DNA of 64,000 nucleotides from Rubrivivax sp. A210. Its GTDB lineage: Bacteria; Pseudomonadota; Gammaproteobacteria; Burkholderiales; Burkholderiaceae_C. Positions 1-64,000 of the stretch are shown here, in pieces. Under the pieces are notes generated by a model. It ran no database searches. It was not told the DNA's origin and saw only the letters and a program-made list of their open reading frames with translations. A program made the position numbers and the translations under genes. Every line of letters begins with the position of its first letter. Position 1 is the first letter of the stretch. The stretch covers positions 310,001 to 374,000 of the forward strand of contig NZ_CAJGBN010000001.1 of the NCBI RefSeq assembly GCF_904426505.1. Direction: 5' to 3'.

Positions 1-1
1 A

Positions 2-43
2 TGCGCCGCCTTCGTCGACTGGCTGCAACAGGCGCTGAAGTAG
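2..43 (+). CDS. C-terminus of a probable LysR-type regulator (partial)
   Basis: Only the last 13 codons are in the window, in frame 2, ending at TAG 41-43. The residues read CAAFVDWLQQALK. The A-F-x-D-W-L pattern is typical of the extreme C-terminus of GcvA-like LysR regulators, where a final helix follows the effector domain. This is a pattern call on very few residues. It points the same way as the lactate genes, so it is not the usual divergent LysR-target arrangement. Any short C-terminal helix could look similar. Confidence 0.4.
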   Translation, partial: CAAFVDWLQQALK

Positions 44-51
44 CCCTGCAG

Positions 52-82
52 GGCCGCGCGTGAAAAACATTCACGCGCGGCC
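52..82 (+). terminator. Perfect 13-bp inverted repeat after the regulator gene
   Basis: GGCCGCGCGTGAA (52-64) and TTCACGCGCGGCC (70-82) are perfect complements around a 5-nt loop, starting 8 nt after the TAG at 41-43. The position suits a transcription terminator for the upstream gene, but no T-run follows on either strand. It could instead be an operator, because a further TTCACGC occurs at 92-98. Confidence 0.5.
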
Positions 83-98
83 AACAAAGCTTTCACGC
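58..98. promoter_or_regulatory. GTGAA/TTCAC repeats upstream of the lactate permease
   Basis: Three related 7-mers occur in 41 bp: GCGTGAA at 58-64, TTCACGC at 70-76 and TTCACGC at 92-98. The last two are a direct repeat 22 bp apart, close to two helical turns, and the first two form the arms of the hairpin at 52-82. This is a plausible operator array for the lactate operon that begins at 208. No regulator can be assigned from the sequence, and no good sigma70 promoter is visible in 83-200. Confidence 0.3.
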
Positions 99-207
99 CG
101 CGGCGGGCGCGGCCAACAGACACTCGCTGCCGTTCCAGGCCCGGGCGGGCGCCACGCGATGGCAGCAGCACGGAGCCTTCCAAGAAACGTTCCCCAGGAG
201 ACAAGAC

Positions 208-1869
<1,662 letters not shown>

Positions 1870-1885
1870 GCGGCGCGGCGCGACC

Positions 1886-4717
1886 ATGAGCACCGCTGCG
1901 TACCAAGAACTGCAGCGGCGCCTGGCCGCGCTGCTGCCCGCCGAAAGGCTGATTACTGACCCGCTGCGCCGCCTGGCCTGGGGCACCGACGCCAGCTTCT
2001 ACCGCCTGGTGCCCCAGCTGGTGGTGGTGGTCGACAGCGAGGCCGAATTGCTGGCGGTGGTGGCGCACTGCCGCGAGCTGAAGACGCCGCTGACCTTCCG
2101 CGCCGCCGGCACCAGCCTGTCGGGGCAGGCGCTTTCGGACTCGGTGCTGGTGATGCTGGGCGACGGCTGGCGCGGCTGCCGCGTCGGCGAGGGCGGCTGG
2201 ACCATCTCGCTGCAGCCGGGTGTGATCGGCGCCACCGCCAACCGGCGCCTGGCGCCCTTTCACCGCAAGATCGGCCCCGATCCGGCGTCCATCGACGCCG
2301 CGATGATCGGCGGCATTGCCGCCAACAATGCCAGCGGCATGTGTTGCGGCACGGCGCAGAACAGCTACCGCACGGTGGAATCCATGCGCGTGGTGCTGGC
2401 CGACGGCAGCGTGCTCGACAGCGCCGATGCCGCCAGCCGCGCCGCCCTGGCCCGGCAAAGGCCCGAGCTGCTGGCCGGCCTGGCACAGCTGGTGGCCGAC
2501 GTGCGCGCGGATGAGGCCCTGGCCGCGCGCATCCGCCACAAGTTCCGCATGAAGAACACCACCGGCTACAGCCTGAATGCGCTGGTGGATTACGAAGACC
2601 CTATCGATGTGCTGGTGCACCTGATGATCGGGTCGGAGGGCACGCTGGGCTTCATCAGCGAGATCACCTACCGCACCGTTGCCGAACACGCCCACAAGGC
2701 CAGCGCGCTGATCCTCTTCGGCGATCTGGGCGTCGCCTGCCATGCCGTGACCCTGCTGGAACGCCAGCCGGTCGACGCGGTGGAGCTGGCCGACCGCGCC
2801 GCGCTGCGCTCGGTGCAAGGCAAGCCCGGCCTGCCACCGGCGCTGGCGCAGATCGGCCCCGACGGCGCCGCGCTGCTGGTGGAGACGCGCGCTGCCGACG
2901 CCGCCACGCTGGCCCAACAAATCGCCGCCATCGAGGCCGGACTGGCCGGCCTGCAGACGCTGGAACCGCCGCGCTTCTCGACCGACGCGGCCGAATGCGC
3001 GCGCTACTGGGCCGTGCGCAAGGGCATGTTCCCGTCGGTCGGCGCGATGCGCGAGACCGGCACCACGGTGATCATCGAGGACGTGGCCTTCCCGGTCGAA
3101 CGCCTGGCCGAGGCCACGCTGGACCTGCAGGCGCTGATGCGCGAGCACGGCTATGCCGAGGGCATCATCTTCGGCCACGCGCTGGCCGGCAACCTGCACT
3201 TCGTCTTCACCCAGGGCTTCGACGACCCCGCCGAGGTCGAGCGCTATGCCCGCTTCATGGACGCGGTGGCCGAGCTGGTGGTGGGCAAGTACGACGGCTC
3301 GCTCAAGGCCGAGCACGGCACCGGCCGCAACATGGCGCCCTTCGTCGAGATGGAATGGGGCGCCCAGGCCACCGCCTTGATGCGACGCATCAAGGCCTTG
3401 TTCGACCCCGAGGGCCTGCTCAACCCGGGCGTCATCCTCAACGCCGACCCGCGCGCCCACCTGCAGCATCTGAAGTCGCTGCCGGCCGCCGACAGCCTGG
3501 TGGACAAGTGCATCGAATGCGGCTTCTGCGAGCCGCGCTGCCCCTCGCGCGGGCTCACGCTGTCGCCGCGCCAGCGCATCGTCGGCTGGCGCGAGATCTC
3601 GCGCCTCGAGCGCCAGCCCGAGGGCGCCGCTGCAGCCGCCGAGCTGAAGGGCCTCTATGCCCACGCCGGCATCGACACCTGCGCCGCCTGCGGCCTGTGT
3701 GCCACCAGCTGCCCGGTCTATATCGAGACCGGCGAACTCATCAAGTCGCTGCGCGGCCGGCGCTCCGGCGCGGTCGCCAAACAGGTCGCCGAAGCGGCGG
3801 CCGGCAACTTCGGCGCCGCCAGCAGCGCGGTGCGCCTGGGCCTGGGCACGGCCGACCTGCTGCACGGCCTGCTGGGCACGGCGGCCATGCAGGGCGCCAG
3901 CGACGGCCTGCGCAAGCTCACCGGCAGCCCGAAGTGGAGCCCGACGCTGCCTCGGCCCGTGCATTTCGTGCCGCCGCGCAAGGCCGCGCCCGGCCCCGCC
4001 AAGGCCGGCGAGCGCATCGTCTACTTCCCCAGTTGTTCGGCGCGCAACATGGGCCCGCAGCGCGGCGACGGCCCGATCCAGGCCCTGCCCGAGATCGCCG
4101 AGCGCCTGTTCCGCAAGGCTGGCTTCGAAGTTGTCTATCCGGCGCGGCTTGACGGCCTGTGCTGCGGCCAACCCTTCGAAAGCAAGGGCCAGATGGCCGC
4201 CGCCGATGCCAAGGCGGCCGAGCTTGAGGCGGTGCTGATGGAGGCCAGCGAGGGCGGGCGCCTGCCCATCGTCTTCGACACCAGCCCCTGCAGCCACCGC
4301 ATGCAGCGCTTCCTGGGCGGGCGGCTGGCGGTGCAGGACAGCGTCGAGTTCCTGCACGACCAGGTGCTGCCGCGGGTGGACATCGCGCCGCAGGCCGAGC
4401 CGGTGGCCGTGCATCCGGTGTGCAGCGTGCGCAAGATGGGCACGGCGGACAAGCTGTACGCCGTGGCCGCGCGCTGCAGCGCCCAGGTGGTGAAGGTCGA
4501 CGAGGTGCAGTGTTGCGGCTTTGCCGGCGACAAGGGCTTCAGCCACCCCGAGCTGAACGCCCATGCGTTGCGCCACCTGAAAGCGGCATTGCCGACGGGC
4601 TGCGGTTCGGGTGTCTCGTCCAGCCGAACCTGCGAGATCGGGCTTTCTCAGCACGCGGGAATGCCTTACCGCTCGCTGATCCAGCTCGTCGATGCCTGCG
4701 CCAGTCCGCGCCGCTAA
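1886..4717 (+). CDS. FAD-linked, 4Fe-4S D-lactate-type dehydrogenase (fused)
   Basis: This 943-residue fusion joins a GlcD/Dld-type flavin oxidase to a GlcF/LldE-type iron-sulfur and CCG module. The N-terminal half (about residues 1-530) has the PCMH-type FAD fold (GTSLSGQALSDSV near 72) and the C-terminal flavin-oxidase domain (HGTGRN near 478). Two ferredoxin motifs follow: CIECGFCEPRCP near residue 542 and CAACGLCATSCP near 599. Two cysteine-rich CCG motifs come last, CCGQPFESKG near 757 and CCGFAGDKG near 877. Such proteins oxidise D-lactate or another 2-hydroxyacid at the inner membrane and pass electrons to quinone. The adjacent permease favours lactate. 2-hydroxyglutarate (YdiJ-like) is the main alternative. 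Confidence 0.85.
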   Translation: MSTAAYQELQRRLAALLPAERLITDPLRRLAWGTDASFYRLVPQLVVVVDSEAELLAVVAHCRELKTPLTFRAAGTSLSGQALSDSVLVMLGDGWRGCRVGEGGWTISLQPGVIGATANRRLAPFHRKIGPDPASIDAAMIGGIAANNASGMCCGTAQNSYRTVESMRVVLADGSVLDSADAASRAALARQRPELLAGLAQLVADVRADEALAARIRHKFRMKNTTGYSLNALVDYEDPIDVLVHLMIGSEGTLGFISEITYRTVAEHAHKASALILFGDLGVACHAVTLLERQPVDAVELADRAALRSVQGKPGLPPALAQIGPDGAALLVETRAADAATLAQQIAAIEAGLAGLQTLEPPRFSTDAAECARYWAVRKGMFPSVGAMRETGTTVIIEDVAFPVERLAEATLDLQALMREHGYAEGIIFGHALAGNLHFVFTQGFDDPAEVERYARFMDAVAELVVGKYDGSLKAEHGTGRNMAPFVEMEWGAQATALMRRIKALFDPEGLLNPGVILNADPRAHLQHLKSLPAADSLVDKCIECGFCEPRCPSRGLTLSPRQRIVGWREISRLERQPEGAAAAAELKGLYAHAGIDTCAACGLCATSCPVYIETGELIKSLRGRRSGAVAKQVAEAAAGNFGAASSAVRLGLGTADLLHGLLGTAAMQGASDGLRKLTGSPKWSPTLPRPVHFVPPRKAAPGPAKAGERIVYFPSCSARNMGPQRGDGPIQALPEIAERLFRKAGFEVVYPARLDGLCCGQPFESKGQMAAADAKAAELEAVLMEASEGGRLPIVFDTSPCSHRMQRFLGGRLAVQDSVEFLHDQVLPRVDIAPQAEPVAVHPVCSVRKMGTADKLYAVAARCSAQVVKVDEVQCCGFAGDKGFSHPELNAHALRHLKAALPTGCGSGVSSSRTCEIGLSQHAGMPYRSLIQLVDACASPRR

Positions 4718-4729
4718 GAAAGGGTTAAG
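4714..4729 (+). promoter_or_regulatory. Candidate response-regulator box (TTAAG direct repeat, 11-bp period)
   Basis: CTAAG (4714-4718) and TTAAG (4725-4729) form a direct repeat with exact 11-bp spacing. It overlaps the stop codon of the dehydrogenase and lies 53 bp before the CcmI-like gene. The layout resembles the 11-bp-period direct repeats recognised by PmrA/QseB-class OmpR regulators. The downstream operon encodes such a regulator, so autoregulation is plausible. A better copy lies at 12320-12335. Confidence 0.4.
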
Positions 4730-4781
4730 CGCCAGCCACTACAGTACGGCCCTGCAAAATCCGCACCGTACCGCGTCGCCA

Positions 4782-6005
4782 ATGACATCCAATTCCGCGA
4801 AAACTACCGCTTCCGGCACCTCCGTGCTGGAGCGTCTCAAGGGCCAGCTGGCCCAGATCGATGCCCTCATCAAGGAAGGCGTGCTCACCGGCGCCGCGGC
4901 CCAGCATGCACGCCAGGCGCTCGAACAGCAGATCCTGGCCCAGGTGACGGGCGCACCCGCAGGGGCGGCGGCCGTCGCCGCCCAGCGGCCTTCGTCGGTG
5001 CTCATCGGTGCTGTCGCCGGCTTCGTGTTGCTGGTGGGCCTGCTGGGCTATGCCTGGCGCGGCAACCACGAGGGCCTGTGGATCGCCCCCGGCGACACCG
5101 CCGGCGCCACGCCCACGGCCGAGGGCCACGCCACCGGCAATGCCGAGATCGAGGCCTTGATCGCCAAGCTGCAAGAGCGCCTGAAGGCCAAGCCCGACGA
5201 CGCCGAGGGCTGGTCGATGATGGGCCGCAGCTACACGGCACTGTCGCGCCACGCCGAGGCCTTGGCGGCCTACAAGCGCGTCATCGAGCTGCGCCCCAAG
5301 GACGCCCAGGCCCTGGCCGACTATGCCGACGGCATGGCCGTGGTCAACAACCGCAGCCTCGAAGGCGAGCCCGAAAAGCTGGTGCAACAGGCCCTGGCGC
5401 TGGACCCGGCCAATGTGAAGGCGCTGTCGCTGGCCGGCACCGCCGCCTACAACCGCAGCGATTTCAAGGGCGCGGCCACGATGTGGGAGCGCGCCGTCAA
5501 GGCCAGCGACCCGGCCGAGGAGTTCACCCAGCAGTTGCAGGGCGCGCTGAACGCGGCGCGCGAGCGCGCCGGCCTGAGCCCGGCACCCGCGACGGCTGCC
5601 GCGCCGCCGGCCCAGGCCGCGCCCGCCACGGCCGAAGCCGCCGCGCCCGCCGCGGCGGCCAATGCCTTCGTTTCCGGGCGCGTGAGCCTGGGCGCTGCCG
5701 CCAAGGGCCAGGTCGGGCCCGACGACACCGTCTTCATCTTTGCGCGCGCACCCAGCGGCTCGCGCATACCGCTGGCCCTGCTGCGCAAGCAGGTGCGTGA
5801 CCTGCCGCTGGATTTCCGCCTCGACGACAGCCTGGCCATGAGCCCGGCGGCCCGCCTCTCGGGCTCGCCCCAGGTGGTGGTGGGTGCGCGCATCAGCAAG
5901 AGCGGCTCCGCCGTTCCTGCCCCCGGCGACTGGCAGGTGGCCAGCGATCCCGTGGCCCTGGGCACCCAGGGCCTGAAACTCGAGATCGCCAACCCCGTGC
6001 GCTGA
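4782..6005 (+). CDS. CcmI-like TPR protein (cytochrome c maturation)
   Basis: The 407-residue protein begins with a charged soluble stretch, then one membrane helix (about residues 70-90, VLIGAVAGFVLLVGLLGYAW). Periplasmic TPR repeats follow (about 125-270; GWSMMGRSYTALSRHAEAL is typical). After an Ala/Pro linker comes the C-terminal beta domain found in CcmI/CycH (about 300-405, with the RIPLALLRKQ and SPAARLSG blocks). CcmI/CcmH proteins hold apocytochrome c for heme attachment. No other ccm genes are nearby, so this may be a dedicated chaperone for the multiheme cytochromes downstream. I chose ATG 4782 because an earlier in-frame ATG at 4692 lies inside the previous gene. It ends 3 bp before the response regulator gene. 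Confidence 0.75.
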   Translation: MTSNSAKTTASGTSVLERLKGQLAQIDALIKEGVLTGAAAQHARQALEQQILAQVTGAPAGAAAVAAQRPSSVLIGAVAGFVLLVGLLGYAWRGNHEGLWIAPGDTAGATPTAEGHATGNAEIEALIAKLQERLKAKPDDAEGWSMMGRSYTALSRHAEALAAYKRVIELRPKDAQALADYADGMAVVNNRSLEGEPEKLVQQALALDPANVKALSLAGTAAYNRSDFKGAATMWERAVKASDPAEEFTQQLQGALNAARERAGLSPAPATAAAPPAQAAPATAEAAAPAAAANAFVSGRVSLGAAAKGQVGPDDTVFIFARAPSGSRIPLALLRKQVRDLPLDFRLDDSLAMSPAARLSGSPQVVVGARISKSGSAVPAPGDWQVASDPVALGTQGLKLEIANPVR

Positions 6006-6008
6006 GCG

Positions 6009-6674
6009 ATGAAGCTGTTGCTCGTCGAGGACGACGCGCGCCTGGCCGGCGCCGTGCGCACCTGGATGGGCCACGGCGGCATCGAGGTCGAGTGGATCAC
6101 GCTCGGCCGCGAGATCGAGCCGGCGCTGCGCCAGGGCGGCTTCGACTGGGTCGTGCTCGACCTCGGCCTGCCCGACATCGACGGCGAGACCGCACTGCAA
6201 GGCCTGCGCGCGGCCGGCTACGAGCTGCCGGTGCTGGTGATGACCGCACGCGAGCAGGTCAAGGACCGCGTGCGCCTGCTCGATCTGGGTGCCGACGACT
6301 TTCTCGTCAAGCCGGTCCACCTGGACGAGCTGGCGGCGCGGCTGCGCGCGGTGCAGCGCCGCCAGGGCACGCGTGCCTCCGAGCCAGTGCTGCGCCATGG
6401 CGGACTCACCATGATGATGGCCAGCCGCACGGTCTCGGTCGACGGCAGCTACGTCGCGCTCACCAACCACGAGTTCACCCTGCTCGAGGCGCTGCTGCGC
6501 CGGCGCGGCAGCGCGGTCTCGCGCGACCAGCTGCTGCAGGCCCTGGGCGCCGCGCCCGACGAGGCCGTGGGCAATGCAGTCGATGTCCACGTCCACCATC
6601 TGCGGCGCAAGCTCGGCGCCGGCCTCATACGCACCGTGCGCGGCGTCGGCTACACCCTGGGGCCGGCGGGCTGA
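6009..6674 (+). CDS. OmpR-family response regulator (QseB/PmrA/TctD type)
   Basis: The 221 residues comprise a receiver domain (1-120) and a winged-helix DNA-binding domain (about 125-220). Acidic residues E7, D8 and D9, phospho-acceptor D51 (VVLDLGLPD), the T in VMTAR and the switch lysine in DDFLVKPVH are all present. The effector domain shows the usual LTNHEFTLLEALL start and the recognition region VDVHVHHLRRKLG, ending in TVRGVGYTL. The gene lies between the CcmI-like gene and its cognate kinase, whose ATG overlaps this stop (TGATG). Likely targets are the 11-bp-period TTAAG repeats at 4714 and 12320; that link is inference. Confidence 0.92.
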   Translation: MKLLLVEDDARLAGAVRTWMGHGGIEVEWITLGREIEPALRQGGFDWVVLDLGLPDIDGETALQGLRAAGYELPVLVMTAREQVKDRVRLLDLGADDFLVKPVHLDELAARLRAVQRRQGTRASEPVLRHGGLTMMMASRTVSVDGSYVALTNHEFTLLEALLRRRGSAVSRDQLLQALGAAPDEAVGNAVDVHVHHLRRKLGAGLIRTVRGVGYTLGPAG

Positions 6675-8050
6675 TGGCCGCCCGCTGGTCGCTGCGCGGG
6701 CGACTGCTGGGCATCGCGGCCACCTGCTGCGCGCTGTCCTGGCTGGCTGGCGGCGCGGCCATCTACGTCGTCGTCGAGCGCGAAGACGCCCTGCTCTTCG
6801 ATGAGCGGCTCAAGGACGTGGCGCAGACCGTGCTGGTCTTTGCCGACCACGAGCTGATGGAGATCGCCGCGCTGGGCGGCAGCATCCCGGCCTACATCGA
6901 CACCGACGCCACCGCGGGCGGGCGCTACTGGTACCGCATCTGGTCGGGCGAGGGCCGGCTCATCCTGTCCAGCCACAACGTCCCCGCCGGCGCCACCGCC
7001 GCCCCGGCCAACGCCTCCGGCCTCGCCACGCTCGCGCTGGACGGCCAGGCCTACCGCATCGCGACAGTGGTGGGGCCGACGCAGAAGTTCAGCATCCAGG
7101 CCGGCGAGCCCATCTCGCGCCGCCGCCTGCTGGCCGATGTCTTCAGCGGCTACCTGCTCTACGGCGTGCTGTTGTCGGCCGCCGCGCTGGCGCTGATGAG
7201 CCTGCTGCTGACCCGCCTGGCCCTGCGCCCGCTGCAATGCACCACCGACGAGATCGCCAGCCGCGGCCCCGGCGACCTGCGCCCGGTGCCGCGCGGGCGC
7301 GAGCCGCTGGAGCTGGCGCCGGTGCTGCAGGCCGTCAATCAGCTGATGCACCGCGTCGATGTGGCGCTGCGCAGCGAGCGTCAGTTCGTCTCGGCGGCGG
7401 CGCACGAGCTGCGCACACCGCTGTCGGGCATGCGCGCCCAGGCCCAGCTGGCAGCCCATCCGCGCACCAGCACCGGCGACCGCAACCAGGCGCTGCAGGC
7501 AGTGCAGGACAGCGTCGACCATGCCGCCCACCTGGTGAGCCAGCTGCTCGACCTGGCGCGCAGCGACGCCCTGGCCGGCGATCCGGTGCGCCTGGCCAGC
7601 GAGCGCGAGACGGTGGAACTGCGCACCCTGGTCGAGGCCGTGATGGGCGAGCTGGGCCCGCAGGCAGCCGAGCGCGGCGTGCGCATCGAGCTGCGCCTGG
7701 CGCTGGACCGCCTCAGCGGCTCGGCCTTCGGCCTGCAGCTCATCCTGCGCAACCTGCTGGCCAATGCGGTGGCCCACGCAGCCGGCGAGGGGCCGGTGTT
7801 CGTTGGCACGCGCCTGACGGACGATGGCCATGCCGTGCTCTGGGTGGCCGACAACGGCCCCGGCATCCCCGCCGCCGAGCGCGCACGCTGCTTCGAGCGC
7901 TTCCACCGCGGCAAGGGCAACGCCACGCCCGGCTGCGGCCTGGGCCTTTCCATCGTCAAGGCCCTGGCCGACGCCCACGACGCCGAGGTGCGCCTGGGTC
8001 AGGCCGACAGCGGCGGCCTGCTCGCCGAGGTGGTGTTTCCACCGCGCTGA
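6674..8050 (+). CDS. Sensor histidine kinase (QseC/TctE type)
   Basis: This 458-residue inner-membrane kinase has a first helix at about residues 8-30, a periplasmic sensor loop of about 125 residues and a second helix near 155-180. A HAMP-like linker, the HisKA domain with H244 in AAAHELRTPLSGM, and a HATPase domain follow (N-box NLLANAVAHA, G1 WVADNGPGIP, F-box FERFHRG, G2 GCGLGLSIVKAL). The start overlaps the regulator stop, giving translational coupling. The sensor loop has no recognisable ligand fold. A redox or metal signal would suit the neighbouring cytochromes, but nothing in the sequence shows it. Confidence 0.9.
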   Translation: MAARWSLRGRLLGIAATCCALSWLAGGAAIYVVVEREDALLFDERLKDVAQTVLVFADHELMEIAALGGSIPAYIDTDATAGGRYWYRIWSGEGRLILSSHNVPAGATAAPANASGLATLALDGQAYRIATVVGPTQKFSIQAGEPISRRRLLADVFSGYLLYGVLLSAAALALMSLLLTRLALRPLQCTTDEIASRGPGDLRPVPRGREPLELAPVLQAVNQLMHRVDVALRSERQFVSAAAHELRTPLSGMRAQAQLAAHPRTSTGDRNQALQAVQDSVDHAAHLVSQLLDLARSDALAGDPVRLASERETVELRTLVEAVMGELGPQAAERGVRIELRLALDRLSGSAFGLQLILRNLLANAVAHAAGEGPVFVGTRLTDDGHAVLWVADNGPGIPAAERARCFERFHRGKGNATPGCGLGLSIVKALADAHDAEVRLGQADSGGLLAEVVFPPR

Positions 8051-8056
8051 GCCGGC

Positions 8057-9370
8057 TCAGGCCTTGCCGAACTTGGTCTCGAACGAAATGCCGATGGAGC
8101 GCAGCAGCGGCGTCGGCAATTCGCCGCCGGCACAGATGATGACGTGGTCGTTGGGCAGGGTGGCCTCGCTGCCGTCGGCAGTTTGCAGCGTCGCCGTCTG
8201 GGCATCGATGCGCAAGACGTGCGACTTCAGCAGCGTGCGAATGCTGCCCTCGCGCACGCACCCTTCCAGCGCCAGGCGGTTCTTCTCCTTGCCGCGCGAG
8301 AAGGCCTCGCCGCGGTAGCACAGCGTCACCGTGGTGCCCGGTTCGGCTGCCAGCGCCACCGCGGCCTCGACCGCGCTGTCGCCGCCGCCCACCACCAGCA
8401 CCGCGTGGCCGCGGTACTGCTCGGCATCGACCAGGCGGTAGACCACCTTGGCCTGCTGCTCGCCGGGCACGCCCAGCTTGCGCGGCGTGCCGCGCCGGCC
8501 CAGGGCCAGCAGCACCGACTGCGTGTGGTAGCTGCCCAGGCTGGTGAGCAACTCGTAGGTGCCGTCGGCGCGCAGCTTCAGGCCCTCGAAGCGCTCGTTG
8601 TAGTGGATCTCGAGCCGGGTCTTGCCGACGATGTCGTGCCAGAAGGCGAGCAGCTTCTCCTTCTGCACCTCGGCGCCCAGGCGCACCGTGCCGATCAGGT
8701 CCAGGGTCACCGGGGCCGTCATCGCCAGCTTGTGGCGCGGGTAGTGGTAGACCGAGCCACCGAGAGAATCCTCCTGCTCGACGAGGCGGTAGCGCAGCTG
8801 GTGGTGGATGGCACTCAAGCCGGCCGACAGCCCGGCCGGCCCGGCGCCGATGATCACCACGTCCAGTGGCGCCGCGTGGCTGTTGGCGGCGCGCTTGCGC
8901 ACGCCGGCCATGGCCTGGCGGCCCTGCTCGGCAGTCTTGCGGATCAGGCCCATGCCGCCCAGTTCGCCGGCGATGAAGACGCCGGCCACATTGGTCTCGA
9001 AGTCGGCGCTGATGTGGGGGATGTCGATGCCGCGCTTCTCGGTGCCGAAGACCAGGCTCAAGGCCTGCACCGGACAGGCCGAGAAGCAGGCGCCGTGGCC
9101 TATGCAGGCCGAGGCATTGACCAAGGTGGCCAGGCCGTCGACCACGCCCAGGGCCTTTTCGGGGCAGGCCCTGGCGCAGGCGCCCGAGCCCATGCAGCGG
9201 TCGGGGTCGACCACCGGATGCAGCGAGGGCGGCTCGTTGAGCCCCGACTTCTGCGCGATGCGCAACTGCGCCTCGGCGCGGCGCAGGCGGCGCTGCCTGC
9301 GCACCACATGGAGCAGCACGGCCAGCGCCATCAGCGCGATATAGGGCAGCAGGTAGAGATTGGATTCCAT
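8057..9370 (-). CDS. Membrane-anchored ferredoxin/TrxR-like flavin oxidoreductase
   Basis: The 437-residue protein has one N-terminal helix (about 4-22), then a two-cluster ferredoxin-like segment (about 55-110), then a thioredoxin-reductase-like fold with an FAD site (VVIIGAGPAGLSAG) and an NAD(P)H site (VLVVGGGDSAVEAA). Both cluster motifs lack the second cysteine. They read CMGSGACARACP and CIGHGACFSACP, so Ser and His stand where CxxCxxCxxxCP has Cys. The reductase part lacks the CxxC disulfide of true thioredoxin reductases. It probably moves electrons between NAD(P)H and a membrane or periplasmic carrier. It is divergent from the cytochrome genes and ends 6 bp from the kinase stop. ATG 9370 was preferred to GTG 9376. 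Confidence 0.75.
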   Translation of the reverse strand: MESNLYLLPYIALMALAVLLHVVRRQRRLRRAEAQLRIAQKSGLNEPPSLHPVVDPDRCMGSGACARACPEKALGVVDGLATLVNASACIGHGACFSACPVQALSLVFGTEKRGIDIPHISADFETNVAGVFIAGELGGMGLIRKTAEQGRQAMAGVRKRAANSHAAPLDVVIIGAGPAGLSAGLSAIHHQLRYRLVEQEDSLGGSVYHYPRHKLAMTAPVTLDLIGTVRLGAEVQKEKLLAFWHDIVGKTRLEIHYNERFEGLKLRADGTYELLTSLGSYHTQSVLLALGRRGTPRKLGVPGEQQAKVVYRLVDAEQYRGHAVLVVGGGDSAVEAAVALAAEPGTTVTLCYRGEAFSRGKEKNRLALEGCVREGSIRTLLKSHVLRIDAQTATLQTADGSEATLPNDHVIICAGGELPTPLLRSIGISFETKFGKA

Positions 9371-9437
9371 GGCCACAGAACGATCTTCGGCCGGCGAGTG
9401 TGGCAGGCCGAAGCCTTTCCCGTAAGGACTGTAATGC

Positions 9438-9472
9438 GGCGTTGCAGCATTCGTCGAATCTTAAGAAACGCC
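9438..9472. promoter_or_regulatory. Nested inverted repeats in the divergent intergenic region
   Basis: Between the leftward oxidoreductase and the rightward membrane protein, GGCGTT (9438-9443) and AACGCC (9467-9472) flank a perfect ATTCG-T-CGAAT palindrome (9449-9459) and a CTTAAG (9460-9465). The position suits a control site for both directions. CTTAAG matches half of the TTAAG-type box seen elsewhere in the locus, but it has no good partner at 11 bp. Confidence 0.3.
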
Positions 9473-9565
9473 ACCCCGCCGCGCCCAGAATGATCGAGCG
9501 GAAAGGCGGCGGGCAGGCTCTGAAAAGGCCTCCAGCCAGCCGGTGTTTCTGCCGATGGGGACCTC

Positions 9566-10504
9566 ATGTCAGATCACGCGATAGCCGCCTACCCCTCGCC
9601 GTCCGCAAGCGCGCCGGCGGCCCCCGGCATCAGCCGTGCGCTGCAGGACGCCGAGCATTCCGGCCACCACGGCGGCGTGCGCGAGGTTTTTCTCTACCTG
9701 ATGCTGGCAGCCCTGCTGGTGGCAACCTGGTTGTTCACGCGGCTGCAGCTCTACACCACGCAGTCCGACACCGCCTACTGGCTGGGCGTGGCCGGCGGTG
9801 TCAGCATGCTGCTGCTGTTGAGCTACCCCATGCGCAAGTACCTGCGCTTCATGCAGCGCCTGGGCAAAGCCAGGCTGTGGTTCCTGGCTCACATTCTTCT
9901 TGGACTGACTGGACCGCTGTTGATCCTGCTTCACTCCAATTTCGAGATCAACTCCCTCAATGCCGGCGTGGCCTTCTACTCGATGTTCATCGTCGCTGTC
10001 AGCGGCATTGCAGGGCGATTTCTCTATGTGCGCCTGCACCGCAATGTCAACGGCGTCTCGCTGGGGCTTGACCAGCTGCGCGAGCGCCTGGTCGCCAGCA
10101 ACACCGGCGCCGTGCGCCTGCGCTTCGCGCCGCATGTGGTCGAGCGCTGCCGCGAGTTCGAGCGCCAGGCGCTGGAACAGCGCATCGTCACCGGCGCCGA
10201 GATCGGCCGCGCCATGGTGCTGCTGCCCTGGCTGCGCTGGCGCGCCTCGGCCTGGTGCAATGCCGAACTGCGCCGCCGCCTGGTGGCCGTGGCCCATACC
10301 GAGGGCTGGACACGGCGCCAGCTGCAGGGTCGCCATCGCGCGGCGCAGCGACTGGTCGATTCCTACCTGGGCAGTGCCCAGAACGTGGCCATGTTCAGCG
10401 CCTGGGCGCGGCTGTTCTCGTGGTGGCATGTGGCGCACACGCCCTTCGTCTACCTGCTGTTCCTGAGCGCCATCGTGCACGTGATCGCTGTACACGCCTA
10501 CTGA
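9566..10504 (+). CDS. Membrane protein, putative b-type cytochrome subunit
   Basis: This 312-residue inner-membrane protein has about five helices: 41-62, 72-90, 105-126, 133-155 and 288-308. Histidines sit in or next to them (AHILLGL, LLHSNF, WWHVAHTPF, IVHVIAVH), which suits binding of b-type heme between helices and quinone chemistry. A soluble basic loop of about 120 residues lies between helices 4 and 5. GGGGA precedes ATG 9566 by about six nt. It directly precedes the 24-heme cytochrome, so it could link the quinone pool or the divergent oxidoreductase to the periplasmic hemes. I do not recognise a named family, and the heme assignment is inferred from the histidines only. Confidence 0.6.
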   Translation: MSDHAIAAYPSPSASAPAAPGISRALQDAEHSGHHGGVREVFLYLMLAALLVATWLFTRLQLYTTQSDTAYWLGVAGGVSMLLLLSYPMRKYLRFMQRLGKARLWFLAHILLGLTGPLLILLHSNFEINSLNAGVAFYSMFIVAVSGIAGRFLYVRLHRNVNGVSLGLDQLRERLVASNTGAVRLRFAPHVVERCREFERQALEQRIVTGAEIGRAMVLLPWLRWRASAWCNAELRRRLVAVAHTEGWTRRQLQGRHRAAQRLVDSYLGSAQNVAMFSAWARLFSWWHVAHTPFVYLLFLSAIVHVIAVHAY

Positions 10505-10526
10505 AGCCGTGCCCACCTGGCCCTTT

Positions 10527-12302
10527 ATGCGGCGCCTTCTCGCCGCGCTGGCCCTGCTGTGGGCCGGCGCGCTGCCGGCCCAGACCATCGAATCAGTGCT
10601 GGCGCCCGGCCTCGTGATCCAGGGCCACGTCAAGACCGAGCACGACTGCAAAGCCTGCCATGTGCGCTTCGAGCGCAATGCCCAGGACGGCCTGTGCCTG
10701 GCCTGCCACAAGGACGTGGGCGAAGACATCCGCCTGCACAAGGGCTGGCACGGGCGGCGCGACGCCAAGCAGCAGGCCCAGCCCTGCCGCGCCTGCCACA
10801 CCGACCACAAGGGCCGCGCCGCCCAGGTGGCGGCCTTCGACCAGCGCCAGTTCGACCACCGCGCCACCGATTTCGAACTGCACGACAAGCATGCCGGCGT
10901 CGAATGCGCCAAATGCCATCTGCCGGCCAAGCGCTGGCGCGAGGCGCCCCTGGCCTGCAATGGCTGCCACGCCAAGGACGATGTACACAAGGGCGGCCTG
11001 GGCGCCAAGTGCGAGGACTGCCACGACGCCAAGGACTGGAAGAAGGCCATCTTCGACCACGCCAAGACGCGCTTTCCGCTGGTCGACAAGCACGAGGCCG
11101 CCAAGTGCGAGGCCTGCCATGCCCAGGCCCGCTACAAGGACACGCCGCGCACCTGCATAGGCTGCCACCGCAAGGAAGACGAGCACAAGGGCCGCTACGG
11201 CGAACGCTGCGAAGCCTGCCACGGCGCCAAGGCCTGGAAGCCGTCGAGCTTCAACCACGACGCCGACACCAAGTACCCGCTGCGCGACAAGCACCGGGCC
11301 GTCAAGTGCAGCGCCTGCCACACCGGCACGCTCTATGTGCAGAAGCTGGGCAGCGCCTGCGTGGACTGCCACCGCAAGGACGACAAGCACGAGGGCACGC
11401 TGGGCAACAAGTGCGCCGACTGCCACGGCGAGCGCAGCTGGAAGGATCCGGCCAAGAGCTTCGACCACGACAAGTCGCGCTTCCCGCTGCTGGGCGCCCA
11501 CATCAAGACGCCGTGCAAGGACTGTCACGCCGACCCGCTGTACCGCAACACGCCCAGCGACTGCATCGCATGCCACCGCAAGGACGACCGCCACAAGGGC
11601 AACCTGGGCCCCAAGTGCGGCGACTGCCACGGCGAGGTGAACTGGAAATCGGTACCGGGCCGCTTCGATCACGCGCGCACCAAATTCCCGCTGCGCAACG
11701 CCCACGCGGCGAAAGCAGTCGCCTGCCACGACTGCCACGAGACGCTGAAGGACTACAAGGGCACGCCCACGGCCTGCGTCTCCTGCCACCGCCGCGACGA
11801 CCGCCACGAGGCCACGCTGGGCACGCGCTGCGAGCAGTGCCATACCGACGTCAACTGGAAGGTGGCCCGCTTCGACCATGGCAAGACGCGCTTCGCGCTG
11901 GCCGGCGGCCACGCCGTCGTGGCCTGCCGCGACTGCCACAAGACGCTGCGCTACAAGGAGGCGCCCAGCGATTGCCTGGCCTGCCACCGCAAGGACGACA
12001 AGCACAAGGCGACGCTGGGCGCGGCCTGCCAGAACTGCCACAACGTGCGCGCCTGGACGCTGTGGGATTTCGACCACGCGCGCACCAAGTTCAAGCTCGA
12101 AGGGCGCCATCCCAAGGTGGCCTGCACCGCCTGCCATGCCCAGCCGGCGCCGGCGGGCAAGCCCATCGCCGCGGTGGGCAGCGACTGCCTGGCCTGCCAC
12201 CGCAAGGACGACCGCCACGAGGGCCGCTTCGGCCGCCGCTGCGAGCAGTGCCACAGCGCCGACAGCTGGCGCCAGTTGCGCAAGGCCGGGGCCGCGCGCT
12301 GA
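10527..12302 (+). CDS. Secreted 24-heme c-type cytochrome
   Basis: The 591-residue protein has a signal peptide (MRRLLAALALLWAGALPA, cleavage before Q) and 24 CXXCH motifs by direct count. It is built from about six copies of a 65-70-residue module of the form FDH-x-K-T-x-F-P-L, CxxCH, YK-x-TP, CxxCHRKDD-x-H-K-G-x-LG, CxxCH, W-K. Extra histidines in each module could act as distal ligands. It is probably a periplasmic electron carrier between the upstream membrane protein and the giant cytochrome. GTG 10509 is a possible alternative start, but ATG 10527 gives the cleaner signal peptide. The N-terminal part of the next protein contains the same module. Confidence 0.92.
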   Translation: MRRLLAALALLWAGALPAQTIESVLAPGLVIQGHVKTEHDCKACHVRFERNAQDGLCLACHKDVGEDIRLHKGWHGRRDAKQQAQPCRACHTDHKGRAAQVAAFDQRQFDHRATDFELHDKHAGVECAKCHLPAKRWREAPLACNGCHAKDDVHKGGLGAKCEDCHDAKDWKKAIFDHAKTRFPLVDKHEAAKCEACHAQARYKDTPRTCIGCHRKEDEHKGRYGERCEACHGAKAWKPSSFNHDADTKYPLRDKHRAVKCSACHTGTLYVQKLGSACVDCHRKDDKHEGTLGNKCADCHGERSWKDPAKSFDHDKSRFPLLGAHIKTPCKDCHADPLYRNTPSDCIACHRKDDRHKGNLGPKCGDCHGEVNWKSVPGRFDHARTKFPLRNAHAAKAVACHDCHETLKDYKGTPTACVSCHRRDDRHEATLGTRCEQCHTDVNWKVARFDHGKTRFALAGGHAVVACRDCHKTLRYKEAPSDCLACHRKDDKHKATLGAACQNCHNVRAWTLWDFDHARTKFKLEGRHPKVACTACHAQPAPAGKPIAAVGSDCLACHRKDDRHEGRFGRRCEQCHSADSWRQLRKAGAAR

Positions 12303-12319
12303 GGGCGTGCGGTTGCAGA

Positions 12320-12335
12320 TTAAGCGCGGTTTAAC
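12320..12335 (+). promoter_or_regulatory. Candidate response-regulator box before the giant cytochrome gene
   Basis: TTAAG (12320-12324) and TTAAC (12331-12335) form a direct repeat with exact 11-bp period; with the preceding base each half reads ATTAAG and TTTAAC. This closely matches the PmrA/QseB-type layout of two TTAA-containing half-sites. It lies in the 143-bp gap before the giant cytochrome gene and has the same period as the site at 4714. A GGGCCG-CCAG-CGGCCC hairpin follows directly (12338-12353). TTAA is rare in DNA of this composition, which makes two such pairs in one locus notable. Confidence 0.45.
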
Positions 12336-12445
12336 GCGGGCCGCCAGCGGCCCCGCAGACTGATTCAAAGACAGGCCGAACGACCGCCAGGGGGCGGCCG
12401 TCGGGCGCAAGCCGGGGCTGTTGGCCAGGGGCTGGGGGAAATCCG

Positions 12446-15400
12446 ATGATGAAGAGGCAAGCGGGCATCCAAACCGCGGCCACGCGGCACAAGGCAGGGC
12501 CGGACGCGGTCTGCTGCCAGGGTGCCGGCCACACGAATGTGCAAGCGATGGTCACCGCGGACCCGCTGTTGCGCTGGATGCGCGGCCTGCTGGCGCTGCT
12601 GGCGCTGCTGGTGGTGCAGGTCGGTGGCCTGCCGCCGGCCCTGGCCCAGAGCAGCGGCTATGACCACACCTCCACCGGCTTTGCGCTGCGCGGCAAGCAC
12701 GAAGAGGCCAGTTGCGAGAGCTGCCATCTGCGCGGCATCTTCAAGGGCACGCCGCGCGACTGCGCCACCTGCCATGTGGCCAACAACCCGCGCGGCGCCA
12801 AGGCGATGCCTTTGCGCCATGTGCAGACGCTGGAGAGCTGCGACAACTGCCACAGCCTCAACAGCTTTGCCGGCGCCCTCTTCAGCCACTTCGGCGTCGC
12901 CCCCGGCGGCTGCGCCAGCTGCCACAACGGCGTGCGCGCCGCAGGCAAGAGCGCCGGCCACCCCGGCACCGTGGCCTCGTGCGACGAATGCCACCGCACC
13001 GCGGCCTTCTTGCCCGCGGCGGCCAAGCAAAGCAACCACATCCCCACTGCCACCGGTGCTGCCTGCAGCGCCTGCCACAGCAACCCCGCCTTCCGTGTCA
13101 TGCCCACGCTGGCGGCGATCCACGCCAACGCCCCCAGCAGCACCAGCGGCTGCGCCACCTGCCACGGCGCCGCCGCTGCCAGCTTTGCCAACCCGGCCAG
13201 CGGCTTTGCCATCGTTGGCTTTCCAGCCAATCACATTCCCACCCAGGCGGCCTGCGAGAACTGCCACACCGGCCCCGGCACCGGCATCAGCGCACTGCCT
13301 GTGGGCAATGGCGCGCGCTTTTCCGGCGCGCTGATGAACCACGCCGGCATCGCCAGCGGCTGCGTCGACTGCCACCGCCCGGCCGGCAGCACGGTGGCCT
13401 TTGCCGGCATCAGCGCCATCGTCGGCATGCCGCCCACCGCGCCCGCCGGTCCGGGCGCCCACATTCCGTCTTCCACCGCCTGCGAGAGCTGCCACCTGGC
13501 CAGCCGGCCTGCCGGTCTGGTGCCGGCCTCGGCCACGCGCAGCGCGCCCGGCAGCGGCTTTGCCACGCCGGCACCCGGCGGTGCCCAGATCCACGCCGGG
13601 GTCAGTGCCGGCTGCAATGCCTGCCACGAGGCCGGCATGGTGTGGATGGGCATGAACGCCTATCCCATCAGCCCCGCCACGCTGACCGCCGGCGCGCAAT
13701 ACCGCGGCTTCCAGACCCGCCCGCGCGCCGCCGCCAGCAGCTTCAGCGTGGCCAACCCGGCCCACCCCACCGGCGACGACTGCAGCCGCTGCCACAGCAG
13801 CACATCAGCCTTCAGCGGCGTCGACAAGCCGGCCAACCACATCCCCTATGCCGCCAGCGCGCAGTGCAACAGCTGCCACACCGGCACCGACTACGCGGTG
13901 ATGCCCACGCTCACCGCGATTCACGCCTTCGCCCCCAACCCCAGCGGCAATTGCGCGCAGTGCCATGGCGCGGCAGCGGCCTCGTTCGCGATACCCGCCA
14001 ACGGCTTTGCCATCGTCGGCCTGCCCGCCAACCACATCCCCACCAGCGTCGGCTGTGAGGTCTGCCACGTCGGCCCGGGCACGTCCATCGCCGCCCTGCC
14101 GGTCACCGACGGCGCGCGCTTCGCCGGCAGCCTGATGAACCACGCCGGCATCACGCGCGATTGCGCCGCCTGCCACCAGCCCTCGGGCAGCGCCACCACG
14201 TTTGCCGGCATCACGCGCATCGTCGGCATGCCGGCCACCAACCCCGCGGGTGCCGGCGCCCACATCCCCTCGTCCACGGTCTGCGAAAGCTGCCACCTGG
14301 CGAGCATGCCGCCGGGGCTGATCGCCGCCTCGGCCACCCTCAGCGCGCCGGGCACGGCCTTCGCCAATCCGCCGCCCACGGGGGCGCAGATCCACGCCGG
14401 CACGACATCGGGCTGCGTCGCCTGCCACGAGGCCGGCATGGTGTGGATGGGCGTGGCGGCCTACCCGATCTCGCCCGCCACGCGGATAGACGGCGCGCAA
14501 TACACCGGCTTCCAGACGCGCCCGCGCGCCGCCGCCGGCCCCTTCAACGTGGCCGACGCTGCCCACCCGGCGGCCGGCGACTGCAGCCGCTGCCACAGCA
14601 ACACCGCCGCCTTCACCGGCGTCGACAAGCCGGCCAACCACATACCCTATGCAGCCACGGCCACCTGCACCAGCTGCCACGTCAACCCGGACTACGCGGT
14701 CACGCCCAGCCTCGCGGCGATCCACGCCAACGCCCCCAACCCCAGCGGCAACTGCGCGCAATGCCATGGCGCGGCGGCGGCCTCCTTCGCCATCCCCGCG
14801 ATCAACTTCGCCATCGTCGGCATGCCGGCGACCCACATTCCCACCACCGCGGCCTGCGAGCTGTGCCACGTCGGCCCCGGCTCGTCCATTGCCGCGCTGC
14901 CCGTCACGGATGGCGCGCGGTTCAAAGGCAGCCTGATGAACCACGCCGGCATCAGCGCCAACTGCGCCAGCTGCCATCTGCCGGCGGGTTCTTCCACCAC
15001 CTTCGCCGGCATCGCCCGCCTCATTGGAATGCCGCCCACCAGCCCGGTGGGTGCGGGTTCGCACATCCCTTCGTCCACCACCTGCGAGAGCTGCCACCTG
15101 GCCAGCCTGCCCAGCGGCCTGATCGCCGCCAGCGCCAGCAAGACCGCGCCCGGCACCGGCTTCGCGACGCCGGCGCCCACCGGCGTGCAGATCCACAACG
15201 GCGTGAGCAGCGGTTGCGCGGCCTGCCACGAGGCCGGCGCGGTCTGGATGGGCATGGGTGCCTATCCCATCAGCCCGAGCACGCTGACCGCCGGCGCCCA
15301 GTACAAGGGCTTCCAGACCCGGCCGCGCGCAGCGGCCGGCAGCTTCAACGTCGCCGACGCGGCCCACCCGCCCGCCGGCGACTGCAGCCAGTGTCACGGC

Positions 15401-18400
15401 AACACCACCGCCTTCACCAGCGTCGACAAGCCAGCCAACCACATTCCGTTCGCTGCCACCGCCACCTGCAACGCCTGCCACACCAGCAGCGACTACGCGG
15501 TGATGCCGACGCTGGCCAATATCCACGCCAACGCCCCCAGCACCACCACCAACTGCGCCCAGTGCCATGGCGCGGCGGCAGCCTCGTTCGCGATTCCGGC
15601 CATCGGCTTCAGCGTCGTCGGCATGCCGACGAACCACATCCCCACCTCGGCCGCCTGCGAGCTGTGCCATGTGGGCCCCGGCTCGTCCATCGCGGCGCTG
15701 CCGGTGGGCAATGGCGCGCGCTTCAGCGGCAGCCTCATGAACCACGCCGGCATCAGCGCCAACTGCGTCGCCTGCCACCAGCCCGCCACGGCCACCACCA
15801 CCTTTGCCGGCATCACGCGCCTGATCGGCATGCCGGCCACCACGCCGGCCGGCCCCGGCTCGCACATCCCCTCGTCCACCGCCTGCGAAGCCTGCCACCT
15901 GGCCAGCATGCCGACCGGCCTGGTGCCGGCCTCGGCCACCAAGACGGCGCCGGGCACCGGCTTCGCCACGCCCGCGCCCAGCGGCACGCAGATCCACGCC
16001 GGCGTCAGCAGCGGCTGCAATGCCTGCCACGAGGCCGGCATGGTGTGGCTGGGCGTGGGCGCCTATCCCATCGCCCCCACCACCCTGGTGGCCGGCGCCT
16101 CTTACACCGGCTTCCAGACGCGGCCGCGTGCGGCGGCCGGCACCTTCAACGTCGCCAACCCGGCCCACCCGGGCACGGGCGACTGCAGCCAATGCCACGG
16201 CAGCACGAGCGCCTTCACCGGCGTCGACCGGCCGGCCAACCACATCCCCTTTGCGACCAGCGCCCAATGCAGCGGCTGCCACACCGGCAGTGACTACGCG
16301 GTGTTCCCGACACTCACCGCCATCCACGCCAACGCCCCCAACCCCGTGGGTGGCTGCGCCCAGTGCCACGGCGCCGCGGCGGCCTCGTTCGCCTTGCCGG
16401 CGGTGGGCTTCAGCGTCATCGGCATGCCGGTGGACCACATCCCCACCAACGCCGGCTGCGAGACCTGCCACGTCGGCCCCGGCTCGTCCATCGCCGCCCT
16501 GCCCGTCACCGACGGCGCGCGCTTCAGCGGCAGCCTGATGAGCCATGCCGGCATCGCGAGCGGCTGCGCCGCCTGCCACATGCCCAATGCCGGCCTGGCC
16601 AGCTTTGCCGGCATCGCCGCCATCGTCAAGCAGCCGCGCACCAGCCCGGTGGGCCCCGACGCCCATATCCCGACCACCGCCGCCTGCGAGGCCTGCCACC
16701 TGGCCAGCACGCCGGCCGGCCTGATCCCGGCCTCGGCCGTGACGCTGGCGCCCGGCACCGGCTTCGCCATCCCGGCGCCCACCGGCGCGCAGATCCATGC
16801 CGGCGTCAGCAGCGGCTGCAGCGCCTGCCACGAGACCGGCTACCAGTGGATGGGCATCAATGCCTATCCCCCCAGCCCGACCACGCTGACGCCGGGCGCG
16901 CAATACCGCGGCTTCCAGACGCGGCCGACGCCGGTGGCCAGCGCCACCAGCGTGGCCGACCCGGCCCACCCGGCCGGCGGCGACTGCTCGCAATGCCACA
17001 CCGGCACCACCGCCTTCACCGGCGTGGCGCCGCCGGCCAACCACATCCCGTTCGCGGCCCAGGCCACCTGCAACGCCTGCCACCTGGGCAGCGACTACGC
17101 GGTGCGGCCGACGCTGGCCAATATCCACCGCAACGCCCCCAGCACCACCGGCAACTGCGCCCAGTGCCACGGCGCCGCGGCAGCCTCGTTCGCGATTCCC
17201 GCGTCCAACTTCAGCATCGTCGGCCTGCCGGCCGACCACATTCCCACCAGCGCCAGTTGCGAGCTGTGCCACGTCGGCGCCGGCTCGTCGATCGCCGCGC
17301 TGCCGGTGCCCGACGGCGCCCGTTTCGCCGGCAGCCTGATGAACCACGCCGGCATCAGCAGCGGCTGCGTCGCCTGCCACCAGCCGGCCGGCGCGACGAC
17401 GCGCTTCGCCGGCATCACGGCCCTGGTGGGCATGCCGCCCACCAGCCCGGTGGGCGGCGGCAGCCACATCCCGTCCGGCACGGCCTGCGAGGCCTGCCAC
17501 CTGGCCAGCATGCCGGCGCTGCCGGTGCCGGCCTCGGCGACCAAGACCGCACCCGGCACCGGCTTTGCCACCCCGGCCCCCACGGGCGCCCAGATCCACG
17601 CCGGCGTCAGCAGCAGCTGCTCGGCCTGCCACGAGACCGGTGCGGTGTGGATGGGCATGGGCGCCTACCCGATCACGCCGACCACGCTCACCGCGGGCGC
17701 GCTCTACCGCGGCTTCCAGACGCGGCCGGTGGCCGCCGCGGGCCTGTTCAGCGTGGCCGACCCGGCCCACCCGCTGGCGGGCGACTGCAGCCAGTGCCAC
17801 AGCAACACCACCGCCTTCAGCGGCGTCGACAAGCCGGCCAACCACATCCCCTATGCCGCCAGCGCGCAGTGCAACAGCTGCCATACCAGCAGCGACTACG
17901 CGGTGCGGCCGACGCTGACGGCGATCCACGCCAACGCCCCCAGCAGCACCAGCAACTGCGCCCAGTGCCACGGCGCCGCGGCGGCCTCGTTCGCGATACC
18001 GCGCACCGGCTTTGCCATCGTCGGCCAGCCGGCCAACCACATCCCCACCAGCACGGCCTGCGAGGTCTGCCACGTCGGGCCGGGCTCGTCCATCGCCGCC
18101 CTGCCCGTCACCGATGGCGCGCGCTTTGCCGGCAGCCTGATGAACCATGCCGGCATCGCCGGCAACTGCGCCGCCTGCCACCTGCCGGCCGGCAACGCCA
18201 CCACCTTTGCCGGCATCACGCGCATCGTCGGCATGCCGGCCACCAGCCCGCCGGGTTCGGGCTCGCACATCCCGTCCACCACCAACTGCGAGACCTGCCA
18301 CCTGGCCAGCATGCCGGCCGGCCTCATCGCCGCCTCGGCCACCGCCACCGCGCCCGGCACCGGCTTCGCGTCGGCGCCACCCGGCGGGGCGCAGATCCAC

Positions 18401-21400
18401 AGCGGCGTCACCGCCGGCTGCGCCGGCTGCCACGAGGCCGGCATGGTGTGGATGGGCATGGGCGCCTACCCGATCTCGCCCGCCACCCTGGTGCCCGGCG
18501 GGCAGTACCGGGGCTTCCAGACCCGGCCCGGGCTGGCGGCCAGCGCCTTTGCCGTGGCCGACCCGGCCCACCCGGCGGCGGGCGACTGCGTGCAGTGCCA
18601 CAGCAGCACCACCGCCTTCACCGGCGTCGAGAAACCCGGCAACCACATTCCCTATGCCGCCAGCGCCCAGTGTGCCAACTGCCACACCAGCAGCGACTAT
18701 TCCGTTGTGCCGACGCTGGCCAACATCCACGCCAACGCGCCCAGCGTCAGCGGCAACTGCGCGCAGTGTCATGGCAGCGCCGCGCCCTCGTTCGCGATCC
18801 CGCGCACCGGCTTCGCCATCGTCGGCCAGCCGGCCAATCACATCCCCACCAACCAGAGCTGCGAGGTCTGCCACGTCGGCGCCGGCTCGTCGATCACGGC
18901 GTTGCCGGTGGCCGATGGCGCGCGCTTCGCCGGCTCGCAGATGAACCATGCCGGCATCACCAGCACCTGCTCGGCCTGCCACCTGCCAAGCGGCAGCAGC
19001 ACCAGCTTCGCCGGCATTGCGCGCATCGTCGCCATGCCGCCCACCAGCCCGCCGGGCAGCGGCAGCCACATCCCCTCATCGCCCCAGTGCGAGACCTGCC
19101 ACCTGGCCAGCCTGCCGGTGGGGATGATCCCGGCCACGGCTACCGCCACCGCGCCGGGCACCGGCTTCGCCAGCCCCGCACCCAGCGGTACGCAGATCCA
19201 CACCGGCATCACCGCAGGCTGCGCCGCCTGCCACGAGGCCGGCATGGTGTGGATGGGCGTGGCGGCCTACCCGATCTCGCCCGCCCAGCTGAGCCCGGGC
19301 GCCAGCTACCGCGGCTTCCAGACGCGGCCGCGGGCGGCGGCCTCTACCTTCAGCGTTGCCGACCCCAGCCACCCGGCGGCCGGCGACTGCAGCCAGTGCC
19401 ACGGCAACACGACGGCCTTCACCGGCATCGACAAGCCGGGCAACCACATCCCCTACACCGCCAGCGCCAGCTGCGACAACTGCCACACCAGCGCTGATTA
19501 CGCGGTGATGCCCACGCTGGCCAACATCCACCTCTTCTCGCCCAACCCGAATGGCGGCTGCGACCAGTGCCACGGCGCGGCGGCGGCCAGCTTCGCGATT
19601 CCGGCGGCCAACTTCGCCATCGTCGGCAAGCCGGCCAACCACATCCCCACCAGCGCCGGCTGCGAGGTCTGCCACGTCGGCCCCGGCTCGTCCATCGCCG
19701 CGCTGCCGGTGGCGGACGGCGCGCGCTTCGCCAACAGCCTGATGAACCACGCCGGCATCAGCAGCAACTGCGCCGCCTGCCATGTGGCGGCGGGCACGAC
19801 AGCGGCCTTTGCGGGCATCTCGCGCATCGTCGGCATGCCGCCCACCACCCCCATGGGCGCGGGCGCGCACATCCCCTCGTCCACCACCTGCGAGGCCTGC
19901 CACCTGGCCAGCCTGCCGGCCGGCCTGATACCGGCCAGCGCCACCCGCAGCGCACCCGGCAGCGGCTTCGCCACGCCGGCGCCCACCGGCACGCAGATCC
20001 ACGCCGGCGTCACCAGCGGCTGCGCCGCCTGTCACGAGAGCAACTACGTCTGGATGGGCGTGGCCGCCTACCCGATCACGCCGACCACGGTGACGGCCGG
20101 CGCCCAGTACAAGGGCTTCCAGACACGGCCACGCGCGGCGGCCGGCACGTTCAACGTCGCCAACGCCACGCACCCGGCCACCGGCGACTGCAGCCAGTGC
20201 CACTCGGGCACGACGGCCTTCAGTGCCATCGACAAGCCGGCCAACCACATCCCCTATGCGGCCACCGCGGCCTGCAACGCCTGCCACACCGGCAGCAACT
20301 TCAGCATCATGCCGACGCTGGCCGCCATCCATGCCAACGCCCAGAGCACGACGGCCAATTGCGCCCAGTGCCACGGCGCGACGGCGGCCTCGTTCGCGAT
20401 ACCCGCCAATGGCTTTGCCATCGTCGGCCTGCCGGCCAACCACATTCCCACCAGCGCCAGCTGCGAGGTCTGCCACGTCGGCCCCGGCTCGTCGATCGCG
20501 GCCACGCCGGTGCCCAATGGCGCGCGCTTCAGCGGCAGCCTGATGAGCCACGCCGGCATCACCAGCAACTGCGTCGCCTGCCATGTGACGGCCAACACGC
20601 CGGCCAGCTTCGCCGGCATCACGCGCATCGTGGTCATGCCGCCCACCAGCCCGGTGGGCGCGGGCTCGCACATCCCCTCGTCCACCGCCTGCGAAACCTG
20701 CCACCTGGGCAGCGTGCCGGCCGGCCTGGTCGCCGCCAGCGCCACCAAGACGGCGCCGGGCACCGGCTTCGCCACACCGGCCCCCACGGGCGCGCAGATC
20801 CACAGCGGCGTGACCAGCGGTTGCGCCGCCTGCCACGAATCCGGCTCGGTGTGGATGGGCATGAGCGCCTACCCGATCACGCCCGCGGTGCTGACCGCCG
20901 GCGCCCAGTACCGGGGCTTCCAGACGCGGCCACGCGCGGCAGCCGGCAGCTTCAACATCGCCGACGCCGGCCACCCGGCCGGCGGCGACTGCTCGCTGTG
21001 CCATGCCAACACCACCGCCTTCGTGGGCGTCGACAAGCCGGCCAACCACATCCCCACCGCGGCCACGGCGCAGTGCACGAATTGCCACACCGGCACCGAC
21101 TACGCGGTGATGCCGACGCTGGCCAACATCCACCTCCACGCGCCCAGCACCACCGCCAACTGCGCGCAGTGCCACGGCGCGACGACGGCGGCCACCTTCG
21201 CCATCCCGGCGGCCAACTTCAGCATCGTCGGCCTGCCGAGCAACCACATCCCGACCACGGCCAGCTGCGAGGTCTGCCACGTCGGCCCGGGCTCGTCGAT
21301 TCCGACCCTGCCGGTGCCCAACGGGGCCCGTTTCGCGGGTTCGCTGATGAGCCATGCCGGCATCACCACCGGCTGCATCAACTGCCACGTCGCGGCGGGC

Positions 21401-22942
21401 ACCGTGACCTCCTTCGCCGGCATCACGCGCATCGTCGGCATGCCGCCCACCAGCCCGGTGGGCGCGGGCGCGCACATCCCATCGTCCACCGCCTGCCAGG
21501 CCTGCCACTCGACCAGCAGCGTGAGCGGCCTGATTCCGGCCTCGGCCACGCGCACCGCGCCCGGCACGCTGTTCGCCACCCCGGTGCCCACCGGGGCGCA
21601 GATCCACACCGGCATCACCTCGGGCTGCAACGCCTGCCACGAGAGCGGCTTCGTCTGGATGGGCATGGGCAACTACCCGATCACCCCGACGGTCATCACC
21701 TCCGGCGCCCAGTACAAGGGCTTCCAGACGCGGCCTCGCGCTACGGCGGGCACCTTCAACGTGCTCGACGCCGGCCACCCGGCCACCGGCGACTGCTCGC
21801 AATGCCACACCGGCACCAGCTTCTTCGACGGCGCCGCCAAGCCCACCGGCCACATCCCGACGAATGGCAATTGCTCGACCTGCCACATCGTCGCCGGTGA
21901 CTTCTCGGTTGCCGGCCTGGCGTCCAACACTGCGCTGCACACGGGCATCACCGCCAACTGCCGCAGCTGCCACGTGGCCGGCGCCGGCGCCGGGCCCTTT
22001 GCTGGCTGCGCGACCCAGGCCGCCTGCCGGACACCGGTGCCGCTGACCTACCAGCCCAAGACCATGCCGCTGCTGGCCGGCGGCTCGCCGACCGCGCCCT
22101 CGGCCTCGACCCACATCCCGGTGGGCAACGTGGCCTGCGAGCGCTGCCATTCGGCGACCAACTTCACCACCTTCAAGCTCGCCGGCACCAACCCGATGCG
22201 GCCCAACACGGCCGGCGGCATCGCCATGCACAACGCCGTACCGCCGGCCACCTTCACCTGCATGAGCTGCCACGAGCGGCCCTACACCTGGTTCGGCGTG
22301 GTCATCAAGACGCGGGATGCCGACCACCTGGCCAAGCCGGCGCGCGCCGCGCCGCATGACTGCGACGAGGCCGGCTGCCACAAGGTGGGCGCGTCCTGGA
22401 GTGCCGTGCTGCGGCCGATCCCGGTGCGCCGTGCCGCGGTGGGCAATGCGCTGCCGCGCCTGCTGCCGCGCGAGATCCTGGGCCTGCCCGCGCCGCGCGC
22501 CGGTGCCGGCTTCGACCACCGCGGCGTCACCGTCGGCCAGTGCCAGACCTGCCACAACGGCCAGCTCGCCAAGGCACGCCCGGCCAAGCACTTCGGCGCC
22601 AAGCTGTCCTGCGACGCCTGCCACCGCACGACGGCCTGGACGCCGGCCCAGTTCAGCCACCCGGCCCAGGTGACCGGCCGCTGTGCCGCCTGCCACAACG
22701 GGGTGGACGCGAGCGCCCGGCCCGGCACCCACTTCGTGACCGTGCGCAGCTGCGACAGCTGCCACCGCCCGCTGGCCTGGCAGCCGGTGCGCTACCAGCA
22801 TCTGTCGCCCGCCTACCTGCCCCTGCCCGACCGGCCAAGCTGCGTCAGCTGCCACATCACCAATGGCGAGGTCATCCCGCGCCAGCTGCACGGCAACCCG
22901 CGCGTGCGGCCGGTGCCGGTGCCCGGGAGGACCGGCCCGTGA
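12446..22942 (+). CDS. Giant multiheme c-type cytochrome (91 CXXCH + 1 CX4CH)
   Basis: This is a 3,498-residue secreted cytochrome. A signal peptide (hydrophobic core about 47-60, cleavage after ALA at 67) follows a 44-residue preamble. ATG 12446 has GGGGGAAA upstream, but 12548 or 12578 may be the real start. Residues 69-196 hold five CXXCH and resemble the 24-heme protein. Residues 197-3134 are eleven tandem modules of 267 residues (the last 268), each with exactly seven CXXCH, 77 in all. The C-terminal 364 residues add nine CXXCH and one CX4CH (CDEAGCH, residue 3306). Total candidate hemes: 92. Short NHIP, SHIPSS and QIH blocks supply likely distal histidines. A heme count this high suggests long-range or outer-surface electron transfer. 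The partner barrel gene overlaps the stop. Confidence 0.93.
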   Translation: MMKRQAGIQTAATRHKAGPDAVCCQGAGHTNVQAMVTADPLLRWMRGLLALLALLVVQVGGLPPALAQSSGYDHTSTGFALRGKHEEASCESCHLRGIFKGTPRDCATCHVANNPRGAKAMPLRHVQTLESCDNCHSLNSFAGALFSHFGVAPGGCASCHNGVRAAGKSAGHPGTVASCDECHRTAAFLPAAAKQSNHIPTATGAACSACHSNPAFRVMPTLAAIHANAPSSTSGCATCHGAAAASFANPASGFAIVGFPANHIPTQAACENCHTGPGTGISALPVGNGARFSGALMNHAGIASGCVDCHRPAGSTVAFAGISAIVGMPPTAPAGPGAHIPSSTACESCHLASRPAGLVPASATRSAPGSGFATPAPGGAQIHAGVSAGCNACHEAGMVWMGMNAYPISPATLTAGAQYRGFQTRPRAAASSFSVANPAHPTGDDCSRCHSSTSAFSGVDKPANHIPYAASAQCNSCHTGTDYAVMPTLTAIHAFAPNPSGNCAQCHGAAAASFAIPANGFAIVGLPANHIPTSVGCEVCHVGPGTSIAALPVTDGARFAGSLMNHAGITRDCAACHQPSGSATTFAGITRIVGMPATNPAGAGAHIPSSTVCESCHLASMPPGLIAASATLSAPGTAFANPPPTGAQIHAGTTSGCVACHEAGMVWMGVAAYPISPATRIDGAQYTGFQTRPRAAAGPFNVADAAHPAAGDCSRCHSNTAAFTGVDKPANHIPYAATATCTSCHVNPDYAVTPSLAAIHANAPNPSGNCAQCHGAAAASFAIPAINFAIVGMPATHIPTTAACELCHVGPGSSIAALPVTDGARFKGSLMNHAGISANCASCHLPAGSSTTFAGIARLIGMPPTSPVGAGSHIPSSTTCESCHLASLPSGLIAASASKTAPGTGFATPAPTGVQIHNGVSSGCAACHEAGAVWMGMGAYPISPSTLTAGAQYKGFQTRPRAAAGSFNVADAAHPPAGDCSQCHGNTTAFTSVDKPANHIPFAATATCNACHTSSDYAVMPTLANIHANAPSTTTNCAQCHGAAAASFAIPAIGFSVVGMPTNHIPTSAACELCHVGPGSSIAALPVGNGARFSGSLMNHAGISANCVACHQPATATTTFAGITRLIGMPATTPAGPGSHIPSSTACEACHLASMPTGLVPASATKTAPGTGFATPAPSGTQIHAGVSSGCNACHEAGMVWLGVGAYPIAPTTLVAGASYTGFQTRPRAAAGTFNVANPAHPGTGDCSQCHGSTSAFTGVDRPANHIPFATSAQCSGCHTGSDYAVFPTLTAIHANAPNPVGGCAQCHGAAAASFALPAVGFSVIGMPVDHIPTNAGCETCHVGPGSSIAALPVTDGARFSGSLMSHAGIASGCAACHMPNAGLASFAGIAAIVKQPRTSPVGPDAHIPTTAACEACHLASTPAGLIPASAVTLAPGTGFAIPAPTGAQIHAGVSSGCSACHETGYQWMGINAYPPSPTTLTPGAQYRGFQTRPTPVASATSVADPAHPAGGDCSQCHTGTTAFTGVAPPANHIPFAAQATCNACHLGSDYAVRPTLANIHRNAPSTTGNCAQCHGAAAASFAIPASNFSIVGLPADHIPTSASCELCHVGAGSSIAALPVPDGARFAGSLMNHAGISSGCVACHQPAGATTRFAGITALVGMPPTSPVGGGSHIPSGTACEACHLASMPALPVPASATKTAPGTGFATPAPTGAQIHAGVSSSCSACHETGAVWMGMGAYPITPTTLTAGALYRGFQTRPVAAAGLFSVADPAHPLAGDCSQCHSNTTAFSGVDKPANHIPYAASAQCNSCHTSSDYAVRPTLTAIHANAPSSTSNCAQCHGAAAASFAIPRTGFAIVGQPANHIPTSTACEVCHVGPGSSIAALPVTDGARFAGSLMNHAGIAGNCAACHLPAGNATTFAGITRIVGMPATSPPGSGSHIPSTTNCETCHLASMPAGLIAASATATAPGTGFASAPPGGAQIHSGVTAGCAGCHEAGMVWMGMGAYPISPATLVPGGQYRGFQTRPGLAASAFAVADPAHPAAGDCVQCHSSTTAFTGVEKPGNHIPYAASAQCANCHTSSDYSVVPTLANIHANAPSVSGNCAQCHGSAAPSFAIPRTGFAIVGQPANHIPTNQSCEVCHVGAGSSITALPVADGARFAGSQMNHAGITSTCSACHLPSGSSTSFAGIARIVAMPPTSPPGSGSHIPSSPQCETCHLASLPVGMIPATATATAPGTGFASPAPSGTQIHTGITAGCAACHEAGMVWMGVAAYPISPAQLSPGASYRGFQTRPRAAASTFSVADPSHPAAGDCSQCHGNTTAFTGIDKPGNHIPYTASASCDNCHTSADYAVMPTLANIHLFSPNPNGGCDQCHGAAAASFAIPAANFAIVGKPANHIPTSAGCEVCHVGPGSSIAALPVADGARFANSLMNHAGISSNCAACHVAAGTTAAFAGISRIVGMPPTTPMGAGAHIPSSTTCEACHLASLPAGLIPASATRSAPGSGFATPAPTGTQIHAGVTSGCAACHESNYVWMGVAAYPITPTTVTAGAQYKGFQTRPRAAAGTFNVANATHPATGDCSQCHSGTTAFSAIDKPANHIPYAATAACNACHTGSNFSIMPTLAAIHANAQSTTANCAQCHGATAASFAIPANGFAIVGLPANHIPTSASCEVCHVGPGSSIAATPVPNGARFSGSLMSHAGITSNCVACHVTANTPASFAGITRIVVMPPTSPVGAGSHIPSSTACETCHLGSVPAGLVAASATKTAPGTGFATPAPTGAQIHSGVTSGCAACHESGSVWMGMSAYPITPAVLTAGAQYRGFQTRPRAAAGSFNIADAGHPAGGDCSLCHANTTAFVGVDKPANHIPTAATAQCTNCHTGTDYAVMPTLANIHLHAPSTTANCAQCHGATTAATFAIPAANFSIVGLPSNHIPTTASCEVCHVGPGSSIPTLPVPNGARFAGSLMSHAGITTGCINCHVAAGTVTSFAGITRIVGMPPTSPVGAGAHIPSSTACQACHSTSSVSGLIPASATRTAPGTLFATPVPTGAQIHTGITSGCNACHESGFVWMGMGNYPITPTVITSGAQYKGFQTRPRATAGTFNVLDAGHPATGDCSQCHTGTSFFDGAAKPTGHIPTNGNCSTCHIVAGDFSVAGLASNTALHTGITANCRSCHVAGAGAGPFAGCATQAACRTPVPLTYQPKTMPLLAGGSPTAPSASTHIPVGNVACERCHSATNFTTFKLAGTNPMRPNTAGGIAMHNAVPPATFTCMSCHERPYTWFGVVIKTRDADHLAKPARAAPHDCDEAGCHKVGASWSAVLRPIPVRRAAVGNALPRLLPREILGLPAPRAGAGFDHRGVTVGQCQTCHNGQLAKARPAKHFGAKLSCDACHRTTAWTPAQFSHPAQVTGRCAACHNGVDASARPGTHFVTVRSCDSCHRPLAWQPVRYQHLSPAYLPLPDRPSCVSCHITNGEVIPRQLHGNPRVRPVPVPGRTGP
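13034..21847 (+). repeat. Eleven tandem 801-bp units encoding seven-heme modules
   Basis: Taking the Asn codon of the first NHIP block as marker, units begin at 13034, 13835, 14636, 15437, 16238, 17039, 17840, 18641, 19442, 20243 and 21044, and the equivalent codon after the last is at 21848. Ten steps are exactly 801 bp; the last is 804 because of one extra codon (GATTAATF instead of GAAAASF, near 21180). Each unit carries CXXCH seven times in the same order, around the blocks DYAV-MPTL, CAQCHGAAAASFAIP, CEVCHVGPGSSIAALPV, GARF-GSLMNHAGI, HIPSS, GAQIHAGV, CHEAGMVWMG and GFQTRPRAAAG. The strong conservation points to amplification of one module. Confidence 0.97.
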
Positions 22943-25092
22943 GACCCGCCATGCTGAGCTTCCTCCGCTCCCTCGGCCTGCTGGCACTGCTGCTGGCCGG
23001 CGCCGCCCAGGCCCAAACGCTGGGCGACATCGACGTGCGCAGCCAGGGCGATCTGCGCATCGTGCGCATACGCTTCAACGCCTCGGTGGGCTTTGTCGGC
23101 GTCCAGCCCTCGGGCACGACCGACCGCTACACGCTGCGCTTCGAACTGCTGGCCGGCGAAGAGCCGGTGCTGCGCCAGGCCACCGACGAACTGCGCCGCC
23201 TGCCTGCCGCCGACGGCCTGCCCGAGCTGAGCGTGGCCTACGAGGCGGCACCGGCCAACCGCATCAAGCAGCTCACCGTGCGCCTGGCCCAGGCGCTGCC
23301 GCTCGAGGCCCGCCAGGGGCCGAACGCGCGCTCGCTGGAACTGCTGCTGCGCCTGCCCGAAGGCACGGCCGCGGCACCCGCCACACCCAGGCTGCCCGCC
23401 GCCGCGCTGCGCGCCGCCGAGCCGGCGCCCACGGCCACGCCCGAGATCGAGGCCCAGGCCGGCGCGTTGCTGGCCCAGGCGCGCGAGGCCCTGGCGGCGC
23501 GCCAGGCCGATGCGTCCGTGTCCCGGCTCAACGAGCTTTTGAAGCTGCCCCCCAACGGCCAGACGCAGACGGCGCAGGAGCTGATCGGCAACGCCTGGGA
23601 AGCGGCCGACGACGCCCGCCGTGCGCGCATCGAGTACGCGCTCTACCTGCGCCTGTACCCGCAGGGCGAAGGCGCCTCCCGCGTCGCGGCGCGGCTGACG
23701 GCGCTGGGCGGCCCGCTGCAGGCCAGCGCGCCGGCCGGTGCGGCCAGTGCAGCCAGCGCGGCCGCCCCGCCGCCCAAGATCTTCAGCGGCTCCATCGCCC
23801 AGTACTACTACGGCGGCAAGGCGCGCAGCAAGTCGCTCGTCAACATCGCCACCGGCATCGACCAGGCCACGCTCAGCCGCACCACCGAATCGGCCATCGT
23901 CACCAGCGCCGACCTCAGTGCGCGCTTTGCCAATGGCTGGGGCGAGACGCGGGCGGTGCTGCGCGGCTCGGGGTCCACCAATTTGCAGTCCGGCGGCAAG
24001 AACAGCAATTCCATTGGCTCGGCCTACTTGGAGCAGCGCTTCGGCGAGCAAGGACCTGCTGTCCGCGCGGGCCGCCAGTCGCCCATCAGCGGCGGCCTGC
24101 TGGGCCTGTTCGACGGCGTCTCGCTGGTCTGGCCGCTGGCCAACGGCCTGCGCGTGGACGTAATGGGCGGCGTGCCGGCCAGCGCCCTGGTGTCGGCGCC
24201 ATCGGAACAGCTCTTTGCCGCCGTGCTCGAGGCCGACACCTTGTTCGAGCGCTGGGGCGGCAACTTCTACCTGCTCGACCAGAGTACCGAAGGCATCAGC
24301 AACCGGCGCGCGCTGGGTGCCGAGCTGCGCTGGGCCGGCGAGCAGGGCTCGATCAATGCGCTGACCGACTACGACCTGGTCTTCAACGCGCTCAACGCGG
24401 TGTCTCTGCACGGCAGCCTGCAACTGCCCCAGCAGACCACCGTCACCGTGCTCGTCGACGAGCGCCGCGCGCCTTCGCTGCAGCTGACCAACGCACTCAT
24501 CAGCTCGGGCGTGGTGTCGCTGAAGACGCTGCTGCAGACGCGCTCGCTGGCGCAGATCAAGGACGATGCGCGCAAGACCTCGGCCACGGCGCGGCAGTTC
24601 CTCGTCAGCGCCTCGCGGCCACTGAGCCCGCGCTGGCAGGGCAGCGCCGACCTGCGCTACAGCGCCGTCGGTGCCCTGCCCGCGGTGGGCGATTTCGAGG
24701 CCAGTGCCGCCACCGGCGCGCAATACAGCCTGAGTGCCCAGCTCACCGGAACCAACCTGTACTCGCAGCGCGACGTCCACAACTTCAACGCCAGCCTCAT
24801 CACCACGCCCTTCTTCAACGGCCTGCAACTGGCCTACAACAACCTCTCGGTGCTGTCGGCCTGGCCCGACCTGACGCTGGAGCCGTCGATACGCTTCTAC
24901 ACCCAGCGCGACAAGCAGCAGGTGACGATCAACCGCATCGGCCCCGGCACCCGCCTCGCCTGGAAAGCGAGCCCGCGCGCCAGCCTCATGGGCGAGTTGC
25001 TCTACGAGGTCTCGCGCAGCCGCGGCCCCGGCACCAGCGACAACAGCAGCTCGGTCTTCTTCTACGTGGGCTACCGCTATGAACTGTTCTAA
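22939..25092 (+). CDS. Outer-membrane beta-barrel with N-terminal TPR-like domain
   Basis: The 717-residue protein has a signal peptide (core LGLLALLLAG, cleavage after AQA). A periplasmic region (about 30-270) includes TPR-like helices (AGALLAQAREALAARQADA and the ELIGNAWEAADDARRARIEY region). A long barrel of alternating strands follows, ending in a C-terminal phenylalanine (GYRYELF), the usual BAM-recognised end. GTG 22939 overlaps the preceding stop as GTGA and has GGGAGG eight nt upstream, so it was preferred to ATG 22951. Coupling to the giant cytochrome suggests a barrel that houses, anchors or exports it, in the manner of MtrB/PioB porins. No MtrB-type CxxC or family signature is visible, so that role is inference. 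Confidence 0.7.
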   Translation: MRPAMLSFLRSLGLLALLLAGAAQAQTLGDIDVRSQGDLRIVRIRFNASVGFVGVQPSGTTDRYTLRFELLAGEEPVLRQATDELRRLPAADGLPELSVAYEAAPANRIKQLTVRLAQALPLEARQGPNARSLELLLRLPEGTAAAPATPRLPAAALRAAEPAPTATPEIEAQAGALLAQAREALAARQADASVSRLNELLKLPPNGQTQTAQELIGNAWEAADDARRARIEYALYLRLYPQGEGASRVAARLTALGGPLQASAPAGAASAASAAAPPPKIFSGSIAQYYYGGKARSKSLVNIATGIDQATLSRTTESAIVTSADLSARFANGWGETRAVLRGSGSTNLQSGGKNSNSIGSAYLEQRFGEQGPAVRAGRQSPISGGLLGLFDGVSLVWPLANGLRVDVMGGVPASALVSAPSEQLFAAVLEADTLFERWGGNFYLLDQSTEGISNRRALGAELRWAGEQGSINALTDYDLVFNALNAVSLHGSLQLPQQTTVTVLVDERRAPSLQLTNALISSGVVSLKTLLQTRSLAQIKDDARKTSATARQFLVSASRPLSPRWQGSADLRYSAVGALPAVGDFEASAATGAQYSLSAQLTGTNLYSQRDVHNFNASLITTPFFNGLQLAYNNLSVLSAWPDLTLEPSIRFYTQRDKQQVTINRIGPGTRLAWKASPRASLMGELLYEVSRSRGPGTSDNSSSVFFYVGYRYELF

Positions 25093-25543
25093 GGCCGCGG
25101 CCCTGCTGCCGCTGCTGGCCACCCTGCTGCCCGCGCCGGCCGCCGCGGTGCTGGGCGAAGGCCTGGCCAGCGTGCAGGCCGACACCCTGCGCCTGGCGGC
25201 CACGCGCCGCATTGCCTCCGGGCTCGAGACCCAGGTACACACGCTGGCGCAGGCCGATGGCTCGACGATCCGGCAGTACGTGGGGGCCGACGGCCGCGTC
25301 TACGCCATCAGCTGGAACACCCGCTACAAGCCGCGCCTGGACGCGCTGTTGGGCGCCCATTTCCCGGCCTATGCCGAGGCGGCGCGTGCCGCGCAGCAGC
25401 TGCGCGCCGGCGTGCGCCATGCGGCCAGCCTGAGCCATGGCGATCTGGTGGTGGAGTCGCTCGCCCATCTCAACGCCCATGCCGGCCGCGCCTGGCTGCG
25501 TTCGCGCCTGCCCGCCGCAGGGAGCGCCGATGCGATCCGCTGA
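25079..25543 (+). CDS. Secreted DUF2844 protein
   Basis: This 154-residue secreted protein starts inside the end of the barrel gene. It has a signal peptide (AALLPLLATLLPAPAAA) and the DUF2844 pattern: VLGE near the mature start, then IRQYVGADGRVYAISWNT and RLDALLGAHFPAY. DUF2844 genes commonly sit beside DUF3443 genes in Burkholderiales, as here. The biochemical role is unknown. Its place immediately after the cytochrome/barrel genes suggests a part in assembling or anchoring that complex, but nothing in the sequence proves it. Confidence 0.75.
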   Translation: MNCSKAAALLPLLATLLPAPAAAVLGEGLASVQADTLRLAATRRIASGLETQVHTLAQADGSTIRQYVGADGRVYAISWNTRYKPRLDALLGAHFPAYAEAARAAQQLRAGVRHAASLSHGDLVVESLAHLNAHAGRAWLRSRLPAAGSADAIR

Positions 25544-26840
25544 AGCGCTCAAGCGCACGCTCGCGACCGCACTGCTGGCCCTGCTGGCGGCCTGCGGCGG
25601 CGGCAGTTCCAGCGAGACGACGCTGATCACCCGCGACGGCGCCGTGCCGGTGGCACGCGGCGTCGAGCGCAGCATCACCGAGCCCCAGGGCGACAACACC
25701 ACCGAGGTGGTGGTCGACAGCGGCCCCGGCGGCGGCTTCGCGCTGGGCGTCGCCAACCTGCCCTATGTGACGGTGACGGTGTGCCGGCCGGGATCGGCCA
25801 GCGCCTGCGTCACGATTGACCACGTCTTCCTCGACACCGGCTCCATCGGCCTGCGCCTGCTGCGCAGCGCCGTCGCCGGCCTCGACCTGCCGCTGCAGGC
25901 CGAGGGCGCGGGCACCGTGAGCGAATGCTTTCCCTTCGTCATCGGCGCCGTCTGGGGCCCGCTGGCCAGCGCCGACCTGCGCATCGGCGGCGAGAGCGCC
26001 GCCGGCCTGACCGTGCAGCTCATCGACGACGGCGCCAGCCCCCAGGTGGCGGCGCCGCCAGCCGACTGCCTGGCCGCCGCCAACGGCGAGTTGCTGCGTT
26101 CCATGGGCAGCCTGCAGGCCAAGGGCGTGCTGGGCGTGGGCATGCTGGGCTACGACTGCGGCCTGCGTTGCGAAATGGGCGACTACAGCGGCGGTTACAC
26201 CCTCTACTACCGCTGCAGCGGCGGCAGTTGCGCGCCGCTGGCCCTGCCGGCCGAGCGCCAGGTGCAGAACCCGGTGGTCCACTTCGCGGTCAACAACAAC
26301 GGCAGCATCCTGGTGCTGCCTGCCCTGCCCGATACCGGCGCGGCGCTGGCGCGCGGCCGGCTGGTCTTCGGCATCGGCACGCAGGCCAACAACCAGTTGC
26401 CGCCGGAAGCCACGCTGCTCTTCCTGCAGAACGACCCGGCCAGCGACGCCTACCTCTACCTCGAAACCACGGTGGGCGGCACGACCTACCCCTACAGCTA
26501 CGTCGACAGTGGCTCCAACGGCCTGTTCTTCGACGACCCGGCGCTGGCCGGCCGCTGCACCGGCGCCGGCGCCACCTGGTACTGCCCGCAAAGCCCGGCG
26601 CCGCGCGAGGCCACCATCGCCGACGCCCTGGGCAACCGCGCCATCGTCAGCCTCAGCATTGCCAGCGCTGACCTGCTGTTTGTCAGCGGCAACGTCGCCT
26701 TCGCCAACCTGGGCGGATCGGCCGGGGCGTCCAACCCGGGCGCCTTTGTCTGGGGCCTGCCCTTCTTCTACGGCCGCCGCGTGACCACGGCGATCTGGGG
26801 CCAGGCGCTGGCGGTCAACGGGCCCTGGGTCGCCTTCTAG
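25530..26840 (+). CDS. DUF3443 lipoprotein-like protein
   Basis: The 436-residue protein starts at ATG 25530 (GGGAG upstream), overlapping the DUF2844 gene. An N-terminal lipobox-like LLAACGGGSS points to a lipoprotein. It matches DUF3443: ANLPYVTVTVCRPGSASACV, then IDHVFLDTGSIGLRLL, GVLGVGMLGYDCG and VDSGSNGLFFDD. The paired DTGS and VDSGSNG blocks resemble the two active-site loops of pepsin-like or retropepsin-like aspartic proteases, a resemblance not tested here. Its stop shares the palindrome CTAG with the stop of the opposing hydrolase gene. It is probably the last gene of the cytochrome operon. Confidence 0.78.
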   Translation: MRSAEALKRTLATALLALLAACGGGSSSETTLITRDGAVPVARGVERSITEPQGDNTTEVVVDSGPGGGFALGVANLPYVTVTVCRPGSASACVTIDHVFLDTGSIGLRLLRSAVAGLDLPLQAEGAGTVSECFPFVIGAVWGPLASADLRIGGESAAGLTVQLIDDGASPQVAAPPADCLAAANGELLRSMGSLQAKGVLGVGMLGYDCGLRCEMGDYSGGYTLYYRCSGGSCAPLALPAERQVQNPVVHFAVNNNGSILVLPALPDTGAALARGRLVFGIGTQANNQLPPEATLLFLQNDPASDAYLYLETTVGGTTYPYSYVDSGSNGLFFDDPALAGRCTGAGATWYCPQSPAPREATIADALGNRAIVSLSIASADLLFVSGNVAFANLGGSAGASNPGAFVWGLPFFYGRRVTTAIWGQALAVNGPWVAF

Positions 26841-27718
26841 GCCCGTGCCGCGACAGCGGCGATGCCATCGGCAAAGCGCGGCAACAGCTGCTGCGGCAGG
26901 TCGTGACCCATGCCGGGCACCATGTCCAGCCGGGCGCCCTTGATGAGGGCCGCCAACTCGCGGCCGGCGGCCGGCAGCACCAAGGGGTCGGCCTCGCCAT
27001 GGATGATTTGCGTGGGCGCCTGGATCAGCGGCAACAGTGCCGAGCGGTCGCCATCGGCCAGCACGGCCATCAGCTGGCGCGCGGTGCCCGCCGGGCGCCA
27101 GGCGCGCGCCACCGTCTCCTGCAGCCGCGCCCGCATCAAGGCCGGGTCGGCGGGATAGGCCGGGCTGCCGATGACGCCCATCACATGGCGCAGATGGCGC
27201 GCAATGGCCTCGTGGTCGCGCCCGTCGGGCCGCGACATCAGCACGCCGCGCACGCGCATCGACGGCTGGGGCAGGCGGCGCGCGCCGCTGGTCGTCATCA
27301 TCAGCGTCAGGCTGCGCACCCGCCGCGGGTGGCGGGCCGCCAGGTGCTGGGCAATCATGCCGCCCATCGAGGCGCCGCAGATGTGAGCGCTCTCCAGGCC
27401 CAGCGCATCGAGCACGCCCAGGGCATCGGTGGCCATGTCGGCAATGCCGTAGGGCGCCGCCACCGGCAGGTGCAGCGCGTAGCGCGTCGCCGCCCAGCCC
27501 AGGCTGGGCTTGCCCAGGTGGTCGAAGCCCTGGCTCAGGCCGGCGTCGCGGTTGTCCATGCGCAGCACGCGAAAGCCGCGCGAGACCAGAGCCTGCACCA
27601 GTTCATCGGGCCAGCCCACGAGTTGCATGCCCAGGCCCATGATGAGCAGCAGCGGCTCACCCGCGGGCAGGCCCTGGTCGTCGACTTCGAAGGCCAGGCC
27701 GTTGGCGGAGACCTTCAC
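26837..27718 (-). CDS. Alpha/beta hydrolase
   Basis: A 293-residue single-domain alpha/beta hydrolase. It shows the oxyanion region LLLIMGLGMQLVGW, the nucleophile elbow GASMGG, a late acidic residue in IIHGEADPLV and the catalytic His in VPGMGHDLP. The family includes esterases, lipases and peroxidases of the 3-oxoadipate enol-lactonase type, and the substrate is not decidable. The start is GTG 27718, overlapping the stop of the preceding hydrolase as GTGA, so translation is coupled. It is the last gene of a leftward operon headed by the WS/DGAT gene and may act on the stored neutral lipids. Confidence 0.85.
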   Translation of the reverse strand: MKVSANGLAFEVDDQGLPAGEPLLLIMGLGMQLVGWPDELVQALVSRGFRVLRMDNRDAGLSQGFDHLGKPSLGWAATRYALHLPVAAPYGIADMATDALGVLDALGLESAHICGASMGGMIAQHLAARHPRRVRSLTLMMTTSGARRLPQPSMRVRGVLMSRPDGRDHEAIARHLRHVMGVIGSPAYPADPALMRARLQETVARAWRPAGTARQLMAVLADGDRSALLPLIQAPTQIIHGEADPLVLPAAGRELAALIKGARLDMVPGMGHDLPQQLLPRFADGIAAVAARA

Positions 27719-28596
27719 AGCACGAAGCCCGCCAGCAGCGGCGCGCCGTGCGTGACCTTGTAGAACCAGCGCCGCGCGCCCTTCAGATCAAAGGGCCGCC
27801 AGGCCTGCGGGTCCTGGGCCAGGCGGTCGGCGATGGCGTACATCGCCAGCGGGTTCATGCCCATGCCGATGTGGCTGGCGTGGACCTCGATGTTCTCGGT
27901 GTGGGGCGCCGGGTCGTTGAGGCTGCATTGCCAGGACACCACGCCGTCGGTCTTGCTGTAGATCGAGGTCGTCGGGCAGGCGGGCGGACGCTTCACCTGG
28001 GCCGCAAGTTCGTGGTCGTGTACCGCCTGGCCGCTGACCATCTCATAAAAGCGCCAGGCATTGGTGGAGCGCGGGTGGCCGGCAAAGGGCGAGCCCAGGG
28101 TGATGACGCAGCGGGCGTGCCCGGGCTGCTCCTTGGCCAGTTCGCGCGCATAGATGCCACCCAGGCTCCAGCCGATCAGGCTGACGCGCTCGCCGTGGCG
28201 GTCATGGATGTGGCGCAGGCGTTCGCGGCAGGCCTCGAGCACGCCATGGCGGGGCCCGAAGTTGAAGCCCTGCTGCCAGGGGTAGGGCGTGTAGCCGCGG
28301 TCGCGCAGGAAGTTGCGCATCGCCAGCGTGCTGAAGTCGGCCGCGCCCAGGCCTGGGAACACGAGCACCGGGTGGCCGTCGCCGGCCGGCAGGCGCGCGA
28401 GAAAGGGCGCGGCGGCCAGCATGGCGGCATATTCCCAGGGCGCGCGAGCCTCCAGCAACATGTGCCAGGGGCCGGGAGCCGACACCAGTTCTTCGGCGGC
28501 TACCGGGGCGAAGGGATTGGGTTCGGGCCGCGGATGGGCCGGGCTGGCTGGGCTGGGCCGGCGGCGTCGGCGCAGGGGCACTGTCATGCGCGGCAT
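27715..28596 (-). CDS. Alpha/beta hydrolase (lipase/acyltransferase-like)
   Basis: The 293-residue protein has a proline-rich N-terminal region and an alpha/beta hydrolase core. VLVFPGLGAADFSTLAMRNF marks the oxyanion region, GWSLGG is the nucleophile elbow, YSKTDGVV holds the likely catalytic Asp and EVHASHIGMGMN the likely His. The profile resembles triacylglycerol-lipase-like proteins of about 250-300 residues found beside WS/DGAT genes. It starts 2 nt after the WS/DGAT stop. There is no clear signal peptide, so it is probably cytoplasmic. ATG 28587 is an alternative start. Confidence 0.8.
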   Translation of the reverse strand: MPRMTVPLRRRRRPSPASPAHPRPEPNPFAPVAAEELVSAPGPWHMLLEARAPWEYAAMLAAAPFLARLPAGDGHPVLVFPGLGAADFSTLAMRNFLRDRGYTPYPWQQGFNFGPRHGVLEACRERLRHIHDRHGERVSLIGWSLGGIYARELAKEQPGHARCVITLGSPFAGHPRSTNAWRFYEMVSGQAVHDHELAAQVKRPPACPTTSIYSKTDGVVSWQCSLNDPAPHTENIEVHASHIGMGMNPLAMYAIADRLAQDPQAWRPFDLKGARRWFYKVTHGAPLLAGFVL

Positions 28597-28597
28597 G

Positions 28598-30241
28598 TTA
28601 TCCAGCGCGGCGCCGCCTGGCCGGCGTGTTTGCCCGCGGCTGCCTTGTCACCTGGGTGACAGCGGCGTCGACCGCGGTCTGCACCACGGTCTTGGCCACC
28701 GAGCGCGCGACCTTGCCCACCGCACCGCCCACCGCACTACCCACCGCATCCACCAGGCCGCCCCCGATGCGCCGCGCGGCGCGGCCGACGGCGCCGGCCA
28801 GCGGCGCTTCGGCCTCGGCCGGTGCGTTCAACGCGCAGAGGTCGTCCCAGGCCACGTTGATGGCGTCGGCCAGTTCGCGCACATCGGGCATGGCCTGGGC
28901 GTCGGCCATGAGGCCGAAATCGAGCGAGCCGTCATAGCTCTGCACGGTGATGTTGAGGCCCATGCCATGCACCACGATGGAGGTCGGGTAGTTGGTGAGC
29001 ATGTGGGCGCCGGCCATGTAGAGCGGCACCGGCGGCCCCGGCACGTTGGAGATCACCACGTTGGCCACCTGGGGGATGCGGTCGGCCACCCTGGCCTTGC
29101 CGTAGAGCGCCGCTGCGGCCTCCATCAGCCAGGGCACGCCCAGCGAGGGGAAGTCGGTGGGCAGGATGCTCTTCAAGCTGCCCATGGTCGACTTCATCGC
29201 CGCCGTGGCCGCCTGCACATGCTGCAGGCGGGCCAGCGGGTCGGCGATGTGCGTGCCCAGGCTCACCAGGCTCAGCGAGGCCTGGTTGTCGGGCGCGGTG
29301 TCGCCCTTCTCGCGCAGCGAGATCGGCACCGCGGCCACCAGGCTCTTGCGCGGCAGCGCGCGCCGCTTCATGAAGTAGCGCCGCAACGCGCCGCTGCACA
29401 CGGCCAGCACCATGTCGTTGACGGTGGCGTCGAAGGCGCGCCCCAGGGCCTTCAGTTCGGCCAGCGGCAGCGTCACGGTGGCATAGGCGCGGCCGGGGGT
29501 GACCGACATATTGAGCGCCGTTCGCGGCGCCAGCGTCACATTGCCCGAGCCCTTGCGGCCGGTGATGAGTGCGGAGTGGCTGACCGCCGACGAAGCCGCG
29601 TCCTTGATCGTGCCCACCGTGGCCGGCAGGTTTCGCACGATGTCGGCCACCTTCTGCGCCTGGCTGCCGAGCACGCCGCGCAGCATCTCGGTCATCTCGA
29701 GGCGGAAGGTGCGCGTTCGGCGCGAGGCCTGCACCTCGATCTCGCGCCCCTCGGGCCGCACATCGAGCAGCACATTGGCCAGCGCCACCGCCGCCTGGCC
29801 GTCTACCGCCGCATGGTGCAGCTGGGTGTACAGGCCTACGCGCTTGAGGCCGTTGGCGCCCGGCGCCAGGCCCTCGAAGACATGCATCTTCCACAGTGGC
29901 CGGCTGCGGTCCAGCAGCACTGGGTGGAGGGCGCCGACCTGGGCTTCGAGCTCGGCCATGCCGGCGCCCTTGGGCAGCTTGATCTCGACGATGTGCGCCT
30001 TGAGATCGGGCTCGGCGTCGACCCAGGCCGGGTTGGCCATGTTCAGCGGCATCCACCACAGGCGGCGGCGCAGCACCGGCGCCAGCGGCAGCCGCTCGGC
30101 GATGTGCTTGCGCAGCGCCGGCAGCCAGCGGCCCTTGAAGCCGGCCGGCAGCTCGAAGACATGCAGCGCGCCCACATGCATGGGCATGGCCGCGGTCTCG
30201 AGGTAGAGGAAGGTGGCGTCCAGGCCGGACAGTTGCTTCAT
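28598..30241 (-). CDS. Wax ester synthase/diacylglycerol acyltransferase (WS/DGAT)
   Basis: The 547-residue enzyme starts MKQLSGLDATFLYLET, the standard WS/DGAT N-terminus. It carries the catalytic HHxxxDG motif in QLHHAAVDGQA near residue 140, a PLW motif (RPLWKMHVFEGL) and the conserved SNVPGP block near residue 405. These enzymes esterify acyl-CoA with fatty alcohol or diacylglycerol to make wax esters or triacylglycerols at the cytoplasmic membrane. The last 80 residues form an Ala-rich region with AVGSAVGGAVGKVARSV repeats that may bind membrane or lipid surfaces. It heads an operon with the two hydrolases below it. Confidence 0.93.
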   Translation of the reverse strand: MKQLSGLDATFLYLETAAMPMHVGALHVFELPAGFKGRWLPALRKHIAERLPLAPVLRRRLWWMPLNMANPAWVDAEPDLKAHIVEIKLPKGAGMAELEAQVGALHPVLLDRSRPLWKMHVFEGLAPGANGLKRVGLYTQLHHAAVDGQAAVALANVLLDVRPEGREIEVQASRRTRTFRLEMTEMLRGVLGSQAQKVADIVRNLPATVGTIKDAASSAVSHSALITGRKGSGNVTLAPRTALNMSVTPGRAYATVTLPLAELKALGRAFDATVNDMVLAVCSGALRRYFMKRRALPRKSLVAAVPISLREKGDTAPDNQASLSLVSLGTHIADPLARLQHVQAATAAMKSTMGSLKSILPTDFPSLGVPWLMEAAAALYGKARVADRIPQVANVVISNVPGPPVPLYMAGAHMLTNYPTSIVVHGMGLNITVQSYDGSLDFGLMADAQAMPDVRELADAINVAWDDLCALNAPAEAEAPLAGAVGRAARRIGGGLVDAVGSAVGGAVGKVARSVAKTVVQTAVDAAVTQVTRQPRANTPARRRRAG

Positions 30242-30385
30242 GCGGGCTCCCGCGCAGCGCGGGGCTGCGGCATTGCGATGCTAGGGCGGGGCCGGCGCGG
30301 GCTTGCCCAGGGCTCACCCTGAGGCCGGCCGCGGCGGGCATGAATGCCGGGCCGGCGGCATCGGCCAGCCGGTCGGCACTGGGAC

Positions 30386-31276
30386 TCAGCCGGCCAGGGC
30401 ACTGCGGCCCCGCATCCCCAGCACCTCGTTGCCCACCAGTGCGAACAGCACCAGGGCGCCGCCGCCCAGCACCGCCTGGTTGGGCGCCTCACCCGCACCC
30501 CACCAGGCCCACAGCACGCCGAAGATCACTTCCAGCAGGCCCAGCAGCGAGATCTCGGGGCCCGAGAGCACGCGTGCCGCGGCCACGGCCATCAGGCAGG
30601 GGATGGCAAGCTGCACCACGCCCAGCAGGGCCAGCAGCGAGATGTCGCGCGCCGAGGCCGCCAGCGGCCAGGCCAGCGGCAGCGTGACAAGGGCCGAAAG
30701 CAGCGCGCCGACCAGCACCGCGCCCAGCATGTCGGGCGGGTTTTCGCGGCCCTTGAGGTGCTGCAGCAGCGTCCAGTTCACCGAGGCGGCCAGCGGCACG
30801 GCCAGCGCCACCGCCATGCCCAGCAGGGTGCTTGCATCGCCGCCGCCGACTTCGTGCCCGTACATCCAGGCGATGCCGACGCCGGCCAGCGCGATGGCGC
30901 CCCAGGTGCGCGGCGCCAGCCGGTGGCCGAGGGCAGTGCGCGCCATCAGCGCCGTGACCAGCGGGCCGATGGACATGGTCACCAGCACATTGGCCACGCT
31001 GGTGAGCGTCATCGCCACCATGAAGGCGGTGTACATCACGGCCCAGCAAAGGCCCGACAGCCAGAGTGCGCGACCGCCACTGCGCAGCGCCGCCAGCGTG
31101 GCCCGCGGCCCGCGCAGCGCCGGCAACAGCACCGCCAGCGCGAGCGCGTTGAAGCCACTGCGCCAGAAGGTGACCTCGAAGCTGCGCGCCGCCTCGAGGT
31201 GGCGCGAAACGACGCCGGCAATGCTCCACAGCAGCGTCGCGGCCACCATCACCCACACCGCGCGGCGGTGGGTCAT
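30386..31276 (-). CDS. DMT-superfamily (EamA) transporter
   Basis: A 296-residue inner-membrane protein with about ten hydrophobic segments in two EamA-like halves. The N-terminal half opens WVMVAATLLWSIAGVVSRHL, and the second half has NWTLLQHLKGRENPPD and SLLGLLEVIFGVLWAWWGAGE, typical of RhaT/RarD/YdcZ-like exporters. The substrate is unknown. ATG 31276 was chosen over the upstream GTGs at 31279 and 31282. It starts 20 nt after the typA stop on the same strand and may be read by transcription from the nusA operon. Confidence 0.88.
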   Translation of the reverse strand: MTHRRAVWVMVAATLLWSIAGVVSRHLEAARSFEVTFWRSGFNALALAVLLPALRGPRATLAALRSGGRALWLSGLCWAVMYTAFMVAMTLTSVANVLVTMSIGPLVTALMARTALGHRLAPRTWGAIALAGVGIAWMYGHEVGGGDASTLLGMAVALAVPLAASVNWTLLQHLKGRENPPDMLGAVLVGALLSALVTLPLAWPLAASARDISLLALLGVVQLAIPCLMAVAAARVLSGPEISLLGLLEVIFGVLWAWWGAGEAPNQAVLGGGALVLFALVGNEVLGMRGRSALAG

Positions 31277-31295
31277 CACCACGGCCGTGAGGCCC

Positions 31296-33130
<1,835 letters not shown>

Positions 33131-33134
<4 letters not shown>

Positions 33135-34057
33135 GTCGTTCCCTGGACTTCGATCGGGCTCAGCAGGCGGTCGGCGATCAGCTCGCCTGCGGTGATGTGG
33201 GCGGTGCCGAGAAAGGCCGGCGGATGGGTGCCGTAGACGCGCACGGCGGGCGCATCGGCCATTGCCACGCGGCGGCGCAGGCCGGTGAGAAAGCGGCCCG
33301 CCTCGTCGTCGGGCAAGCGAACTTCGGGCCAGGCCGCCACCAGTGCATCGGCCGGCTGCAGCTGGGCCTCGCGCGTGGCCTCGTCCATGGCCTGCAGTGC
33401 TTCCAGCGTGACCGCCTGGGCAATATCGAGCGGCCCGCAGGCAGTGCGGCGTAGCGCCGAGAGATGGGCGCCGCAACCCAGCGCCTGGCCGATGTCCTCG
33501 GCCAGGGTGCGGATGTAGGTGCCCTTGGAGCAGACGACGTCGATCACCAGCGTCTCATCCTGCCAGGCCACGATGTCGAGGCGGTGAATGCTGACGCGGC
33601 GCGACTCGCGGGCGATCTCGACGCCGGCACGCGCGTACTCGTAAAGCGCCTTGCCCTGGTGCTTGAGCGCCGAATGCATGGGCGGGATCTGAGCTATCAC
33701 GCCCAGGAAGCGCGCGCAGGCGGCTTCGATGGCGGTGCGGTCAACCGCGACCGGATGCTCCTCGATCACCTCGCCCTCGGCGTCGCCGGTGGTGGTGCGC
33801 TGGCCCAGGCGCAGCGTGGCCAGGTAGCGCTTGTCGGCGTCCAGGCTGACCTGGCTGAACTTGGTGGCGGCGCCAAAGCACAGCGGCAGCAGGCCGGTGG
33901 CCAGCGGGTCCAGCGTGCCGGTGTGGCCACCCTTCTCGGCGCGCAGCATGCCCTTGGCCTTTTGAAGGGCGTCGTTGCTGGTCCAGCCCAGCGGCTTGTC
34001 GAGCAGCAACACGCCGTGCAGCGCGCGGCGCGGGATGCGGGGGCGCTGCGGTTTCAC
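33131..34057 (-). CDS. truB: tRNA pseudouridine-55 synthase TruB
   Basis: The 308-residue enzyme isomerises U55 in the T-loop of tRNAs. It shows the TruB signature [17 protein letters not shown] and the catalytic-aspartate motif [17 protein letters not shown], followed by a PUA-like C-terminus. GTG 34057 was chosen: it lies 4 nt after the rbfA stop with AAGGAAG upstream, and it gives the family length (E. coli 314). ATG 34099 would overlap rbfA by 38 nt and has no ribosome-binding site. Confidence 0.96.
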
Positions 34058-34061
34058 GGGC

Positions 34062-34427
34062 TCAGTCTTCCTTGGCGCGAACCGAATTGGCGCGCGCAAT
34101 CAGGGCCGAGAGATCGGCGGCGCGCTCGGTGGTCTTGTCGAAGTGAAAGTGCAGCGTCGGCACGGTGTGGATCGACAAGCGTTTGAAGAGTCCGTTGCGC
34201 AGATAGCCGGCGGCCTCGTTCAACGCCGCGGCGCTGTCCTCGGGCGTGCCCAGCAGCACCGAGAAATAGATCTGGGCGTGGGCGTAGTCGGGCGTCACGT
34301 CCACGCTGTTGATCGTGACCATGCCCACGCGCGGGTCCTTCAACTCGCGAATGAGCTCGGCCACGTCGCGCTGGATCTGGTCGGCAACGCGGAAGCTGCG
34401 GTTCGGTACGGCCTTCTTGTGTCGCAT
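34062..34427 (-). CDS. rbfA: Ribosome-binding factor A
   Basis: The 121-residue KH-fold protein is needed for 30S maturation and 17S rRNA 5' processing. It shows [28 protein letters not shown] and [17 protein letters not shown], all family hallmarks. It lies between infB and truB as in many proteobacteria. A strong 12-bp hairpin in the 74-bp gap after infB (34448-34476) could set the ratio of infB to rbfA expression. Confidence 0.97.
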
Positions 34428-34447
34428 GGTCTGGGTATTCCAAATGA

Positions 34448-34476
34448 ATCAGCCCCGCCTCAGGGGCGGGGCTGAT
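34448..34476 (-). terminator. 12-bp perfect hairpin between infB and rbfA
   Basis: ATCAGCCCCGCC and GGCGGGGCTGAT are perfect inverted repeats around a 5-nt loop in the infB-rbfA gap. Reading leftward, it is followed by TCATTTGG rather than a T-run, so it is more likely a partial terminator, an RNase processing site or a 3'-end stabiliser inside the operon than a full stop. Confidence 0.55.
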
Positions 34477-34501
34477 CGCTGGGGTAGCGTCGGCGCCCGC
34501 C

Positions 34502-37500
34502 TTACAGCGTGCGTGCCACTTCCTTGACCTCGAAGAACTCCAACTGATCGCCTTCCTTGATGTCGTTGTAGTTCTTCAGCTTGATGCCGCACTCGAAGCC
34601 TTCCTTGACCTCGCGCACATCGTCCTTCATCCGCTTCACCGAGTCGACCTCGCCGGTGTAGATGACGACGTTCTCGCGCAGCAGGCGGAAGCGCGCGCTG
34701 CGGATCACCTGGCCGGCGGTGATCATGCAGCCGGCCACGGTGCCGATCTTGCTGGCCACGAAGACGGTGCGGATCTCGGCCGTGCCTATGGTTTCCTCGC
34801 GCTGCTCCGGCGCCAGCATGCCGCTCATCGCCGCCTTCACCTCATCCACCGCGTCGTAGATGATGTTGTAGTAGCGGATGTCGACGCTGTTGCCCTCGGC
34901 CAGCTTGCGCGCGCCGGCATCGGCGCGCACGTTGAAGCCGATCACCACGGCCTTGGAAGCGATGGCCAGGTTGATGTCGCTCTCGGTGATGCCACCCACC
35001 GCGGCGTGCACGATCTGCACCTTGACCTCGGCGGTGCTGAGCTTGAGCAGGCTCTGGGCCAGCGCCTCCTGCGAGCCCTGCACGTCGGCCTTGACGATGA
35101 GCGACAGCGTCTGCGCCGCGCCCTCGCCCATGTTCTCGAACATGCCCTCGAGCTTGGCGGCCTGGCGCCGGTTGAGCGTGACCTCACGGTACTTGCCCTG
35201 GCGGAAGGTGGCGATCTCGCGCGCCCGGCGCTCGTCGGCCAGCACCATGAATTCGTCGCCGGCCTGGGGCACCTCGGTGAGGCCCTGGATCTCCACCGGC
35301 AGCGAAGGTCCGGCCGATTCGCAGGGTTTGCCGTCCTCGTCGAGCATGGCACGCACGCGGCCGTAGCTGCTGCCGGCGAGCACGACATCGCCCTTCCTCA
35401 GCGTGCCGCTCTGCACCAGGATGGTGGCCACCGGGCCACGGCCCTTGTCGAGCTTGGCTTCGATCACCAGGCCCTTGGCGGCGGCCTCGGTGGGCGCCTT
35501 CAGCTCCAGCACCTCGGCCTGCAGCAGCACCTGCTCGAGCAGGGTATCGATGCCGATGCCGGTCTTGGCCGACACCGGCACGAAGGGTGAATCACCGCCG
35601 AAATCTTCGGGGATCACGCCTTCGGCGACGAGTTCGCTCTTGACGCGCTCGACGTTGGCGTCGGGCTTGTCGATCTTGTTCATCGCGACCACGATGGGCA
35701 CGCCGGCGCTCTTGGCGTGGGCAATGGCTTCCTTGGTCTGCGGCATCACGCCGTCGTCGGCCGCCACCACCAGGATCACGATGTCGGTGGCCTGGGCGCC
35801 GCGGGCACGCATCGCCGTGAAGGCGGCGTGGCCCGGGGTGTCGAGGAAGGTGATCATGCCGCGCGGCGTTTCGACGTGGTAGGCGCCGATGTGCTGCGTG
35901 ATGCCGCCGGCCTCGCCCGCCGCCACACGGGCGCGGCGGATGTAGTCCAGCAGGCTGGTCTTGCCGTGGTCGACGTGGCCCATCACCGTGACCACCGGGG
36001 CGCGCGGCAGCGCCTCGCCGTCGGTGCCCGCGGTTTCTTCCTCGGTGAAGGCTTCCGGATCGTCCAGCTTGGCGGCCAGCGCCTTGTGGCCCATTTCCTC
36101 GACGACGATCATCGCCGTCTCCTGGTCGAGCTGCTGGTTGATGGTGACCATCTGGCCCAGCTTCATCAGCTGCTTGATGACCTCGCTGGCCTTGACCGAC
36201 ATCTTGTGCGCCAGGTCGGCCACCGAGATGGTCTCGGGCACATGCACTTCCTGGATCACCTGCTCGGGCTGCTGCTGGTAGCCATTGCCACCGCCGTCGC
36301 GGTCGCCGCGGCGGGCGCCGCCACGCGGGGCGCGCCAGCCGGCGCGGCCACCGCCGCTGTCGCCGCGGGTCTTGAGCGCGGCGCGCTTCTTGGCCGCGTC
36401 GTCGGCCCAGCTGGACGAAAGCTTTTCGCTCTTGACCTGCTTGTTGACGCCGGGCTTGGCGGCGCCGGCGGCACCCGCAGCGGGCGCACCGGGCGCGGCC
36501 TTGGGCTTGTGGATGGTGCCCTTGATGGCTTCCTTGGCCGCAGCCGCGGGATCGGGCTTGGGCTCTTCGGGCTTCTTGGCGACCAGCACCTTCTTGGGGC
36601 CGGCCATCATCGCGCGGATGGCCGCGGCCTCGGCCTCGGCGGCCTTGCGGCGGCGCGCCAGGTCTTCGGACTTGGCGGCATCTTCGGCCGCCTTGTCGGC
36701 AGCCTTGACGACGCGCAGCAACGGCTTGGGCGGCTCGGGCGGCTTCACGGGCTCGGGCACAGGCGCCGGCTCGGCCTTGACGGGCTCGACCTTGGGCGGC
36801 TCGGCCTTGGCGGCTTCGGCCGGAGCCGGAACGGCGGCGGCAGCTGCGGCGGCGGCTGCTGCAGCAGCAGCAGTTGCTGCAGCAGAAGCAGGCGTCTTGC
36901 CCTTCCTGCCAGTATTGATGGCGGCTGCGGCGGAAACGGCGGCAGCCTGAGCCGCAGCGCGGGCCTCGGCCTGGGCGGCGATTGCCGCAGCGGCCTCGGC
37001 CTCTGCGGCGGCGCGCGCCGCAGCCTCGGCGGCGGCGGCAGCAGCAGCTTCGGCGGCGGCGCGAGCCGCGGCTTCCTGCTCCTCGCGCAGGCGGCGGGCC
37101 TCGGCCAGTTCCTGCTCCTGCACGCGGATGGCTTCGGCCTGGGCGCGCGCTTCTTCCTCGCGGCGCTGCAGATCGGCCTCGTCGTCGACGCCACCGGCAC
37201 CCTCTTCGACGGCCGGCGAGGCGTCGTCGCGCTTGACGAAGACGCGCTTCTTGCGGACCTCGACCTGGATCGAGCGCGCACGGCCGCTGGAATCGGCCTG
37301 CTTGATCTCGGTCGTGGTCTTGCGCGTGAGCGTGATCTTCTTGCGCTCGGCGCCGGCACTGGTGCCGTGGGCGACGCGCAGGAAGTCGAGCAGGCGCTCC
37401 TTGTCCGACTCGGTCAGGGCATCATCGGGCGACTTCTTCGTCACGCCTGCCGAATGCAGCTGCTCGAGCAGCGCCGTGGGCTGGCGGCCTAGCTGCGCGG

Positions 37501-37528
37501 CGAACTGGGCGACGGTGGTCACGGCCAT
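34502..37528 (-). CDS. infB: Translation initiation factor IF-2
   Basis: The 1,008-residue IF-2 delivers fMet-tRNA to the 30S subunit. It has the N-terminal IF2_N fold ([15 protein letters not shown]), an IF2-associated region, and a very long Ala/Glu/Arg-rich then Ala/Pro-rich linker (about 130-330, including a run of 13 Ala). A second IF2_N ([20 protein letters not shown]) precedes the G domain from about residue 515, with [22 protein letters not shown] and [10 protein letters not shown]. Domains II, III and IV follow. It is about 110 residues longer than the E. coli protein, almost all in the linker. It follows nusA by 45 nt. Confidence 0.97.
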
Positions 37529-37573
37529 GGGATCGGTTTCCTCGGGTGTTTCGTGCGGGCGGCCGGCAGCGGA

Positions 37574-39052
37574 TCAGGCGGTGAACCAGTGTTCACGCGC
37601 CTTCATGATCAGCGCCTTGGCCCGTTCTTCGTCGATGGCCGTCAGCTCAATGAGCTCGTCCACCGCCAGATCGGCCAGGTCGTCGCGGGTGTGGATGCCA
37701 CCGACCGCCAGGCTGGCGATCAGTTCCGGCGTCAGGCCTTGGAGGTCGCGCAGATCCTGCGAGACCTCTTCGACGCTTTCTTCCTTGACGATTTCCATCG
37801 TCAGCAGCGCGTCCTTGGCCCGCGTGCGCAGCTCGTGTACCGTGTCCTCGTCGAAGGACTCGATCTCCAGCATCTCCTGCAGCGGCACATAGGCCACTTC
37901 CTCGAGGCTGGCAAAGCCCTCGGCGATGAGGATGTCGGCGACCTCGGCATCGACGTCGAGCTTGTCGATGAAGAGCGCGCGCACCGATTCGCTCTCGGTG
38001 GCCTGCTTGGCCTGCGATTCCTCGGCCGTCATGATGTTGATGCGCCAGCCGGTCAGCTCGGACGCCAGGCGCACGTTCTGGCCGCCGCGGCCGATGGCAA
38101 TGGCGAGGTTTTCCTCGTCGACCACCACGTCCATCGCGTGCGGCTCTTCGTTGACGACAATGCTTTGCACATTGGCCGGGGCCAAGGCGCCGATGACGAA
38201 CTGCGCCGGGTCTTCGCTCCACAGCACGATGTCGACGCGCTCGCCGGCCAGTTCATTGGTCACCGCATTGACGCGCGAACCGCGCACCCCGACGCAGGTG
38301 CCGATGGGATCGACACGGCGGTCATGGCTGACGACGGCGATCTTGGCGCGGCTGCCGGCATCGCGGGCGCAACTCTTGATTTCGAGCAGGCCCTGCTCGA
38401 TCTCGGGAACCTCTTGCGCGAACAGCTCGATCATGAAGCCCGGCGCGTTGCGCGACAGCATGATCTGCGGCCCGCGCTGGGTGGGGTCAATGCCCTGCAG
38501 GAAGGCGCGCACACGGTCGCCGGTGCGCAGGTTTTCCTTCGGGATCATCTCGCTGCGCTTCAGGCGCCCTTCAACGCGCCCGCTCTCGACGACGATGTCA
38601 CCCTTGTCCAGGCGCTTGACGGTGCCGACGAAGATCTTCTCGCCGCGGGCCAGGAAGTCGTTGAGCAACTGCTCGCGCTCGGCGTCGCGGATCTTCTGCA
38701 GGATGACCTGCTTGGCCGCCTGCGCGCCGATGCGCCCGATGGGCACCGACTCGATGGCTTCCTCGATGTAGTCGCCCTCTTCGATGTCGGGGATGCGGTC
38801 GAGCGCGTCGGACAGCATCTCCTCGGCGTCGGGGTTCTGCAGCCCGGCGACGTCAGGCACCACCAGCCAGCGACGGAAGGTCTCGTAGACACCGGTGTCG
38901 CGGTCGACGGCCACGCGGATGTCCCATTCCGCGCCGTGGAACTTCTTGCTCGCCGACGCCAGCGCGGCTTCGACGGCACCGAACACGACATCGCGTTCGA
39001 CCGTCTTCTCGCGCGAGATGGCGTCCACCAGCATCAGCATTTCGCGGTTCAT
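37574..39052 (-). CDS. nusA: Transcription termination/antitermination factor NusA
   Basis: The 492-residue protein has the NusA N-terminal domain ([23 protein letters not shown]), an S1 domain ([20 protein letters not shown]), two KH domains ([33 protein letters not shown]) and two C-terminal acidic repeats (about 360-492), as in other proteobacteria. It binds RNA polymerase and modulates pausing and intrinsic termination. It starts 8 nt after the rimP stop. An intrinsic terminator in its own operon leader offers a direct route for feedback control. Confidence 0.97.
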
Positions 39053-39060
39053 CGTTTCTA

Positions 39061-39645
39061 CTAGCCTCCGTCAGTCGCGGGTGCGGCCGATTCCGCCCCG
39101 GTGCCGCCATCGCCAAGCGTCTTGGTCTTGGACTTGCGGCCCTTGAAATCCACCACCGGCACGAGCCGCGCTTCACGCACTTCAGCGAACGTGAAACCCA
39201 GCACCTGCTCGGCCTTGCCATCCTTGAAAGCCAGGCTCCAGCCACCTTCAGCGGTCGCGCTCAGCACGCCCTGCCAGGACTTGCGGCCCTGGAACGGCTG
39301 CTTGAGCACCAGGGCAACGGCCTGGCCGGCGAAGCGCGCGTAGTCGGCCTCGCGCTTGAGCGGCCGGTCCAGCCCCGGCGACGAGACCTCGAGGCGGGCG
39401 TATTCGAGGCCCTCGACCTCGAGCGCGTACTGCAGCTGGCGCGTGACCTGCTCGCAGTCATCAACGGTGACGGCCTCGCCGTCGTCATCAACGCCACCGG
39501 CGCCGCGGTAGACGCGGCCGGGCATGCGGTCGATGGTGACGCGCAGCAGGCCGCGTTGCGCGCGCTCGACATCCACCAGCTCGTAACCCAGGCCGGCCAC
39601 GGTGGCGGCGATGGCTTCCTGCCAGCCCAGGCGCGGGCCAGCCAC
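39061..39645 (-). CDS. rimP: Ribosome maturation factor RimP
   Basis: The 194-residue protein functions in 30S assembly. It shows [42 protein letters not shown] and the [23 protein letters not shown] signature. An acidic insertion ([15 protein letters not shown]) lengthens the N-terminal domain, and a Lys/Gly-rich tail follows. The start is uncertain: GTG 39645 (VAGPRLGWQ) gives the expected length, while the open frame runs upstream to 39849 without a good ribosome-binding site. It is the first gene of the operon, about 305 nt after the predicted transcription start. Confidence 0.92.
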
Positions 39646-39904
39646 GGCGGCTGTCTGCCGCCCGGCGGTGTCACCTGTCTTGCGCTGGAAACTGCTGTCG
39701 CCCAAACCCTGCCTGCCCCTTGATCGTCTCTGTACCGCCAAAACCAACAGTCCGGGCCCGAAAGCCTCGGCTGCTACGGCCCGGGCATCAGCCCCGACCT
39801 TGGCCTCGCCATCCTGGACCGTCACCCGCCACCCCGGGCGAGCCGCCAAGATCGCGCCAAAGAGATGCCAGGAACGCCTGGAACCCCCTCAAAGACGATC
39901 GAGC

Positions 39905-39933
39905 AAAAAAAATGGGCTGGAAGATTCCGCCCA
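39905..39933 (-). terminator. Intrinsic terminator/attenuator in the nusA-operon leader
   Basis: Reading leftward, TGGGCGGA-ATCT-TCC-A-GCCCA forms an 8-bp stem with one bulged A and a 4-nt loop, followed directly by eight T (39912-39905). It begins about 18 nt after the predicted start site and some 260 nt before rimP. This is a full rho-independent terminator inside a leader, as expected of an attenuator. Confidence 0.75.
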
Positions 39934-39957
39934 CGCAGCTTTTACCCGGAAAGGCGC

Positions 39958-39986
39958 ATTATAGCCCGCCGCTGGAAGCCGGGCAA
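39958..39986 (-). promoter_or_regulatory. Sigma70 promoter of the rimP-nusA-infB operon
   Basis: On the minus strand, TTGCCC (39986-39981) and a consensus TATAAT (39963-39958) are separated by exactly 17 bp. Transcription should start near 39951. A perfect -10 box is rare in DNA of this GC content. The 305-nt leader to rimP contains the terminator at 39905-39933 and no other gene I can support. The rest of the 39646-40069 gap holds fabI's upstream region, where no clear promoter is seen. Confidence 0.75.
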
Positions 39987-40069
39987 TAGAGCGGCCCGAT
40001 GGCGAGGCCCGGGCCGGGGCTGCATGACAGAATCCGGCCCGTCCGCACTCATCGACTTTCGGAGACACC

Positions 40070-40858
40070 ATGGGTTTTCTTGCCGGCAAGCGGTTCCTCG
40101 TTACCGGGGTGATTTCCAACCGCTCGATCGCCTACGGCGTGGCCCGCGCCTGCCGCGCCCAGGGGGCCGAGCTGGCCTTCAGCTACGTCGGCGAACGCTT
40201 CCGCGAGCGCATCACCGAGTACGCCGCCGACTTCGGCTCCGACATGGTCTATGAATGCGATGTCGGCGACGACGCCCAGATCACCGCCCTGTTCGAGCAA
40301 CTCGGCCAACGCTGGCCCAAGCTCGATGGCTTCGTGCATTCCATCGGATTCGCGCCGCGTGAATCGATCTCGGGCGATTTCTTCGAGGGCCTGTCGCGCG
40401 AGAACTTCCGCATCGCCAACGACATCTCGGCCTACAGCTTTCCGGCCATGGCCAAGGCCGCCCTGCCCTGGCTGGCGCCCAATGCCTCGCTGCTGACCCT
40501 GTCCTACCTGGGCGCCGTGCGCGCCGTGCCCAACTACAACACCATGGGCATGGCCAAGGCCTCTCTCGAGGCCAGCGTGCGCTACCTGGCCGCGGCCGTG
40601 GGCCGCCGGGGCATGCGCGTCAATGGCATCTCGGCCGGCCCCATCAAGACCCTGGCCGCCAGCGGCGTGAAGGACTTCGGCAGGCTGTTGGGCATGGTGG
40701 CGGCCACCTCGCCGCTGGGCCGCAACGTCACCATCGACGAGGTCGGCAACGTCGCCGCCTTCCTGCTGTCGGACCTGGCCAGCGGCATCACCGCCGAGAT
40801 CACCTATGTCGACGGCGGCTACAGCAACGCCATCGTCGCGCCGACCGAGGATCTGTAA
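40070..40858 (+). CDS. fabI: Enoyl-ACP reductase FabI (NADH)
   Basis: The 262-residue short-chain-dehydrogenase-fold enzyme performs the last reduction of each fatty acid elongation round. It has the FabI-specific nucleotide site GFLAGKRFLVTGVISNRSIAYGVA, SIGFAPRE, and the catalytic Tyr-x6-Lys in NYNTMGMAKASLEAS. The C-terminus ISAGPIKTLAASGVKDF is typical. CGGAG lies seven nt before ATG 40070. Family length (E. coli 262) matches exactly. It is convergent with the decarboxylase gene. Confidence 0.97.
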   Translation: MGFLAGKRFLVTGVISNRSIAYGVARACRAQGAELAFSYVGERFRERITEYAADFGSDMVYECDVGDDAQITALFEQLGQRWPKLDGFVHSIGFAPRESISGDFFEGLSRENFRIANDISAYSFPAMAKAALPWLAPNASLLTLSYLGAVRAVPNYNTMGMAKASLEASVRYLAAAVGRRGMRVNGISAGPIKTLAASGVKDFGRLLGMVAATSPLGRNVTIDEVGNVAAFLLSDLASGITAEITYVDGGYSNAIVAPTEDL

Positions 40859-40881
40859 GCCGGGGCTGGCGCCGTCGGCAT

Positions 40882-43143
40882 TCAGCCCTCGGCGACGCAG
40901 TCGACGTAGTAGCGCCGCGTGCTGCCCTCACCCTCGTCCTCGACGAGGCCGTGGACATCGGTGTCGAAGCCCGGAAACGCGGCGTTGAATTCGCGCGTGA
41001 AGCGCAGGTAGTCGACGATCTTGCGGTTGAAGCGCTCGCCCGGCACCAAGAGCGGAATGCCCGGCGGGTAAGGCGTAAGCAGGCTGGTGGTGATGCGGCC
41101 TTCCAGCGCGTCGATGTCCACACGCTCGGTCTTGCGCCGTGCGATGTGGGCGTAGGCGTCGCTGGGCTTCATCGCCGGCTGCAGGTCGGACAAGTACATC
41201 TCGGTCACCAGGCGCGCGATGTCGCCCTTGGCATACATCTGGTGGATCGCCAGGCACAGATCCTTCAGGCCCATGCGCTCGTAGCGCGGGTGGGCGGCGC
41301 AGAACTCGGGCAGGATGCGCCACATCGGCGCATTGCGGTCGTAGTCGTCCTTGAACTGCTGCAGCGCCGTCAGCAGCGTGTTCCAGCGGCCCTTGGTGAT
41401 GCCGATGGTGAACATGATGAAGAAGGAGTAGAGGCCGGTCTTCTCGACCACCACGCCATGCTCGGCCAGGAACTTGGTGACCACCGCCGCCGGAATGCCG
41501 CTGGCGGCAAAGTCGCCCGCCATGTCCAACCCCGGCGTGATGATGGTGCACTTGATGGGGTCGAGCAGGTTGAAGCCGTCGGCCAGCGCACCGAAGCCGT
41601 GCCAGGGCTCGTCGGCACGCAGCATCCAGCCGTCGGCGCGGCCGATGCCCGATTCGGCCAGCGTGTCAGGGCCCCAGACGGTGAACCACCAGTCCTTGCC
41701 GAACTCCTGGTCGACCTTGCGCATGGCGCGACGGAAGTCCAGGCTCTCGGCGATGCTCTCCTCCACCAGGGCCGGGCCGCCGGGCGCCTCCATCATCGCC
41801 GCCGCCACATCGCAGCTGGCGATGATGGCGTACTGCGGGCTGGTGCTGGTGTGCATCAGGTAGGCCTCGTTGAAGAGGTGGCGGTCGAGCTTGCGCTCGC
41901 GCGCATCTTGCACCAGCACCTGGCTGGCCTGGCTGAGGCCGGCCAGCAGCTTGTGCGTGCTCTGGGTGGCAAAGACCAGCTGGTCCTTGGGCCGAGGCCG
42001 GTTCTTGCCCATCGAGTGGAACTGGCCGTAGAAATCATGGAAGGCGGCGTGCGGCAGCCAGGCCTCGTCGAAGTGCAGCGTGTCCACGTAACCGTCGAGC
42101 GCGTGCTTGATGGTCTCGGTGTTGTAGAGCACGCCGTCGTAGGTGCTCTGCGTGAGCGTCAGGATGCGCGGCTTCACGGTGGCGGCATCGACGCCCGCCA
42201 GCAGCGGGTTGGCGGCGATCTTGCGGCGTATCGCCTCGGGCGAGAACTCGCTCTGCGGGATGGGGCCGATGATGCCGTAGTGGTTGCGCGTGGGCGTCAG
42301 GAACACCGGCACGGCGCCGGTCATGATGATGCTGTGGAGGATGCTCTTGTGGCAGTTGCGGTCGACCACCACCACGTCGCCCGGCGCCACCGTGTGGTGC
42401 CAGACCATCTTGTTGCTGGTGCTGGTGCCGTTGGTGACGAAGAAGCAGTGGTCGGCGTTGAAGATGCGCGCTGCGTTGCGCTCGCTCTGCGCCACCGGGC
42501 CGGTGTGGTCGAGCAACTGGCCCAGTTCTTCCACGCTGTTGCAGACGTCGGCGCGCAACATGTTCTCGCCGAAGAACTGGTGGAACATCTGCCCCACCGG
42601 GCTCTTGAGAAAGGCCACGCCGCCGCTGTGGCCGGGGCAGTGCCAGCTGTAGGAGCCGTCCTGGGCGTAGTCCATCAGCGCCTTGAAGAAGGGCGGCGCC
42701 AGGCCGTCGAGGTAGCTGCGCGCCTCGCGGATGATGTGGCGGGCCACGAACTCCGGCGTGTCCTCGAACATGTGGATGAAGCCGTGCAGCTCGCGCAGGA
42801 TGTCGTTGGGGATGTGCTGGCTGGTGCGCGTCTCGCCGTAGATGTAGATCGGGATGTCGGCGTTCTTGAAGCGGATTTCCTCGATGAACTTGCGCAGGTT
42901 CAGCACCGCCGGGTCGAGCTCGGGGCCGGGCGTGAACTCCTCGTCGTCGATGGACAGGATGAAGGCGCTGGCGCGGCTTTGCTGCTGCGCGAACTGGCTC
43001 AGGTCACCATAGCTGGTGGCGCCCAGGATCTCGAAGCCCTCCTTCACGATGGCGTCGGCGAGCGCGCGTATGCCCAGGCCCGAGGTGTTCTCGGAGCGGA
43101 AATCCTCGTCGATGATGACGATGGGAAAGCGGAAGCGAAGCAT
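40882..43143 (-). CDS. PLP-dependent Arg/Lys/Orn decarboxylase
   Basis: The 753-residue fold-type I decarboxylase has an N-terminal receiver-like wing domain (1-130), the PLP-binding core (SWHCPGHSGGVAFLKS; Schiff-base Lys in TQSTHKLLAGLSQAS; FDEAW with the PLP Asp) and a C-terminal domain (LTPYPPGIPLLVPGER). It belongs to the bacterial biodegradative AdiA/LdcC/SpeC group. In Burkholderiales such single copies are usually annotated as arginine/lysine/ornithine decarboxylase. The substrate cannot be settled by eye. It would make polyamines or consume protons in acid stress. Confidence 0.92.
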   Translation of the reverse strand: MLRFRFPIVIIDEDFRSENTSGLGIRALADAIVKEGFEILGATSYGDLSQFAQQQSRASAFILSIDDEEFTPGPELDPAVLNLRKFIEEIRFKNADIPIYIYGETRTSQHIPNDILRELHGFIHMFEDTPEFVARHIIREARSYLDGLAPPFFKALMDYAQDGSYSWHCPGHSGGVAFLKSPVGQMFHQFFGENMLRADVCNSVEELGQLLDHTGPVAQSERNAARIFNADHCFFVTNGTSTSNKMVWHHTVAPGDVVVVDRNCHKSILHSIIMTGAVPVFLTPTRNHYGIIGPIPQSEFSPEAIRRKIAANPLLAGVDAATVKPRILTLTQSTYDGVLYNTETIKHALDGYVDTLHFDEAWLPHAAFHDFYGQFHSMGKNRPRPKDQLVFATQSTHKLLAGLSQASQVLVQDARERKLDRHLFNEAYLMHTSTSPQYAIIASCDVAAAMMEAPGGPALVEESIAESLDFRRAMRKVDQEFGKDWWFTVWGPDTLAESGIGRADGWMLRADEPWHGFGALADGFNLLDPIKCTIITPGLDMAGDFAASGIPAAVVTKFLAEHGVVVEKTGLYSFFIMFTIGITKGRWNTLLTALQQFKDDYDRNAPMWRILPEFCAAHPRYERMGLKDLCLAIHQMYAKGDIARLVTEMYLSDLQPAMKPSDAYAHIARRKTERVDIDALEGRITTSLLTPYPPGIPLLVPGERFNRKIVDYLRFTREFNAAFPGFDTDVHGLVEDEGEGSTRRYYVDCVAEG

Positions 43144-43202
43144 CGGAGAAAGCCTGCGTCTGTTGGGGGCAGCGCGAAGTGTAGGCGGCCCTCCTTGCGC
43201 TC

Positions 43203-43226
43203 CGTGTGACGTGCCGTGTGAGGTGC
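43203..43226. repeat. 12-bp tandem repeat upstream of nfeD
   Basis: CGTGTGACGTGC and CGTGTGAGGTGC lie head to tail (11 of 12 identical) in the 144-bp divergent gap between the decarboxylase and the NfeD gene. It may be a protein-binding site for either direction. Confidence 0.35.
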
Positions 43227-43287
43227 CGGCCGCTCGCTACACTCGGCCGAGGCAGGCGCCCGGAGCGCTTGCGCACCGGAGTCGACG

Positions 43288-43728
43288 ATGGACTGGAACC
43301 CGCCCACGCTGTGGTGGCTGGCCGCAGGCGCCCTGGTGGCGGCAGAGCTGGCCACCGGCACCTTCTACCTGCTGATGCTGGCCCTGGGCTGCGCCGCCGC
43401 CGCGCTGGCCGCCCACGTCGGCGCCGGCGCCACAGCCCAGGTCGTGGCCGCGGCACTGCTGGGCGGCGGCGCCACCGTGGCCTGGCATCTGCGGCGCCAG
43501 CGCGTACAGCAGGCCGCGCCGGCCGAAAGCAATGCCGACGTCAATCTCGACATCGGCCAGCGTGTGCAGGTCGAGGCCTGGTCGGCCGACGGCACGGCGC
43601 GCGTGCACTACCGCGGCGCGGCCTGGTCGGCGCGCCTGGCCCGCCCCGGCGCGGCGCAGCCCGGCCGCCACACCATCGTGGCCATACACGGCAGCGAGCT
43701 GCAGCTGGCGCCCGCGACCACCGACTGA
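43288..43728 (+). CDS. NfeD-family membrane protein
   Basis: The 146-residue short NfeD protein has two or three hydrophobic segments (about 8-75) and a C-terminal OB-fold domain (IGQRVQVEAWSADGTARVHYRGAAW). Short NfeD proteins work with SPFH/stomatin-like proteins in membrane-domain organisation and membrane-protein quality control. The next gene, 12 nt downstream, is just such a partner. Confidence 0.9.
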   Translation: MDWNPPTLWWLAAGALVAAELATGTFYLLMLALGCAAAALAAHVGAGATAQVVAAALLGGGATVAWHLRRQRVQQAAPAESNADVNLDIGQRVQVEAWSADGTARVHYRGAAWSARLARPGAAQPGRHTIVAIHGSELQLAPATTD

Positions 43729-43740
43729 ACGAAGGACATC

Positions 43741-44658
43741 ATGGAAATCGCCCTCATCCTGGCCGTCATCGCGGTCATCTTCATTGCGCGCACGCTCAAG
43801 ATCGTGCCGCAGCAGCACGCCTGGGTGGTGGAACGCCTGGGCAAGTTCGACCGCTCGCTCACCCCGGGCCTGAGCTTCGTCGTGCCCTTTGTCGACCGCG
43901 TGGCCTACCGCCATTCGCTCAAGGAAGTGCCGCTGGACGTGCCCAGCCAGGTCTGCATCACGCGCGACAACACACAGCTGCAGGTGGACGGCATCCTCTA
44001 CTTCCAGATCACCGACCCCATGCGCGCCAGCTATGGCAGCAGCGACTACATCGTGGCCATCACCCAGCTGGCCCAGACCACGCTGCGCAGCGTGATCGGC
44101 AAGATGGAGCTGGACAAGACCTTCGAGGAACGCGACCTCATCAACGCCGCCGTCGTCAACGCGCTCGACGAAGCGGCGCAGAACTGGGGCGTCAAGGTGC
44201 TGCGCTACGAGATCAAGGATCTCACGCCGCCGGCGGCCATCCTGCATGCGATGCAGGCGCAGATCACCGCCGAGCGCGAGAAGCGCGCCCTCATCGCGGC
44301 CAGCGAGGGCCGGCGCCAGGAGCAGATCAACATCGCCACTGGCGAGCGCGAGGCCTTCATCGCGCGCTCTGAGGGCGAGAAGCAGGCCCAGATCAACAAG
44401 GCCCAGGGCGAGGCCGCGGCCATCACCGCGGTGGCCGACGCCAGCGCCGAGGCCATCCGCAAGATCGCCGCCGCCATCCAGCAGCCCGGCGGCGAGCAGG
44501 CGGTGCAGTTGAAGGTGGCCGAGCGCGCGGTCGAGGCCTACAGCCACCTGGCCAAGACCAACAACACCATGATCGTGCCCGGCCACATGGGAGAGGTGGC
44601 CACTCTCATCGGTACTGCGATGACGCTGATCAAGGGCGGCGGAAAGGCGGCGCCATGA
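43741..44658 (+). CDS. SPFH/Band 7 (stomatin/QmcA-like) protein
   Basis: The 305-residue protein has one N-terminal membrane helix (MEIALILAVIAVIFIA), an SPFH domain (VPQQHAWVVERLGKFDRSL; VSSQ-type DVPSQVCITRDN; ITQLAQTTLRSVIGKMELD) and a long charged coiled coil (about 170-255, EREKRALIAASEGRRQEQIN). It forms ring or raft-like scaffolds in the inner membrane. GAAGGA precedes the start, and it is co-transcribed with nfeD. Its stop overlaps the next ATG (ATGA). Confidence 0.93.
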   Translation: MEIALILAVIAVIFIARTLKIVPQQHAWVVERLGKFDRSLTPGLSFVVPFVDRVAYRHSLKEVPLDVPSQVCITRDNTQLQVDGILYFQITDPMRASYGSSDYIVAITQLAQTTLRSVIGKMELDKTFEERDLINAAVVNALDEAAQNWGVKVLRYEIKDLTPPAAILHAMQAQITAEREKRALIAASEGRRQEQINIATGEREAFIARSEGEKQAQINKAQGEAAAITAVADASAEAIRKIAAAIQQPGGEQAVQLKVAERAVEAYSHLAKTNNTMIVPGHMGEVATLIGTAMTLIKGGGKAAP

Positions 44659-45041
44659 ACGACACGCCGCAGCGCAATGTGCTGGGCCTGCCGCTGGTGG
44701 CCTGCTCGTACGACCCGCTGACCGGCTGGTTCCGCGACGGCTGCTGCAGCACCGATCTGCACGACCAGGGCAGCCACGTCATCTGCGCCAAGGTGACGGT
44801 GGAGTTCCTCAACTACCAGATGGAACGCGGCAACGACCTCATCACGCCGCGCCCCGAGGCGCGCTTTCGCGGCCTCGCGCCGGGCGACCGCTGGTGCGTC
44901 TGCGCGCTGCGCTGGCGCGAGGCGCTCGAGGCTGGCTGCGCCCCGCCGGTCGTGCTCGAAAGCACGCACGAGCGGGCCTTGGAGTACGTCCTGCTCGACT
45001 GGCTGCGCGCCCACGCCGTGGGGCAGGAGCGGCCGGCATAG
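44655..45041 (+). CDS. DUF2237 protein
   Basis: The 128-residue protein matches DUF2237: NVLGLPLVACSYDPLTGWFRDGCC, GSHVICAKVTVEFLNY, GNDLITPRPEARFRGLAPGDRWCVCALRW. Conserved Cys, Asp and His residues suggest a metal-binding or small enzymatic fold, but the function is unknown. The start overlaps the SPFH stop by 4 nt. Confidence 0.88.
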   Translation: MNDTPQRNVLGLPLVACSYDPLTGWFRDGCCSTDLHDQGSHVICAKVTVEFLNYQMERGNDLITPRPEARFRGLAPGDRWCVCALRWREALEAGCAPPVVLESTHERALEYVLLDWLRAHAVGQERPA

Positions 45042-45056
45042 AATCACGTCCGCCGC

Positions 45057-45147
45057 GGAGGGATGGATGAGCGGTTTAAGTCGCATGCCTGGAAAGCATG
45101 TGAGGGTTAACAGCCCTCCGCGGGTTCGAATCCCGCTCCCTCCGCCA
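45057..45147 (+). tRNA. tRNA-Ser (GGA)
   Basis: The acceptor stem is GGAGGGA (45057-45063) with TCCCTCC (45137-45143), then discriminator G and encoded CCA. The anticodon stem-loop CATGC-CTGGAAA-GCATG gives anticodon GGA. A long variable arm (GTGAGGGTTAACAGCCCTC) marks a class II tRNA, and the T-arm is GCGGG-TTCGAAT-CCCGC. A TAGAAT (45039-45044), on the stop codon of the DUF2237 gene, is a plausible -10. An accessory island follows. Confidence 0.97.
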
Positions 45148-45192
45148 GTCAGTCTTCGCCAACGGCCGCAGAAGTCCGGACAAACCACCTAA

Positions 45193-45211
45193 AGCCCCGC
45201 CCGCCGGGGCT
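45193..45211. terminator. Bidirectional-looking hairpin after tRNA-Ser
   Basis: AGCCCCG (45193-45199) and CGGGGCT (45205-45211) form a 7-bp stem with a 5-nt loop, between the tRNA and the convergent HATPase gene. Leftward it is followed by TTTAGG; rightward there is no T-run. It most likely ends transcription from the leftward gene. Confidence 0.5.
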
Positions 45212-45284
45212 GCGCCCTGCTCGGCCGCAGTGCGCGGCAATCCGGCCCGTTGTGCGGCAGACCGACACCGGAGGCCGCAGCCGC

Positions 45285-46292
45285 TCAAGACGCCTGCGAG
45301 CGCGCTCGTGACACCATGGCTTTCACCCCGGGTGCCATGTTCGTCGGCACCAGCCTGGTCTGCGGGTGCGCCCGCTGGAAGACACGGAACACCTCGTCGG
45401 CAAAGGCCTGGCCGATCTCGGCCACCTCGGCAAAGTCCAGCTCCACCGTCTGGAAGCGCTCCAAGCGCATCGTCAGCCGCTTGGCCTGGGAGCGCGCTAC
45501 CAGCTTCTCCCCTTCGTGCTGGGCCAGGCGCACCGGCACCAGTGTCCTGGCGAAGGTGTATTCCTCGGGGGCGGCGAACTTGTCGAACACCTCGCGCGTT
45601 GTGCGCGGGCTGTCGTTGGCCAGTTGCATGAACACCGTCGTGCCCGCGGCGTCAGCGGCGCGCTCGAACAGCACGTCCACCTTGCCCTCGTCATGCGCGA
45701 AATGCAGCCGCCCGGAGCGGATGTCGAAGACGTCGAAAACCTTGGACGAGAAGAAGATGCCCTCGCCGGCGTGGTGGTCCGGGTCGGTGGTGAACTTGCC
45801 CTTGGCCAGTTCCAGGATGGCTTCGCGCGGGTCAAACAGGTCCAGTGCGCGCTGGATGCGCAGAAAGATGCCCTCGCCGTCGTCCGTCACCCAGGCCTGG
45901 GTGAACAGCCCGTTGCGCCGCATGCCCACATGCACCTCGGGTGAACCGGAGTGGTCGACCGCGTTGTTGACCATTTCCGTCAGGCCGTAGCGCCACACAT
46001 CGCGCACGTTCTCCGGCAAGTCGGCCACCAGAGGCGCCAGCAACTGCTGCCAGACCCGGTCTTCCGACAGCCCTGCGCGGGCGTAGCTGTGCTGCACCTG
46101 GCCGGTGACGGCCAGCGCGTACCGAACCCCGGCCCCCGTGCCTTCGCGCTGGATGAGGCCCGCCTGGATGGCCTTCAACAGCCGCGCGCTGGCCGCTTGT
46201 CGCGAGACGGACATCTGCTGCGCCAGGCGCGCCGCCACGTTGCGCGGCTCGGCGGCCACCAGGCGCAGGATGAGGGCGGTGCTGGGGTCCAT
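45285..46292 (-). CDS. wHTH / HATPase / STAS-like DUF4325 regulator
   Basis: The 335-residue protein has three parts. A winged helix (about 1-65, LAQQMSVSRQAASARLLKAIQAGLI) comes first. A GHKL ATPase follows (about 75-210), with N-box EMVNNAVDHS, G1 VTDDGEGI and G2-like AGEGIFFSSKVFD. The C-terminal domain (about 245-330; ELDFAEVAEIGQAFADEVFRVF and PTNMAPGVKAMV) matches STAS-like DUF4325. The combination suggests a one-component switch in which the ATPase acts on the DUF4325 domain, as in anti-sigma/anti-anti-sigma pairs. The target is unknown. ATG 46292 was used; TTG 46319 is less likely. It is in the accessory island. Confidence 0.8.
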   Translation of the reverse strand: MDPSTALILRLVAAEPRNVAARLAQQMSVSRQAASARLLKAIQAGLIQREGTGAGVRYALAVTGQVQHSYARAGLSEDRVWQQLLAPLVADLPENVRDVWRYGLTEMVNNAVDHSGSPEVHVGMRRNGLFTQAWVTDDGEGIFLRIQRALDLFDPREAILELAKGKFTTDPDHHAGEGIFFSSKVFDVFDIRSGRLHFAHDEGKVDVLFERAADAAGTTVFMQLANDSPRTTREVFDKFAAPEEYTFARTLVPVRLAQHEGEKLVARSQAKRLTMRLERFQTVELDFAEVAEIGQAFADEVFRVFQRAHPQTRLVPTNMAPGVKAMVSRARSQAS

Positions 46293-46444
46293 GCCCTGAA
46301 TGGTAAAGCTGGGAATCAATAAACGTAAAGGACGATGCTCTTAGACGTCAAGCACCCGTTGATGCGTTGGCTTCTCGCCCGGGCGCACGTCCTCCTCTCT
46401 GGAAGAGAACCGCCAAATCCGCTGGCGTAGAAAGACTGCGGCGG

Positions 46445-46801
46445 TCACGCAACAGCCCGCATCTCCATGTCGATGTGGATGCCCGCAAACGGGCACAGCA
46501 CCCCGCCGCCTTCGGTACGCTCCACCAGGCCCAGTTCGGCCAAGACCTGCACGTCCTCATGCACGCGCTTCACGTCGCGCCCCACGCGCCGCGCCAGTTC
46601 GCGCACCGCCAGCTCACCCTGCCCCTGCAGCACGCGCACCAATTCCCAGCGCCGCTCGGTCAAGCGGCCGAAAAAGGCGCCTGCGCTCTCGAAGTTCAGC
46701 ACCTCGCCCTGGTAGCTGGCCGCTTGTGCCCGCCGGCCTGCGGCGCGCAGTGCGGCTTGCCAGTCGGGCTGCAGGGTGATGGTGAGGGTGCGTTCGCTCA
46801 T
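46445..46801 (-). CDS. TumA-like HTH antitoxin/regulator
   Basis: The 118-residue protein begins with a short strand region (MSERTLTITLQPDWQAAL). A winged helix-turn-helix of the HVO_A0114/MarR-like kind follows (LTERRWELVRVLQGQGELAVRELARRVGRDVKRVHEDV; LAELGLVERTEGG). Genes of this type stand directly after TumE-like toxins and act as antitoxin and autorepressor. Its ATG overlaps the toxin stop (ATGA). The HTH fits the palindromes upstream of the toxin gene. Confidence 0.8.
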   Translation of the reverse strand: MSERTLTITLQPDWQAALRAAGRRAQAASYQGEVLNFESAGAFFGRLTERRWELVRVLQGQGELAVRELARRVGRDVKRVHEDVQVLAELGLVERTEGGGVLCPFAGIHIDMEMRAVA

Positions 46802-47085
46802 GTTGCGCTCCTGGCGGCGGCCACGGCCGCGATGAAGTCTTCCACCAACTGCCCCACGGTGGAGAACGTGTAAGGCCGCTGGTGGCCGCCGATGTAGCAG
46901 TGGCCGCCCTTGCCGCGCTCGTTGTCAAAGCCCACCACGCGCACGCCGCCCACGGCGTAGACGCCACGGTACTTGTAGCCATGCGTAGTGGGAGGCACCG
47001 ACTGCGGCACACGCCACACCACCAGCTCGATGACGCCGCCCTCGGGCGTCACGTCCTTGAAGCTGGTGATGAGTTCGGCCTGCAT
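46798..47085 (-). CDS. TumE-like (DUF6516) toxin
   Basis: The 95-residue protein has the DUF6516/TumE pattern: MQAELITSFKDVTPEGGVIELVVW, GYKYRGVYAVGGVRVVGFDNERGKGGHCYIGG, YTFSTVGQLVEDFIAAV. Members are toxins of a type II toxin-antitoxin system with an HTH antitoxin encoded next to them, as here. ATG 47085 was chosen because a palindromic operator begins at the next base. The transcript may be leaderless. The mechanism of toxicity is not evident from the sequence. Confidence 0.8.
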   Translation of the reverse strand: MQAELITSFKDVTPEGGVIELVVWRVPQSVPPTTHGYKYRGVYAVGGVRVVGFDNERGKGGHCYIGGHQRPYTFSTVGQLVEDFIAAVAAARSAT

Positions 47086-47131
47086 GTTGGCAATTGTGCC
47101 AACGACTTGCGGCACTGGCAATCGCGCCAAC
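47086..47131 (-). promoter_or_regulatory. Double operator and overlapping promoter of the TumE-TumA pair
   Basis: GTTGGCAATTGTGCCAAC (47086-47103) has perfect 7-bp arms and abuts the toxin start codon. A second, imperfect copy, CTGGCAATCGCGCCAA (47115-47130), lies 28 bp away. On the minus strand, TTGCCA (47121-47116) and CACAAT (47098-47093) are 17 bp apart, so the first palindrome covers the -10 and transcription would start on or next to the A of the ATG. Confidence 0.6.
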
Positions 47132-47232
47132 AACCCGGCACATGCTGCCGGCCACGGCAAGCCGCTCCCACTGCGTTAGCCTCCCGCCCCAGGGAAGGCC
47201 CGCCACGCACGCAGCGGGGACAACAGACAACG

Positions 47233-50200
47233 ATGAGCGCCAGCACCACGCCAGATCACCAAGCCCAGGCCCAGGCCTTCATCGCGCGCTGGTCGGGCGC
47301 CGGGGGCTCGGAGCGCGCCAACTACCAGCTCTTCATCGGCGAACTGTGTACGCTGCTGGACGTGCCCGCGCCCGGACCGGCCAGCGGGGACGCCGGCGAG
47401 AACGCCTATGTCTTCGAGCGCCGCGTGGGCTTTGCGCATGGTGATGGCGGCCAGAGCGTGGGCTTCATCGACTGCTACCGCCGCGGTGCCTTCGTGCTCG
47501 AGGCCAAGAAGCTCAGGGCCGGCGCCGGCACGCGGGGCTTTGACGAGGCCTTGCTGCGTGCCCGCGCCCAAGCCGAGAGCTATGCCCGCGCCCTGCCCGC
47601 GGCCGAAGGCCGGCCGCCCTTCGTGGTGGTGGTGGATGTCGGCCGCGTGATCGAGCTGTATGCCGAGTTCACGCGCAGCGGCGCCACCTACACGCCGTTC
47701 CCCGATGCCCGCAGCCACCGCCTGCCGCTGGCCCGGCTGGCCGAGCCGGCGCTGCGCGAACGCCTGCGCACGCTGTGGCTGGACCCGATGGCGCTGGACC
47801 CGGCGCGTCAGCGCCCAGGTCACGCGCGAGGTGGCGGCCAAGCTGGCGCTGCTGGCGCGCGACCTCGAGGCCGACGGCCACGCCGCCGAGCGCGTGGCCG
47901 CCTTTCTGACGCGCTGCCTGTTCAGCATGTTCGCCGAGGACGTGGGCCTGCTGCCCCGGGCGGCCAATGGCGAAGGCGCCTTCGTGTACCTGCTGCGCCA
48001 GTACCGCGACGAGCCCGAGACCCTGCGCCAGATGCTGCGCGTGCTGTGGACCGACATGGACCGCGGCGGCTTCAGCCCGGCGCTGGCCAAACAGGTGCTG
48101 CGCTTCAACGGCAAGCTGTTCAAGGGCTGGGGCCAGGACGACTATGTGCTGCCGCTTTCAAGGCGGGTCGTCGCCGGCCTGCTGGGCGCGGCCGAATCGA
48201 ACTGGCGCGCGGTGGAGCCGGCCATCATCGGCACCCTGCTTGAGCGCGCGCTCGATCCGCAGGAGCGCCACGCCCTGGGCGCCCACTACACGCCGCGCGC
48301 CTACGTCGAGCGCCTGGTGCTGCCCACGGTGGTGGAGCCGCTGCGCGCCGACTGGGCCGACGCCCAGGCCGCGGCCCTGCTGCTGGCCACCGAGGCCGAG
48401 GCGCTGGACGGCAAGAAGCGCACCGACAAGCTGGCCGAGGCGCGCGCCGAGCTGCGGCGCTTCCACCACCGCCTGTGTACGACGCGCGTGCTCGACCCCG
48501 CCTGCGGCAGCGGCAACTTTCTCTACGTGACGCTGGAACACCTCAAGCGCCTGGAGGGCGAGGTGCTGAACCAGCTCGACGACCTGGGCGACACCCAGGC
48601 CCGGCTGGGCCTGGAGGGCGAGACCGTCACGCCGCAGCAGCTGCTGGGCATAGAGATCAACGAGCGCGCCGCCGCGCTGGCCGAGCTGGTGCTGTGGATC
48701 GGCTATCTGCAGTGGCACATCCGCACCACCGGCCACGCCAGCGTGGCCGAGCCGGTGATCCACGACTACGGCAACATCGAGCACCGCGACGCCGTGCTGG
48801 CCCACGACGGCCAAGAGCCCATGACCGCCGCCGACGGCAAGCTGGTGACGCGCTGGGACGGCCAGAGCTTCAAGGCGCACCCGGTGACCGGGCAGCCGGT
48901 GCCGGATGAGGCGGCGGTGGTGCTGCAATGGCGCTACCTGAACCCGCGGCAGGCCGAGTGGCCGAAGGCTGATTTCATCGTCGGCAATCCGCCGTTCATC
49001 GGCAACAAGCGCATGCGGGATGCGCTGGGGGATGGCTACGTCGAGGCATTGCGCAGCGCGTGGCCATCCATTCCGGAAAGCGCTGACTTGGTGATGTTCT
49101 GGTGGCAGAAGGCTGCAGACACGGTTCGCCAGGATCGGGCGAGGCGGTTCGGTCTGATCACGACCAACAGCATCACCATGATCTTCAACCGCCGCGTCCT
49201 CGACGCGCATCTGTTTTCGACGCCAGCGCTGCACCTCGCGTTTGCCGTGCCCGATCACCCGTGGGTGGACTCCGCTGGCGGCGCCGCGGTTCGGATCGCC
49301 ATGACGGTTGGTGCCCCTGGGCGGGAGGAAGGCCGTCTGCTGGAATCGATTGAGGAGACCGAGGCAGCAGAGGGAGAAGTCGCGGTTCGATTCAAGGCTC
49401 GATCCGGGGTCATCCACCCGGACATGAAGATCGGAGCGAATGTCGGTGCAGCAAAGCCCCTGCTGGCCAATCGCGGCATCGCTTTCCGGGGAATTACGCT
49501 GCTTGGCGAGGGCTTCTGGGTAGATCACGATGACGAGTTGGTACGCCTCGAACCAGCCGCCGTAAAGCCGTTGCGAAACGGAAAAGACATCGTTGATCGG
49601 CCACGCAACAGCTTCTGCGTTGACCTCTTCGGCCTGAGCGAGGCCGAAGCGCGCGAGCGCTTTCCTCGCAGCTACCAGCGCCTTGTCGACAGAGTTCTTC
49701 CCGAACGGCGGGTTTGTGAACGCCGCTCCTACCGGGAAAAGTGGTGGCTGTTTGCCGAGCCGCGGGCGGAGTTCCGTTCTGCGTCCAGGGGTTTGGCCTC
49801 TTATCTCGCGACATCGATGACGGCGAAGCATCGGCTATTTGTTCGGCTCTTGTCGGAGGTGCGGCCCGACCAGGGGCTGGTTGCCATCTGTCTTGAGGAT
49901 TCACTGTCCCTCGGCGTGCTGTCGAGCCTTGTGCACGGCGAATGGTCGCTGGTTGCGGGCGGACGTCTTGGCATCGGCAACGACCCTCGCTACAACCAGT
50001 CTCGGTGCTTCGACACCTATCCATTTCCCGACGACGACACCGGCCTCACCCCGGAGCTCACCGCCCGCATCCGCGCCCTGGCCGAGCAGCTCGACGCGCA
50101 GCGCAAGGCGCAGCAGGCCGCGCACCCGGAACTCACGCTCACCGGCGTCTACAACGTGCTGGAAAAACTGCGCAAGGAAGCACCCCTGTCGCCCAAGGAG

Positions 50201-50764
50201 CGGCTGATCCACGAGCAAGGCCTGGTGTCGGTGCTGAAGAGCCTGCACGACGACCTGGACGCCGCCGTGCTGGCCGCCTACGGCTGGACCGATCTGCAAT
50301 CCGTCCTGGCCGACCACCGCCCCGCCGCGGCCGAAGCCCGCGCCGCGGCCGTCGAAACGCTGCTCGAACGCCTGGTCGCCCTCAACACCCGCCGCGCCGC
50401 CGAGGAAGCCGCCGGCACGGTGCGCTGGCTGCGGCCGGCGTTCCAGAACCGCGCCGCGGCCCAGCAGGTGATGGACGTGACAACGGCGCAGGATGGCGCT
50501 GAATCCGCTGACGCCGCCGAGGCCGCCGCCCTGGCGCCGGCCGCCGTCGTCGAGAAGCGGCCCTGGCCCGCCGGCCTGCCCGAGCAGATCGCGGCCGTGG
50601 CCGGCGTGCTGGCCGGCGCCGGGCGGGCGCTGACGCTGGCCGAGCTGGAAGCGCGCTTCACGGCGCGCGGGCGCTGGCGCGAGCGGCTGCCGGTGATCCT
50701 GGCGACGCTCGAAGCCGTGGGCCGCGCCAGCCCGCGCGAAGGTCAGCGCTGGCAGGCCATCTGA
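47233..50764 (+). pseudogene. MmeI-like restriction-modification enzyme, frameshifted
   Basis: The single-chain enzyme would be about 1,176 residues. The N-terminus has a PD-(D/E)xK site (FIDCYRRGAFVLEAKK, residues about 76-91). A helical spacer follows, then a gamma-type N6-adenine methylase with DPACGSGNFL (near 48497) and NPPF (near 48988). A target-recognition region ends at RYNQSRCFDTYPFP, with a helical tail after it. The reading frame changes between 47806 and 47810 (LDPAR in frame 1, VSAQVTREVAAKL in frame 2), equivalent to one extra or two missing bases. Frame 1 otherwise runs to a stop at 48243. Unless this is a sequence error, the nuclease and methylase are separated, and only the methylase part might still be made. 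Confidence 0.8.
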
Positions 50765-50778
50765 AGATCCGGGCCGGG

Positions 50779-51078
50779 TTGCTTCACCTCGTCGTCGCAA
50801 AGGCTGACAACGGCCGCGAGCGATACGCCAACCATATCGTGCCCACGCTGCAGGAATCATTCGAGGTGTCGCTGCCGCCCTGCACGAACGGCACGTATCG
50901 CAAGCGCTGCATCGGCCTTTTCGAAGGCCCGAGCGATTTGCTGATCAGCGTGCGAGAGAACCGCGATGGACCGCTGTTCTGGGAGGTCTACAACGCCGTG
51001 CAGTCGTCGATCCAGGCCCTGAACAAGCTGCATCAAGGTGCCCTGTTGTTCGGCAAGGCGCTACGCGGCGCAGTTTGA
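50779..51078 (+). CDS. Hypothetical protein, possibly a gene remnant
   Basis: The 99-codon frame opens with TTG 15 nt after the RM stop and has G/C-rich third positions, so it looks coding. The protein (HLVVAKADNGRERYANHIVP near the start; GPSDLLISVREN; LFWEVYNAVQSSIQALNK; FGKALRGAV at the end) is not recognised. The SD-LLIS block with a later Gly-Ala end faintly recalls class III nucleotide-cyclase-like hypothetical proteins that are longer on both sides. It has no ribosome-binding site, so it may be a truncated fragment. Confidence 0.3.
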   Translation: MLHLVVAKADNGRERYANHIVPTLQESFEVSLPPCTNGTYRKRCIGLFEGPSDLLISVRENRDGPLFWEVYNAVQSSIQALNKLHQGALLFGKALRGAV

Positions 51079-51197
51079 GGGTGTACGCGCCGGTCCGACC
51101 CTCTGGCATGTGACGGCTGCCTCGGGGTGCCTAACGCCGGTCATTGGGGCACGTCCCTACCGATTTCGCGCGGCGCGTACGCAAGGGAGTCTAGGGC

Positions 51198-51596
51198 ATG
51201 CTGACAGTCGAGTTCAAACCGGACGGCGCCGACAAGCGCCTTGCGGGCCCGCGCGAGTCCTTGACAGAGGCGAATTTCGCCGCGCAGGGCCGGCCGCAGC
51301 GGGAGCCGCACAAGGCCGCGACGATCCGGGCACGGATGAAGCGCAAGCGTGGAAGCACGATGCTGATTCGCCAGGGCGGAGACGCCAAGGCCAAAAGCCT
51401 GGCCGTCTTGGCCAAAGCCCTGCACAAGCGGGTGCGGGAGTCGTGGCACCGGGTAGAAGACCACAAGATCGAGATCAGGGCCAGGCCCTGTCTGCCGATC
51501 TCGGGCCGCCCCCCGTCGTCGGCAACCCTGCAACCAGGGGCGACCCGCTCAGTGCTCGACGTTTTCCAGCGCTTCCCGATGCGTTCGGCGGGCTGA
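51198..51596 (+). CDS. Hypothetical basic protein
   Basis: A 132-codon frame starts at ATG 51198, eight nt after GGGAG, with a stop codon two codons upstream. Third positions are strongly G/C up to about 51490, which supports coding. The product is Lys/Arg-rich (IRARMKRKRGSTMLIRQGG; LAKALHKRVRESWHRVEDHK) and I recognise no family. The tail after about residue 95 looks less protein-like, so the gene may be frayed. It lies in the poorly conserved stretch after the RM gene. Confidence 0.35.
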   Translation: MLTVEFKPDGADKRLAGPRESLTEANFAAQGRPQREPHKAATIRARMKRKRGSTMLIRQGGDAKAKSLAVLAKALHKRVRESWHRVEDHKIEIRARPCLPISGRPPSSATLQPGATRSVLDVFQRFPMRSAG

Positions 51597-51683
51597 TTTT
51601 CTCGTCGGGCCGAATGTTGCGTGGTGAGCAATGCGGTTGCGCCCATCGCCCCCCGCAGTCCCGCCCTCACCTGCCCTCTCCCA

Positions 51684-51715
51684 CCCGTCACCCGCCCGTC
51701 ACCCACCCGTCACCC
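51684..51715 (+). repeat. Three 11-bp direct repeats (CCCGTCACCC)
   Basis: CCCGTCACCC occurs at 51684-51693, 51695-51704 and 51706-51715, exactly 11 bp apart, in a C-rich stretch 120 bp before the universal stress protein gene. One copy per helical turn is the layout of a cooperative regulator site, but a simple minisatellite is equally possible. The remainder of 51597-51834 shows nothing I can identify. Confidence 0.45.
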
Positions 51716-51834
51716 TCTCCGCACCCGCCCCGTTTGGCCGCGCCTTGTCCTCGCTCAAGCCCGCCGCCTTCACCCGGACGCCAAACGATGGTCGAATAGC
51801 CATCCGAGTCCGCAGCCGCAAGAGCCAGAGCCCC

Positions 51835-52230
51835 ATGACCCTACTCGTCGCCTATGTGCCCCGCCCCGAGGGGCAAGCCGCCCTGGACAAGGGCATGGAG
51901 ATCGCCCAGCGCCGCGGTGAGGCGCTGCTGGTGGTGAACGCCGGCCCCGGCGGCCACAAGGAAGACGCCTCGGTGGCCGACGCGCTGGAGATGGAGCGCC
52001 TGCAAAAGCTGCTCGCCGCCTCGGGCCTGAGCTTCGAGCTCAAGCAGTTCGAGCGCGGCAGGTCGGCGGCGCAGGAGGTCGAGGCCCTGGTCGAGACGCT
52101 GCCGATCTCGCTGGTGGTCATCGGCCTGCGCAAGCGCAGCCCCGTGGGCAAGCTGCTGCTGGGCAGCGTGGCGCAGGAAATCCTGCTCAACGTGCCCTGC
52201 CCCGTGCTGGCCGTCAAGGCAGCGGGCTGA
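51835..52230 (+). CDS. Universal stress protein (UspA family)
   Basis: The 131-residue single-domain Usp starts MTLLVAYVPRPEGQAALDKG and ends in the family's nucleotide-loop region (VVIGLRKRSPVGKLLLGSVAQEILLNVPCPVLAVK). The usual G-2x-G-9x-G-S/T motif is only partly kept: the first Gly and the final GS are present, but the second Gly is Lys. ATG 51835 was chosen because upstream codons are low-complexity Pro/Ser/Arg. The role is general stress tolerance; ATP binding is uncertain. Confidence 0.88.
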   Translation: MTLLVAYVPRPEGQAALDKGMEIAQRRGEALLVVNAGPGGHKEDASVADALEMERLQKLLAASGLSFELKQFERGRSAAQEVEALVETLPISLVVIGLRKRSPVGKLLLGSVAQEILLNVPCPVLAVKAAG

Positions 52231-52356
52231 AAAGACCCCGCTTCCGGCACCAGTTGCGCACGCCACCCCGCACCGCGGGCGTTAGAGTGCCTAGCCATGT
52301 CCTGGAGCCTGCCGTCCGCTCCACAGCCGCGCCCCCACCATCCGAGGACTCCGCAC

Positions 52357-52761
52357 ATGCCGCAATTCACTTGGGACACCGCCTACGAAGTCGGTGACTC
52401 CGAGATCGACGAGCAGCACCGCCGCCTGTTCGATCTGGCCAATGAGCTGTTGGGCGCCGACACCAAGGCCAGCGTCACCGCCGCGGCCATCCAGCTCTAC
52501 CAATACGTGCGGGTGCATTTCAAGCACGAGGAAGACCTGATGCGGCGCATCGGATTTCCGGATTACCGCCAGCATGTGCAGATGCACTCGCAGATGGTCG
52601 ACAGGCTCAACGCGCTGAGCGCCGATATCGCCGACGGCTGCTGGCGCAGCCAGGACCTGCGCGCCTTCATGAACGAATGGCTGCTGATCCACATCGCCGA
52701 GCAGGACACGCGGCTGGCGGACTATGTCGCGGCTGCGGCGGCGAGTTCCGCCCCGCACTGA
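52357..52761 (+). CDS. Bacteriohemerythrin
   Basis: The 134-residue four-helix diiron O2-binding protein has ligand positions in EIDEQHRRLFDLANEL, VRVHFKHEEDLMRRIGFPDY, RQHVQMHSQMV and LLIHIAEQDTRLADY, all as in bacteriohemerythrins. The start at ATG 52357 gives the canonical opening PQFTWDTAYEVGD. It may store or sense O2 or protect oxygen-sensitive Fe-S enzymes. A second hemerythrin gene follows after 14 nt. Confidence 0.94.
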   Translation: MPQFTWDTAYEVGDSEIDEQHRRLFDLANELLGADTKASVTAAAIQLYQYVRVHFKHEEDLMRRIGFPDYRQHVQMHSQMVDRLNALSADIADGCWRSQDLRAFMNEWLLIHIAEQDTRLADYVAAAAASSAPH

Positions 52762-52775
52762 CCGGGGCTGACACC

Positions 52776-53204
52776 ATGCCCATCCAGTGGCGCCCGACCA
52801 TGAGCGTCGGCAACGAGTGGATCGACGGCGACCACCAGCAGCTGATCTTCCTGATCAATACCGCCGAGATGGCCCTGGGGCCCGACGGCGACCGCATCGC
52901 GCTGGACGAGGCGCTGCAGCGCCTGGACGCCTACACCCAGGAACACTTCGCCCGCGAAGAGCAGATCATGAAGGCGGTGTGCTACCCACGCTACGTGGAG
53001 CACCGCGCGTCACACCGCTCGCTGGTTGAGCGCCTGGCGGCGCTGAGCCTGCAGATCCGGGCCTCCAAGGCCGGCACGCCCAGCGCCGAGGAGGTCGACC
53101 AGCTGGTGGGCCTGCTGCGCTCGTGGCTGATCGACCATGTGCTCAAGGAAGACCTGCTGATGAAGCAGGCCCTGCAGTCGCTGCCCGACGACTTCAAGCC
53201 CTGA
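52776..53204 (+). CDS. Bacteriohemerythrin (second copy)
   Basis: The 142-residue hemerythrin has ligand motifs EWIDGDHQQLIFLINT, QEHFAREEQIMKAVCYPRY, VEHRASHRSLVERL and WLIDHVLKEDLLMKQAL. It is clearly diverged from its neighbour: longer by an acidic loop (SKAGTPSAEEVD) and with a different N-terminus. It is therefore an old duplication or an independent copy rather than a recent tandem one. It is probably co-transcribed with the first copy. Confidence 0.93.
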   Translation: MPIQWRPTMSVGNEWIDGDHQQLIFLINTAEMALGPDGDRIALDEALQRLDAYTQEHFAREEQIMKAVCYPRYVEHRASHRSLVERLAALSLQIRASKAGTPSAEEVDQLVGLLRSWLIDHVLKEDLLMKQALQSLPDDFKP

Positions 53205-53256
53205 GGCCAGGCCAGCGCGGCAGCCGCAACGGCCGCCGCGCGTCGTGGCCGTCGTG

Positions 53257-56200
53257 TCAACCCATCACGCGCTGGCGCAGCGCCGCGATGACGCCCGCCA
53301 GACGTGCGCGCTGGGCCTCGTCCAGCCCCTTGCGGGCCAGCAGCGCGGCAAAGGCCTGGTCGGTGGTCAGCGGCGCTTCCTTGCTGCGGTGGCGGCCTTC
53401 CATGGCCTGCTTCATGGCCAGCAGCTTCATCTCGCGCCGGGCCGCCTCGTAGCCCTGGGGTGATTCCAGGCCCCAACCGGCTTCGACCTGCAGGAACAGC
53501 GATTCGGGCGTGTTGGGTACCGCCGCGGCAGCACTGCGCGCCGCCAGGCCCGGCAGCGCGGCGCGCTGGCGCAGCGCGTCTTCCCAGGCCGGCGGGTGGC
53601 CGCCGGGCAGCGCGCTCCAGCGCTCGGCCAGGGCCGGCTTGTCGGCGCCTTCGCCGCGCTCGAGTTCGTCGCAGAGGGCCAGCTTGGCCAGCAGGGCGTC
53701 GCAGCCGGCATGCCAGGCGCGCTGGGCGCTGCCATCCAGGTGGCGGCGCACCACCTCGTCGGCGGCGATGATGCGGGCTTCCAGTGACGCGGCCTCGGCG
53801 CGCGGGGCCGGGCCGATGCGCTGCCACTGCTGGGCCACCTCGGCCAGGGTACGCCGCAGTTCGGCGTCAGGCGCGTCCAGCGAAAGGCCCTCGAGCCGTT
53901 CGCACAGCGCGGCGCGCTCGGCGGCATTCGTCTTGAACTCGGCGTCGCGGGCGCTGTTGGCAGCGTCGCGGGCGCTGAAGATGCCGTCGATCGTGCCCTT
54001 GAACTCGGCCCAGAGCGCGTTTTCCTCGCCGCGCGGCAGCGGCAGCGCCTTGGCGTTCTGCTGCCACTCGCCCTGCAGCTCGCGCACGCGGTTGACGACG
54101 TCGCGGCCGTGGGCGCCGGCGGCGGCCTCGGCGGCCAGCGTGCGGGCGCGGGCGATCAGGCCCTGGCGCTTGTCCTGGGCGCCGCGGCGGGCCTCGCGCA
54201 GCGGCGAATCCAGCCGCGCCAGCGCCGCGTTCAGGCGCTCGGTGAGCGCCGGCTGGGCCTTGCGTGGCACGGTGTGCTCGGCGGGCCCGAGCTTGCGCCA
54301 TTCGACGTTGAACTGGTCCAGCGTGACGGCCAGGGCCTTCCATTCGGGCGAGGTCTCACCCGGCGCCACGGTGGGCAGGGCCACGGCCTCCAGCGCGGTG
54401 AGCAGCTGCTGGCGCGAGGCCAGGTTCTGCTCGCGCGCCGCGCGCTGGGCCGCCAGGTGGGCGGCGATGGGTTCGCCGGCGATCTTGAGCGCGGCGTCGA
54501 AGCGCTGCCACAGCGCGCGGCTGGTGGCGCCGCCCAGGCGGTCAAGCTCCTTCCAGCGGTTGCGCATGTCGTCGATGACCTCGCCGCGCTGCTTGATCGA
54601 CAGCTTGACGGCGGGCGCGCCCTCGGCGCCGGCGGTGGCCGCGGCCAGGGCCTCGGCCTGCTGCACCAGCTCGTCGCGGGCGCGGCCGCCGGCCCAGTGC
54701 TGCCAGCCCTTGAGCTGGGCGTACTGGGCCTGGACGGCGTCGATGCGGGCGCGCAGCGCATCGGCGGGCGCGCCGTGGTGGAGCTGCTCGTCCAGCGCCA
54801 CCAGGTGCTTGTGGATCTCGGCCAGCTGGCCGGTGGCCAGCGCCGCCTCGGCCTGGGCCAGCAGGGGCTCCAGCGCCTCGGCCTGGATGGTGCGCACCGC
54901 CTTCTGGGCCTCGCCGGCCTGGCTGCGCTTCTGGGCCTGCTGCTGGGCCTGCTGGTCCTTGCGCGCCTGGCGGGCCGCGTCACGGGCCTTCTGCCATTGC
55001 TCGACGCGCTGGTTGAGCAGCGCGGCCAGCGGGGCGTCGGCCAGCGGCGCCAGCTGCTGCCAGCGCTGCAGCGGCGTGGGCGGTGCGGGCTCGGCGGGGG
55101 CGGCAGCCTCGGGCGCGGGCGCGGGACTGGGCGCTTCGACCGCGGCCTCGGCGGCCACTTCCGCTGCGGGCGCGGACTCGGGCTCGGCGACGGCAGAGGC
55201 TGCCGCCGCAGCGGCTTCCTCGTCCTGCGGCGCGGCTTCGGGCGCAGGTGCGGCAGCAGCGTCGACTGCGGGCGAGGCAGCGGCCTCGAACGTGGGCTCT
55301 GCGGCGGATGCAACGGGCGCCGGCTCGGCAGTGGCCTCCGGCGCAGCGGCCACAGGTGCCTCTTCGGCGGCGGCCGGGGCGACGGCCGCCGTCGCTTCCG
55401 CCGGGATTGCTGCTTCGGCGGCTTCTGCCGGCGCCGCTTGCGCCATGGCTGGTGCCGGATCGGCTGCCGTTGCGGCCTCGACGGGCGCCGGGGCTTCCGC
55501 GGCAGCGACCACCTCGGTGGCTTGCTCGGCCACGGCAGCGCCCTCGGCGTCGGCCGCTACAGCCGCTACGGCCGACTCCGTGGATGCTTCCACGGCCACG
55601 GCCGGCGCCGCTTCTGCGGGCGCCTCGGCTCCATCGACCGGCGCGGGCGCGGCCGTGTCTACAGCCGGGGGAGCCACGGGCGCGGCCGCCGGCTTGGGCG
55701 GCCGGACGCGTTCCGGCGGCGCGCTTTGGAGCACCTCGTCCAGCAGGGCCAGGCGTTCCTCGAGCTGGGCGGCCAGTTGCACGGCGGCTTCCAGCGTCTC
55801 GTACACGACGGTGCCGGCCACCGGCGCGGCGGCGGCCACGCCGCGGGCCGTGGCCATGGCGGCGGCGAGTTCGCTGCGGTCGCGCACGCCCGCGGCGGCG
55901 GCATTGCAAACCGTGCGCAGCGCATCCAGCGCCTGCACGGCCTGGCCACCCCAGCGCTTGAGCGAGCGCTCCTGTTCGGCTCTTTCCTTCACCTTTTCCC
56001 CCAATTGAACGGACAGGGCGGCGAATGTCTCGCCTTGGCCCTCTTGCAACAGTTTGGCATCCAGGGCGCGCCAGGCGCGGTCGAGCTCGACCACCCGGTT
56101 GTCGGGGATCAAGGGCGCTTCCAGCAGGGCTCGGGCCGCTTCGATCAGGCGGCTGGCCTCGTCGCCGGCATCGCGGCGGGCGACGCCGGCCAGGTGGCGC

Positions 56201-56496
56201 TGCTTGGCCAGCTGGTGGACACGGCGGTCGTGGTTGCGGAACTCGCGCTCGGCGAGCTTGAGCGCTTCCTCGCCGGAGAGCGCCTCCACCGCAGCCAGCT
56301 TGATCTCCAGCGGCACCTTCTGGCGCGCCAGCGCCAGCAGTGCCTGGTCGTCGCCGCGGGCCGCCTCCAGCGCCGGCTTCCAGTCCACCGGCGGCGGCGC
56401 CGGGGCCTTCACGGCGGCCGCGGGTGGCGGCGCCGGGCGCGGCGCGGCGGCAGCGGCTTCCGCGGGGTTCTTCTTGTTGAATATCCAGCCAAGCAT
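53257..56496 (-). CDS. DUF349-repeat protein
   Basis: The 1,079-residue, probably cytoplasmic, protein consists largely of helical charged DUF349-type repeats (WKELDRLGGATSRALWQRFDAALKI; LQGEWQQNAKALPLPRGEENALWAEFKGTIDGIF). An Ala/Glu/Pro-rich low-complexity segment of about 250 residues (about 260-500) follows an N-terminal helical region. The start MLGWIFNKKNP at ATG 56496 is typical. The function is unknown; DUF349 proteins in other bacteria have been linked to nucleic-acid-related or stress roles. Confidence 0.85.
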   Translation of the reverse strand: MLGWIFNKKNPAEAAAAAPRPAPPPAAAVKAPAPPPVDWKPALEAARGDDQALLALARQKVPLEIKLAAVEALSGEEALKLAEREFRNHDRRVHQLAKQRHLAGVARRDAGDEASRLIEAARALLEAPLIPDNRVVELDRAWRALDAKLLQEGQGETFAALSVQLGEKVKERAEQERSLKRWGGQAVQALDALRTVCNAAAAGVRDRSELAAAMATARGVAAAAPVAGTVVYETLEAAVQLAAQLEERLALLDEVLQSAPPERVRPPKPAAAPVAPPAVDTAAPAPVDGAEAPAEAAPAVAVEASTESAVAAVAADAEGAAVAEQATEVVAAAEAPAPVEAATAADPAPAMAQAAPAEAAEAAIPAEATAAVAPAAAEEAPVAAAPEATAEPAPVASAAEPTFEAAASPAVDAAAAPAPEAAPQDEEAAAAAASAVAEPESAPAAEVAAEAAVEAPSPAPAPEAAAPAEPAPPTPLQRWQQLAPLADAPLAALLNQRVEQWQKARDAARQARKDQQAQQQAQKRSQAGEAQKAVRTIQAEALEPLLAQAEAALATGQLAEIHKHLVALDEQLHHGAPADALRARIDAVQAQYAQLKGWQHWAGGRARDELVQQAEALAAATAGAEGAPAVKLSIKQRGEVIDDMRNRWKELDRLGGATSRALWQRFDAALKIAGEPIAAHLAAQRAAREQNLASRQQLLTALEAVALPTVAPGETSPEWKALAVTLDQFNVEWRKLGPAEHTVPRKAQPALTERLNAALARLDSPLREARRGAQDKRQGLIARARTLAAEAAAGAHGRDVVNRVRELQGEWQQNAKALPLPRGEENALWAEFKGTIDGIFSARDAANSARDAEFKTNAAERAALCERLEGLSLDAPDAELRRTLAEVAQQWQRIGPAPRAEAASLEARIIAADEVVRRHLDGSAQRAWHAGCDALLAKLALCDELERGEGADKPALAERWSALPGGHPPAWEDALRQRAALPGLAARSAAAAVPNTPESLFLQVEAGWGLESPQGYEAARREMKLLAMKQAMEGRHRSKEAPLTTDQAFAALLARKGLDEAQRARLAGVIAALRQRVMG

Positions 56497-56676
56497 GATG
56501 GGACGCATACGCGATCGGTCGGTGAAGTGCCCGGATTGTGACGGCTGGGCGGCCCCTGCCCGCCACCGCGCCCGCGGCGAAAGGCCGCGGAGTGCGAGAT
56601 GCCACGCCCGCGGGCACCAAAACCACACGGCAAATGCCCCGCCACGGGGCCGTCCGGGCCCGCCCGGCGCCGCGTT

Positions 56677-58125
56677 TCAGCGCCGCGGATTGGCCACGGC
56701 CGCCTCGTAGAGCCGGGCGTAGCGCGCCGCCGGCCCGTCCCAGGACAGTTCCTGCGCCATTGCCGCCGCCCAGCGCGCCTGCCAGGCCTCGGGCTGGCGG
56801 CGCAGCTCGGCCGCGCGCAGCAGGGCCTGGGCCAGCGCGGCCGGCGTGGCGGCGTCGAAGATGAAGCCGGTGGCCGCGCCGGGGCCGTCGTCGTCGGCCA
56901 CGGTGTCGGCCAGCCCGCCGACGCGGCGCACCAGCGGCAGCGTGCCGTAGCGCAGGCCGTAGAGCTGGGTCAGGCCGCAGGGCTCGAAGCGCGAGGGCAC
57001 GGCGATCACGTCGGCACCGGCGATGAGGCGGTGGGCGCGCGCCTCGTCATAGCCGATGCGGCAGACGACGCGGCCGGGATGGGCGCGCTGGGCTTCGAGC
57101 AGGGCGGCTTCGAGCGCGGCGTCGCCGCTGCCCTGCAGCGCCAGCTGGCCGCCGGCCTGCAGCAGGGCCGGCAGCGCGGCCAGCATCAGGTCCAGCCCCT
57201 TCTGCGCCGTGAGGCGGCTGATCACGGTGACCAGCAGCGCGCCGTCGTCGGGCAGCAGGCCCATCTCGGCCTGCAGGGCGCGACGGCAGACGAGCTTGCC
57301 CTCGGGCCGCTCGGCGTCGTAGCGATGGGCCAGGGCGCTGTCGCGCGCCGGATCCCAGACCTTGGCGTCGATGCCGTTCAAGATGCCGCTGACCTGCTCG
57401 CCACGGGCGCGGATCACGCCATCGAGGCCGCAGCCGAATTCGGGCGTGGCGATCTCGCGCGCATAGCGCGGGCTCACGGTGACGACGCGGTCGGCGAACT
57501 TCAGCCCCGCCTTCATGAAGCTGAGCTGGCCGTGGTATTCCAGCCCCGCGGGCGACATCAGGCGCGAGGCCAGGCCCAGCAGCGGCCAGTCGTGCATCGG
57601 GAACAGGCCCTGGAAGGCCAGGTTATGCACCGTGTAGACCGAGGCCGCGCCGGTGGGCGCGTGATCGGCCATGTAGGCGCAGGCCATGGCCGCGTGCCAG
57701 TCGTGGGCGTGCATCACCTCGGGCACCCATTGGGCGTCGGCGTCGGCGCCGGCGATGTGGGCCGCCACCCAGCCCAGCAGGGCAAAGCGCTGCAGGTTGT
57801 CGGGCCATTCGTCGCCACGGCCGTCTTGATACGGGTTGCCCTCGCGGCGGTAGAGGTAGGGCGCCTCGATCACATACACCGGCAGCAGGCTGCCCGGCAG
57901 GCGGCCGAGCAGCAGGCGCACCCGCAGCGCACCAAAGCAGGCGCCGATGTCGACCACGGTGCGTGCGCCCTTCACGCTTTCGAGCACGGCCGGCAAGCCC
58001 GGCAGCAGCAGGCGCACGTCCAGGCCCTGGCGTGCCTGCGCCGGCGGCAGCGCCGCCACCACGTCGGCCAGCCCGCCGGTCTTGACCAGCGGGTAGATCT
58101 CGGCCGCGACGTGCAGCACCCTCAC
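56677..58125 (-). CDS. glgA: Glycogen synthase (ADP-glucose)
   Basis: The 482-residue GT5 glycosyltransferase has the ADP-glucose-binding KTGGLADVV at residues 15-23, [27 protein letters not shown], and the C-terminal acceptor motif [20 protein letters not shown] with catalytic Glu. Length equals E. coli GlgA (477). GTG 58125 ([15 protein letters not shown]), 7 nt after the glgC stop, was chosen; the longer frame upstream lies inside glgC. It extends alpha-1,4-glucan chains and forms a biosynthetic operon with glgC. Confidence 0.95.
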
Positions 58126-58132
58126 GGCGGCG

Positions 58133-59398
58133 TCAGAGCAGGCGCTGCAGCATGTCGCGCGTGACCAGGGTGATGCCGGATTCGGTGCGGAAGAAGCGCG
58201 CCGCGTCGGCCGCCGGGTCTTCACCGATCACCATGTGATCGGGGATGAAGCAGTCGCGGTCGACGATGGCACGGGTGATGCGTGCATGACGGCCGACCTG
58301 CGACCCAGGCAGCAGCACGCTCCAGTTGACCGTGGCATAGGAATGCACCCGCACCACCGAGAACAGCACCGAGCGGAAGATCGCCCCCGAGACGATGCAG
58401 CCGCCCGAGACCAGCGATTCGATGGCGATGCCGCGGCGGTCGTCCTGGTTGTGCACGAACTTGGCCGGCGGCAGCTGGGGCTGGTAGGTCCAGATCGGCC
58501 AGTGGGTGTCGTACAGGTTGAGCAGCGGATCGGTGGCCGTGAGGTCGATATTGGCGTCCCAGTAGGCGTCGATGGTGCCGACATCGCGCCAGTAGGGCTG
58601 GGCGCCGGGCTTGCTGCCGACGCAACTCAGCTCGAAGGGGTGGGCCACGGCGACACCGGCCTTGACCAGCTTGGGGATGATGTCCTTGCCGAAGTCGTGG
58701 CTGGACGTGGGGTCGGCCATGTCGCGCTCGAGCTCGCGGTAGAGGTAGCGCGCGTTGAAGATGTAGATGCCCATGCTGGCCAGCGAGCGGCCGGGCTTGC
58801 CGGGGATGGTGGGCGGGTCGGCCGGCTTCTCGATGAAGTCGACGATGCGGCGCTGCTCGTCGATGGCCATCACACCGAAGGCCGTGGCCTCGGCCTTCTC
58901 GACCTCGATGCAGCCCACCGTGCATTCGCTGCCCAGGGCCACATGGTCGGCCAGCATGATGGCGTAGTTCTGCTTGTAGATGTGGTCGCCGGCGAGCACC
59001 ACCACGTAGTCGGCGCGGTAGGCGGCCAGGATGTCCTGGTTCTGGTAGACCGCATCGGCCGTGCCGCGGTACCAGGATTCCTCGTCCACCCGCTGCTGGG
59101 CGGGCAGCAGGTCGACGAACTCGTTCATCTCGCTCTTCAGGAAGGCCCAGCCGCGCTGCAGGTGGCGCAGCAGGCTGTGGCTCTTGTATTGCGTGATGAC
59201 GCCGATGCGGCGTATGCCCGAATTGAGGCAGTTGGAGAGCGCGAAGTCGACGATGCGGAACTTGCCGCCGAAGTAGACCGCCGGCTTGGCCCGCGTGTCG
59301 GTGAGGTTCTTGAGGCGGCTGCCACGCCCGCCGGCGAGTACCAGCGCCACGGCGCGGCGCGGCAGGTCGAGGCTCTGGGCGATGTCTACGGGCTTCAT
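58133..59398 (-). CDS. glgC: Glucose-1-phosphate adenylyltransferase
   Basis: The 421-residue ADP-glucose pyrophosphorylase has the nucleotide-binding [35 protein letters not shown] and [11 protein letters not shown], and a C-terminal left-handed beta-helix. It makes ADP-glucose, the committed step, and is normally allosterically regulated. AGGAA seven nt before ATG 59398 sets the start ([10 protein letters not shown]). A TGTAAT at 59438-59433 on the minus strand is a possible -10. The region 59399-59525 upstream shows nothing else clear. Confidence 0.96.
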
Positions 59399-59525
59399 GG
59401 AGGTTCCTGGTGGGGCCGGAGTTCGCAACTAAATTACAGGCTCATGCGCTAGCGACAAGCTCAAACAGCAGACAGCAGCGTCGCAAAAACATCTCTATTT
59501 AACTTTAGAAATAAACTCCAAGCAT

Positions 59526-59554
59526 TTGATATTAATTAATTTTTTCTCTATACA
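59526..59554 (+). promoter_or_regulatory. Sigma70 promoter for glgP in an AT-rich island
   Basis: TTGATA (59526-59531) and TATACA (59549-59554) are 17 bp apart. They sit in an AT-rich block (about 59485-59560, with TTAATTAA and an (A/T)-only run) that contrasts sharply with the GC-rich surroundings. Transcription would begin near 59561, giving a leader of about 170 nt before glgP. The AT block may also bind nucleoid proteins. Confidence 0.6.
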
Positions 59555-59731
59555 TCAAGCGCCATCGTCTTCTTGCCGGCGGCTTGTGCGCGGCGGGATG
59601 TTGTGGAGTTACGGGAAATCGAGCACAAAAGTCGTTGACGTTCGAGCGTGCGTTCGGACACACTCAAAGTCATCACCGTGACAAGCGCGGCGCGCGCCGG
59701 GCCCTTGCCTGCACCGCCACCCCCGAGCCCG

Positions 59732-62191
59732 ATGAATGCACCGACCATGAACCTGAACGCTCCGCCAGCCTCTGCCTCCGCCGGCCCCAACGCCGCCGTC
59801 GAGCGCCACCTGCTCGACACCGTGGCCACCGACCCGGCCGCCGCGTCGCCAGCGGAGATCATGCACGCAGTCGCGCAGGTCGCGCGTGAGCACTTGTCCC
59901 GACGCTGGGTGGCCACCGACCGCGCCGACCGTGCGGCGCGCGCACGCCGCGTGTACTACCTGTCGATGGAATTCCTGATCGGGCGCACGCTGTCCAACGC
60001 ACTGGCCGCCGTGGGCCTGACCGGCGAGATGGCCGCGGCCGCCAAGGCCCATGCCAACACGCTGGAAGACCTGACCGCCACCGAGGCCGACGCCGCCCTG
60101 GGCAATGGCGGCCTGGGCCGCCTGGCGGCCTGCTTCCTGGACAGCATGGCCACCGTGGAACTGCCCTCCTACGGCTACGGCATCCGCTACGAATTCGGCA
60201 TGTTCAAGCAGAGCATCGTGGGCGGTCGCCAGGTCGAACACCCCGACCCCTGGCTGGAGGACGGCACACCCTGGGAGTTTCCGCGCACGGGCGTTTCCTA
60301 CCCGGTGCGCTTCGGCGGCTGGGTCGAACCCGGCGCCCACGGTTCCAGCGGCTCGATCTGGCGCCACGCCGGCGAGGTCAACGCCAAGGCCTACGACATG
60401 GTGATCCCCGGCCACGGCACGCCGCGCGTCAGCACGCTGCGGCTGTGGAAGGCGGCGGCGCCCAGCCAGATCGACCTGCATGCCTTCAACACCGGCGACT
60501 ACGCCCGCGCCGCCGAGTTCAAGAACCAGTACGAGAACATCTCCTGGGTGCTCTACCCCAACGACAGCACGCCGGCCGGCCGTGAGCTGCGCCTGCGCCA
60601 GGAGTACTTCTTCACCAGTGCGTCGATCCAGGACATCCTGGCCCGTCACCTGGCCGAGCACGGCCGTCTGACCAACCTGGCCGAGAAGGTGGCCATCCAC
60701 CTCAACGACACCCACCCGGCCATCGGCGTGGCCGAGCTGATGCGGCTGCTGGTGGACGAACACGCCTTCGGCTGGGCCGGCGCCTGGGCCCTCACGCAGA
60801 AGGTCTTCAGCTACACCAACCACACACTGATGCCCGAGGCGCTGGAGACCTGGCCGGTGTCGCTGATGCAGCATGTGCTGCCGCGCCACCTGGAAATCAT
60901 CTTCCGCATCAATTCAGAGTTCCTGGCCGCGGCCGCCAAGCTGCGCCCGGGCGACAACGAGTTCATGCGCAGCCTCTCGCTGATCGAGGAACGCGGCGAG
61001 CGCCGCGTGCGCATGGCGCACCTGTCCATCGTCGGCAGCCACAAGGTCAACGGCGTCTCGGCACTGCACTCCGAGCTGCTGGTGCAGACCATCTTCGCCA
61101 ACTTCGCCGCCCTCTGGCCCGAACGCTTCACCAACATGACCAACGGCGTCACCCCGCGCCGCTGGCTGGCCCAGGCCAACACGGGCCTGGCCTCGCTGAT
61201 CGACAGCACCATCGGCGACGGCTGGCGCCTGCACCTCGACCAGCTCATCGGCCTGCGCGAGCACGCCGCGAACGCCGATTTCCGCAATGCCTTCCTGGCC
61301 GTCAAGCAGGCCAACAAGCTGCGCCTGGCCGAGCACATCCGCGCCCACACCGGCGTGCCGGTCGATGCGACCAGCCTCTTCGACGTGCAGGTCAAGCGCA
61401 TCCACGAATACAAGCGCCAGCTGCTCAATGTGCTGCAGGTGGTGGCCCGCTACCAGGCCATGCTGGCCGACCCCGACGCCGACTGGGTGCCGCGCACCGT
61501 CATCTTTGCCGGCAAGGCGGCCTCCAGCTATGTCTCGGCCAAGGCCGTGATCCAGCTCATCCACGATGTCGGCACCGTCATCAACACCGACGCGCGGCTG
61601 CGCGGCAGGCTCAAGCTGGTCTTCGTGCCCAACTACGGCGTCTCGGTGGCCGAGGTCATCATGCCCGGCGCCGACCTGTCGGAGCAGATCTCTACAGCCG
61701 GCACCGAGGCCTCGGGCACCGGCAACATGAAGCTGGCCCTCAACGGCGCGCTCACGATCGGCACCGACGACGGCGCCAACGTCGAAATCCGCCAGCAGGT
61801 GGGCGACGACAACATCTTCATCTTCGGCCTCTCGACCGCGCAGGTGGCGGCCCAGCGCGCCGCCGGCTACCAGCCTCTGCGCATCTACGAAGAGAATCCG
61901 CGCCTGAAGGCCGTGCTCGACGCCATTGCCGGTGGCCGCTTCTCCGAGGACGAGCCGGGCCGCTACCGCGCGCTGGTGGACTCGCTGCTGTGGGGCGGCG
62001 ACCACTACATGCTGCTGGCCGATTTCGACAGCTACGTCGCCGCCCAGAGCCGCGTCGACGCTCTCTACCGCGACCCCCAGGCCTGGGCGCGCAAGGCCAT
62101 CGCCAACGTGGCCGGCATGGGCTTCTTCTCATCGGACCGCACCATCCGCGAATACGCACGCGATGTGTGGGGCCTGGCGGCCAAGGCCTGA
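59732..62191 (+). CDS. glgP: Glycogen/starch phosphorylase
   Basis: The 819-residue GT35 phosphorylase releases glucose-1-phosphate from glycogen. It shows RVYYLSMEFLIGRTLSNAL, ALGNGGLGRLAACFLDS, MTNGVTPRRWL, the VKRIHEYKRQLLN region and the PLP lysine in GTEASGTGNMKLALNGA. Length matches the family (E. coli 815). ATG 59732 was chosen; GTG 59648 would add a Pro/Ser-rich tail. It is divergent from glgC and glgA, so synthesis and breakdown are driven from one intergenic region. Confidence 0.96.
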   Translation: MNAPTMNLNAPPASASAGPNAAVERHLLDTVATDPAAASPAEIMHAVAQVAREHLSRRWVATDRADRAARARRVYYLSMEFLIGRTLSNALAAVGLTGEMAAAAKAHANTLEDLTATEADAALGNGGLGRLAACFLDSMATVELPSYGYGIRYEFGMFKQSIVGGRQVEHPDPWLEDGTPWEFPRTGVSYPVRFGGWVEPGAHGSSGSIWRHAGEVNAKAYDMVIPGHGTPRVSTLRLWKAAAPSQIDLHAFNTGDYARAAEFKNQYENISWVLYPNDSTPAGRELRLRQEYFFTSASIQDILARHLAEHGRLTNLAEKVAIHLNDTHPAIGVAELMRLLVDEHAFGWAGAWALTQKVFSYTNHTLMPEALETWPVSLMQHVLPRHLEIIFRINSEFLAAAAKLRPGDNEFMRSLSLIEERGERRVRMAHLSIVGSHKVNGVSALHSELLVQTIFANFAALWPERFTNMTNGVTPRRWLAQANTGLASLIDSTIGDGWRLHLDQLIGLREHAANADFRNAFLAVKQANKLRLAEHIRAHTGVPVDATSLFDVQVKRIHEYKRQLLNVLQVVARYQAMLADPDADWVPRTVIFAGKAASSYVSAKAVIQLIHDVGTVINTDARLRGRLKLVFVPNYGVSVAEVIMPGADLSEQISTAGTEASGTGNMKLALNGALTIGTDDGANVEIRQQVGDDNIFIFGLSTAQVAAQRAAGYQPLRIYEENPRLKAVLDAIAGGRFSEDEPGRYRALVDSLLWGGDHYMLLADFDSYVAAQSRVDALYRDPQAWARKAIANVAGMGFFSSDRTIREYARDVWGLAAKA

Positions 62192-62222
62192 CGGGAGCCC
62201 GGCCCTGCGCAACGCCCCCGGC

Positions 62223-64000
62223 ATGGATCACCTGAGCGCGGGCTTCTCGCGGGCCGCTCCCGGCCCGGCGGCCTCGCGGCTGCAGCCCGGGCGGCCCTGG
62301 CCCATGGGCGCCACGGTCGACGGCGACGGCGTCAACTTCGCCGTCTTCTCGGCCCACGCCTCGCAGATGGACCTGTGCCTGTTCGATGCCGAAGGCCGGC
62401 ACGAGATCGAAAGGCTGCCCCTGCCGGCACGCAGCGGCGACATCTGGCATGGCCGGCTGCCGGGCGCTGGCGCCGGCCTGGTCTACGGCCTGCGCGCCCA
62501 CGGCCCCTGGCGGCCCGACCGCGGCCACCGCTTCAACCCCAACAAGCTGCTGCTCGACCCCTGGGCGCGCGAGATCGTCACGCCGCCGGGCGGCTTCGAC
62601 TGGCGCGGCCCGCATTTCGGTGCCGACGCCGAGTTTCCGCTGCAGATCGACCCGCGCGACAACGCCGCCGGCGCGCACAAGGCGCGCGTGGTGGCCGACG
62701 CCTACGACTGGCAGGGCGACCGCCCGCCGGCCACGCCCCTGGTCGACAGCGTGCTCTACGAGATGCATGTGCGCGGCCTCACGCGGCGCCTGCCCGGCGT
62801 ACCCGAAGCCCAGCGCGGCACCTATGCCGGCCTGGCCAGCGACGCCGCCATCGCCCACCTCAAGCGCCTGGGCATCACCGCGGTGAGCCTGCTGCCGGTG
62901 CAGCAGGTGCTGGACGAAGCGCGCCTGCGCGAGCACGGCCTCGTCAACTACTGGGGCTACAACACGCTGGGCTTCTTCTGCCCCGACCCGCGCTACGCCG
63001 GCAGCGCCCAGCCGCGCGACGAGTTCCGCGACATGGTCAAGCGCCTGCACCAGGCCGGCCTCGAGGTGCTGCTGGACGTGGTCTACAACCACACGCCCGA
63101 AGGCGATGAGCGCGGCGCCACGCTGTCCTGGCGCGGCCTCGACAACAGCTGCTGGTACCGCCTGGTCGACGGCCGGCGCCAGAGCTACGAGAACTGGAGC
63201 GGCTGCGGCAACGCGCTCGACATCCGCCACCCGCGCGTGCTGCAGCTGGTGATGGACAGCCTGCGCTACTGGGTGCAGGAGATGCACGTCGACGGCTTCC
63301 GCTTCGACCTGGCCCCGGTGCTGGGCCGCGAGGACCACGGCTTCGACGGCAATGCCGCCTTCTTCCGCGCGCTGCAGCAGGACCCGGTGCTGCAGGGCGT
63401 GAAGCTGATCGCCGAACCCTGGGACCTGGGCCCCGGTGGCTGGCAGGTGGGGCAGTTCCCGCGCGGCTGGCTGGAATGGAACGACCGCTTCCGCGACACC
63501 TCGCGCGCCTTCTGGCTGGGCGGCGATTGCACGCGCGGCGAGCTGGCACTGCGCATGGCCGGCTCGTCCGATCTCTTCCAGGCGCGGCGGCGGCCACCGA
63601 TGGAATCGGTCAACTACGTCATCTCGCACGACGGCTTCACGCTGGCCGACCTGGTGAGCTACGACATGCGCCACAACGAGGCCAACCTCGAAGGCAACCG
63701 CGACGGCACGGGCCAGAACCTGAGCTGGAATTGCGGCTGGGAAGGCCCCACCGGCGACCCCCTGGTGCAGGCGCGCCGCCGCCGCCTGCAGCGCGCCCTG
63801 CTGGCCACCCTGCTGCTGGCCCAGGGCACGCCCATGCTGGCCGCCGGCGACGAACTGGGCCACAGCCAGGGCGGCAACAACAACCCCTATTGCCAGGACA
63901 ACGAGATCACCTGGATCGACTGGTCCCGCGCCGACGAGAAGCTGATCGACTACACGGCCCATGTGCTGGAACTGCGGCGCCGCCTGCTGCCGATGGGCGC
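62223..64000 (+). CDS. glgX: Glycogen debranching enzyme GlgX (partial, 3' end off window)
   Basis: There are 592 codons with no stop before the window end. An N-terminal CBM48-like domain (PWPMGATVDGDGVNFAVFSAHA) precedes a GH13 isoamylase-type barrel. The barrel has LLDVVYNHTPEGDE, nucleophile Asp in DGFRFDLAPVLG, acid/base Glu in LIAEPWDLGPGG, and YVISHDGFTLADLVSY. It removes the short branches left by GlgP. It starts 31 nt after glgP and is surely co-transcribed. About 100 further codons are expected beyond 64000. Confidence 0.95.
   Translation, partial: MDHLSAGFSRAAPGPAASRLQPGRPWPMGATVDGDGVNFAVFSAHASQMDLCLFDAEGRHEIERLPLPARSGDIWHGRLPGAGAGLVYGLRAHGPWRPDRGHRFNPNKLLLDPWAREIVTPPGGFDWRGPHFGADAEFPLQIDPRDNAAGAHKARVVADAYDWQGDRPPATPLVDSVLYEMHVRGLTRRLPGVPEAQRGTYAGLASDAAIAHLKRLGITAVSLLPVQQVLDEARLREHGLVNYWGYNTLGFFCPDPRYAGSAQPRDEFRDMVKRLHQAGLEVLLDVVYNHTPEGDERGATLSWRGLDNSCWYRLVDGRRQSYENWSGCGNALDIRHPRVLQLVMDSLRYWVQEMHVDGFRFDLAPVLGREDHGFDGNAAFFRALQQDPVLQGVKLIAEPWDLGPGGWQVGQFPRGWLEWNDRFRDTSRAFWLGGDCTRGELALRMAGSSDLFQARRRPPMESVNYVISHDGFTLADLVSYDMRHNEANLEGNRDGTGQNLSWNCGWEGPTGDPLVQARRRRLQRALLATLLLAQGTPMLAAGDELGHSQGGNNNPYCQDNEITWIDWSRADEKLIDYTAHVLELRRRLLPMG

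Follow-up and report, generated by a model that had tools for sequence, protein, structure and literature searches.

A PCC3 locus of Rubrivivax sp. A210 with a 92-motif, eleven-module multiheme cytochrome and a flavoprotein gene that tracks the cluster

Does an open reading frame with 92 heme-binding motifs encode a genuine protein, is this number exceptional, and to which electron transfer system would such a protein belong? The questions are raised by a stretch of 64,000 nucleotides from Rubrivivax sp. A210 (contig NZ_CAJGBN010000001.1), here called the window. An earlier note on this DNA had read the frame as a molecular wire or charge store at the centre of a possibly undescribed system. 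The features discussed are collected in Table 1.

The frame of the extracellular multiheme cytochrome (eMHC) is uninterrupted, and direct motif counting gave 5 + 77 + 9 CXXCH by region together with one CX4CH (amino acid 3306, within the last ten sites), so that the earlier count was borne out. Shuffling of the residues (200 shuffles) left a mean of 0.57 and a maximum of 3 CXXCH. The third-position GC content was 0.84-0.98 per printed 100-codon block, and this steadiness gives no sign of a frameshift. A frameshift suspected by eye near amino acids 3320-3365 was rejected, as the third-position GC is unchanged there. The earlier length of 3,498 residues holds for the open frame; the true start codon probably lies later, near 12548, because the database copy of the protein, P0122, has 3,464 amino acids. 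Secretion is putative and based on a signal-peptide-like stretch identified by eye.

Table 1. Positions of the features within the window
Feature	Position	Strand	Description
CcmI/CycH-like cytochrome c maturation protein	4692..6005	+	domain matches; ccm genes at the same locus in relatives
Two-component system	6009..8050	+	response regulator 6009-6674, sensor kinase 6671-8050
PyrRed (working label), Fe-S / FAD / NAD(P)-type oxidoreductase	8057..9376	-	domains, co-occurrence; divergent from IMP
PCC3 inner-membrane protein (IMP)	9566..10504	+	312 aa; two WX3HX13H and SGXXG; alignment of 27 sequences
Periplasmic multiheme cytochrome (pMHC)	10509..12302	+	24 CXXCH, mostly three-motif repeats
Extracellular multiheme cytochrome (eMHC) of the PCC3 cluster	12446..22942	+	frame of 3498 aa, 91 CXXCH and one CX4CH; homologues
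N-terminal five-motif domain of eMHC	12713..12994	+	22 aa per motif
Array of eleven modules of eMHC	13004..21817	+	267 aa and 7 CXXCH each; spacing 28-29-34-36-40-44-56
C-terminal ten-site region of eMHC	21872..22855	+	last five motifs on average 25 aa apart
CX4CH heme motif of eMHC	22361..22381	+	sixth site from the end; common to part of the family
PCC3 porin	22951..25092	+	model: beta domain at the N-terminus, TPR-like helices, some 22 strands at the C-terminus
DUF2844 and DUF3443 genes	25079..26840	+	25079-25543 and 25437-26840 (start of the latter uncertain); domain matches, 3' of porin

Most of the motifs, 77 of the 92, belong to an array in which a module of seven motifs with constant spacing occurs eleven times; module 11 carries one extra residue. 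A divergence of module 11 was considered and rejected, its low identity being a one-residue register shift. The start of a module within the array is a choice of register: modules cut by spacing start one motif ahead of those in the identity comparison, and both registers give eleven. A histidine is found within 16 residues upstream of all 92 motifs, and seven non-motif histidines per module are invariant in all 136 modules from 13 proteins; we infer that the sites all carry bis-His heme. In a tree of these modules the nearest neighbour lies within the same protein for 69 of the 136, which indicates homogenisation of modules mixed with vertical descent. The CX4CH is apparently not a damaged site, because the same position, sixth from the end, holds CX4CH in 36 of 120 proteins; 66 of the 120 carry no CX4CH in their last eight sites (the protein of the window is one of the 120). 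The structure model of a two-module stretch, made from an alignment of ten rows taken from the window only, had a pLDDT of 32.8, too low for use. A sequence search at 1e-5 found no relative of eMHC or pMHC among the solved chains of the PDB, cytochrome nanowires and other multiheme cytochromes (MHCs) included, and a module profile returned 5ze8_A alone (E 0.15), which was taken as a chance match.

The heme number was compared among 120 listed matches of 142, with lengths of 0.55-1.75 times that of the query, which makes this a sample of long proteins. Leaving out the window's own entries P0001 and P0122, 119 listed relatives remain. More than 91 CXXCH occur in 10 of these and at least 91 in 12; when CXXCH and CX4CH are counted together, nine of the 119 exceed 92. 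The largest CXXCH count among those listed is 133, in P0223. Isolates with large PCC3 cytochromes include Rhodoferax lacus IMCC26218 (68 motifs in the frame of L042, 66 in the database protein P0170), Caenimonas koreensis DSM 17982 (52 + 1, L074) and Pelomonas sp. V22 (46 + 1, L038). A record for this protein was thus rejected: its count is high, as the earlier note held, but not exceptional, and among its long relatives a protein of 92 motifs is nothing unusual. Related proteins have between 5 and 14 similar modules, 14 being the most counted, and their ends are conserved. Two of them on other contigs, P0124 and P0127, share all eleven modules in identical order, one-to-one and without gaps, and in either case none of 500 shuffles reached the collinearity score. 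For P0128 and P0126 the result was likewise 0/500 with a gapped alignment; for P0001 against P0123 and P0137, two and one of 500 shuffles reached the score, respectively. As the eleven modules of these two relatives stay in register with those of the window, the length of the eMHC is inherited and altered in whole-module steps. The contigs of many relatives terminate inside the eMHC gene, and giant cytochromes are probably under-reported, since contigs often break within such genes.

Broken contigs of this kind, and a nucleotide identity of 71-83% among modules 1-10, are points in favour of an assembly product with a wrong repeat number, or of a decayed gene whose protein is not made. We regard this explanation as very improbable. 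The collapsed, expanded or frameshifted gene that the earlier note had named as a possible refutation is made unlikely by the eleven-module match in P0124 and P0127, by exact internal repeats that do not exceed 71 nt and by the open frame with its steady third-position GC.

The idea of an undescribed system was abandoned, as the gene set and motifs match those of PCC3, whose parts were published in 2017 (He et al. 2017, PMC5566968, in the text available to us). An MHC with a large heme number and a predicted extracellular site stands beside an MHC with a predicted periplasmic site; these are accompanied by an IMP of about 300 amino acids with the motifs listed in Table 1 and by a porin next to the MHC genes. 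The eMHC is therefore predicted to serve a PCC3 porin-cytochrome conduit as its extracellular cytochrome. The order IMP-pMHC-eMHC-porin is kept in relatives with enough sequence, where porin homologues follow the eMHC gene.

In the alignment of the IMP, residues H109, H123, S146, G147, G150, W287, H291 and H305 are invariant and W105 is found in at least 90% of the sequences; the protein has no domain match in Pfam. The available text of PMC5566968 compares the two HX13H pairs of the IMP, a protein of about 300 amino acids with five transmembrane helices, to the FRD superfamily, and likens the IMP to proteins with two b hemes. It gives a median of 21 motifs for the periplasmic MHC. Among 79 complete pMHC frames from 86 loci, 73 have 24 motifs and four have 27; the other two are a frame split 9 + 15 over two frames (L027) and one with three motifs (L060). 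In ten class-wide loci (from 42 genomes) the gene after the IMP has 18, 21 or 24 motifs, all multiples of three. The porin has no Pfam match, and its model (pLDDT 79.9, pTM 0.56) matches outer-membrane barrels with low TM-scores. Most PCC3 porins are given up to 42 transmembrane regions in PMC5566968, as far as its text was available, so that the barrel here, with the modelled strand number, is smaller than that maximum.

Further genes surround the conduit. The domain matches of the CcmI-like protein may in part reflect TPR similarity. L003, L004 and L005, which are close relatives, have a similar two-component pair upstream, and DUF2844 and DUF3443 genes are likewise found 3' of the porin in L112, L113 and L115, again close relatives.

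Directly divergent from the IMP lies the gene that we label PyrRed. Its product carries a hydrophobic stretch at the N-terminus, and its best NCBIfam match is YpdA, under the cut-off of that model. One of its predicted Fe-S sites has histidine in place of cysteine. In a class-level draw of 369 genomes, PyrRed was found in 41 of 42 genomes with an IMP versus 3 of 327 without (as in the family draw, the threshold for PyrRed was E 1e-40, and that for the IMP was 1e-40 or 1e-30; an interrupted PyrRed in G290 was counted as present, and G394, at 32% identity, as a PyrRed genome without IMP). The family draw gave 14/14 versus 1/186. The genus draw gave 14/14 versus 2/46, using a cut of at least 59% identity that was set after seeing a gap from E 3e-75 to 4e-13, and counting G046, whose match spans residues 228-439 only. 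Kinship was ignored in all three draws, which overlap and share G000. At the default threshold the PyrRed query matches 60 of 60 congeners, because FAD/NAD domains are common. The five genomes of the class draw that hold a second IMP gene also hold a second PyrRed gene. PCC3 is described as four genes in the accessible text of PMC10734462, PMC12442390 and PMC13386937. A term search of the main text of PMC5566968 gave no mention of a PyrRed-type gene, and we found no link of PCC3 to an Fe-S flavoprotein or to ccm genes in the open-access literature accessible to us. The PyrRed gene thus appears to be a near-obligate and apparently new fifth component of PCC3; what is new here appears to be this association, the PCC3 gene set and very large heme numbers being already known.

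What PyrRed does may be read in two ways. It may act in cytochrome c maturation, where it would provide the reductant that keeps heme or cysteines reduced while the many hemes are attached, and would not handle the electrons of the conduit. The gene stands immediately after ccmI in L119, L121, L123, L124 and L125, and Pfam confirms CcmF, CcmH and CcmI in L119. Genes that we take, by recognition, to be CcmG and CcmC match a redoxin and an assembly domain common to CcmC and CcmF in Pfam. A CcmI-like gene lies within 500 nt of PyrRed in 14 of 56 PyrRed loci, and a ccm-type match is present in 30 of the 39 rows with a visible porin. The commonest place of PyrRed in the class draw is, however, divergent from the IMP and within 1.5 kb of it (34 of 47 IMP places). 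Clear ccm genes were seen only in L136 and L140 among the ten class-wide loci, and CcmF occurs in 56 of 60 congeners versus PyrRed orthologues in 16 of 60. We consider the maturation role a serious rival, if a rather doubtful one, and lean towards PyrRed as an electron-transfer partner of the conduit, which likely exchanges electrons with the IMP inside the cell.

Taken as a whole, we think it probable that the 92-motif eMHC is a long surface wire of a PCC3 conduit, with electrons moving outward and PyrRed feeding the IMP. PyrRed would link cytoplasmic NAD(P)(H) to the IMP by electron exchange. The inferred chain starts at NAD(P)H and runs over FAD, Fe-S and heme b to the pMHC and the eMHC. 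The pMHC would likely pass electrons via the porin to the eMHC, from which an extracellular acceptor would receive them. A terminal five-motif domain of the eMHC, with 22-25 aa per motif like the 23 of the pMHC, may dock in the porin, the module array pointing outward.

The outward direction is the part of this reading that we favour only slightly. Reduction of NAD(P)+ by electrons at the level of Fe(II) is thermodynamically uphill, which speaks against an inward wire, in which Fe(II) or other solid donors would supply the electrons and PyrRed would be a sink or regulator. PCC3 was reported from iron oxidisers, and electron uptake was the role first proposed for it (PMC5566968; Gallionellaceae survey PMC10734462; both as accessible), and the IMP of one PCC3 copy was increased in Sideroxydans CL21 when iron oxidation was possible, according to the literature at hand. 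In S. lithotrophicus ES-1, however, both PCC3 clusters decreased on Fe(II), as stated in the part of PMC8788666 available. Furthermore, the value for the extracellular cytochrome Slit_1448 is 0 in each of the eight proteome columns in the available part of PMC12016527, where the porin and IMP of the same cluster were detected; a surface role in ES-1 is thus not confirmed. An inward wire seems rather unlikely to us.

A role as a wire is, by itself, quite probable. The eMHC could instead be a charge store, or capacitor, whose modules buffer electrons when acceptor is short, as proposed for PCC3 in the accessible text of PMC10734462. Its motif number varies widely (13-68 CXXCH in 30 complete frames of the loci, and up to the maximum listed above), whereas that of the periplasmic partner is nearly constant, as a store would allow. 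Storage alone needs neither fixed spacing nor a regular array, and we hold it to be unlikely, although sequence cannot separate the two roles. For the eMHC as such, the earlier wire or store remains the best reading and gains support from the module anatomy; its suggestion of a possibly undescribed system does not stand, and the count is not exceptional among relatives.

More tentatively, PCC3 may be a five-part trans-envelope NAD(P)H oxidase made of a membrane-anchored PyrRed, an IMP with two b hemes, the pMHC, the eMHC and the porin. The pMHC would be gauged to the periplasm and built of three-heme units (18, 21, 24 or 27 hemes), and the giant eMHC of seven-heme units, their number set by evolution in whole steps. 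If so, NAD(P)H would be discharged directly to solids tens of nanometres away, and a fifth part would have been overlooked despite its presence in nearly all IMP genomes of the class draw. A near-obligate NAD(P)-type flavoprotein partner would offer a direct knock-out handle on the drive and direction of PCC3, which the available literature places in many iron-cycling and other Proteobacteria. Three-motif units inside and seven-motif units outside may serve as natural rulers, and a comparison of wires that differ in module number and share conserved ends could relate length to conduction or storage.

The closest known system is PCC3 itself, the conduit function of which is still putative according to PMC12442390, as far as accessible. 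The gene set of PMC5566968 likewise consists of IMP, periplasmic MHC, porin and a repeat-rich, many-heme extracellular MHC; in its available text 85 heme sites are reported for one protein, compared to 92 in a regular array of eleven times seven motifs with flanking regions here, and a fifth, Fe-S flavoprotein gene tracks the four-gene cluster. PCC3 of Sideroxydans, other Gallionellaceae and Leptothrix shares a periplasmic MHC of 21, 24 or 27 motifs and a variable extracellular MHC, but the latter has 10-35 motifs in Gallionellaceae and the Leptothrix-group subunits have 10-57, in the sources as available; no mention of a 267-aa seven-motif module was found in the accessible text of PMC10734462, PMC12442390 and PMC13386937. 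MtrCAB and OmcA-MtrC of Shewanella also combine an extracellular MHC with a porin and a periplasmic MHC, and the Pfam model of MtrC/MtrF domain II/IV matches 12 stretches of the eMHC. However, Shewanella OmcA/MtrC have ten hemes, the porin here lacks a Pfam match, and the eMHC scored 106.9 bits with the OmcA/MtrC model TIGR03507 (cut-off 209.3), which places it outside that family. Giant cytochromes of ANME archaea carry up to 86 heme motifs per protein, and have S-layer or pectin-lyase-like domains instead of a porin conduit (PMC9012536, as accessible). Finally, the addition of PyrRed would give a NOX-like chain of NAD(P)H, FAD, Fe-S and two b hemes, which would recall the ferric reductase/NADPH oxidase (FRD) superfamily, with the differences that the IMP has no Pfam domain and that the flavin part here is a separate protein with Fe-S sites.

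The 91 CXXCH motifs and one CX4CH claimed in the earlier note for a protein of 3,498 residues were confirmed by a recount of the open frame of the extracellular multiheme cytochrome (eMHC), whereas 200 residue-shuffled versions carried 0.57 CXXCH on average and 3 at most. The frame looks coding throughout, since third-position GC stays between 0.84 and 0.98 in the printed blocks of 100 codons. The finding holds as real. The database copy of the protein (P0122) has 3,464 amino acids and a hydrophobic stretch was seen by eye at residues 45-68 of the frame, which suggests a later start and a putative Sec signal. Cleavage behind ALAQ would leave a mature chain of 3,430 amino acids, with a computed mass of about 340 kDa bare and about 397 kDa with 92 hemes. 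The longest exact repeat within the gene is 71 nt, which speaks against the collapse of repeats considered in that note.

Features of the window in and around the cytochrome locus
Feature	Coordinates	Strand	Remarks
Lactate permease and large FAD/Fe-S dehydrogenase	208-4717		upstream of CcmI gene
CcmI/CycH-like gene	4692-6005	+	
Flavoprotein gene	8057-9376	-	divergent from IMP gene; ferredoxin-type and FAD/NAD(P) domains
Inner-membrane protein (IMP)	9566-10504	+	312 aa; upstream of eMHC, same strand
Periplasmic multiheme cytochrome (pMHC)	10509-12302	+	24 motifs; upstream of eMHC, same strand
eMHC	12446-22942	+	3,498 codons
Porin	22951-25092	+	713 aa; downstream of eMHC
DUF3443 protein	25437-26840		DTGS and DSGS stretches
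Wax ester/triacylglycerol synthase (WS/DGAT)	28598-30241	-	

Motif spacing divides the eMHC into three parts. Five N-terminal sites at a mean spacing of 22 aa are followed by an array of eleven 267-aa modules that together hold 77 sites (internal spacing 28-29-34-36-40-44-56; module 11 is one residue longer) and by ten C-terminal sites, of which the last five lie 25 aa apart with the CX4CH just before them. Among 120 proteins examined, own copy included, the CX4CH is sixth from the end in 36 and last in 14, and 66 have none within the last eight sites. Among modules 1-10, identity is 64-80% at the protein level and 71-83% at the DNA level, and the non-motif histidines of these modules fall in exactly seven columns, every one invariant. 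Seven non-motif histidines are likewise invariant across 136 modules of 13 proteins; these modules were delimited by motif spacing, which by itself makes their seven motif histidines invariant. Each of the 92 motifs has an upstream histidine at most 16 residues away, and 97 non-motif histidines stand against 92 heme sites; this supply would fit the need of bis-His ligation at every heme.

Relatives of the eMHC were taken as 120 listed out of 142 within the allowed length range, or 119 without the own copy. At least 91 CXXCH were found in 12 of the 119 and more than 91 in ten: P0223 (133), P0196 (122), P0211 (120), P0123 (113), P0125 (110), P0131 (106), P0129 (96), P0230 (94), P0127 (92) and P0128 (92). 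A record heme count is therefore rejected for the eMHC; its count is high, yet not the highest. Another locus, L140, holds an IMP, an adjoining 24-motif cytochrome and the start of a giant cytochrome with 81 CXXCH up to the end of the stretch. Within loci L003-L082, 42 eMHC frames were still open where the locus ends, five at the flank edge (L003, L004, L021, L048, L062) and the rest at a contig end; as most run off contig ends, assemblies tend to break inside these genes.

Five or more modules were recognised in 36 proteins, counting the window's own; their module numbers were 5-9 and 11-14, each added module contributing 256 aa and 6.7 motifs (r 0.98). The eleven modules of P0124 and P0127, on other contigs, are one-to-one in register with those of the window, and P0123 matches P0127 save for one contiguous insertion of three modules, none of 500 shuffles reaching the score in these cases. 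Alignments of the window protein with P0128 and P0126 were gapped and less clean, and its scores against P0123 and P0137 were equalled by 2 and 1 of 500 shuffles. From the collinear cases, the array is old, inherited and altered by in-frame blocks.

The neighbouring genes, together with the IMP motifs (both HX13H pairs and SGXXG, invariant in a 27-sequence alignment of the family), give the locus the published marks of the porin-cytochrome cluster PCC3. The porin model (pLDDT 79.9, pTM 0.56), built on a 36-row alignment, combines a beta domain at the N-terminus with TPR-like helices and, towards the C-terminus, about 22 strands; its fold matches were outer-membrane barrels with low TM-scores. 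The DUF3443 gene and a DUF2844 gene come after the porin in the window and in L112, L113 and L115; the DTGS and DSGS stretches are reminiscent of the active-site pair of pepsin-like aspartic proteases. At the PCC3 locus L138 (genome G290), the flavoprotein gene is interrupted, and a 23-motif and a 69-motif multiheme gene lie between pMHC and porin. L078, labelled Candidatus Methanoperedens, is probably a binning error, its IMP and 24-motif cytochrome being 46% and 57% identical to those of the window. The own genome has a distant IMP-like match of 32% (G000:C15:32684-32968).

Of 86 loci examined for the pMHC, 79 had a complete frame, with 24 motifs in 73 and 27 in four; exceptions are L027, where two frames share the motifs as 9 + 15, and L060, whose frame of 400 aa carries 3. 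The eMHC frames reaching a stop in the 86 loci (n=30) carry 13-68 CXXCH. The pMHC of the window consists mostly of three-motif repeats spaced about 16-18-33, and the gene after the IMP holds 18, 21 or 24 motifs at ten class-wide loci (10/42 IMP genomes). Gallionellaceae pMHCs have 21, 24 and 27 motifs, and the periplasmic span has already been remarked upon (PMC10734462); no statement of a multiple-of-three rule was found in the portions of the PCC3 literature covered. A natural reading is that motif number is a gauge fixed by periplasm width.

The flavoprotein has a hydrophobic N-terminal stretch by eye. Its Cys61, 67, 71, 91, 97 and 101 and His94 are conserved in at least 23 of 24 aligned sequences; His replaces a Cys in the second motif, CxxHxxCxxxCP, and in the nine rows printed the first is CxxCxxCxxxCP or has Ser in place of the second Cys. 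In the genus draw of 60 genomes, 14 have the IMP, and the flavoprotein (matches at 59% identity or more) occurs in the same 14 plus G046 and G040, the latter with a porin at a contig end. The family draw (200) gave the IMP in 14 and the flavoprotein in the same 14 plus G078, and the class draw (369) gave 42 and 44, with both in 41 and the IMP in 34 families; G446 has the IMP alone and G354, G394 and G433 the flavoprotein alone. Fisher values are 7e-12, 1e-20 and 1e-49 for genus, family and class, ignoring shared descent. The pattern persists inside one genus despite the patchy occurrence of the cluster there, and each of the five genomes of the class draw that carry a second IMP also shows a second flavoprotein. 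Of 47 IMP places, 34 have a divergent flavoprotein gene no more than 1.5 kb away, 7 have the gene elsewhere on the contig at up to 15 kb, and 6 lack it on the contig. It is a near-obligate PCC3 partner and a proposed fifth component of the cluster.

A serious rival is that the flavoprotein acts in cytochrome c maturation, as its gene comes after ccmI in L119, L121, L123, L124 and L125 and PCC3 loci often hold ccm-type genes. A ccm-type match was found in the locus for 30 of 39 rows with visible porin, these including same-genome pairs such as L103/L109 and L063/L129; in the genus draw, nearly all genomes (56/60) have CcmF. Searched with queries from L119, whose CcmF, CcmH and CcmI are Pfam-confirmed, the close relatives L003, L005 and L006 have the order ccmF-ccmG-ccmH-ccmI at the corresponding place, the first three at the position of the permease and dehydrogenase of the window. 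Two heme-attachment systems may be kept in the own genome, since it carries two genes for CcmF, both outside the window (G000:C56:2256-4226, G000:C12:300620-302569).

He et al. (PMC5566968) compare the IMP with the b-heme domain found in ferric reductases and in NADPH oxidases. A plausible inner end of the conduit would be a putative membrane-anchored NAD(P)/FAD/Fe-S flavoprotein joined to the IMP, with electrons passing from NAD(P)H over FAD, Fe-S, two b hemes, the 24-heme pMHC and the porin to the 92-heme eMHC. Inward flow, the uptake direction of iron oxidation, would agree with strain CL21, where the IMP of one PCC3 copy is up with iron oxidation (PMC12442390), but in ES-1 both PCC3 clusters are lower on Fe(II) (PMC8788666), and Slit_1448 is 0 in eight proteome columns with porin and IMP of the same cluster detected (PMC12016527). 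We favour outward flow because of the NAD(P)-type partner and these ES-1 data. The rise per heme in OmcS is about 0.8 nm. By simple arithmetic, a straight row of 92 hemes with such a rise would be roughly 70 nm long. The wire picture of the earlier note is reasonable.

That note had considered the system possibly undescribed, but its gene set is the PCC3 of 2017: porin, extracellular and periplasmic cytochromes and inner-membrane protein, with median heme sites of 34 and 21 and a maximum of 85 per protein (PMC5566968). An archaeal set reaches 86 motifs (PMC9012536), and whole gene neighbourhoods total over a hundred (PMC11475568). A term search of the main text of two PCC3 papers gave no mention of the flavoprotein, a third gives PCC3 as four genes (PMC12442390), and a search of open-access literature by its Pfam-style name gave no PCC3 link. 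The new points are the near-obligate flavoprotein, the strict seven-motif module and the inherited module number.
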